Below, piece by piece: positions 1-33,250 of a DNA stretch of 33,250 bases (within the stretch, counting starts at the first letter, position 1; the number at the start of each line of letters is the position of its first letter). The notes beneath the pieces are model-generated. The model did no database searches and had not been told where the DNA came from. It was given only the letters and a program-made list of their open reading frames with translations. The position numbers were made by a program, and so were the translations under genes. The DNA is taken from assembly GCA_018716385.1 (NCBI GenBank), contig DVJZ01000043.1, forward strand, positions 1 through 33,250, in the 5' to 3' direction. The DNA is from Candidatus Enterenecus merdae. GTDB lineage: Bacteria; Bacillota; Clostridia; Oscillospirales; Oscillospiraceae.

Positions 1-952
1 CAACCACTCCGGCGCCCACAAGATCAACAACGTGCTGGGCCAGGCCCTGCTTGCCAAGAAGATGGGCAAGACCCGGCTGATCGCCGAGACGGGGGCGGGC
101 CAGCACGGGGTGGCCACCGCCACGGCCGCCGCCCTGTTCGGCATGGAGTGCGTGGTGTTCATGGGGGAGGAGGATACCCGCCGCCAGGCCCTGAACGTGT
201 ACAAGATGCGCCTGCTGGGGGCCCGGGTAGTGCCCGTCACCTCCGGCACCGCCACATTGAAGGACGCCTGCTCGGCCGCCTTCCGGGAGTGGACCTCCCG
301 CATTGCCGACACCCACTATTGCCTGGGCTCGGTCATGGGTCCCCACCCCTTCCCCACCCTGGTGCGGGACTTTCAGGCGGTGATCTCCCGGGAGATCAAG
401 CAGCAGCTGCTGGAGCGGGAGGGCCGGCTGCCTGACGCGGTGCTGGCCTGCGTAGGGGGCGGCTCCAACGCCATGGGGGCCTTCTACCACTTCCTGGACG
501 ACCTGTCCGTGCGCCTGATCGGCTGCGAGGCGGCGGGCAGAGGGGTGGACACCCCGGACACGGCGGCCACCATCGCCACCGGGCGGCTGGGCATCTTCCA
601 CGGTATGAAGTCCTACTTCTGCCAGGATCAGTACGGGCAGATCGCCCCGGTGTACTCCATCTCCGCGGGGCTGGACTACCCAGGCATCGGCCCCGAGCAC
701 GCCTGGCTGCACGACACGGGCCGGGCCCAGTACGTAGCCGTCACCGACCAGCAGGCGGTGGACGCCTTTGAGTTCCTCAGCCGCACCGAGGGGATCATCC
801 CCGCCATCGAATCAGCCCACGCCGTGGCCCACGCCATGCACCTTGCCCCCTCCATGGATCGGGATCAGATCCTGGTGGTCAACCTCTCAGGCCGAGGGGA
901 TAAGGACTGCGCGGCCATTGCCCGCTATCGAGGGGAGGAGATTGTAGAATGA
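1..952 (+). CDS. trpB: Tryptophan synthase beta chain, 3' part (5' end outside window)
   Basis: Beta subunit of tryptophan synthase, the PLP enzyme that joins indole and L-serine to give tryptophan. The open frame enters at base 2 and gives 316 residues. The first visible residues contain GAHKINN, whose Lys binds PLP. Further landmarks are the glycine-rich phosphate loop [16 protein letters not shown], and the C-terminal [11 protein letters not shown]. About 80 N-terminal residues of the usual ~395 are missing because the window starts inside the gene. Its stop overlaps the trpA start (ATGA), as expected for translationally coupled trpBA. Family identification is certain. Upstream trp genes and the operon's regulation cannot be seen. 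Confidence 0.98.
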
Positions 953-1722
953 ACCGGATTGCAGACGCCTTTGCCCGTGGGAAGGCCTTCATCCCCTTCC
1001 TCACCTGCGGGGACCCGGACCTGGAGACCACCGAGGCCGCCGTCCGGGCCATGGCCCAGGCGGGAGCCGACCTCATCGAGCTGGGCATCCCCTTCTCCGA
1101 CCCCACCGCCGAGGGGCCGGTGATCCAGGCTGCCAACCAGCGGGCCCTGGCCGGGGGGGTCACCACGGACCGGATCTTTGAGATGGCCGCCCGCCTGCGC
1201 CGGGATCTGGCCATCCCCCTGGTGTTCATGACCTACGCCAACGTGGTCTTTTCCTATGGCGCCCAGCGTTTCCTGGCCAAGGCCGCCCAGGCGGGGGTGG
1301 ACGGGCTGATCCTGCCCGACGTGCCCTTTGAGGAGCGGGAGGAGTTCGCCCCCCTGTGCCGCCAGCACGGCCTGGCCCTGGTGTCCATGATCGCCCCCAC
1401 CTCCCAGGATCGCATCACCCGCATCGCCGAGCAGGCCGAGGGCTTTCTCTACTGCGTATCCTCCCTGGGGGTAACCGGCGTGCGGGGAGAGATTGGCAGC
1501 GACGTGGCGGGGATGGTGGCCCTGGCCAAGGCGGCCAACCCCACCCTGCCCTGCGCCGTGGGCTTTGGCATCTCCACCCCGGAGCAGGCCGCGGCCATGG
1601 CCGACGTGGCCGACGGAGTCATTGTGGGCTCGGCCATCGTGGAGTTCTTCGCCCGGCACAGCCGGGACGTGGTTCCGCCCCTGCGGGACTATGTGGCCCA
1701 GATGAAGGCCGCCCTGTCCTAA
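949..1722 (+). CDS. trpA: Tryptophan synthase alpha chain
   Basis: Alpha subunit (257 residues, normal length is ~260-270). It cleaves indole-3-glycerol phosphate to indole and glyceraldehyde-3-phosphate and passes indole to TrpB. It is a TIM barrel. Visible signatures are the start [11 protein letters not shown], the catalytic Glu in [19 protein letters not shown], the catalytic Asp in [22 protein letters not shown], and the phosphate-binding GFGIS and VIVGSAIV near the C-terminus. The ATG overlaps the trpB stop by 4 nt. It is the last gene of the trp operon, followed 21 nt later by a long hairpin terminator and then the 3' end of a convergent operon. Confidence 0.98.
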
Positions 1723-1743
1723 TTTCAACCTCTGAGCCGACCA

Positions 1744-1785
1744 AAAGGCTGTGCCCCAGGGATCCCTCCCCGGGGCACAGCCTTT
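1744..1785. terminator. Bidirectional terminator between trpA and the convergent csaB-fusion gene
   Basis: There is a perfect 14-bp inverted repeat (1744-1757 and 1772-1785) around a 14-nt loop. The outer arms are A/T-rich (AAA...TTT), so an RNA read on either strand ends in a short U run. It lies between two convergent stop codons (1722 plus, 1804 minus), which fits intrinsic termination of both operons. Confidence 0.8.
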
Positions 1786-1803
1786 GCGATTGGATGAAAT
1801 ATC

Positions 1804-4020
1804 TCACGCCCGGTCCCGGCGCTCCAGCAGCTCCAGCAACAGCCGCTCGTTTTCCCGGGCGGACTGGGCCAGCTGCTCGGACCGGTCCCGCAGCCGGGCC
1901 AGGGTCGCGTCATAGTCAGCCATGAGCCGGTCCACACAGTCCGCCGCTGCCGAGCCGTCAAAGTCCTCCACATGCCCCGCCGCAGGCATCCCAAGCTCCC
2001 GCAGGTAGCTGTCCACCTTGGGGTCGTACACCAGGCCGACACAGGGCACTGCCATGCGTGCGGCGAAGATCAGCGTGTGCAGGCGCATGGCCAGGCACAG
2101 CTTGGCCTGCCCCAGCACCGCCATGAGCTCCTGAGGGACGCAGGGGGTGTCCAGCAGCCAGGAGGGTTCCCGCATGGCTTGGCGCACCGCCTGGGCGGCG
2201 GGCCGGTCCCGGTCAGGCTGCATCAGCAGGAAGAGCACCTCCAGCCCATGGGCCCGGCGCAAATGGTCGCACACCCCGGCCAGGGCCTGGGAGAATCCCT
2301 CCACCCCCGGCCAGGCCCGCACCGACACCGCCGCGAAGGCCCGGTCCGTAGGCAGTCCGGCCTGGGCCAACAGCTCCCGACCCCGCTGGGCCGGGGCAGG
2401 GGCCAGATTGAACACCGGGTCGGCGGTGACGTACAGGTCCTCCCGCTTCACTCCCATGGCGCGCAGCTCCTGCTGGGAGCTGCGATCCCGCAGGGTGACC
2501 AGGGCCGCCCGCTCCACCGCCCGCTTGACCCGGCGGCGGTTGCCCGGCTTGCGCAGCGGGCCGATGCCGTTGGCGTAGAGCACCACCGGCCGGCCCAGCA
2601 GCCGGGCCGCGCCCATGACGGTCAGGTAGTACATCAGGGAACGGGTGGAGGTCCTGTCCTGGAGCAGGCTGCCCCCACCGGACAGCAGCACGTCGCAGCG
2701 GCGCAGGGCCTGGAACACCCGCCAGGCCCGGAACCGGGGCTCCGCCTGCACCTGGCACATCCGCTGGGTGAGGCCAGGGGCGTTTGACAGCACCGTGATG
2801 TCCACCTGGTCACTGGCCGCGGCAATGCCCTGGCAGATGGACTGCAGAATGGCGTCGTCCCCGGCGTTGGAGAAGCCGTAGTAGCCGCTCATCACCACCC
2901 GGTAACGCCGTTGGCGCACCTTCTCGTACACCTCCAGGCAATCTTGGGCCATCCGATGCACCGAGTACTGCTTCAAAATCACCTGGCGGCCATACGCCCC
3001 CAGCTGCTCGCGCCGCGCCGGCTCTAACGCCAGGGCCGCGCGCACCTCGTCCAGTAGCCGCTGGGGGGTGGGCAGGGGAAAGCCCCGGCAGCAGAAGTTG
3101 CCCGCCTGGGCGGGAGCCAGCTGCTCCGGGGTAAATAGGCCCTGGCAGCCCTCGTTGCCCGCCAGAATCACCGGCTTGGCCGCCGCCATGGCCTCCAGCG
3201 CGGCCCGGGACACCCCCACAAACAGGTCCCCTGCGGCCACGATCCGGTTGATGTCCGCACGGGGCCCGGTCAGCACCACGCAGGGCCGCCCCAGCGCCCG
3301 GTTTACCTGGTCAGCCTGGGCCTGGAGCTCCTCCAGCAGCTCGCCGCCCCCCACCAGCACCAGCTGGACGCCGGGGACGGCCCGGTCCAGTTCCGGAGCC
3401 AGCTCCACCAGCTGGCCGGCCACCAGGGCCCGATCCTGGTCCATCCGGCTCACATGGCAGAGCACCGGCCGGTCCGGGTTCAGCCCCAGCTCGGCCAGCA
3501 CCCCGTCCCGGGGCAGGTCGGGGGAGAACTTCTGGGTGTCGATGCCGTTGACGGTGACGCTGATGCGCCCCTCAGGCAGGTTGTACTCCTGGATCAGGTA
3601 TTCCTTGATGTCCTGGGACACGGCGATGGTGCGCTGGCCCCAATTGGTGAGGTAGCGCACCAGGCCACGGTTCTCAAAAACCCAATGGGCCGTGGTAACA
3701 AAGGGAAAGCGCAGTCTCCGCCACAGGGTGGCGCACAGGAAAGCGGGAATGCGGGCGTGGGCGTGGACCACGTCGGGCTGTTCCTGGCGCAGCACCTTCC
3801 GGAGCAGCGACCGGGCCCGGAGCATACACCGCAGGTCCCGGCGGTGCATGGGCACGCAGTAGTGGCGGATGCCCGCAGCCTCGATCTCGGGCACGTAGAT
3901 CCCCCCGTTGGAGGCGATGGCCACGTCGTGCCCCTGAGCCCGCAGCTGCTTGGACAGCTCCACGATATGGGTCTCCGCCCCGCCGATGTCCAGCCCCATG
4001 GTCGCCATCAGGATGCGCAT
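1804..4020 (-). CDS. Fusion protein: GT4 glycosyltransferase + CsaB-like polysaccharide pyruvyl transferase
   Basis: 738 residues with two enzyme modules. Residues 1-~365 form a GT-B (GT4) glycosyltransferase: it starts with MGLDIGGAETHIVELS, and has VVHAHARIPA, TVNGIDTQKFSP and CHVSRMDQDR. Residues ~373-738 match CsaB/polysaccharide pyruvyl transferases: GYYGFSNAGDDAIL, LLSGGGSLLQD, YANGIGPL, the MRLHTLIFAARM block holding the conserved Arg and His, and a late VYDPKVDSYLRELG. CsaB adds ketal pyruvate from PEP to secondary wall polymer, making the ligand for SLH domains. The GT half lacks the first Glu of the usual EX7E motif (a Val sits there; VGVSRAALEAM is seen). It is the last gene of the operon, 13 nt after the DUF4330 gene. 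Start ATG at 4020 behind GGGGTGGGG. Substrates are inferred from family only. Confidence 0.9.
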   Translation of the reverse strand: MRILMATMGLDIGGAETHIVELSKQLRAQGHDVAIASNGGIYVPEIEAAGIRHYCVPMHRRDLRCMLRARSLLRKVLRQEQPDVVHAHARIPAFLCATLWRRLRFPFVTTAHWVFENRGLVRYLTNWGQRTIAVSQDIKEYLIQEYNLPEGRISVTVNGIDTQKFSPDLPRDGVLAELGLNPDRPVLCHVSRMDQDRALVAGQLVELAPELDRAVPGVQLVLVGGGELLEELQAQADQVNRALGRPCVVLTGPRADINRIVAAGDLFVGVSRAALEAMAAAKPVILAGNEGCQGLFTPEQLAPAQAGNFCCRGFPLPTPQRLLDEVRAALALEPARREQLGAYGRQVILKQYSVHRMAQDCLEVYEKVRQRRYRVVMSGYYGFSNAGDDAILQSICQGIAAASDQVDITVLSNAPGLTQRMCQVQAEPRFRAWRVFQALRRCDVLLSGGGSLLQDRTSTRSLMYYLTVMGAARLLGRPVVLYANGIGPLRKPGNRRRVKRAVERAALVTLRDRSSQQELRAMGVKREDLYVTADPVFNLAPAPAQRGRELLAQAGLPTDRAFAAVSVRAWPGVEGFSQALAGVCDHLRRAHGLEVLFLLMQPDRDRPAAQAVRQAMREPSWLLDTPCVPQELMAVLGQAKLCLAMRLHTLIFAARMAVPCVGLVYDPKVDSYLRELGMPAAGHVEDFDGSAAADCVDRLMADYDATLARLRDRSEQLAQSARENERLLLELLERRDRA

Positions 4021-4033
4021 GGCCCCACCCCGC

Positions 4034-4552
4034 TTACTGCTCCGGATCCCCTTGGGGGATCTGGATGTTCATCACCCGGCCCACAAAGCTGGCATACTTG
4101 GTGGTGAAGGTGCGGTTGCTGTTCACCCCCAGGGCATACACCCGGTTGAGCAGCACCGTCCCATCTGATTCCACCAGGGCCTGGCCCTCGATGGTCAGCA
4201 GCAGGTCGTAGTAGCCCTGGGCGGGCACCATGGCCACTGTGCCGTCGTCCAGAGAGGCCTGGTTGGTGCCGTCGCTGACCTGGATCTCGGTGATCTCGCC
4301 CAGGGAGCCCCCGGTGCTCCGGGCCGGGTCAAACAACTGATCCCCCACCTGGATGGCCTCCAGCATCTCCTGGGGCTGGTTTTGCAGCCGCATCTGGTAG
4401 ACCACCGGCACGGTGGACACCGTGCCCCCCGTCTGGGGCATCTGGTTTTTGAGGTAGACGGCGGCCACCAGTACCGCGGCCACCACCAGCACGATTACAT
4501 CGAGGATGCTGATCTTGCCAAACAGGCGGCCGTCCCGATCTATCAGCTTCAT
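4034..4552 (-). CDS. DUF4330 domain-containing membrane-anchored protein (copy 2)
   Basis: 172 residues. A short cytoplasmic start, MKLIDRDGRLFGKISILD, precedes one membrane helix (about residues 18-38). An extracytoplasmic domain rich in beta-prone stretches follows, with the QVGDQLFD and ITEIQV pattern near its start. The MKLID-GRLFGKI opening and layout are typical of DUF4330, a family of unknown function I associate with Clostridia wall-polysaccharide clusters. Its ATG overlaps the stop of the previous DUF4330 gene (ATGA), behind a good GGGAGGGG site, so the two are translationally coupled. I infer a scaffold or modulator of surface polymer assembly; no catalytic motif is visible. Confidence 0.75.
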   Translation of the reverse strand: MKLIDRDGRLFGKISILDVIVLVVAAVLVAAVYLKNQMPQTGGTVSTVPVVYQMRLQNQPQEMLEAIQVGDQLFDPARSTGGSLGEITEIQVSDGTNQASLDDGTVAMVPAQGYYDLLLTIEGQALVESDGTVLLNRVYALGVNSNRTFTTKYASFVGRVMNIQIPQGDPEQ

Positions 4553-5052
4553 GCCTGCCCCTCCCTTACGATCTGCGTCACCCGGCCGCTGCCCATGTAC
4601 CCGGGACCCCGGGCGGTGATGGCCTGGCCCACCCGGAAGTCATAGCCGCCGTCCAAGAGCAGCGCGTCCTCCTGCTGGGTACAGGTACTCTCCACGGTGA
4701 TATACACGTCTTCGTACCCCTCCAGCTGGGCCTGCACATAGCGCCGGTTCTCCTGGTCCAGCACCTGGACCAGGGCCGGCTCGGCCTGGACGGACACCAC
4801 GGTGCCCAGCCGATGATTCTCCACCGTCTCCTCCAGCTGGTCTCCCGGCTGGATCAGCTCGCTGTCCCCCTGGGCCATGCGCTGGATCAGGATGGTGTAG
4901 CGCACTGTGCCGGCGGCGCTCTCCTGCCCGCTCCCGCCGTCTGACCGCAGCCCAAACCACACCAAGGCTCCCCCCACCACGAGCACCAGCACCAGAATGA
5001 GCGCGTCAAATAGGTTCAGCCGCAGGCGGAATTTTGGATTACTCTGTTCCAT
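4549..5052 (-). CDS. DUF4330-like membrane-anchored protein (copy 1)
   Basis: 167 residues with the same plan as its downstream neighbour. A short N-terminus (KFRLRLNLFDALI) leads into one membrane helix (about residues 15-36), then an extracytoplasmic domain containing IQPGDQLEETVENHRLGTVVSV and VGQAITARGPGY. The shared GDQL element and size suggest the two genes arose by duplication, although identity is low by eye. Start ATG 5052 behind AAAGGAG; it overlaps the 3' end of the glycosyltransferase gene by 14 nt. Function unknown. Membership of DUF4330 is less clear than for copy 2, because the GRLFGKI opening is changed. Confidence 0.65.
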   Translation of the reverse strand: MEQSNPKFRLRLNLFDALILVLVLVVGGALVWFGLRSDGGSGQESAAGTVRYTILIQRMAQGDSELIQPGDQLEETVENHRLGTVVSVQAEPALVQVLDQENRRYVQAQLEGYEDVYITVESTCTQQEDALLLDGGYDFRVGQAITARGPGYMGSGRVTQIVREGQA

Positions 5053-6169
5053 GGTTGTCTCCTTTCAGCACGTCCAGGTATACCTGCTCCACGTTCCGGG
5101 CAAAGCCCTGGCCGGTGAAGCGGGCCAAAAATTGCTCCCGGGCCTGCCGGCCCAGCTGGGCCCGGGTGTCCGGCTGATCCATCAGCCGGGCGATGGCGCC
5201 GGCCAGCGCCCCGCTGTCCCGGCTGGGGAAAATCAGCCCCGACACCCCGTCCTCCACGATCCACGGGTTGCCCCCGTAGTTGCTGGCAATCGTGGGCAGG
5301 CCCAGGCTCATCCCCTCCAGCAGGGCCAGACTGGTGGCCTCGGTGCCGTAGGAGGCGTTGAGCTGCACGTCCAGCAGGGACAGCGCCGGGGCCACGTCGT
5401 CCTGGAACCCCAGAAAGAACACGGTGTCCTCCAGCCCCATCTGGGCCGCCTGGGCCCGCAGCCGGGCCTCCTCGCTGCCCGTGCCGGCCACCAGGATCTG
5501 AAGGCGGCGGCCCTCCCCCTTCAGCTGCCGGGCCGCCTCCAGGATGTGCTGGTGACCCTTATAGGGCTCCAGGCGGGCCAGGATGCCGGCGGTAAACACC
5601 CCTTCCGACAGCCCGTACTCCTCCCGCAGCGCCCGGCACGCTTCCGGGCCGCTGCGCGCCACCGGGGCCACCCCGTTGAGGATGACCTGGATGCGCCCCG
5701 CCGGCACCCCCGCGTCCACGAGGTTCTCCGCCGCGGCGGGGCTGACCGCGATGATCCGGTCGGCATAGCGCAGGTTCACCCACCGGTTGAGCCACCGCCC
5801 CGGGGGATAGCGCAGCTTGGCGCTCACAGGAAAGACCGAGTGGCGGGTGTACACCACCTTCTTCCCGCACCGCCGGGCGGCGATACGCCCGGACAGCGCG
5901 CCGTGGGTGTGCACCAGGTCGGGCCCCTCCCGACGGATCAGATCCACCAATGTCTGCATGTCCTGCCGGTGGTAGGACCGCTCGGCCAGCCCCTCCACCG
6001 GCAGCACCCGGGCACCTGCCTGCTCCAGGGGAGCGGCCAGGGCGCTGCCCGCCGGCACAGCCACCCAGGTCTCAAAGCGGTCCCGGTCGGCGTAGCGCAG
6101 GTAGTTGAGGATCACCCGGCCCGCGCCGCCGATGTTGCTGTCGCTGATGATGTTGAGCACCCGGATCAC
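5039..6169 (-). CDS. Glycosyltransferase family 4 (GT-B fold)
   Basis: 376 residues, a complete GT4 enzyme of the cytoplasmic face that transfers a sugar from a nucleotide donor to a lipid-linked or saccharide acceptor. The N-terminal Rossmann domain starts NIISDSNIGGAGRVILN, followed by DLVHTHGALSGR, VVYTRHS and RIIAVSPAAAENLV. The C-terminal domain has ILARLEPYKGHQHILEAA, LVAGTGSEE and an intact EX7E motif in TEATSLALLEGMSLGLP. The start is GTG at 6169, overlapping the stop of the upstream gene (GTGA) and preceded by GGGAGGTGA. Position between an O-antigen ligase-like gene and a GT4-CsaB fusion argues for wall polymer synthesis. Donor and acceptor are not predictable here. Confidence 0.9.
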   Translation of the reverse strand: MIRVLNIISDSNIGGAGRVILNYLRYADRDRFETWVAVPAGSALAAPLEQAGARVLPVEGLAERSYHRQDMQTLVDLIRREGPDLVHTHGALSGRIAARRCGKKVVYTRHSVFPVSAKLRYPPGRWLNRWVNLRYADRIIAVSPAAAENLVDAGVPAGRIQVILNGVAPVARSGPEACRALREEYGLSEGVFTAGILARLEPYKGHQHILEAARQLKGEGRRLQILVAGTGSEEARLRAQAAQMGLEDTVFFLGFQDDVAPALSLLDVQLNASYGTEATSLALLEGMSLGLPTIASNYGGNPWIVEDGVSGLIFPSRDSGALAGAIARLMDQPDTRAQLGRQAREQFLARFTGQGFARNVEQVYLDVLKGDNHGTE

Positions 6170-7617
6170 AGCCTCACCTCCCGCTCGGGCAGCTGGTCCC
6201 GCCGGGCCAGCAGCGCCCCCAGGGCCACAAAGACCCAGAACAGCAGCATGACCCGGTAGTTATAAAAGGAGTAGTCGGTCATGGCCTGGACCAGGAAGCC
6301 TGACATGCCGGCCAGCACCGCCGCCTGGTGCAGCCGGCTGAAGGCGTCCCGCGTGCGGCTGAAGGCGGCGCACAGGTCCCGGAAGAAGTGGAACAGCAGC
6401 AGCAGGAAGACCGCCAGGGCGGCCATGCCCGCGTCGCATACGATCTGTAGGAACAGGTTGTGGGAGTGGGGGGCCACGATCTCATTGTAGCTGTACCGGG
6501 GATAGACCAGGTTGAAGGCCGCCTCCCCCGGCCCCACGCCGCACAGCCAGTAGTCCCGGAGCATGTCCAGCGTCCCCAGCCAGATGGACAGCCGGTAGGA
6601 GGTGGAGGTGTCCTCCAGGTTGCCGATGCTGGCAAAGCGGGCGATCACCGTGTCGGGCATCAGGAAGTACAGGGCCACCAGCATCACCGGTACCAACAAC
6701 AGCAGCCGGGGCTGCAGCAACAGCACGAACACCAGCCCCGCGCACAACAGCCCCAGCCAGGCCCCCCGGGACAGGGTGAGCAGCATGCAAAGGCACATCA
6801 CCCCGCAGGCGCACAGGTAGGCCACCCGCCGGCCCCAGCCCTTGGCCGACAGCAGCCCTGCCCCCCCCAGGGGGATGATCAGGATCAGGTACTGGCCCAG
6901 CATATTGGGATTGCCCAGGGTGGAGGGCACCCGGAAGCTGATGTCCTGGAACATCTCGGTATCCACCCAGGCCTGGGACTGGTAGCCCCAGCCAAACAGG
7001 TACTGGCACACCCCATACAGCGCTACCACCGTCCCCGCCGCCACCAGCACCAACACTAGGCCGTCCAGCTGCCTGCGGCTGTTCACGGCGTTTTCCAGTA
7101 CGATGGCAAACAGCAGGAAAGCTACCGTCAGCAGCCCCACCGGCAGGCTGCCCGACGGGTTGACGGAGAACAGGGTGGCAACCAGATAGACGGCGGCATA
7201 CAGCCAGATATACCGGTTGAAAGAGGCGTGGCGCAATTCCAGTTCCCGCCGCTGCACCAGCCGCAGCAGCAGGGACAGGGCGCTGACCAGCACCAGGGCC
7301 AGCACCGCCATGGTGGGCAGGATGGGGGCCAGCGCCGCCGCGGCCAGAGCCCACAGCCAGGTTTGCTGGAAGACACTGCCCTCCAGCAGTCGGTTCAGGC
7401 GCAGGACCTCATAGATCCGGCACAACAGCCGGTGCAGCGCCCGCCACAACCGGGCAAATACGCTGTGCTCCGACTCCGCCCGCTCCCGCTGGGCGGGCGG
7501 GTGGAGGAACCACTGCGCCAGCCCGCTGCTGCGCCATTGCTCCCCACACCACAGGGACAGGGCCGCCAGAAGCCGGTATAGGACGCTGGCCTGTAAAATC
7601 CGCCGGATATGCTGCAT
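6166..7617 (-). CDS. O-antigen ligase/polymerase family (Wzy_C/WaaL-like) membrane protein
   Basis: 483 residues. About 85 N-terminal residues are mostly soluble and basic; then come roughly ten to twelve hydrophobic helices. The family signature is in the second half: a large outside loop with STLGNPNMLGQYL and VGPGEAAFNL, then VAPHSHNLFLQIVCDAGM, the His-rich element typical of O-antigen ligases and Wzy polymerases. These integral membrane enzymes join undecaprenyl-linked glycans outside the membrane. In this Gram-positive setting I infer polymerisation or transfer of the secondary wall polymer. ATG 7617 lies behind AAGGAGG, 3 nt after the murJ stop. The long N-terminal extension before the first helix is unusual for the family. 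Confidence 0.88.
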   Translation of the reverse strand: MQHIRRILQASVLYRLLAALSLWCGEQWRSSGLAQWFLHPPAQRERAESEHSVFARLWRALHRLLCRIYEVLRLNRLLEGSVFQQTWLWALAAAALAPILPTMAVLALVLVSALSLLLRLVQRRELELRHASFNRYIWLYAAVYLVATLFSVNPSGSLPVGLLTVAFLLFAIVLENAVNSRRQLDGLVLVLVAAGTVVALYGVCQYLFGWGYQSQAWVDTEMFQDISFRVPSTLGNPNMLGQYLILIIPLGGAGLLSAKGWGRRVAYLCACGVMCLCMLLTLSRGAWLGLLCAGLVFVLLLQPRLLLLVPVMLVALYFLMPDTVIARFASIGNLEDTSTSYRLSIWLGTLDMLRDYWLCGVGPGEAAFNLVYPRYSYNEIVAPHSHNLFLQIVCDAGMAALAVFLLLLFHFFRDLCAAFSRTRDAFSRLHQAAVLAGMSGFLVQAMTDYSFYNYRVMLLFWVFVALGALLARRDQLPEREVRL

Positions 7618-7620
7618 CGC

Positions 7621-9189
7621 TCAATCCTCCTTCCCCGTGCGCCGGGCCAGCTTGCGCCAGACCAGCTTCATCTCGTCCAGCCGGAGCAGCCCGGCCAGCA
7701 GAAAGTAGGCCACAGCCCCCGCTCCAGCACAGGCGGCCAGCAACAGCGCCTCCCCCAGCTTGTCCGCCGGCAGGAGCCCGGCCAGCCCCCGCCGGGCCAG
7801 CCAGACCACCCCAGCCATCCCCGCCGCGCACAATAGCATCTTGCCAAAGTCCAGGGCCAGGCCCCGGTTGACCACTCCCTCCCCCCGAACCTGCAGGGGG
7901 ATGAGCAGCAGCAGCGCGTAGAGGGTGGAGGAGACGGTGGAGGAGATGGCCAGCCCCGCCACCCCCAGGGGCTGGGTGAGGAACATACACAGCACCAGGT
8001 TTGCCAGGATGGACACCCCTCCCGCCACCAGCGGGGCCCGTCCCTCCTGCCGGGCGAAGTAGGCCCGGCTGAGGATGTTTTGCAGCGCGTACCCCACCAT
8101 TCCCAGGGACACCCACACCAGAGCCTGGGAGGTGATGTCCACCGAGAAAGCGTCAAAGGCCCCGCCGCCGTACAGGAAGGACACCAGGGGCCGGGCCAGC
8201 AGCATCAGCCCCGCCGCCATTGGCAGCACGAAGAACAGGCTGCTGTGCACCGTCTGGCGCAGGGTGTCCTGAAAGTCCTGCTGCCGGCGCTGAGCGGTCA
8301 GCCGGGAGAGTTTTGGGAAGATCACGTTGGTGATGGACAGGATGAACACCCCGGCGATGACCAGATACAGATTGGTGGCGTACTCCATGGCAGACACCCC
8401 CGCCCCCCCGTACAGGTGAGAGCCAAAGCGGCTGTTGATGGTCAGGTTGATGGGCTGCACCCAGGTGGACACCATCACCGGCCCCATCAGGGCAAAGGCC
8501 TGCCGGATCCCCTCTGAGCGCAGGGAGAAGTCGGGGTGGTAGCGAAAGCCGGTCCGGTGCAGGGAGGGCACCTGCACCAGCGCCTGGAGCAGCCAGCCCA
8601 CCAGGTAGGCCACCGCCAGGCCATACACCCCGTAATCCTCGTCCAGCAGGTAGAAGTAGCCGATGATGACCAGGTTGGACACCACGCTGATCAGCGCCGG
8701 GACGTGGAAGCGGTCCATGGCCTGGAGGATGCCCACAAAGGAGAAGGCCACCCCGGTGAGCAGCACGGTGGGGAACATCACCCGGGTGAGGGAGGCGGCC
8801 AGGGCGGCGGTCTGATCGTCGTACCCGTCGGCAAACAGGGCCACCAGCGGCTCGGCCAGCAGGATGCCCAGCAAGGTGAGGACGGCGGTGAGCAGACCCA
8901 TTACTGACAGGAAGTTGCCCCCGAACCGGAAGGCCGCCTGCCGCCCCTTTTGGGTCATGGTCTGGCTGAAGACCGGGATAAAGCAGGCCGCGATGGCCGA
9001 GGAGAACACCACGTCGAAAAAAACCCGGGGGATCCGGCTGGCGGTGTAGAAGGCCATGGCCTCCATACCGGTGGTGCCGTAGTGGACGGCCATCAGCCGG
9101 TCCCGGAACAGCCCCAGCGCCTTGCCCAGCAGGGTGATGAGCATCACAGCGCTGATGGTTCGGGTGGCGTGATCGCTTTGCCTGGCCAA
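7621..9189 (-). CDS. murJ: MurJ/MviN-family lipid-linked glycan flippase
   Basis: 522 residues, a MOP-superfamily flippase with about 14 membrane helices. Landmarks are ISAVMLITLLGKALGLFRDR at the N-terminus (Arg residues as in MurJ), FSSAIAACFIPVFS, ILQAMDRFHVPAL, and FPKLSRLTAQ. MurJ moves lipid II across the membrane; as first gene of a polysaccharide operon it may instead, or also, flip the wall polymer intermediate. Start: the TTG at 9189 is chosen because AGGAGG sits 7 nt upstream (9197-9202) and gives the usual family N-terminus. An upstream in-frame TTG at 9261 would add 24 low-complexity residues and lies at the transcription start, so it is rejected. Own promoter at 9270-9298. Confidence 0.92.
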   Translation of the reverse strand: MARQSDHATRTISAVMLITLLGKALGLFRDRLMAVHYGTTGMEAMAFYTASRIPRVFFDVVFSSAIAACFIPVFSQTMTQKGRQAAFRFGGNFLSVMGLLTAVLTLLGILLAEPLVALFADGYDDQTAALAASLTRVMFPTVLLTGVAFSFVGILQAMDRFHVPALISVVSNLVIIGYFYLLDEDYGVYGLAVAYLVGWLLQALVQVPSLHRTGFRYHPDFSLRSEGIRQAFALMGPVMVSTWVQPINLTINSRFGSHLYGGAGVSAMEYATNLYLVIAGVFILSITNVIFPKLSRLTAQRRQQDFQDTLRQTVHSSLFFVLPMAAGLMLLARPLVSFLYGGGAFDAFSVDITSQALVWVSLGMVGYALQNILSRAYFARQEGRAPLVAGGVSILANLVLCMFLTQPLGVAGLAISSTVSSTLYALLLLIPLQVRGEGVVNRGLALDFGKMLLCAAGMAGVVWLARRGLAGLLPADKLGEALLLAACAGAGAVAYFLLAGLLRLDEMKLVWRKLARRTGKED

Positions 9190-9204
9190 CCCGTTCCCTC
9201 CTCT

Positions 9205-9247
9205 CCCGCCCCCGGATCGGGGGCCTTTCCGGGCTTGCGCAGCCCGG
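9205..9247 (-). promoter_or_regulatory. Structured leader of the murJ operon (two hairpins)
   Basis: The ~74-nt untranslated leader holds two hairpins: GGGCT/AGCCC (9231-9245, 5-nt loop) and GCCCCC/GGGGGC (9208-9224, 5-nt loop). The second ends a few bases before the ribosome binding site of murJ. Neither is followed by a U run, so they look more like mRNA-stabilising or translation-tuning elements than terminators. The role is inference. Confidence 0.45.
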
Positions 9248-9269
9248 CCACATCGGTTCAATGGACAGT

Positions 9270-9298
9270 ATTGTACACCAACCCCCGCCCTTTTTCAA
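9270..9298 (-). promoter_or_regulatory. Sigma-A promoter of the murJ-csaB operon
   Basis: On the minus strand there is TTGAAA (9298-9293), a 17-bp spacer, and TACAAT (9275-9270). Each hexamer is one base off consensus. Predicted start is near 9263, about 74 nt before the murJ TTG codon. No other promoter is seen before any of the five downstream genes, which all overlap or lie within 13 nt of each other. Confidence 0.85.
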
Positions 9299-9384
9299 CC
9301 ATCCTCCGGGAGATTCACGGCTTGTTCACACTTTCCACGGCCCTTGGCTGTCCTACCCAGCCGGTCTCAGCGGGCAAGGACGCA
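9299..9384. other. Divergent intergenic core between murJ and the SLH protein gene
   Basis: This is the middle of the 310-nt gap between the two divergent start codons. It lies between the two outward-facing promoters (9270-9298 minus, 9385-9413 plus), whose -35 elements are 86 nt apart. No open reading frame with a ribosome binding site and no clear inverted repeat was found. A shared regulator could bind here, but no site is evident. Confidence 0.5.
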
Positions 9385-9413
9385 TTGAACTTTGGTCGAT
9401 TTTATGCTATTAT
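9385..9413 (+). promoter_or_regulatory. Sigma-A promoter of the SLH/phosphodiester glycosidase gene
   Basis: TTGAAC (9385-9390), a 17-bp spacer and TATTAT (9408-9413). This predicts a start near 9420 and a leader of about 80 nt before the ATG at 9500. The surrounding stretch is clearly more A/T-rich than the coding DNA around it. Confidence 0.85.
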
Positions 9414-9499
9414 TATCCTATCTGCCCGAATTTTGGCTCCCCCGGAGCCCTAAACACCCCGGACGAGACAATTCCACGGATGATGAAAAGGAGCGTGCC

Positions 9500-12292
9500 A
9501 TGAACCGCAACACCTTCCCCCGCCTGGCCCGGCGCCTGACCGCTCTGGTCCTGGCCGCGGCGCTGCTGATCCCAGCCGCCTTCGCCACCGCCGGCGACAC
9601 CCGGCTCACCACCACTCAGGCCCTCACCAACCAGCTGACTTACCGCAACACGATCTCTGAACACTCCTCTGCCGGCCGGATGGAGAGTTTCTCCCTGGAG
9701 CTGGAGCCGGGGGGCTCGGTCTATCCCATCGCGGTCCAAGCCAGTGGCCGCATCTACGGCTCGGGCACCATCACCCAGGCCATCCAGGTGGCCGAGTCCA
9801 TGGGCTACCACGTGGTGGGGGGAATCAACGGCGACTTTTATACCCTCAGCACCGGCATCCCCAACGGCATCTCCATTGAGGACGGGGTCTACCGCTCCAG
9901 CGCCGATGGCTACGCCGCCTTGACCGTGGTAGACGGGCAGCTACAGTTGTGTCAATCCCCCCAGGTTACCCTCACCCTCACCAACCAGCGCAGCGGGCAC
10001 ACCGCCTCCCCCGATCACTTCAACAAATACCGGGACCACGACGGAGGCCTCTATCTCTTCAATTCCGACTTCTCCTCTACCGCACATACCTCGGGCCGGG
10101 GCGGCTGGGTGGTGGTGCTGGAACCGACAGGGGAAAGCCTGGGCCAAGCGCTCACCGTCAACTCCACCCTGACCCTGGAGGTGGTGTACACCACCGACAC
10201 CTCGGCAGAGGTGGAGATCGGAGCCAACCAGTACATCCTGACCGCCGACCACGCCTCCTCCACCGTGGCGTTTTTTGACAACTATCAGGTTGGAGATCAA
10301 ATCACCCTGACCGCCTCTTGCTCCGAACCTGTCCTCTCCCAGGCCCAATGGGCCATGGGCTGCGGCGATATCATCGTATCCGGCGGTTCAATTACCGACA
10401 GTTCCAACTGGGTTTACGCCACGGGTCGGGCTCCCCGCACCAGCGTGGGGGTCAAGGCGGACGGCACCATGGTGTTCTACACCGTGGACGGCCGGCAAAG
10501 CGGCTACTCCGGCGGGCTGACCGAGCTGGACCTGGCCCAGGAGATGCAGCGCCAGGGCTGCGTGTGGGCGGTCAACCTGGACGGGGGCGGCTCCACCACC
10601 TTTGCCGTCCAGCTGCCCGGCCAGAGCAGCCCCACCGTGGCCAACTCCCCCTCGGACGGGGGGCTGCGGGCCTGCGCGTCGTTCCTCTTGCTGGTGACCG
10701 ATCCCTCCGCCGCCGACGGGGCCGCCCGGCAGCTGGCCCTCCAGGAGGACGGACTGGTGGTGCTTGCCGGCTCCAGCGTCACCCTGGGCAACGTGGTCAG
10801 CGTGGACGGCGGCCTGGAACCCGTCCACAGCCGGGTGGCCGACGCCACCTTTGTCTCAGAGGGAGGGCTGGGCAGCTTTGACGGCGGGGTGTATACCGCC
10901 GGCTCCAACCCGGGGACGGACACCATCTCCATCACCTCTGAGTCCCTGGGTCTGTCGGGCACCGCCCAGATCCATGTGGTCAGCTCCCTCAGCCAGCTGA
11001 ACGTCACCCAGGCTGGTAGCAACACTCCCCTGTCCTCCCTGAAGGTAGCGTCAGGCCAGAGCGTGGCGCTGAGCGCCACGGGCTCCTACTGGTCCCGCAC
11101 CGCCCTGCGCGCCGGCTCCGGCGGGGTGAGCTGGTCGGTGAGCGACGGGGCAGGCTCCATCACCCAGAACGGGGTGTTCACCGCCTCGGCCGGCGCGCAG
11201 CCCGGCGTCATCACCGTCTCGGCCGGCGGGCTCACCCGCACCATCCCCGTCAACCAGACCCAGTACGCCCACACCGACGTCACCCCGGATCACTGGTCCT
11301 ATACCGCTGTGGTGTTCTGCTACCAGCAGGGCATCGTCAACGGCATCAGCGACACCCTGTTCGGCCGGGACGACCCCATCCGGCGGCGGGACTTTGTGGT
11401 CATGCTCTACAATGCCCTGGGCCAGCCCCAGGCCTCTGGGTCCTCCGGCTTTGCCGATGTGGAGGCCGGGTCCTACTATGAGGGCCCGGTCACCTGGGCC
11501 AGCCGTGCAGGGCTGGTACTGGGTATCTCCGACACCCTCTTTGCCCCGGGCGATCCCATCACCCGGGAGCAGGCCGCCGTCATCCTGCACCGGGCCCTGC
11601 CCCTGCTGGGGCTGGACGCCCCGGAGCCCGACCTGTCCGTCCTGGACCAGTTTGCCGACCAGGCCCAGATCTCCGGCTATGCCAGACAGTCGTTGACCGT
11701 GCTGGTCTCCCTGGGCATTCTCAATGGCACCGGCGAGGGAATCAACCCCCAGGGGATCCTGACCCGGGCGGAGATGGCCGCGCTGCTCTACCGCCTGCTG
11801 GGGGAGCGAGGCAACACCCCCGACACCCCTCAGCTGGGCCCTGACGCCACCCTGACCCTCTCGCCCACCTCGGGGACACTGGAGCCCTCCCAGTCTCTGA
11901 ACCTCACCGCCACCCTCACCGGCGGCACGGGGGAGATCACCTGGACGTCCAGCAACCCGGACGTGGCGGTGGTCTCCGGCCAAGGCGTGGTCACCAACGT
12001 GTACTTGGGTACGGGTTCCCCGTCGGTGACCATCACCGCCCACTGCGGGCCGCTGAGCGCCAGCGCGGTGTTCCAATGCGCCCCTGCCCAGCAAGTGGGA
12101 CTGGTCACCGCCAGCCCCAGCCTGAACGTCCGCTCCGGCCCGGGCACGGGCTACTCGGTGATCGCCAGCCTGTCCACCGGGGCCCAGGTGGCCGTACTGG
12201 CTGAGCAGGACGGCTGGTACCGGGTGCTGTTCTCCAGCGGCTCGGCCGCCGTCACCGGCTGGGTGTCGGCCAGCTATGTCACCCTGTCCTGA
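9500..12292 (+). CDS. Secreted phosphodiester glycosidase-like protein with SLH, Ig-like and SH3b domains
   Basis: 930 residues. Residues 1-~32 are a signal peptide (basic RRLTALVLAAALLIPAAFA). Residues ~50-405 match the NAGPA/phosphodiester glycosidase family (removes GlcNAc alpha-1-phosphodiester caps in the known member): GINGDFY at 108-114, APRTSVGV from 311, NLDGGGSTTF from 359, then RACASFLLLV. An Ig-like stretch follows (~410-590). Three SLH repeats come next (~592-640, 650-705, 715-770) with ITREQ and LTRAE motifs; the first repeat has a degenerate IRRRDF. A BIG2-like domain (~780-860) and an SH3b domain (~867-930, LNVRSGPGTGYSVIA) end the protein. SLH repeats bind pyruvylated wall polymer, matching the divergent csaB-type operon. 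ATG 9500 is chosen over an upstream in-frame start because AAAGGAG precedes it by 7 nt and the signal peptide starts there. Confidence 0.88.
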   Translation: MNRNTFPRLARRLTALVLAAALLIPAAFATAGDTRLTTTQALTNQLTYRNTISEHSSAGRMESFSLELEPGGSVYPIAVQASGRIYGSGTITQAIQVAESMGYHVVGGINGDFYTLSTGIPNGISIEDGVYRSSADGYAALTVVDGQLQLCQSPQVTLTLTNQRSGHTASPDHFNKYRDHDGGLYLFNSDFSSTAHTSGRGGWVVVLEPTGESLGQALTVNSTLTLEVVYTTDTSAEVEIGANQYILTADHASSTVAFFDNYQVGDQITLTASCSEPVLSQAQWAMGCGDIIVSGGSITDSSNWVYATGRAPRTSVGVKADGTMVFYTVDGRQSGYSGGLTELDLAQEMQRQGCVWAVNLDGGGSTTFAVQLPGQSSPTVANSPSDGGLRACASFLLLVTDPSAADGAARQLALQEDGLVVLAGSSVTLGNVVSVDGGLEPVHSRVADATFVSEGGLGSFDGGVYTAGSNPGTDTISITSESLGLSGTAQIHVVSSLSQLNVTQAGSNTPLSSLKVASGQSVALSATGSYWSRTALRAGSGGVSWSVSDGAGSITQNGVFTASAGAQPGVITVSAGGLTRTIPVNQTQYAHTDVTPDHWSYTAVVFCYQQGIVNGISDTLFGRDDPIRRRDFVVMLYNALGQPQASGSSGFADVEAGSYYEGPVTWASRAGLVLGISDTLFAPGDPITREQAAVILHRALPLLGLDAPEPDLSVLDQFADQAQISGYARQSLTVLVSLGILNGTGEGINPQGILTRAEMAALLYRLLGERGNTPDTPQLGPDATLTLSPTSGTLEPSQSLNLTATLTGGTGEITWTSSNPDVAVVSGQGVVTNVYLGTGSPSVTITAHCGPLSASAVFQCAPAQQVGLVTASPSLNVRSGPGTGYSVIASLSTGAQVAVLAEQDGWYRVLFSSGSAAVTGWVSASYVTLS

Positions 12293-12294
12293 CG

Positions 12295-12357
12295 CACCCC
12301 CGGCGGGGGTGTTCTGATCCGCGGCGGCGGCCCTGAAGGTTCGGGGCCGCCGCCGCG
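12295..12357 (+). terminator. Double hairpin after the SLH protein gene
   Basis: Two hairpins start 2 nt after the stop codon: a 7-bp stem CACCCCC/GGGGGTG (12295-12311), and a perfect 14-bp GC stem (12320-12333 with 12344-12357, 10-nt loop). No long T run follows, so termination may be weak or factor-assisted; position strongly suggests the transcript end. Confidence 0.6.
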
Positions 12358-12386
12358 TCCCGTCTCCCACCTCTGGGCGAAAATGG

Positions 12387-12415
12387 TTGACGGGCCACTG
12401 TTTCTGTTATATCCT
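12387..12415 (+). promoter_or_regulatory. Predicted promoter of the moxR operon
   Basis: TTGACG (12387-12392), a 17-bp spacer and TATCCT (12410-12415). The -35 is strong and the -10 matches consensus at 4 of 6 positions. The ~70-nt leader that follows contains CAACC/GGTTG and CCCG/CGGG short hairpins before the GGGGGAG ribosome binding site. Confidence 0.6.
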
Positions 12416-12492
12416 GAACAGGCAACCTAAAGGGGTTGTCCGCAAGGTCTGCCCCGCCCGATCTACGGGTTGGGAGCAAAGGGGGAGCAAGC

Positions 12493-13431
12493 ATGAGAGA
12501 ACAGGAACTGATCCAGCGCATCCTGGCCGAGGTGCGCAAGGCGGTGCTGGGCAAGGACACGGTGCTGGCCCAGGTACTGCTGGCCATCCTGGCCCGGGGC
12601 CACGTCCTGCTGGAGGACATCCCCGGCGTGGGCAAGACCACCATGGCTCTAGCCTTCTCCCGGGCGCTGGGTCTGCGCTACCAGCGGGTGCAGTTCACCC
12701 CCGACGTCATGCCCTCCGACCTGACCGGCTTTTCCATCTTCAACCAGGAGACAAACGCCTTTGACTACCGTCCCGGCGCGCTGATGTGCAACCTCTTCCT
12801 GGCCGACGAGCTCAACCGGGCCACCAGTCGCACCCAGTCGGCCCTGCTGGAGGCCATGGAGGAGGGGCAGGTAACGGTGGACGGGGTATCCCGTCCCATC
12901 GGCCAGCCCTTCGTGGTGATCGCCACCCAGAACCCGGTGGGGGCTGCGGGCACCCAGCCCCTGCCCGACTCCCAGCTGGACCGCTTCGCCCTGCGCCTGT
13001 CCCTGGGCTATCCCTCCCACCGGTCGGAGGCGGCTATGGTGCGGCAGCGCCAGACGGGAAACCCCCTGGACCGGGTGGAGCAGGTAGCCGACCACGCCCA
13101 GCTGGAACAGCTGCGCCAGGCCGCCGACCAGATCTATGTGTCCGACGATGTACTGGACTACCTGCTGGCCCTGGTGGCCGCCACCCGGCAGCACCCCCTC
13201 ATCCTCCAGGGGGCCAGCCCCCGGGCCACCCTGGCCCTGACCTGCGTCAGCCGGGCGCTGGCCCTGGCCTCGGGTCGGGACTACGTACTGCCTGAGGACG
13301 TACAGGCTGTCTTCCCCCATGTCATCGCCCACCGGCTGGTGCTCTCCCCCAAGGCGGAGGACAGCCAGCCCGCCCGGGATGAGCTGCTGGCCGCCCTGAT
13401 CCGAGGGGTACGGCCCCCTTGTCTGCGGTGA
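12493..13431 (+). CDS. MoxR-family AAA+ ATPase
   Basis: 312 residues, full length for the family. MoxR ATPases act as chaperone-like AAA+ machines that mature or remodel partner proteins, often encoded with DUF58 and transglutaminase proteins as here. Walker A is GVGKTT (residues 45-50), Walker B is FLADELNRA, sensor-1 region is VIATQNPVG, followed by LPDSQLDRFALRLSLGYP and an arginine-containing C-terminal lid (GASPRATLAL). ATG at 12493 is preferred over an upstream in-frame start at 12436, because GGGGGAG lies 6 nt before it and the family begins around this point. The stop overlaps the next gene's start region. The substrate is unknown. Confidence 0.93.
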   Translation: MREQELIQRILAEVRKAVLGKDTVLAQVLLAILARGHVLLEDIPGVGKTTMALAFSRALGLRYQRVQFTPDVMPSDLTGFSIFNQETNAFDYRPGALMCNLFLADELNRATSRTQSALLEAMEEGQVTVDGVSRPIGQPFVVIATQNPVGAAGTQPLPDSQLDRFALRLSLGYPSHRSEAAMVRQRQTGNPLDRVEQVADHAQLEQLRQAADQIYVSDDVLDYLLALVAATRQHPLILQGASPRATLALTCVSRALALASGRDYVLPEDVQAVFPHVIAHRLVLSPKAEDSQPARDELLAALIRGVRPPCLR

Positions 13432-13433
13432 AC

Positions 13434-14417
13434 ATGGCCGGCCGCCGCATCGTCTACGGGGTGGCCCTGCTGGCCGCCCTGGCCTTCCAGATCTTCTATG
13501 ACGGGTATCTGACCCAGTTCCTGCTGGTCTGTCTGCTGGCCCTGCCCGTCCTCTCTTTGCTGCTCAGCCTGCCCATCCTGGCAGGGCTGCGCCTGGCCCT
13601 GGCCCCCTCCGGCCCCCGGCTCGTCCAGGGGCAGGCGGGGCACTGGCGGCTGACCGCCCGCAGCTCCCTTCCCCTGCCCGTCGCCCGGCTGGCTCTGCGC
13701 CTGACCTTCCACAACGCCCTGACCGGCGCCACGGCGGACCAGCGGCTGCAACTTGCCGGCCTGGCCGGCGGCCAGACCCGTCCCCTTCCCCTGGAAGGGG
13801 ACCATTGCGGCGCGCTCACCTGCCGGGTCAGCCGGGCCAGGGCTCTGGACTTCCTGGGCCTATTCTCCCTGCCTATCCATCGGCCAGACCCCGCCCAGGC
13901 CCTGGTGCTGCCCCAGCCCGTTCCCCTGGAGGAACTGCCTGGTCTGGAGCCCCTTCTGGCCCAGGCAGGAGTGGGGGCAGGCTCCGCTCCGGATGAAGAA
14001 GATGAAGAACTGCGGGACTATCGCCCGGGCGATCCCATCCGGGCCATCCATTGGAAGCTCTCCTCCAAATACGACGCGCTGGTGGTGCGGGAGCGGGCCC
14101 GGCGCGGCCGGCCCCGGGTAGCCCTGTCCTTCGACCTGTTCGGCACGCCGGAGCGGCTGGATCGGGTGCTGGCCCGGCTGTGGACCGCCTCCCGCTTCCT
14201 GGTGGGGCGGGGGCTGGCCCATGAGGTCTGCTGGACCGCTCCGGACGGGCAGTCCCGGCGGGAGATTGTGGACAGCCAGAATCAACTGCTGTCCTGCATG
14301 GCCCGCATCCTCTCCCAGCCCGCCCCGGCGGCCCGGCCCCAGCCCTCCGCCCCGCTGCCCCACAGCCCAGGGCTATCCCACCTGCACATCACCGCCGGAG
14401 AGGAGGATGTGCCATGA
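13434..14417 (+). CDS. DUF58 domain-containing membrane protein
   Basis: About 327 residues. Two hydrophobic helices lie at the N-terminus (residues ~6-45), then a beta-rich region. The DUF58 signature follows: LRDYRPGDPIRAIHWKLSSKYDALVVRE, followed by a vWA-like fold (VALSFDLFG). DUF58 proteins are regular partners of MoxR ATPases. The exact start is uncertain. In-frame TTG at 13419 has GAGGGG 10 nt upstream, GTG at 13428 would overlap the moxR stop as GTGA, and ATG at 13434 begins right at the first hydrophobic helix. The annotation uses the ATG. It is coupled to the next gene by a 4-nt ATGA overlap. Confidence 0.9.
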   Translation: MAGRRIVYGVALLAALAFQIFYDGYLTQFLLVCLLALPVLSLLLSLPILAGLRLALAPSGPRLVQGQAGHWRLTARSSLPLPVARLALRLTFHNALTGATADQRLQLAGLAGGQTRPLPLEGDHCGALTCRVSRARALDFLGLFSLPIHRPDPAQALVLPQPVPLEELPGLEPLLAQAGVGAGSAPDEEDEELRDYRPGDPIRAIHWKLSSKYDALVVRERARRGRPRVALSFDLFGTPERLDRVLARLWTASRFLVGRGLAHEVCWTAPDGQSRREIVDSQNQLLSCMARILSQPAPAARPQPSAPLPHSPGLSHLHITAGEEDVP

Positions 14418-16675
14418 CCCAGCCCTTTTCTCCCCGCCGGCAGAGCCGCTGGGGCCTGGCTGTGCTGGCCGACGCTTTGCTGGTGACGGTACTCTTGGCC
14501 GCCCTGGCCCGGTTCTGCCTGACCACCTACCTGCAACCCTTCTACTACGATCTCCTGGCCGTCTCCTTTGCCCCCACCGGCGGGCTGCTGCCCATCCCCC
14601 CGTTGCCCGCCCTGGGGGTGTGCGTGGGAGCCGGATTGACGGCCACGGCGGTGTGGTCGCTGCCCCGGTTTCGCTGGCTGGCGGCGGGGGTGCTGCTGGC
14701 AGCGGCCGGGGGGCTGCTCTACTACCATCGGCTCCTGCTGTCCTGGGGCGCCCTGGCCCTGTGGGAAACCCTGTCCGTCCTGTTCACCGACGCCACCGGC
14801 TTCCCCGGCTACTTCGTTTGGGACACCCTGCTCTCCCCAGCGCTGCGGCAGCTGGCCATCCAGGCCCTGCTGGCCGCAGTGGCGGCGCTGTACGCCCTGA
14901 TCCTGGGCTGGGCGGTGGTCCGGCTGCGCCGCTTTTGGCCCGTCTTTGCCCTCACCCTGCCCTGGCTGATCCCCGCCTTTCTGGCAGAGGTGGAGCTGGA
15001 CTGGTCGGCCCTGATGGCGGTGTGTGCCTGCTGGGCCGCGCTGCTGCTGGCCAGCCTGTCCGCCCGGGCCGGGCGGGACGCTGGGGCCCGGGTGGCCCTG
15101 CTGGCCCTGCCCGCCAGCCTGGCCCTGATCCTGGGGGTATCCCTGGCCTTCCCCCGTCAGGGCTATATCCAGCCCGCCTGGGCGGCGGCGGCCCGGGACG
15201 AGCTGCTGGCCCTGGAGTGGTTCCCCTCGGGCAGCACCCCGGACGGCGGAGATGTCCCCGCCTCCCCCAACGGCGGGGCAGAGGCCCTGGCCGAACCCGA
15301 GGTGGACCTGTCCGCGGCAGGGCCCCGGCGATACACCGGCCGGGCAGTGCTCCAGGTGGAGGCCACCCACGCCGGCCCCATGTACCTGCGGGGCCTGGTC
15401 TATTCCGACTACACCGGGACGGCTTGGACGGGGTTGCAGATCCACACTCTGTCCGGCCAGGCGGCCCAGGCCTCCAGCGGAACGGCCCAGGGCCTGTCCA
15501 CCGCCCGCATCCAATCCCTGTCCGGCACCAGCGCCCTGGCCTACCTCCCCTATCGAACGGTGCAGGTTCAGGACGTCCCCACCGCCCCCAACGCTGCCCT
15601 GGCCCTGCCGGAGGCCGTGGAGGCATACAGTGTGTCCTACCTTCCCCTGGAGGGGGAACCCATCCCGGAAGAGGGGACGGACGGCGCGGCCCTTGAGGGC
15701 GGCCTTTCGCGCTACCTCGAGGTTCCCCAGCAGGCTGCCGCCTTCCTGCGCGCCTGGTATCAGCAGGCCCAGCGGGAGCTGGAGGACAGCGGCGTCCAGC
15801 CCGCCGGTGGGGCCACAGGCCCCTATGCCCGGCAGCTGAACACCTCCGCCCAGATTGCCCAGCTGCTGGCCCGGAACGCCCAATACGACCTGGGCGCTCC
15901 CGCCGTCCCCGAAGGGGAAGACTTCGTATCCCACTTCCTGGGGGAGAGCGGCCGGGGCTACTGCGTCCACTTCGCCAGCGCCGCCGCCCTGTTGCTGCGC
16001 CTGGAGGGCATCCCCGCCCGGTACGTCAGCGGCTACGCGGTGCATATCCCCGGCTCCGGCCAGGCCCAGGTGCTGGACTCCAACGCCCACGCCTGGGTGG
16101 AGATCTATCTGGAGGGCTACGGGTGGTACCCGGTGGAGGCCACCCCCTCCGTCCCCAGCCAGGAGGATCCGGAGCCTCAGCCCTCTGCCACACCCACGCC
16201 CACTCCCGCTCCGTCCACCACTCCCTCCCGTGCCCCGGAGGCAACCCTGGAACCCGACGCAACTCTCCCGCCTCAGCAGACCCCCGGCGAGCAGGTGGAA
16301 ACAGAAGCCGGCACCCCGGTCTGGCTGGCCTGGGCCATCCCTTTGCTGGCTGTGCTGGCCGCTCCCTGGGTACTGTGGGGGCTGCGGCGGCGGGGCTGGC
16401 GGCGGCTGGAGCACCGCCCGGACGCCAACGCCGCCGTGCTGGCCGCCTGGGGCTGGTTCCAACGGCTGGAGCGGTGGGGTGGGCAGGCCAGCCCCATGGC
16501 CCGGGAACTGGCCGGCAAGGCCCGGTTCAGCCAGCACACCCTCACCCCGGAGGAACGGGGGCAGATGCTGGCGGAGCTGGGCGGGGAAATTCTCCGGGTG
16601 CGACGGAGCCTGCCCGCGTGGAAGCGGCTGCCCTTTGCCCTGCTCTTCCCCCTGCCCCACAGCAAGGCGGGGTGA
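14414..16675 (+). CDS. Transglutaminase-like membrane protein (TgpA-type)
   Basis: 753 residues. About six to seven membrane helices fill residues 1-~245. A long extracytoplasmic part holds a transglutaminase/protease-like core: GYCVHFA with the nucleophilic Cys at 517, SNAHAWVEIYL with His at 559, and WYPVEATPS, where Glu 575 sits in the acidic-residue position. A Pro/Thr/Ser-rich linker (~590-635), one more helix (~640-660) and a cytoplasmic tail follow. This is the third member of the MoxR-DUF58-transglutaminase module; the reaction may be peptide crosslinking or proteolysis at the cell surface, not decided by sequence. ATG overlaps the DUF58 stop and follows GGAGAGGAGG. No clear terminator after it. 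Confidence 0.9.
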   Translation: MTQPFSPRRQSRWGLAVLADALLVTVLLAALARFCLTTYLQPFYYDLLAVSFAPTGGLLPIPPLPALGVCVGAGLTATAVWSLPRFRWLAAGVLLAAAGGLLYYHRLLLSWGALALWETLSVLFTDATGFPGYFVWDTLLSPALRQLAIQALLAAVAALYALILGWAVVRLRRFWPVFALTLPWLIPAFLAEVELDWSALMAVCACWAALLLASLSARAGRDAGARVALLALPASLALILGVSLAFPRQGYIQPAWAAAARDELLALEWFPSGSTPDGGDVPASPNGGAEALAEPEVDLSAAGPRRYTGRAVLQVEATHAGPMYLRGLVYSDYTGTAWTGLQIHTLSGQAAQASSGTAQGLSTARIQSLSGTSALAYLPYRTVQVQDVPTAPNAALALPEAVEAYSVSYLPLEGEPIPEEGTDGAALEGGLSRYLEVPQQAAAFLRAWYQQAQRELEDSGVQPAGGATGPYARQLNTSAQIAQLLARNAQYDLGAPAVPEGEDFVSHFLGESGRGYCVHFASAAALLLRLEGIPARYVSGYAVHIPGSGQAQVLDSNAHAWVEIYLEGYGWYPVEATPSVPSQEDPEPQPSATPTPTPAPSTTPSRAPEATLEPDATLPPQQTPGEQVETEAGTPVWLAWAIPLLAVLAAPWVLWGLRRRGWRRLEHRPDANAAVLAAWGWFQRLERWGGQASPMARELAGKARFSQHTLTPEERGQMLAELGGEILRVRRSLPAWKRLPFALLFPLPHSKAG

Positions 16676-16693
16676 GCAAACCACGCCCCGCCC

Positions 16694-16722
16694 TTGACTT
16701 TTCCCCAGGGCTGTGCTACCCT
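16694..16722 (+). promoter_or_regulatory. Predicted promoter of the PNPOx-like gene
   Basis: TTGACT (16694-16699), a 17-bp spacer and TACCCT (16717-16722), starting 19 nt after the transglutaminase gene. The leader carries a short CCCGCC/GGCGGG hairpin (about 16735-16747) before the GGGAGGG ribosome binding site. Confidence 0.55.
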
Positions 16723-16778
16723 GTGGCAAAGGCTCCCGCCAGGCGGGGGTCCATCCAGTTTGTACGGGAGGGATCGCC

Positions 16779-17273
16779 ATGTTCCGGCCGATGCGCCGCC
16801 ATCGCCAGGCCCTGTCCCATGAGGCGTGTGAGGCCGTGCTGCGCCGGGGCACCTCCGGCGTGCTGGCCCTGGCTGGGGATGACGGCTACCCCTATGCCGT
16901 CCCCCTCAGCTACGTCTACCACAACGGCAAGCTCTACTTCCATTGCGCCAAGGCCGGCCACAAGCTGGACGCCATTGCCCGCAGCCCCAAGGCCAGCTTC
17001 TGCGTCATCGATCAGGACCAAGTGGCGCCCTTGGAGTACACCACCTATTTTCGCAGCGTCATCGCCTTTGGGGCGGTTCGGGTCCTGGAGGACGAGGGGG
17101 AGCGGCGGGCCTCCATCGAGCAGCTGGCCGTCCGCTACGCCCCCCAGGACAGTTCCCAGCACCGCCAACAGGCCATCCAGGCCGAGTGGAACGCCCTTTG
17201 TATGTTGGAGATGGAAGTACACCACCTGTCCGGAAAGCAGGCCAAGGAGCTGGCCCCGCCCCAGGGGGAGTGA
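16779..17273 (+). CDS. Pyridoxamine 5'-phosphate oxidase-like FMN-binding protein (NimA-type)
   Basis: 164 residues, the normal size for NimA/PNPOx-fold split-barrel flavoproteins. Landmarks are the N-terminal RRHRQALSHEACEAVLRRGTSG, then LALAGDDGYPYAVPLSYVY, KLYFHCAKAGHKLDAI (phosphate/FMN contact region), ASFCVIDQDQVAP and TYFRSVIAFGAVRVL. The family binds FMN as a homodimer and includes nitroimidazole reductases, but substrate cannot be read from the sequence. ATG at 16779 follows GGGAGGG with 6 nt spacing; an earlier in-frame start at 16713 would lie within the promoter -10 region and is rejected. Own promoter at 16694-16722. Confidence 0.88.
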   Translation: MFRPMRRHRQALSHEACEAVLRRGTSGVLALAGDDGYPYAVPLSYVYHNGKLYFHCAKAGHKLDAIARSPKASFCVIDQDQVAPLEYTTYFRSVIAFGAVRVLEDEGERRASIEQLAVRYAPQDSSQHRQQAIQAEWNALCMLEMEVHHLSGKQAKELAPPQGE

Positions 17274-17296
17274 GTACGCCCACAACTGCATCCTGC

Positions 17297-17314
17297 CGCC
17301 CGCCGGGGCGTTTT
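17297..17314 (+). terminator. Weak hairpin terminator after the PNPOx-like gene
   Basis: Stem CGCCC/GGGCG (17297-17301 with 17306-17310), 4-nt loop, followed by TTTTG. Short but GC-only and located 24 nt after the stop codon; a second, stronger terminator follows. Confidence 0.45.
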
Positions 17315-17327
17315 GCTTGTGTAGTAG

Positions 17328-17367
17328 GCCCGCGTTACACCAGTAACGCGGGCTTTTTATTTTTTCT
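17328..17367 (+). terminator. Strong intrinsic terminator placed directly before a ribosome binding site
   Basis: A perfect 11-bp stem GCCCGCGTTAC/GTAACGCGGGC with a 4-nt loop (17328-17353), followed by TTTTTATTTTTT. This is the best intrinsic terminator in the window. The GGAGG of the next gene begins only 4 nt after it and no promoter is visible between them, so it may be an attenuator controlling that gene. Confidence 0.92.
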
Positions 17368-17383
17368 TCTGGAGGTTTCCCCC

Positions 17384-18070
17384 ATGCTGCTTTTGCTTGG
17401 CGCCACCCTGGCCACCAGCTTTCTGGACAGTCTCAACCCCTCCGCCATCGCCCAGCAACTGCTGTTGCAGGCCATGGTGGAGCGCAAGGGCCACATCCGG
17501 TTCTTCATCGCCGGGGTGGGCCTGGCCAATCTGGCCATGGGCCTGGCGGTGTACTACGGCGTCGCCCTGTGGGCTGCCCGGCTGCTCCAGGCCGTCGCCG
17601 TCTCCCACCCGCTCCCTCTTTCCGCCGCGGCGCTGTGCGCCGGGCTGGCCTGCCTGGCCGCCGGTGGACGCATGATCCTCCGGGCCCGCCGCCCGCAGCG
17701 GGCTGGGGCGGGCGGCGAGGAGGCCAGCCCCAAGCCGCTGGGGGATCGGATCGGCCCAGTTCCCCTGTTCCTGATGGGGGTCGCTTTCTGCGCGGTGGAG
17801 CTGCCCAGCGCTTTCCCCTACTTCACTTTCCTGGCCATGCTCTCCGGGCATCCCCTGGCCTTCCTCCAGGCGCTGTTGCTGCTGGCCGTCTACAACTTTG
17901 TGTACATCCTGCCCCTGATCCTGCTCTACCTGAGCTACCACAGGCTGCGTGGCACGGGGGCAATCCAGCGGCTGGAACAGATGCTGGGCCGGGTCTCCGC
18001 CTACCTGATCCCCGCTGTGGTGGTATGCCTGGGCGCTGCGCTGGCCGGGTGGGGCGCGGCCCTGCTGTAA
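17384..18070 (+). CDS. GAP/LysE-type multi-pass membrane protein (predicted exporter)
   Basis: 228 residues with about six membrane helices. The opening LLLGATLATSFLDSLNPSAIAQQLLLQAM, with its conserved D-x-x-NP signature, and the second half GVAFCAVELPSAFPYFTFLAML with a mirrored Pro/acidic motif, resemble the GAP family (Sap/sulfolipid-addressing) and more distantly LysE/CcdA-type transporters. No CxxC pair is seen in the helices, which argues against a thiol-transferring CcdA. A charged cytoplasmic loop (RARRPQRAGAGGEEAS) splits the two halves. ATG 17384 is 8 nt after TGGAGG. Substrate unknown. The gene sits behind a strong terminator, so its expression probably depends on readthrough. Confidence 0.7.
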   Translation: MLLLLGATLATSFLDSLNPSAIAQQLLLQAMVERKGHIRFFIAGVGLANLAMGLAVYYGVALWAARLLQAVAVSHPLPLSAAALCAGLACLAAGGRMILRARRPQRAGAGGEEASPKPLGDRIGPVPLFLMGVAFCAVELPSAFPYFTFLAMLSGHPLAFLQALLLLAVYNFVYILPLILLYLSYHRLRGTGAIQRLEQMLGRVSAYLIPAVVVCLGAALAGWGAALL

Positions 18071-18096
18071 CCCCCGCTCCCTTGTGCAAAACGGCA

Positions 18097-18125
18097 TTGC
18101 CAAACGGGGGTATTTTGTGTAGAAT
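18097..18125 (+). promoter_or_regulatory. Promoter of the two-component system operon
   Basis: TTGCCA (18097-18102), a 17-bp spacer and TAGAAT (18120-18125). The ~72-nt leader has one 7-bp hairpin GGCCCCG/CGGGGCC (18153-18173) upstream of the GGAGG at 18191-18195. Confidence 0.75.
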
Positions 18126-18203
18126 AGGATCTGAGGTTATCTGTCATCTCCGGGCCCCGCCGTGGCCGGGGCCGGCCATCCTTGGAACCTGGAGGCGAAT
18201 CCT

Positions 18204-18896
18204 GTGCGATTATTAGTGGTCGAGGACGAAAAGGATCTGAACCTTCTGCTCCAGAAGGCCCTGAAGAAAGCCGGCTACACCGTGGACGGCTGCTACGATG
18301 GCGAAGAGGCCCAGCTGCACCTGCTGGGCGCGGAGTACGACGGCATCCTGCTGGATGTGATGATGCCCAAAAAGGACGGCTACACCCTGGTCAAAGAGCT
18401 GCGGGAACAGGGGGTGGACACCCCCGTGCTGTTCCTCACCGCCCGTGACAGCGTCTCCGACCGGGTAAAGGGGCTGGATCTGGGGGCGGACGACTACCTG
18501 GTCAAGCCCTTTGACTTTGACGAGCTGCTGGCCCGCATCCGGGCCATGACCCGCAAGCATGCGGGCAACCGGACCAACCGCTTCACCGTGGGCGACCTGG
18601 CCATGGACGTGGGGCAGCGCAAGGTAACCCGGAGCGGCCAGGAGGTGCCCCTGCTGCCCAAGGAGTTCTCCATCCTGGAGTACCTGTTGCGCAACAAGGA
18701 AAAGGTGCTGTCCCGGGAGCAGATCGAAGACCGCATCTGGAACTACGAGTACTCGGGCAGCTCTAACAACGTGGACGGCTACATGAGCCGGCTGCGCAAA
18801 AAGATTGACGAGGGGCGGTCGCAAAAGCTCATCCACACCATCCGGGGAATTGGCTGGGTCATCCGGGAGCCCTCCGACCAGGGAGGCCCCCGGTGA
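18204..18896 (+). CDS. OmpR/PhoB-family response regulator
   Basis: 230 residues. The receiver domain (1-~115) has the acidic pair VVEDEKD, the phospho-acceptor Asp 51 in ILLDVMMPKKDG, the conserved Thr in VLFLTARDS, and Lys in DYLVKPFDFDELLARI. The C-terminal winged helix (~130-225) shows LAMDVGQRKVTRSGQEVPLLPKEFSILEYLLRN and the recognition region SNNVDGYMSRLRKKID. It is a DNA-binding transcription factor controlled by the downstream kinase. Start: GTG at 18204, 8 nt after GGAGG and beginning the standard VRLLVVEDE; the upstream frame start at 18162 adds a non-homologous 14 residues. GTGA overlap with the kinase. Confidence 0.95.
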   Translation: MRLLVVEDEKDLNLLLQKALKKAGYTVDGCYDGEEAQLHLLGAEYDGILLDVMMPKKDGYTLVKELREQGVDTPVLFLTARDSVSDRVKGLDLGADDYLVKPFDFDELLARIRAMTRKHAGNRTNRFTVGDLAMDVGQRKVTRSGQEVPLLPKEFSILEYLLRNKEKVLSREQIEDRIWNYEYSGSSNNVDGYMSRLRKKIDEGRSQKLIHTIRGIGWVIREPSDQGGPR

Positions 18897-20245
18897 AGGG
18901 GCTGAGCGTCAAGGTCAAAATCACCATCTGGTATGTGCTGCTCATGGTGCTGATGGCCGGGCTCATGCTGAGCTTTCTGGTGCTGGTCAGCGGCTCGGTG
19001 TCCACTCAGACGGCCATGGATCAACTGGATCAGGCGGTGCGGGCCAACCTCACCCAGGTGGACATGGTGGACGGCAGCCTGCAGCTGGGGGAGGACTTCG
19101 TGTTTTCCGACAACGGCGTCTACATCCTGGTTTACAGCCAAAGCGAGTCCCTGCTGGCCGGCCAGGTGCCCGTGTCCTTCACCGCCAGCGAGCCCTTCCA
19201 AAACGGCCTGACCCGCCCGGTGAGCGTGGGGGCCAACCAGTACTATGTGCTGGATTTTTGGGTGCCGCTGAGCTGGGAGAGCGGCGTGTGGCTGCGGGGC
19301 ATCCTGGAGGCCCCGGAAAATCCCCAGCTGCTCACCAACCTCATGCTCATCGCCCTGATCCTCATGCCGCTGCTGATCGTGCTGGCCGCCCTGGGGGGCT
19401 ATCTTATCGCTCACCGGGCCTTCCACCCCCTGGATCAGATCACCTCCACCGCGGCGGCCATCAGCGAGGCCTCCGACCTGTCCCGCCGGGTGGACATCCC
19501 GCGGGGCAACAACGAGTTTACCCGCCTGGCCCGCACCTTCAACCAGATGTTCGCCCGCCTGGAGCGCTCCTTTGACGCCGAACAGCAGTTCACCGCCGAC
19601 GCCTCCCATGAGCTGCGCACCCCCGTGGCCGTCATCAAGAGCGCCTGCGAATATGCCCAGCGGTATGGCGAAAGCCCTGAGGAGCAGCGGGAGACCCTGG
19701 CCATGATCCACCGCCAGGCCGACCGAATGACCGCCCTTATCGGCCAGCTGCTGTCCATCACCCGCCTGGACCAGGGCACCCACATCGCCCACCAGGAGAA
19801 GGTGGACCTTTCCGGGCTGGTCCTGGAGGTCTGCCAGGATCAGCCCTATCCCCAGGACCGGCTATTGGCCCAGGTGGAACCGGGCATCACCGCCCGGGCG
19901 GACCCGGCCCTGCTCACCCGGCTGCTGCAAAACCTCATCGACAACGGCTTTAAGTACGGCAAGGAGGGGGGGCACGTCTGGGTTTCCCTGCGTCAGGAGT
20001 CTGGAGAGATCCAACTCACCGTCCGGGACGACGGCATCGGCATCCCCAAGGACCAACAGGAAAAGGTGTGGCAGCGTTTCTACCAGGTGGACACCGCCCG
20101 CACCGGTGAGAAGGGTGGGGCGGGCCTGGGCTTGTCCATGGTCCAAAAGATCGCCCAGGCCCACGGGGGCACCATGAGCCTGGAGAGCATCCCTGACCTG
20201 GGCAGCACCTTCACCCTCCACCTTCCCCTGTCCCAGCCCGCCTGA
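18893..20245 (+). CDS. Membrane sensor histidine kinase
   Basis: 450 residues. Helix 1 is at ~10-32, an extracytoplasmic sensor of ~110 residues follows without a recognised fold, and helix 2 is at ~148-172. A HAMP linker follows (HRAFHPLDQITSTAAAISEA), then HisKA with the phospho-acceptor His 239 in DASHELRTPVAV. The HATPase domain has the N box LIDNGFKYG, G1 DDGIGIP, the F box WQRFYQVD and G2 GAGLGLSMVQ. GTG start, sharing GTGA with the regulator stop, behind GGGAGG. The orthodox kinase/regulator pair probably monitors the envelope. The PepSY lipoprotein gene follows after 91 nt with its own promoter. Confidence 0.95.
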   Translation: MKGLSVKVKITIWYVLLMVLMAGLMLSFLVLVSGSVSTQTAMDQLDQAVRANLTQVDMVDGSLQLGEDFVFSDNGVYILVYSQSESLLAGQVPVSFTASEPFQNGLTRPVSVGANQYYVLDFWVPLSWESGVWLRGILEAPENPQLLTNLMLIALILMPLLIVLAALGGYLIAHRAFHPLDQITSTAAAISEASDLSRRVDIPRGNNEFTRLARTFNQMFARLERSFDAEQQFTADASHELRTPVAVIKSACEYAQRYGESPEEQRETLAMIHRQADRMTALIGQLLSITRLDQGTHIAHQEKVDLSGLVLEVCQDQPYPQDRLLAQVEPGITARADPALLTRLLQNLIDNGFKYGKEGGHVWVSLRQESGEIQLTVRDDGIGIPKDQQEKVWQRFYQVDTARTGEKGGAGLGLSMVQKIAQAHGGTMSLESIPDLGSTFTLHLPLSQPA

Positions 20246-20262
20246 GCCCCTGTCCGTCCGCT

Positions 20263-20305
20263 TTCCCATCCGTTTCATCCTGGCTTCATGTTGCCCTGGT
20301 AACAT
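20263..20305 (+). promoter_or_regulatory. Activator-type promoter of the PepSY lipoprotein with 11-bp direct repeats
   Basis: Two tandem 11-bp repeats, TTCATCCTGGC (20274-20284) and TTCATGTTGCC (20285-20295), match at 8 of 11 positions. A weaker third copy TTCCCATCCGT (20263-20273) is in the same phase. A TAACAT -10 (20300-20305) follows, with no good -35 at the right distance; the repeats lie where the -35 should be. One-helical-turn repeats over a missing -35 are the usual layout of an OmpR/PhoB-family activator site, and the regulator gene is 1.4 kb upstream. Confidence 0.65.
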
Positions 20306-20336
20306 GGGGCCATCCCCGAAGAAAGGAGCCCTTTCC

Positions 20337-21227
20337 ATGAAATTGACACGCAGATCCATCGCGGCCCTGTGCGCCGCCGCGCTGATCCTCCTGGCCGGCT
20401 GTTCCCAGCCCAGCAGCCAGGCGGAATATATCGGTCTGGATGCGGCCAAGGCCATCGCCTTGGGGGCCGCCGGCGTGCCCGAGTCGGCCGCCGCTTTCTC
20501 CACCACCGGGCTGGACCGGCAAAACGGAACCGATTTCTATGCCATCGACTTCACCGCCAACGGCCAAAGCTACTCCTATGCCATTGACGCGGTCACCGGC
20601 GTCATCATCAACAGCCAGGCCGGCGCCGAGGTCATCGCCAGCCCCGATCCGGCTGCCAGCATGGATCCCGCCGCTGACCCCAGTCAAACCAGCGGCAACG
20701 GCGCAGGCGCTGTGCCCAGCGCGTCCTCCAACACCGCCGCAAGCGCCAACCCCAACACCAGCACCAATACCGGTTCCAACTCTGGCTCGGCCATCACCGC
20801 CGATCAGGCCCGGCAGATCGCTTTGAACCACGCGGGGCTCAGTGCCAGCCAGGTCACCTTCCTGCGCAGCGCCCTGGACTGGGAGAACGGCCGTCAGGTG
20901 TATGATGTGGAGTTTTACAGCACCTCCAACTACACCGAGTACGACTATGAGATTGACGCGTCCACCGGCGCGGTGCTCTCCTACGACTATGACGCGGAGT
21001 ACTATACGCCCCCCAGCACTGGGGCCACTGCCATTACCGCCGACCAGGCCCGGCAGATCGCCCTGGAGCGGGTGCCCGGCGCCACCACCAGCAACATCGT
21101 GGAGTTCGAGGTAGACCGGGACGACGGCCGCCTGGAGTATGAAGGCACCATCTTCTATAACAGCATAGAGTATGAGTTCACCATTGACGGCTACTCCGGG
21201 GCCATCCGGAGCTGGGAGGTGGACTGA
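20337..21227 (+). CDS. Lipoprotein with three PepSY domains
   Basis: 296 residues. It has a lipoprotein signal peptide with lipobox LLAGC (lipidated Cys 22). PepSY 1 (~27-85) has YIGLDAAKAIAL and SYAIDAVTGVI. A low-complexity linker follows (~100-150; Ser, Asn, Thr, Ala rich). PepSY 2 (~152-220) and PepSY 3 (~231-296) both begin AITADQARQIAL and end in a YEIDASTGAV-like hairpin, so they look like a recent duplication. PepSY domains are found in peptidase propeptides and in envelope proteins near two-component systems; a role in inhibiting or sensing extracytoplasmic proteins is likely, not proven. ATG 20337 lies behind AAAGGAG; an in-frame ATG at 20304 is inside the promoter and rejected. Confidence 0.9.
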   Translation: MKLTRRSIAALCAAALILLAGCSQPSSQAEYIGLDAAKAIALGAAGVPESAAAFSTTGLDRQNGTDFYAIDFTANGQSYSYAIDAVTGVIINSQAGAEVIASPDPAASMDPAADPSQTSGNGAGAVPSASSNTAASANPNTSTNTGSNSGSAITADQARQIALNHAGLSASQVTFLRSALDWENGRQVYDVEFYSTSNYTEYDYEIDASTGAVLSYDYDAEYYTPPSTGATAITADQARQIALERVPGATTSNIVEFEVDRDDGRLEYEGTIFYNSIEYEFTIDGYSGAIRSWEVD

Positions 21228-21261
21228 TCCTCTCTTTGCCCGCTCCTGTCCATACAGCAAG

Positions 21262-21297
21262 ACGCGCACTGCCCGGTTGGGCGGTGCGCGTTCCTTT
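21262..21297 (+). terminator. Terminator of the two-component/PepSY unit
   Basis: A 13-bp stem with a single G-T pair (21262-21274 with 21279-21291), GGTT loop, followed by TCCTTT. It begins 34 nt after the PepSY lipoprotein stop codon. Confidence 0.8.
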
Positions 21298-21333
21298 ATG
21301 CCGGTGCTGTGGCCGGGGCACAGTGACGGGAAA

Positions 21334-21366
21334 GGGGTGGGCGGCCCCAGTTGGGCCGCCCACCCC
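21334..21366 (-). terminator. Terminator of the convergent opp operon
   Basis: A perfect 14-bp GC-rich stem (21334-21347 with 21353-21366) with a 5-nt loop. On the minus strand it lies 19 nt after the stop of the small membrane protein gene and is followed by TTTCCC. It could also back up termination from the plus strand, where GTGGATTTTAG follows. Confidence 0.7.
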
Positions 21367-21385
21367 GTGGATTTTAGACTGTCCC

Positions 21386-21667
21386 TTACCGCCAAACGGC
21401 GATGAGCAGCGCGATGAGCAGACCAAAGGCCACCAAGAAGACCGCCGCAATGAGCAGCGCCGCCTTCAGCGCCCCCAGCACATACCAGCGGCGCTCCCGC
21501 CCGGTTATCTCCTCTCCATCCTCCTGCCGGCCCGTTTTCTGCGCCCCCCGGTCCGTACCCGGCCCAGGAGGGCGCCCCGGCATCCACATCCGCTGGGGAA
21601 AGACCCCGCTCATGTCAGCGACGGTGCGCCCGTCGTCATCGTCATAGCCCTTCCGTTTTCTCGCCAT
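21386..21667 (-). CDS. Small membrane protein with a DDDDGRTVADMSG motif, unknown function
   Basis: 93 residues. The N-terminus is basic then acidic (MARKRKGYDDDDGRTVADMS), a Pro/Gly-rich hydrophilic middle follows, and a single strong membrane helix lies at the C-terminus (about residues 67-91), giving a tail-anchored layout. The start codon overlaps the oppF-like stop (TAATG) with no convincing ribosome binding site, so translation is probably coupled to that of the ATPase. I do not recognise a named family, and no enzymatic motif is visible. Being last in the peptide-transporter operon suggests an accessory role, but genes at operon ends are often unrelated. Confidence 0.7.
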   Translation of the reverse strand: MARKRKGYDDDDGRTVADMSGVFPQRMWMPGRPPGPGTDRGAQKTGRQEDGEEITGRERRWYVLGALKAALLIAAVFLVAFGLLIALLIAVWR

Positions 21668-22719
21668 TACTGATCGTACAGGTGGCAGACCACATAGTGG
21701 CCCGGCTCCACCTCCCGCTGAACCGGCTCCTCCTCCACGCACCGCTGAGTGCAATGGGGACAGCGGGTGTGGAACTTGCACCCGGAGGGCGGGTTGGCCG
21801 GGGATGGGATGGAGCCCTCCAACACGATCCGCTCCATGCGCACCGTGGGGTCAGGCACCGGGATGGCGGAGAACAGGGCCTTGGTATAGGGGTGCATGGG
21901 ATTGCGGAAAATATCCTGGGTGCTCCCATACTCCACCAGGTTGCCCAGGTACATCACCCCCACGCTGTCCGAGATGTGCTCCACCACCGACAGGTCGTGG
22001 GAAATGAACAGATAGGTCAGCTTGTACTTCTCCTGCAACTGCTTGAGCAGGTTGATGATCTGCGCCTGGATGGACACGTCCAGGGCGGACACCGGCTCGT
22101 CGCATACCACAAACTCGGGATTGAGGGCCAGCGCCCGGGCGATGCAGATGCGCTGGCGCTGCCCGCCGGAAAACTCGTGGGGATAGCGATCCTTGTGGAA
22201 AGGCTGGAGGCCGCAGTTGTCCATCACCTGGTCGATATAGTCGTTGAACTGCTCCTTGGGCACCAGGTTGTGCTCCCGCACTGCCTCACCGATGATCTCC
22301 CCCACGGGGAGTCGGGGGGACAGGGAGGAAAAGGGGTCCTGGAAGATGATCTGCATCTTGGTGCGCAGGGCGCGCAACTGCTTGGGAGACAGGTCATAGA
22401 CCTCCTGGCCGTTGAAGAGCACCTGGCCCCCGGTCTTCTCCCCAGACAGGCGCAGGATGGCCCGGCCGGTGGTGGTCTTGCCGCAGCCAGACTCCCCCAC
22501 CAGCCCCATGGTGGTGCCCCGCTTTAGGTTGAAGGTGACCCCGTCCACCGCCTTGACCTGGCCCACGGTTTTGGACACCATGCCCCCCTTGATGGGGAAG
22601 TACTTCTTCAGCTGGTTGACCATGAGGATATATTGGGGGTCATACTCCACCGGGGTAAAACCACCGTCCTCAGCAGGGCTCCGGGCCCCGGCCAGCCTGT
22701 CAGTTTTCCGCTCCGGCAT
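21667..22719 (-). CDS. oppF: Oligopeptide ABC transporter ATP-binding protein (OppF-like)
   Basis: 350 residues. After ~35 variable residues comes the ABC domain: Walker A GESGCGKTTT, Q-loop in IIFQDPFSSLSPR, signature FSGGQRQR, Walker B FVVCDEPVSALD, and the switch His in LFISHDLSVV. The C-terminal oligopeptide-transporter extension carries the Cys cluster CKFHTRCPHCTQRC plus a later Cys (VVCHLY), which in Opp/Dpp ATPases is associated with an iron-sulfur site. It pairs with the OppD-like subunit to energise peptide import. ATG 22719 follows GGGGGGAG and overlaps the upstream gene by 20 nt; an earlier in-frame start at 22830 would overlap it by over 130 nt and is rejected. Confidence 0.93.
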   Translation of the reverse strand: MPERKTDRLAGARSPAEDGGFTPVEYDPQYILMVNQLKKYFPIKGGMVSKTVGQVKAVDGVTFNLKRGTTMGLVGESGCGKTTTGRAILRLSGEKTGGQVLFNGQEVYDLSPKQLRALRTKMQIIFQDPFSSLSPRLPVGEIIGEAVREHNLVPKEQFNDYIDQVMDNCGLQPFHKDRYPHEFSGGQRQRICIARALALNPEFVVCDEPVSALDVSIQAQIINLLKQLQEKYKLTYLFISHDLSVVEHISDSVGVMYLGNLVEYGSTQDIFRNPMHPYTKALFSAIPVPDPTVRMERIVLEGSIPSPANPPSGCKFHTRCPHCTQRCVEEEPVQREVEPGHYVVCHLYDQ

Positions 22720-23869
22720 TCTCGCTCCCCCCCTTTCCGTCTCGATAGAGATAGCAGCTGACCGTGTGGGTAGGGGACAGGCGCACCTCGGGAGGATATT
22801 CCCCCTGACAGGCCTCCACGCACCGCTCACACCGATCCTTGAAATAACAATAGTTTGGCATGTTGACCGGGTTTGGCACCTTACCTGGGATGGAGTAAAG
22901 CTTGTCCACCTTTTTGCCCACCACCGGCTTGGAAGCCATCAGCCCAATGGTGTAGGGGTGGCTGGGGTTGGCGAAAATCTCCTCCGCAGTCCCCTTCTCC
23001 ACCACCCGCCCAGCGTACATGACCACCACATAGTCGGCCATCTCCGCGATGACCCCCAGGTCATGGGTGATGAACAGGATGGAGGAGTTGATCCGGTTTT
23101 TCAGGTTGCGCAGCAGGTCCAGCACCTGGGCCTGGATGGTCACGTCCAGGGCGGTGGTGGGCTCATCGGCGATGATCAGCCTGGGGTTGCAGGCCAGGGC
23201 CATGGCGATGACGATGCGCTGGCGCATCCCGCCGGACAGCTCATGGGGGTACATCCGGTAGACCCCCTCGCTGTTGGCGATGCCCACCAGTTCCAGCAGC
23301 TCGATGGTGCGCTTCTTCACATCCTGCCGGTTCTTGCCCTCCCCGTCGTGCAGGGCGATCACCTCGTCCACCTGGTCCCCGATCCGAAAGACCGGATTCA
23401 GGCTGGTCATCGGCTCCTGGAAGATCATGGACACCACGTTGCCCCGGATGCCCTGCATCCGCTCGTTGGGCACCTTGACCACGTCATAGGCCTTGTCCCC
23501 CAGGTTCAGGCGGATCTCCCCCTCCACCACCTGGCCCTGGGGCCGCTGAAGCAGCTGCATCAGGGACAAGCTGGTCACCGATTTGCCGCAGCCCGACTCC
23601 CCCACTACCCCCACGGTCTTGCCAATGGGGATGTCAAAGGTCACACCGTCCACACTCTTGACGGTGCCCGCGTCGGTGAAAAAATAGGTGTGCAGATTGT
23701 CAAACTCCACGGCGTTGTTGGGGTCGCGCATCTGGGTCAGGTACTCCGACTCGGGCACCTTCCTGCGCTTGCGCCGCTTCTCAAAGGCGTTGGTGATCCG
23801 TCGGTTCTCCCGAGAGATGCGCCGGGACTCCTTGGCGGAGAGATAGCCTTCCGCATGTTTTTTTGCCAT
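22700..23869 (-). CDS. oppD: Oligopeptide ABC transporter ATP-binding protein (OppD-like)
   Basis: 389 residues. Walker A GESGCGKSVT, Q-loop IFQEPMTSLNP, signature LSGGMRQR, Walker B LIIADEPTTALD and LFITHDLGVI identify the ABC domain. The C-terminal region has CYFKDRCERCVEAC and a final Cys (VSCYLY), as in the partner. Unusual is a ~50-residue N-terminal extension before the ABC fold: highly charged and Arg/Lys-rich (ESRRISRENRRITNAFEKRRKRRK). The extension is real in terms of translation: ATG 23869 is preceded by AAGGAGG. With OppF it forms the heterodimeric motor on the cytoplasmic side of the OppB/OppC channel. Confidence 0.93.
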   Translation of the reverse strand: MAKKHAEGYLSAKESRRISRENRRITNAFEKRRKRRKVPESEYLTQMRDPNNAVEFDNLHTYFFTDAGTVKSVDGVTFDIPIGKTVGVVGESGCGKSVTSLSLMQLLQRPQGQVVEGEIRLNLGDKAYDVVKVPNERMQGIRGNVVSMIFQEPMTSLNPVFRIGDQVDEVIALHDGEGKNRQDVKKRTIELLELVGIANSEGVYRMYPHELSGGMRQRIVIAMALACNPRLIIADEPTTALDVTIQAQVLDLLRNLKNRINSSILFITHDLGVIAEMADYVVVMYAGRVVEKGTAEEIFANPSHPYTIGLMASKPVVGKKVDKLYSIPGKVPNPVNMPNYCYFKDRCERCVEACQGEYPPEVRLSPTHTVSCYLYRDGKGGSENAGAEN

Positions 23870-23884
23870 ATGCGCGTTGCCTCC

Positions 23885-25438
23885 TTACCGCTTCATCTTG
23901 GGGTCAAAGGCGTCCCGCAGCCCGTCTCCCACAAAGTTGAACCCCAGCACCGCGATGAGCAGGCAAACGCCGGCGGGAATCCAGATGAACCAGTAGCTGG
24001 TCATCACATGGGCGTCGTTGACCGCGCTGATGATGGAGCCCCAAGAGGCGTAGGGGAACTTGACGCCCAGGCCCAGGAAGGACAGGGTGGCCTCCATGAT
24101 GATGACCGAGCCCAACCCCATGGTGCAGGTGACGATGAGCTGGGGGATGACGTTGGGGATCAGGTGGCGGAAGATCCTGCGGGGTACGCTGATGCCACAG
24201 GCCTCGGCGGCGGTCATGAACTCCTGCTCCCGCAGGGAGAGGATCTGCCCCCGCACCAGCCGGGCAATGCCTGGCCAGCCCAGCAGCCCCAGCACCAGCA
24301 TCAGGGCCAGCAGCCGCGTGGTGTTGTCCACCTGCATCGAGTCCATGGCCGCCCCCAGGATGATCATCAGCGGCATGGAGGGGATGCAGTAAAACACGTC
24401 CACCACCCGCATGATCACGTTGTCCACCCACTTGCCGAAGTAGCCCGACACACCGCCCAAAATGACGCCGATGACCAGCTCGATGAGCACCACCACAAAG
24501 CCCACCAGCAGGGACACCCGCCCGCCGTACATCAGGCGGGTGAGCATATCCATGCCGTTGCCGTCCGTGCCCAGGGGATGGGCCAGGGAGGGGGCGGCAT
24601 AGGTGTCGTAGACATAGGTCTGCGTCTCCTGCATGACCGCCCAGACCTGGGTGCTGGCGTTGTACGCGATCTCATAGAGATGCTCCACCCCGTCCGCGCC
24701 GGTGTAGGCAAACCCGGTGATGTCGTTTTCCAGCGCCTCCTGGAGCTGCTCCCGGAAGTCAGAAGTGATGACCACGCCGTTCTCCCGGGCCTGGACCACA
24801 AAACGGCTGATATAGCCGATCTCCGTCCCGTCCAGCAAGATATTACCCCCATCATCCAGGGTGTACTGCGCCCCGTCGGCGGTGAAGGCGTCCTCCCCGT
24901 TGGTATAAGCTCGCAGGGCCGCGCGCTGCACGGTAAAGCTCAGCTCCTGCCCGCCGGGGGCAGCGTTGACGATGTCCTGAAAGGCTATGCCGATCAGGGT
25001 GTCCCCCTGGTACACGCAGTAGAAGTCCGGCCCCTCCTCCACCATGCGGTAGCTTATCCCCCGGTACTCAAACGTCTCCTGTCCGGTGGTCTGAGCCAAC
25101 AGGAACTGGGCCCGCAGCGCCCCGCCAAACTCCTGGCCGTCGGCCGCAGTATAGCGGAACTCGTCGTTCTGGGTGGCCGAGACGTACTCTTGGGATTGCA
25201 GGTTATAGGTGTAAAACACCTCGGCCTGCCCATAGGGAATCACAAGGCCGCCCACGAAGGAAAACAGGAACATGGCTGCCAGCATGATCAGGCCCAGCAC
25301 CGCCAGGCGGTTGCGGAAAAACCGCTTGACCACCAGCGCGCCGGGGGAGAGCACCTTGACCCGGCGCTCGTCATCCAGGGCCATGGCCTGGCCGTCCAGA
25401 GCCGCCTGGTCCTGGCGGGCATCCAACTTATCGCTCAT
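23885..25438 (-). CDS. oppC: Oligopeptide ABC transporter permease (OppC-like) with a large extracytoplasmic insert
   Basis: 517 residues against ~300 for ordinary OppC. The first helix (~45-68) is followed by about 218 residues (~70-287) that face outside before the conserved HPLGTDGNGMDMLTRLMYGGRVSL. The normal permease core follows, with five further helices and the EAA loop EFMTAAEACGISVPRRIFRHLIPN that contacts the ATPase. The insert is rich in Tyr, Gly, Asp and beta-prone segments (FEYRGISY, FTADGAQYTLDDGG, FAYTGADG), which may be an internally repeated small fold. ATG 25438 behind GGGGGAG. The C-terminus ends FDPKMKR as usual. The role of the insert is unknown; docking of the binding protein is the natural guess. 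Confidence 0.9.
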   Translation of the reverse strand: MSDKLDARQDQAALDGQAMALDDERRVKVLSPGALVVKRFFRNRLAVLGLIMLAAMFLFSFVGGLVIPYGQAEVFYTYNLQSQEYVSATQNDEFRYTAADGQEFGGALRAQFLLAQTTGQETFEYRGISYRMVEEGPDFYCVYQGDTLIGIAFQDIVNAAPGGQELSFTVQRAALRAYTNGEDAFTADGAQYTLDDGGNILLDGTEIGYISRFVVQARENGVVITSDFREQLQEALENDITGFAYTGADGVEHLYEIAYNASTQVWAVMQETQTYVYDTYAAPSLAHPLGTDGNGMDMLTRLMYGGRVSLLVGFVVVLIELVIGVILGGVSGYFGKWVDNVIMRVVDVFYCIPSMPLMIILGAAMDSMQVDNTTRLLALMLVLGLLGWPGIARLVRGQILSLREQEFMTAAEACGISVPRRIFRHLIPNVIPQLIVTCTMGLGSVIIMEATLSFLGLGVKFPYASWGSIISAVNDAHVMTSYWFIWIPAGVCLLIAVLGFNFVGDGLRDAFDPKMKR

Positions 25439-25456
25439 ATCCAGCTCCCCCTTTCC

Positions 25457-26443
25457 TCACGCGATGCGCACACGGGGATCCACCACCGCGTACAGAATGT
25501 CTGAGATCAGGTTACCCAGCAAGGTCAAGATGGCCAAGAAGGTCATGTAGAACATGGAGAAGGGGATATCCCCCGCCGTCATGGACTGGAAGGAAATATA
25601 GCCGATCCCATTGATGGCAAACAGGGTTTCGGTGATCAGCGCACCGGAGAACAGCCCCGGCAGGGACCCGCCCACAATGGTCACCAGAGGGATCAGGGTG
25701 TTGCGGAAAGCATGGTGGTAGACCACCTTGCGCTCGCTCAGCCCCTTGGCCCGGGCGGTGCGAATATAATCGGAGTTGAGCACCTCCAGCATATTGGCCC
25801 GGGTGTAGCGCATCAGCGAACCCACCGAGACGATGACCAGGGTGATGATGGGCAGCACCAAGTGGTGGGCGATGTCCCAAAACTGCCCCCAGCTGTCCAG
25901 CAGGGCGTGGTTGCGCCCCACCATGCCGGACACGTCAAACCAGCCCAGCTGCACCGCAAAGACCAGCTTGAGCAGCGTGGCAAAGAAAAACGTGGGCAGG
26001 GAGATGCCCACCAGGGCCCCGGCGGTGATGGCATAGTCCGCCTTGGAATACTGCCGGGTGGCCGCGATCACCCCCAGGGGGATGGCGATGACCAGCTGCA
26101 AGACCAGGGAGATGGCCCCCATGATGAAGGAGATGGGGATGACCTCCACGAACTTGTCCACCACCGGCACCGTCCAGCGCCAGCTGTCGCCAAAGTTGCC
26201 GGTGAGCAGGTTGCCCAACTGCACGAAGTAACCCGGCAGGAAGGGCATATCCAGTCCATATTGGGCGTTGAGCTGCGCCACCCACTCCTCATAGGGCTTG
26301 GAACCTGGAGCGGCGGCAAGCTGCATGGCCCGCTGCTCCACGAAGGAGCTGGGCAGGCAGCGCAGCAGGGCGTAGATGATAAACGTCACGCAAAACAGAA
26401 TCAGCACCGAGATCAACAGGCGCTTGACGATGAATTTCCTCAA
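25457..26443 (-). CDS. oppB: Oligopeptide ABC transporter permease (OppB-like)
   Basis: 328 residues, normal length. N-terminal helix (FIVKRLLISVLILFCVTFIIYALLR) then an outside loop of ~90 residues (YGLDMPFLPGYFVQLGNLLTGNFGDSW) and five more helices. The EAA loop reads DYIRTARAKGLSERKVVYHHAFRN, the ATPase contact; the end NLISDILYAVVDPRVRI is typical. Start: TTG at 26443, 7 nt after GGAGGG. Another in-frame TTG at 26458 overlaps that ribosome binding site itself and is less likely. It lies 216 nt after oppA, the gap being filled by two hairpins, so it is probably expressed at a lower level than the binding protein from one transcript. Confidence 0.93.
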   Translation of the reverse strand: MRKFIVKRLLISVLILFCVTFIIYALLRCLPSSFVEQRAMQLAAAPGSKPYEEWVAQLNAQYGLDMPFLPGYFVQLGNLLTGNFGDSWRWTVPVVDKFVEVIPISFIMGAISLVLQLVIAIPLGVIAATRQYSKADYAITAGALVGISLPTFFFATLLKLVFAVQLGWFDVSGMVGRNHALLDSWGQFWDIAHHLVLPIITLVIVSVGSLMRYTRANMLEVLNSDYIRTARAKGLSERKVVYHHAFRNTLIPLVTIVGGSLPGLFSGALITETLFAINGIGYISFQSMTAGDIPFSMFYMTFLAILTLLGNLISDILYAVVDPRVRIA

Positions 26444-26516
26444 ATCGAATCCCTCCAAATCAAACCAGGGAGCCCAGTCCCTTTGACCACCCGTGCGCGG
26501 TGGCCCGGCTGTACAC

Positions 26517-26552
26517 CAAGCAGCCGCCCCCGCCCGTGGGAGCGGCCGCTTG
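26517..26552 (-). repeat. Imperfect hairpin in the oppA-oppB gap
   Basis: Arms CAAGC-GCCGC-CCC and GGG-GCGGC-GCTTG with two mismatched positions enclose a short loop. It lies downstream (on the minus-strand transcript) of the much stronger hairpin at 26572-26611 and ~75 nt before oppB. It may contribute to mRNA folding; no U run follows. Confidence 0.4.
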
Positions 26553-26571
26553 CTGCACAGCGGGTCAGACA

Positions 26572-26611
26572 GGGTTCCCCGGCCAGCCCAGAACGGGCGG
26601 CCGGGGAACCC
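26572..26611 (-). promoter_or_regulatory. Large intercistronic hairpin between oppA and oppB
   Basis: A 13-bp perfect outer stem (26572-26584 with 26599-26611), a one-base bulge, then a 4-bp inner stem GCCC/GGGC and a 5-nt loop. It starts about 50 nt after the oppA stop. No U run follows on the minus strand. The placement matches stabilising or partly terminating hairpins that raise binding-protein expression over permease expression in other ABC importer operons. Confidence 0.75.
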
Positions 26612-26659
26612 CCAGGAAAGCCTGCGCGTCGGTATATGGCCGACTCTTGCCGCGCGGGC

Positions 26660-28942
26660 TTACTGCGTGACCAGGGACAGAGTGTGGATCTCCGCCAAGG
26701 GGCCCCAGTAGGGGGTCAGGTCGGTGGGCAGGGTGGACACGTCCACCACCTGGCTGGCGATCAGGTAAGCCTCCGAGCGCTGGTAGACGGGGATCTCCAC
26801 CGCCCAGTCCATGATGATCTCCATGGCCGTCTTATAGATCTCCTTGCGGTAGGTCTGATTGGTGTTGGTCCGGCCATCCTCGATGAGTGCGTCCAGCTCG
26901 GGATCAGAGATCCGGTAGTAATTGGTGGTGCCGTTGGTGTGATAGAGCTGATACATATCAGGATCAGGGGTGGCCTGCCAAGCAGCACACCACAGCTCGG
27001 CAGCCCCGGTCTGATAGGTGGAGTACAGCTCGCTGGCGTTGGCGATGTCGTTGATGTTCAGCGTGATGCCGATCTCCTGCAAAGCGTTGGCCGCATTGGT
27101 CAGGATCATGAAGGTGGGATGGTCGCCATTCCCGCCGCCGCCAATGTTCACCTGGTAGTTCAGCTTAGCCCCCTCGGGCGCAGCGGTGACCACGCCGCCC
27201 TCCACGGTGAAACCGGCGGCTTCCAGATAGCCCAGGGCAGCCTGCTGGGCGGCCTCATAGCGCTCCTGAGCGCTCATCTCGGCGGTGTAGATGGGGTTGC
27301 CGTCCACGTCCACAGAGTAGGCCACCTGATAGCCGTCGTCGGTGGTAACCGGCGCGGCCCAGGAAGTGCTGGAGATGGGGTAATTGATGACGGAGGCCGT
27401 CTCCTCATAGTAGGAGTTGATGCCCTCGTCCCGGTAGACAGAGATGATGGTGGCCAGCGCCTTGCGCAGGTTCCTGGAGGCGTCGGAAGCCGAGTCGTCG
27501 CCCACTCGCACCCGCTCTGGATTGATCCCGATATAGCCGTAGCCCAGGTAGTCATACAGCCGGGTGGTGATGACCGAGCCGTCCAGCTCTTCGCTGCCGT
27601 TGATCTGGGCCACCTGGTCGGCAACCTGGTTGGAGTAGCTGGGGTCGGCGATGTCCAGGGTGCCGCTCTGCAGCCCGGTGACCATGTCCGCCTCCGAGGT
27701 CTCCTGATAGATGAAGTTCTTGATCTTGGGCGCGCCCAGGTAGTAGTCCTCATAGGCGGTGAAGACCACTTGGCCGTTGGCATAGCTGTCAAACACATAG
27801 GGGCCGGCCCCCATGGGATCGGTGGTCTTTTCCCGGATGATGGACAGGTCGCCCTTCTCAAAGCCGAACATATTGTTCTCGTAGTCGTACAGGGCCTCAT
27901 CGCCATAGTAGTGCAGGGGGGCGATGGGCAGGGACAGCTGGTAGATCATGGTGGCGTCCACCTCGGTGGTCACCACCCGCATGGAGTACTCGCCGGTCTT
28001 CTGGATGCCGGAGATATTGGGGGCGGACTCGCCGGTCTCCACACCCAGGCTCCACTGGTCCTCATAGCTCTCCATCAGGGAGAAGAAGTTGGACCCGGCG
28101 CTCTCCGTCTGCACCGCCTCCACAAAGGTGGGGTATGCAGCGAGGATGGCGTTGAAGAAATCTGTGAGGGTGGCGTCCTGCGCCAGGTCGGGGAAGTTCC
28201 AGGCGGCGGCCGCCTCGGCCACAGAGGCCCCTTCGGGAACCAGGCCGTTGTTGATGACATAGTCCACGATCTCCTGGGTCCAGGGCTCGATCACCGCGTC
28301 CACCTCAGACCAGAACTGGGTCTGCTGCTCCTGGGTCCAGTTGGTGAAGTCGGTGTTGTCCCGGCCGGCGTTGGCAATGAGCTGATACAGCGGGGTGATG
28401 CCAGAGCGGTACTCCTCCACCCCCTGGATGGGCCGGGAAAACAGGGTGGCGTTGCCGTCATAGGTGGGATCCAGGTAGACGTACATCCCGAAGATCACGT
28501 CGTCAATGGTGGCGTTCTCCCCATCGGAGAAGTAGATGTCATCCCGCATGGTGACATCGTAGTAGACGCTGCCATCCTCATTCTCGGTCACCGCGATGTC
28601 GGCGGGGCCATAGTAGGTGTAGTCGGTGCCGTTGTACTCCCGGGTCTCGCCCTCAATGGCATTGAGCACAGGCTCGCCCGCCCGGTCCACCGTGAGCAGG
28701 AACAGCTGGCTCATCATGACCACCTCCTCGTCCGCGGCGGCCAGGTAGAAGAAGGGGGAGAAGCGCCCCTCCAGCCCCTGCTCGATGGCCACCACCAGGG
28801 GGGTAGTCTCGTTGGCGTTGCCCTGGCCGCTGTTGGCCGGGTCACCGCTGGTGTCGGTTCCGCTGTTGTTGCAGCCGGCCAGCAGGCTCAGGCCCATGGC
28901 CAGGGCAAGCGGCAGCGCAAGCAGTTTTCTTGCCTTTCTCAT
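26660..28942 (-). CDS. oppA: Oligopeptide-binding lipoprotein, SBP family 5 (OppA-like), enlarged
   Basis: 760 residues; family members are mostly 500-600. Signal peptide [16 protein letters not shown] with lipobox LLAGC (lipid-bearing Cys 24) tethers it outside. Family-5 features: [19 protein letters not shown] near the start, [47 protein letters not shown], and the C-terminal [23 protein letters not shown]. About 110 mostly helical residues between ~185 and 300 ([20 protein letters not shown] through [11 protein letters not shown]) have no counterpart in the usual fold and explain much of the extra length. ATG 28942 is 11 nt after AAGGAGG; an ATG three codons earlier is too near that site. 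First gene of the operon, with its own strong promoter. Confidence 0.92.
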
Positions 28943-28981
28943 TTGCGTCATATCCTCCTTGCATATGCTTGGAACCCAACG

Positions 28982-29107
28982 GGCCGGCGGCCCGGAGTTC
29001 AAGATGGAATGGCTTGTGTCCCACAAGCCGGCGGAAAAGGGGCCCCTTTTCCGCTGTCTGTCCCCAGCGGGCAAATGTCCATCCATCAGATGGAATGGGA
29101 CAGATTC
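28982..29107 (-). promoter_or_regulatory. Structured ~165-nt leader of the opp operon
   Basis: Between the predicted transcription start (~29108) and oppA lie several inverted repeats. There is a perfect 24-bp palindrome at 29031-29054 (arms GCGGAAAAGGGG/CCCCTTTTCCGC). A GGCTTGTG/CACAAGCC hairpin spans 29011-29029, and CGGGC/GCCCG near 28982-28996. A long-range UCUGUCCC/GGGACAGA pairing spans about 29059-29105, and CCATC/GATGG 29084-29094. The 11-mer AGATGGAATGG occurs twice (29002-29012, 29088-29098). It does not match a riboswitch class I know; it may be an RNA regulator or a repressor operator. Confidence 0.55.
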
Positions 29108-29114
29108 TTTGTCT

Positions 29115-29143
29115 ATTGTATCTGTTTCGTCCCAGGATGTCAA
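29115..29143 (-). promoter_or_regulatory. Near-consensus sigma-A promoter of the opp operon
   Basis: Minus strand TTGACA (29143-29138), exactly consensus, a 17-bp spacer and TACAAT (29120-29115), one base off consensus. It is the strongest promoter seen in the window and starts 52 nt after the stop of the preceding gene, so oppA can be transcribed independently of the pepF-side operon. Confidence 0.92.
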
Positions 29144-29194
29144 TTTGAAGCTCCAGCAATATCGCACAAAATTCAGGAGACTGTTCTGTGATTT

Positions 29195-29725
29195 TTACCA
29201 GCGCAGATTTTGCCCCACCGCCCGCCAAACACCCCCGGCAGCGGCGGCCAGCCCCTGGCAGGCCAGGAACCCGATGGCGGAGGCCAGCCCTGGCCCCGGC
29301 CCATGCAGGGCCAGGTAGAGCGCCTCCCCTCCGGCGGACACAGCAGGGCCGGCCAAGGCCAGCATCCCCCGGGCGCCAAACCGCCCCACCGTGGCAACGT
29401 ACACGTAGTCGGGCAGAGGGTCGCCCCCAGCGGTGAGCCGGCCCATCAGCCAGAGCACCCCCACCGCCGAGAGCAGCGACCCCACATAGGGCAGGATCAC
29501 ATAGGGGGTGTTTGCCAGTCCGGGGGCAGGTAAGCAGCCGGCAGCCGCCACCGCCCCGGCCTGCACCGCCGCCAGGGCCCACAGCCGCGCCAGGGCCTGC
29601 CGCCGGGTCAGCCGGTCGTCCCGGTAAGGGTGGGTCTGCCCGGTATAGCGATAGCCCCCGTCTGCAGTAGGGACAAAGTCGTCCAGGTGGGCCCGGCGGC
29701 CCCGGCCCCTGCGCTGCCCTGCCAT
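29195..29725 (-). CDS. Four-helix membrane protein of unknown function
   Basis: 176 residues. The hydrophilic start contains LDDFVPTADGGYRYTGQTHPYRDD, followed by about four membrane helices (roughly 60-80, 84-105, 122-140, 145-165) made mainly of Ala, Leu and Gly. There are no charged residues in the helices that would suggest ion transport, and no enzymatic motif. The ATG lies one base after the stop of the oligoendopeptidase gene and lacks a clear ribosome binding site, so translational coupling is likely. An in-frame start at 29806 would overlap the peptidase gene by ~80 nt and is rejected. No family recognised. No terminator separates it from the opp promoter. Confidence 0.7.
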   Translation of the reverse strand: MAGQRRGRGRRAHLDDFVPTADGGYRYTGQTHPYRDDRLTRRQALARLWALAAVQAGAVAAAGCLPAPGLANTPYVILPYVGSLLSAVGVLWLMGRLTAGGDPLPDYVYVATVGRFGARGMLALAGPAVSAGGEALYLALHGPGPGLASAIGFLACQGLAAAAGGVWRAVGQNLRW

Positions 29726-29726
29726 C

Positions 29727-31430
29727 TCAGTGGATCCCGGACAGGTCGGCCCCGTCCAGCCAGGCCTGGGCCGCCTGACACACGTCCCGCAGGCACCCCT
29801 CATCAAAGGGGCTGTCCAGCCCTGCGTTGGCCAGCAGCTGGGTGAAGGTGCGGCTGCCTCCCTGGCTGGTGTAGGCCATGTAGCGCGCCCAGGCCGCCTG
29901 CCGGTCCTTCTGGATCAGGGCCCAAAGCTGAAGGGCCACCGTCTGGGCCAGGCAGTAGTCGATATAGTAGAAGGGGCTGGAGTAGATGTGGTGCTGGCGC
30001 TGCCAGCCCTCCCCCTGGCTGTAAAAGGGGATGTCCCCATCCAGGCGCATCCAGGGCATATACACCCCCAAAAGCTCCTTCCACACCCCGTGGCGCTGGG
30101 CTGGGGTCATATCCGGGTTGGCGTACACCTCGTGCTGGAAGTGGTCCACCAGGGTGCCGTAGGGGATGAAGGTCAGCGCGCCGGACAGGTGGCTGTACCG
30201 GAATTTTTGGGCGTCCGGGCCAAAGAAGCCGTCTGCCCAGGGCTCGGCGAAGAACTCCATGGACATGGAGTGGACCTCACAGGCCTCCATGCTGGGCCAG
30301 GTGTACTCCATGGGCACCCGGTCCCGGTTGAGCCAGGCAGCAAAGGCGTGGCCCGCCTCGTGGGTGACCACCTCCACGTCATGTTGGGTGCCGTTGAAGT
30401 TGGCGAAGATGAAGGGCACGCCGTAGTCGGGGATGGAGGTGCAGTATCCCCCGGACTGCTTACCCGGGGTGGACAGCACATCCAACAGCCCGTTCTCCAG
30501 CAGGGTGCGGAAGAAGGCACTGGTCTCCGGGGAGAGCGCGTCGTAGAAAGCCCGGCCCTGGGCCAGGATGTCGTCGGGGCCGCCCACCGGCCGGGGGTTG
30601 CCCGAGCGGAACTCCAGGGCGTTGTCGGCAAAGCTCATGGGATACTGCTTGCCCAGGCGCTGGGCCTGGCGGCGGTAAATGCCGTCGGCCACCGGCACCA
30701 GGTACTTGACCACCGCGGCCCGGAAACGCTCCACATCCTGCTGGGTGTAGCAGTTGCGGCCCATACGGTAGTAGCCCAGGGTGGTGTAGCCCTCATAGCC
30801 CAGCTTGCGGCCCATCTCATCCCGGAGGTGGACCAGCTGGTCGTAGATGCGGTCCAGCTCGGGCTGGTGATCCTTGTACCACCGCCCTTCCGCTTTCCAG
30901 GCAGCCAGGCGGCGGGCGTCGTCCGGGTCGTTTTTGAAGGGGGTGAGTTGGGACAGGGTGTACACCCCGCCCTCAAAGGGGATCTGGGCGGAGGCCAGCA
31001 GCTTCTCATAGGCCTGGGTCAGCTCGTTCTCCTCCTGGAGCAGGGGGATGAGGGGCGGGGCGAAGGTCTTGAGCTGGATCTCCGCGTTGACGAACATCAG
31101 ATCGCCGTACTCCCGGGCAAAATCCTGCCGGAAGGGGAAGTCCAGCATGACCCGGGTCCAGTCCTGCTGGTAGGGCTGCAGCTCGGGCTCGGCGGCGTTC
31201 CAGAACTTCACCTCCCCGTCATAGAAGGCGTCCCGGGTGTCGATGGAGTGGCGGATATGGGCCAGGGTCTGGGCCGTGTGCAGATGCTTTTGCTCCCGCT
31301 CCCGCTCCAGGAATACGGCCTTGGCCTCATCGTAGCTGGCCGCCCCTTTCAGACGGGCCGTCTGATCGCTCAGCCGCGCCTTCACCTGCTCCAGATCCGG
31401 GCGTTGGTAAGGCATATCACAAAACTTCAT
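29727..31430 (-). CDS. pepF: M3-family oligoendopeptidase (PepF/thimet-like zinc peptidase)
   Basis: 567 residues, cytoplasmic, no signal peptide. The zinc site HEAGH is at residues 357-361 (VVTHEAGHAFAAW), and the third ligand is expected in the following helix (SMEACEVHSMSMEFFAEPW, Glu). Other family marks are a helical N-terminal half, TLGYYRMGRNCYT, GGYCTSIPDYGVPFIFANFNGT and the late YSSPFYYIDYCLAQTVALQLW, which shapes the substrate channel. Such enzymes cut peptides of roughly 6-20 residues, fitting the neighbouring peptide importer, although the two are on separate promoters. ATG 31430 behind AGGAGG. The gene name follows usual practice for M3B; the exact subfamily is not certain. Confidence 0.92.
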   Translation of the reverse strand: MKFCDMPYQRPDLEQVKARLSDQTARLKGAASYDEAKAVFLEREREQKHLHTAQTLAHIRHSIDTRDAFYDGEVKFWNAAEPELQPYQQDWTRVMLDFPFRQDFAREYGDLMFVNAEIQLKTFAPPLIPLLQEENELTQAYEKLLASAQIPFEGGVYTLSQLTPFKNDPDDARRLAAWKAEGRWYKDHQPELDRIYDQLVHLRDEMGRKLGYEGYTTLGYYRMGRNCYTQQDVERFRAAVVKYLVPVADGIYRRQAQRLGKQYPMSFADNALEFRSGNPRPVGGPDDILAQGRAFYDALSPETSAFFRTLLENGLLDVLSTPGKQSGGYCTSIPDYGVPFIFANFNGTQHDVEVVTHEAGHAFAAWLNRDRVPMEYTWPSMEACEVHSMSMEFFAEPWADGFFGPDAQKFRYSHLSGALTFIPYGTLVDHFQHEVYANPDMTPAQRHGVWKELLGVYMPWMRLDGDIPFYSQGEGWQRQHHIYSSPFYYIDYCLAQTVALQLWALIQKDRQAAWARYMAYTSQGGSRTFTQLLANAGLDSPFDEGCLRDVCQAAQAWLDGADLSGIH

Positions 31431-31528
31431 GGTGCAATCCTCCTATGTCCGCCGCAGGGGCGCTGGGCCGCCTGCGGGGAAAATCTTCTGAGTAGCTGGT
31501 AGGGCCGCTCCGTCGGGGCGGCTGCGCC
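31431..31528 (-). other. Gap between the UPF0340 gene and the oligoendopeptidase gene
   Basis: 98 nt with two modest hairpins: GCCGC/GCGGC (31504-31522), and CCGCAGG/CCTGCGG (about 31452-31477) close to the pepF ribosome binding site. No convincing promoter is seen, so pepF is probably cotranscribed with the UPF0340 gene. Confidence 0.45.
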
Positions 31529-32074
31529 TCACTCATACGCCGCTCGGCTGCCCCCGATGAGCTTTGGCCGGGTGCGGGCGCACAGCAGGGGGGCCTGTCC
31601 GATGCGCGTCAGGCTCAGCCGCACCGGCACCGCCACCTCCCGCAGGTGCATCCCGATGAGGGTGCCCCCGATGTCCAGCCCCGCGTGGGCCCGCACCCGC
31701 TCCACCACCACCGGAGCGTGGAACGCTTGCCAGGCGGTGGCGGCAAAGCTGCCCCCCGCCTTGGGCTTGGGCACCACCCAGACCGGGTCGTATCCGTATT
31801 GCCGAGCGCAGTCCCCCTCCACCACCAGCGCCCGGTTGAGGTGCTCGCAGCACTGGGCGGCCAGCCAAATCCCTCGCTCTTGCAACAGGGGGTAGATGCC
31901 GTCAAACACCGCCTGGGCGGCCTCCAGGCTGGAGGCCTGTCCAATTTGCCCGCCCACGATCTCCGAGGAGGAGCAGCCCACCACCAGCAGCGCCCCCGAG
32001 GGCAGCGTGGCCGCCGCCAGCAGCTCCTGGGCCGCCTGCCGGGCCTGGTCAGCCCACTGCCGCGTTTTGTCCAC
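31529..32074 (-). CDS. UPF0340 / DUF436 (TIGR01440, YwlG-like) protein
   Basis: 181 residues, normal family length. Family marks are VVGCSSSEIVGGQIGQASSLEAAQAVF, AAQCCEHLNRALVVE, WVVPKPKAGGSFAATAW and a GLDIGGTLIGMHLREVAVPVR block. This is a widespread Firmicutes family without an assigned function. Start: GTG at 32074, 7 nt after GGAGGG; an ATG at 32089 overlaps that same ribosome binding site and adds five residues (the choice rests on spacing only). The upstream 116-nt gap holds a CCGGGGC/GCCCCGG hairpin (32100-32116) and no recognisable promoter. Confidence 0.9.
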   Translation of the reverse strand: MDKTRQWADQARQAAQELLAAATLPSGALLVVGCSSSEIVGGQIGQASSLEAAQAVFDGIYPLLQERGIWLAAQCCEHLNRALVVEGDCARQYGYDPVWVVPKPKAGGSFAATAWQAFHAPVVVERVRAHAGLDIGGTLIGMHLREVAVPVRLSLTRIGQAPLLCARTRPKLIGGSRAAYE

Positions 32075-32190
32075 GTCCCATCCCTCCATCCGTCTGTCCC
32101 CGGGGCACGGCCCCGGCGAGGCCCTCGCCCCACCGCCGGACCGCCCACCCCTTCTGCTTTTCTATGTAGTGTTCCGCCGGAGCCCGGGGG
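32075..32190 (-). other. Gap upstream of the UPF0340 gene
   Basis: 116 nt. A hairpin CCGGGGC/GCCCCGG (32100-32116, 3-nt loop) and a small CGAG/CTCG repeat lie here, with a short A/T-rich patch (about 32155-32168). No promoter with acceptable spacing was found on the minus strand. Confidence 0.4.
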
Positions 32191-32511
32191 CTATTCCGCC
32201 CTCTGTCCCGCCCCGGTCGGCTCCGCCGCCAGGCGCACCCCGTCTTGCAGGCTCAGGGTGCTGGCCAGCAGCCGCCCTTGGGCATCCAGGCCGTCGTCCC
32301 GGATGACCACCGTCCCCCGCCACAGCCCGGTCCGGCGCATCCAGAGCAAGGCGCGCACCGCCTGCTCCAGGTACTCCCCTGTCCCGTGCCCCTCCAGGAC
32401 CACGCGGGCGGGGCAGCGCAGGGGCAGCAGCAGCCATCCCGCCCCCAGCCAGAGCAGGCAGACCAGTCCAAAGGCGGCCAGCAGGGAGAGCAAACTCTCC
32501 AAAAACGCCAT
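32191..32511 (-). CDS. Small membrane-anchored protein, unknown function
   Basis: 106 residues. One long N-terminal hydrophobic segment (about residues 6-30, SLLSLLAAFGLVCLLWLGAGWLLL) is followed by a soluble domain of ~70 residues: PARVVLEGHGTGEYLEQAVRALLWMRRTGLWRGTVVIRDDGLDAQGR. That part looks like a compact alpha/beta fold (strand-helix-strand). It is clearly coding: ATG 32511 follows AGGAGG by 10 nt. A GTG three codons earlier is only 1 nt from the ribosome binding site and is rejected. Located 87 nt after uvrA. No family recognised; I cannot assign a function. Confidence 0.7.
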   Translation of the reverse strand: MAFLESLLSLLAAFGLVCLLWLGAGWLLLPLRCPARVVLEGHGTGEYLEQAVRALLWMRRTGLWRGTVVIRDDGLDAQGRLLASTLSLQDGVRLAAEPTGAGQRAE

Positions 32512-32598
32512 GGTTTCCACACCTCCTGGCCCATTCTATGCCTCCGGCGGGAAATCCGTCACCCAACGGGGTACCGGCCCTGGACGAGCCCATCCAGG

Positions 32599-33250
32599 TC
32601 ATAGCATCCGTTTGAGGTACTGGCCGGTATAGCTATCCGGGCAGGCGGCCACTTCCTCCGGGGTGCCGGCGCACACGATCTGTCCGCCGCCGGCCCCGCC
32701 CTCGGGGCCCAGGTCGATGATGTGGTCCGCGGTCTTGATCACGTCCAGGTTATGCTCGATGACCACCACGGTGTTGCCCTTGTCCACAAACCGCTGGAGC
32801 ACATCCACCAGCTGGTGCACGTCGGCGGTGTGCAGTCCGGTGGTGGGCTCGTCCAGGATATAGATGGTGGAGCCGGTGGACTGCTTGGACAGCTCGGTGG
32901 CCAGCTTCACCCGCTGGGCCTCGCCGCCGGACAGGGTGGTGGAGGCCTGACCCAGCTTCACATAGCCCAGGCCCACCTCCTCCAGGGTTTTCAGGCGGTT
33001 GTAGATGCGGGGCAGGTTCTCGAAGAAGGGCAGGGCCTCGTCCACCGTCATCTCCAGCACCTCATAGATGTTCTTGCCCTTGTAGTGGACCTCCAGGGTC
33101 TCCCGGTTGTAGCGCTTGCCCTTGCACACCTCGCAGGGGACGTAGATGTCGGGCAGGAAGTGCATCTCGATTTTCAGCAGGCCGTCCCCCTGGCAGGCCT
33201 CGCACCGGCCGCCCCGGGTGTTGAAGGAGAACCGCCCCGGGCCGTAGCCC
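32599..33250 (-). CDS. uvrA: UvrABC excinuclease subunit A, C-terminal part (5' end outside window)
   Basis: The last 216 complete codons of UvrA, the damage-recognising ATPase of nucleotide excision repair. Visible are the second zinc finger pair (CEACQGDG ... [10 protein letters not shown]), the ABC signature [15 protein letters not shown], Walker [13 protein letters not shown] and the His of [11 protein letters not shown]. The end reads GTPEEVA...[10 protein letters not shown], a normal UvrA C-terminus. The frame continues past base 33250, so the start of the gene is not visible. Transcription runs leftward towards the small membrane protein gene. Confidence 0.98.

What the first reader, a model, noticed from the sequence alone, without database searches (positions are those of the whole stretch)
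1804..12292. Divergent locus pairing a pyruvylated wall-polymer operon with an SLH-anchored glycosidase
A six-gene operon (flippase, ligase/polymerase, GT4, two DUF4330, GT4-CsaB fusion) and a gene for an SLH-domain protein share one 310-nt intergenic region with two strong outward promoters. CsaB-type pyruvylation of wall polysaccharide creates the known SLH ligand. The SLH protein carries a phosphodiester glycosidase domain that could edit the same or a related polymer. The locus could therefore be a self-contained make-anchor-edit system for the cell surface.
Basis: partly seen in the sequence, partly recalled or inferred. Interest (0 to 1): 0.75.

Follow-up and report, generated by a model that had tools for sequence, protein, structure and literature searches.

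The report
Wall-polymer operon paired with trimming enzyme
A gut bacterium carries, back to back, the genes that probably make the sugar chain on which its surface proteins hang and a gene for a surface enzyme that probably cuts such chains; many relatives keep the pair together, which suggests that the enzyme is a partner of that chain.

Summary
A MurJ–Wzy_C–GT4–DUF4330–DUF4330–GT4/CsaB operon (9189–1804, minus strand) and a gene for a NAGPA + 3×SLH protein (9500–12292, plus strand) diverge from 310 nt with two outward promoters. Both promoters recur in 36 of 40 divergent relatives scanned (control about 3). Of 80 named relatives found through the Wzy gene, NAGPA adjoins the operon in 54 (43 divergent, 11 co-directional), is missing despite room in 12, and 14 are too short to tell. 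In the wider order the genes are mostly apart (1 of 39 csaB loci). Yet across 393 genomes of the class 168 of 176 with this Wzy have NAGPA, against 90 of 217 without. The constant part is NAGPA, not SLH. The genome's only pyruvyltransferase must serve about 16 further SLH frames, and LCP ligases lie elsewhere, so 'self-contained' is wrong. Best reading: the operon makes the pyruvylated wall polymer and NAGPA cuts its GlcNAc-α1-P-6-MurNAc tether (inferred, untested). DUF4330, found in no held paper, is a near-constant companion of the Wzy gene.

The parts
7621..9189 (-). MurJ-family flippase (TTG start; ORF open to 9261)
   Evidence: TIGR01695 346 bits, PF03023 299 bits; strongest of 3 PF03023 matches in the genome
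6166..7617 (-). Wzy_C / O-antigen ligase-type membrane protein, IctB-like (polymerase or ligase)
   Evidence: PF04932 85 bits; TIGR00947 178 bits, below its cut-off of 366; only Wzy_C match in the genome
5039..6169 (-). GT4 glycosyltransferase
   Evidence: PF13439 and PF00534 over cut-off
4549..5052 (-). DUF4330 protein 1
   Evidence: PF14221 59 bits
4034..4552 (-). DUF4330 protein 2: one membrane helix plus beta-rich domain
   Evidence: PF14221 103 bits; AlphaFold2 model pLDDT 87 from 49 sequences
1804..4020 (-). GT4-CsaB fusion (GT4 residues about 1-368, CsaB 374-685)
   Evidence: TIGR03609 289 bits over cut-off 213; only PF04230 match in the genome
9270..9298 (-). operon promoter, TTGAAA-17-TACAAT
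   Evidence: MurJ-ward site in 39 of 40 relatives scanned
9385..9413 (+). promoter of the NAGPA-SLH gene, TTGAAC-17-TATTAT with TG before the second hexamer
   Evidence: NAGPA-ward site in 37 of 40 relatives scanned
9500..12292 (+). secreted NAGPA + 3xSLH + Big_2 + SH3_3 protein (930 residues)
   Evidence: only NAGPA match in the genome
9827..10693 (+). NAGPA catalytic region: NGDF near 9827, then an intervening stretch, then RTSVG, DGR and NLDGGGS within 10217-10693
11273..11779 (+). three SLH domains (11273-11395, 11450-11578, 11651-11779)

Best explanation
The locus is the cell's make-and-trim unit for its pyruvylated secondary cell wall polymer (SCWP), the presumed ligand of its SLH proteins. 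Shown by sequence: a conserved flippase / polymerase-or-ligase / GT / DUF4330 / CsaB operon and a divergently transcribed NAGPA protein with a signal peptide, kept together in most Oscillospiraceae-type loci and found linked in other arrangements in some other families. Inferred from known pathways: GT4s build the repeat on undecaprenyl-PP, CsaB adds pyruvate at the lipid stage, the MurJ-type protein flips it, the Wzy_C protein (with DUF4330 as one-helix partner at the outer face) polymerises or transfers it, and LCP enzymes encoded elsewhere join it through GlcNAc-alpha1-P to C6 of MurNAc. Inferred and untested: the NAGPA protein, held on the polymer by its SLH domains, hydrolyses that GlcNAc-alpha1-P-6-MurNAc phosphodiester, the bond type that the mammalian uncovering enzyme cuts in GlcNAc-alpha1-P-6-Man, and so releases or thins the polymer and the proteins bound to it.
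For: NAGPA adjoins the operon in 54 of 80 Wzy-selected named loci, in two orientations, at most 686 nt away by open-frame ends. Both outward promoters are conserved in 36 of 40. At class level 168 of 176 Wzy+ genomes have NAGPA against 90 of 217 Wzy-; NAGPA lies in 5 of 40 class loci where 0.51 is expected, and all 5 are among the 19 with csaB in view. NAGPA motifs: D-G-G-G-S in 81 of 81, R of RTSVG and D of DGR in 99%, N of NGDF in 80 of 80 aligned; they align with 3ohg and NAGPA structures. Two LCP genes in the genome. Pyruvylated polymers lack phosphodiesters in their repeats but share the GlcNAc-alpha1-P linkage unit (PMC7831098, passages); CsaB acts on the lipid-linked disaccharide in P. 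alvei (PMC6030368, passages).
Against: No enzymology; the polymer of these bacteria was not examined. In the wider order the genes are mostly apart (1 of 39 csaB loci, 0 of 20 NAGPA loci). 12 of 80 named loci lack the neighbour despite room. NAGPA is common without this Wzy (90 of 217), 8 of 176 Wzy+ genomes lack it, and it occurs in E. coli and B. subtilis, so the family has other jobs. Co-occurrence is not corrected for kinship, the 54 loci are mostly one clade, and 2 of the 5 class loci (L224, L225) are sister rows; with 4 events P is 0.002. An enzyme that cuts its own anchor's tether would release itself. The strongest MurJ match of the genome is in the operon (300 bits; others 53 and 28), so it might flip lipid II instead.
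Confidence: 0.4

Rival explanations
1. NAGPA is an outward-facing depolymerase that cuts phosphodiester-linked sugars on foreign polymers (host glycans, capsules or teichoic acids of neighbours). It sits beside the operon because an SLH-anchored enzyme needs that polymer and surface genes cluster.
For: NAGPA domains are read as depolymerases in prophages (PMC9862828, passages) and occur in multidomain Bacillota proteins tied to conflict (PMC12419801, passages). NAGPA is present in 90 of 217 class genomes without this Wzy.
Against: Operon-linked NAGPA proteins without SLH do not need the polymer as SLH anchor, yet sit by the operon. Co-occurrence with Wzy holds without adjacency (168 of 176).
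Confidence: 0.22
2. NAGPA acts in synthesis: it trims a phosphodiester-linked sugar cap or a lipid-linked intermediate, so uncovering the pyruvylated end or clearing dead-end GlcNAc-P units. It is a maturation rather than a release enzyme.
For: In L192, L194, L195, L197-L201, L204, L205, L209, L236 and L242 NAGPA is co-directional with the operon, as expected of a synthesis gene. The mammalian enzyme itself is a maturation enzyme (recalled).
Against: A separate conserved promoter in the divergent loci points to independent control; no phosphodiester-linked cap is described for pyruvylated polymers in the passages read.
Confidence: 0.2
3. Ordinary neighbourhood: the SLH protein is one of many SLH clients, and the adjacency is inherited order in one bacterial family without special function.
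For: 18 other SLH-bearing frames in the genome, two of them tiny contig-end pieces. Adjacency is rare in the wider order (1 of 39) and clustered on the tree (14 changes against 43.6 shuffled).
Against: Adjacency recurs with opposite orientation and with SLH-less NAGPA proteins in other lineages; at least 9 changes are forced by starred branches; co-occurrence persists without adjacency.
Confidence: 0.18

Closest known systems
Pyruvylated SCWP pathway of Paenibacillus alvei and other SLH bacteria (TagO, TagA, MnaA, CsaB, LCP)
   Same: CsaB over the curated cut-off; SLH proteins and LCP genes in the same genome
   Different: CsaB is fused to a GT4 (the usual form in this order: 71 of 78 frames of 730 residues or more, my count) and sits with MurJ, Wzy_C, two DUF4330 and NAGPA. 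I saw no DUF4330 or NAGPA partner in the P. alvei passages read.
Mammalian uncovering enzyme NAGPA and bacterial DUF2233 proteins (3ohg)
   Same: Shared motifs NGDF, RTSVG, DGR, NLDGGGS
   Different: Here in a long wall-bound protein with an intervening stretch between the first and later motifs, and linked to a wall-polymer operon; substrate unknown
IctB of cyanobacteria (TIGR00947)
   Same: Best NCBIfam match of the operon's Wzy_C protein, residues 95-466 of 483
   Different: 178 bits, below the cut-off of 366; cyanobacterial neighbourhoods could not be tested here

Membership tests
CsaB pyruvyltransferase | TIGR03609 over curated cut-off | tested here: met
   289 bits, cut-off 213
CsaB pyruvyltransferase | pyruvylates ManNAc of a lipid-linked wall precursor | not testable with these tools
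   needs enzymology
SLH-anchored surface protein | three SLH domains and a signal peptide | tested here: met
   three PF00395 stretches; signal peptide judged by eye
SLH-anchored surface protein | binds pyruvylated wall polymer | not testable with these tools
   only genome co-occurrence of csaB and SLH shown: 73/5/7/62 of 147
NAGPA phosphodiester glycosidase | PF09992 over cut-off and family motifs kept | tested here: met
   93.5 bits, cut-off 25; motifs
NAGPA phosphodiester glycosidase | NAGPA fold | tested here: inconclusive
   model without alignment had pLDDT 35
NAGPA phosphodiester glycosidase | cleaves a sugar-1-phosphodiester | not testable with these tools
   substrate unknown
MurJ | TIGR01695 over cut-off | tested here: met
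   346 bits, cut-off 236; whether it flips lipid II or the polymer repeat is open
IctB family | TIGR00947 over cut-off | tested here: not met
   178 bits, cut-off 366; called IctB-like only
DUF4330 | PF14221 over cut-off | tested here: met
   103 and 59 bits, cut-off 27.6
Complete SCWP pathway | LCP ligase in the genome | tested here: met
   two PF03816 matches on C17 and C25
Complete SCWP pathway | TagO, TagA and MnaA in the genome | not tested

The most novel reading that the evidence does not exclude
The NAGPA protein is a dedicated wall-polymer release enzyme: it docks on the pyruvylated SCWP through SLH and cuts the GlcNAc-alpha1-P-6-MurNAc tether that LCP enzymes make, a bacterial counterpart of the mammalian uncovering reaction. 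In the same pathway DUF4330 is the conserved partner of an IctB-like polymerase, which would recast cyanobacterial IctB as a polymerase or ligase of a wall polymer rather than a bicarbonate carrier.
Probability: 0.25. Interest if true: 0.8.

Novelty: new variant of a known kind. Interest (0 to 1): 0.58.

Why it matters
How the wall ligand of SLH proteins is polymerised and exported is partly open (PMC6030368, passages, calls it unclear where polymerisation occurs), and I know of no described turnover enzyme for it (my recollection; the listings showed none). The locus ties three poorly understood families (bacterial NAGPA, DUF4330, IctB-like Wzy) to that polymer and names a specific bond to test. 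It also bears on a stated puzzle: PMC4594306 finds it unclear why IctB has polymerisation/ligation domains, and PMC9477826 notes no definitive proof of carbon transport by IctB (passages).

Tried and rejected
Interim view dropped: after the order survey the NAGPA-SLH gene seemed unlinked to the operon (1 of 39 csaB loci, 0 of 20 NAGPA loci, 0 of 20 DUF4330 loci). The named scan and class survey changed that for Oscillospiraceae-type loci and part of the class; the order result stands and is reported.

DUF4330 as a genome-contig query failed twice for want of a conserved stretch. The Wzy alignment was used instead; it gave 442 relatives of which the best 80 were kept, and none of those 80 titles names a cyanobacterium, so IctB-DUF4330 linkage there stayed untested. 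The AlphaFold2 model of the NAGPA-SLH protein without an alignment was useless (pLDDT 35). DUF4330 matched no solved fold at E 0.001 or better, best 0.22. The C-terminal domain of SLH-less NAGPA proteins matched nothing convincing. My checkpoint note 5 calls the 40 class loci 'one per family'; that is wrong: they come from 34 families.

Literature: nine searches. 'DUF4330' is in no held paper. I saw no paper linking NAGPA to CsaB or SCWP loci in listings 23, 48, 63 and 93, which show only the top rows. Passages, not whole texts, were read of PMC11188070, PMC4594306, PMC9477826, PMC9862828, PMC12419801, PMC7831098 and PMC6030368. The key DUF2233 paper PMC3675612 is not held; what I say of the uncovering reaction is recalled.

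Full report
WHAT IS THERE. The window is a whole 33,250-base contig of a 1.80-Mb, 50-contig genome, 99% complete. Six minus-strand ORFs run from 9189 to 1804: MurJ, Wzy_C, GT4, DUF4330, DUF4330 and a GT4-CsaB fusion. A 930-residue plus-strand protein starts at ATG 9500. TIGR01695, TIGR03609, PF04932 and PF14221 are over their curated cut-offs. The plus-strand protein has a signal peptide (by eye), NAGPA, three SLH domains, Big_2 and SH3_3. The likely start codons are 310 nt apart, with two outward sigma-70-like sites.

GENOME CONTEXT. The genome has one PS_pyruv_trans match, one NAGPA, one Wzy_C and two DUF4330, all in this locus. MurJ has one strong match here (300 bits) and two weak ones elsewhere (53 and 28 bits). 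There are 40 SLH matches in 19 reading frames, the window's included; two frames are 67-residue pieces at contig ends, which leaves 16 others (my count of the table). Two LCP ligases lie on other contigs. So this is the genome-wide source of the presumed SLH ligand, not a private system of one SLH protein.

ORDER SURVEY (147 genomes). TIGR03609 matches 99 genomes (74 over cut-off), NAGPA 116, DUF4330 78 (73 over cut-off), SLH 95. With CsaB counted above 150 bits (78 genomes), 73 have at least 3 SLH matches; of the other 69, 7 do. CsaB and DUF4330 co-occur 63/15/15/54. Neither table is corrected for kinship. The GT4-CsaB fusion is the usual form: 71 of 78 have frames of 730 residues or more (my count). 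Regions around csaB from 39 of the 78 genomes, some cut by contig ends, show DUF4330 in 14 and NAGPA in 1 (L062). Twenty DUF4330-centred loci have Wzy in 20, MurJ in 6, csaB and NAGPA in none. Twenty NAGPA-centred loci, several cut by contig ends, hold no csaB, Wzy, DUF4330 or MurJ. On this sample alone the pairing looks accidental.

NAMED RELATIVES. A genome-contig scan with a five-sequence Wzy alignment gave 442 relatives; the best 80 became loci, many labelled Oscillospiraceae, with Lachnospiraceae, Tyzzerella and Clostridium names at the far end. In 64 of 80 the order MurJ-Wzy-DUF4330-CsaB is complete on one strand. Of the other 16, 14 are cut by contig ends and two (L190, L206) show no MurJ despite room. 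NAGPA adjoins the operon in 54, 43 divergent and 11 co-directional, at most 686 nt away by open-frame ends. It is missing with at least 3.5 kb of room in 12 (L149, L169, L175, L182, L183, L186-L188, L190, L203, L208, L211); 14 are too short. Selection was by Wzy similarity, not by neighbourhood. In one 'missing' case (L188, whose contig has the length of G058's csaB contig and whose Wzy is identical to L055 from G058) a NAGPA-SLH protein sits on another contig (L108).

PROMOTERS. Of the 43 divergent loci 40 were scanned: 39 have a MurJ-ward and 37 a NAGPA-ward site, 36 both; same-length stretches inside the operon give 3.4 and 2.4. Coding controls differ from intergenic DNA in composition, so the contrast is somewhat flattering. 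The consensus is GTTGAAAAA...TGgTGTAnAATA MurJ-ward and CCATTGAAa...CTGnTAtAATG NAGPA-ward.

CLASS SURVEY. The Wzy profile matches 176 of 393 class genomes at E 1e-20 or better. I took 40 loci from 34 families. DUF4330 is in view in 39, MurJ in 30, csaB in 19, NAGPA in 5 (L221, L224, L225, L236, L242, from three families). From NAGPA counts and genome sizes 0.51 would be expected (P 2e-4). L224 and L225 are sister rows; with four events P is 0.002. All 5 are among the 19 with csaB in view (one-sided P 0.018). Over the 393 genomes, 168 of 176 Wzy+ and 90 of 217 Wzy- have NAGPA (not corrected for kinship), so the partnership extends beyond adjacency. A FastTree of 150 Wzy proteins needs 14 changes of the adjacency label, at least 9 forced by starred branches, against 43.6 when shuffled: largely inherited, yet gained or lost several times.

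WHAT IS CONSTANT. Not SLH. Pfam finds NAGPA but no SLH in the operon-linked proteins of L062, L198, L199, L204 and L205. My own SLH model also misses L197, L200, L201, L209, L221, L224, L225, L236 and L242; these proteins end in a related C-terminal stretch of about 180 residues that matched nothing convincing. L193 is cut by its contig end and not counted. The NAGPA motifs are near-invariant over 81 proteins (window, 54 named, L062, 20 from the order, 5 from the class): N of NGDF 80 of 80 aligned, R of RTSVG and D of DGR 99%, D-G-G-G-S 100%. They align with 3ohg and NAGPA structures.

MECHANISM. CsaB acts on the lipid-linked disaccharide in P. alvei (PMC6030368, passages). Pyruvylated polymers are described as lacking phosphodiesters in their repeats while sharing the ManNAc-beta1,4-GlcNAc-alpha1-P murein linkage unit, which LCP enzymes typically join to C6 of MurNAc (PMC7831098, passages). 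The one sugar-1-phosphodiester expected in such a polymer is therefore its tether, and alpha-GlcNAc-1-P-6-sugar is what the uncovering enzyme cuts (recalled). I infer that NAGPA trims or releases the polymer. This is a chain of inference; I found no analysis of the polymer of these bacteria.

DUF4330. It accompanies Wzy in 20 of 20 order loci centred on it and is in view in 39 of 40 class loci. A model from 49 sequences (pLDDT 87) shows one membrane helix and a beta-rich domain, with no solved-fold match at E 0.001. I propose a partner of the polymerase/ligase at the outer face. Among 14 control genomes only Synechococcus elongatus has DUF4330; it also has SLH. The operon's Wzy is most like IctB, whose role two papers leave open. 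Linkage in cyanobacteria could not be tested.

VERDICT. Observation confirmed. Interpretation partly supported: a real, conserved make-and-modify pairing in Oscillospiraceae-type genomes, recurrent elsewhere, but not self-contained; the enzyme's target is now specific but unproven.

Noticed in passing
G011 and G105 (same genus as the window's genome): Neither has a match to TIGR03609 CsaB, NAGPA, DUF4330 or SLH: the whole set is absent together in two genus-mates.
   Followed up: partly
L152-L177, just upstream of the MurJ-ward -35: Many loci of this group share a stretch like ATGTTCACAAAACATTAAGGA, with an imperfect palindrome ATGTT..AACAT that looks like an operator; L133-L139 have a different stretch like GTATGAACAAGCCGTGAATCT.
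   Followed up: no
C-terminal 180-230 residues of NAGPA proteins in L062, L197-L201, L204, L205, L209, L221, L224, L225, L236, L242: A related C-terminal stretch stands where Oscillospiraceae proteins have SLH; it matched nothing convincing in Pfam or PDB sequences.
   Followed up: partly
window 12436-16675: A MoxR / DUF58-like / transglutaminase-TgpA trio follows the NAGPA-SLH gene; MoxR and DUF58 also follow it in L133, L136 and L189.
   Followed up: no
L055, L186-L188: One long frame takes the place of the two DUF4330 ORFs, as if they were fused.
   Followed up: no
window 9500-10810 against PDB 5h3k: A solved Synechocystis protein, Slr0280, is a NAGPA relative (E 1e-4).
   Followed up: no
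window 22412-29191: Two very long plus-strand frames (1030 and 1159 aa) have no Pfam match; real genes may lie on the minus strand there (an oligopeptide ABC ATPase is at 21667-22830).
   Followed up: no
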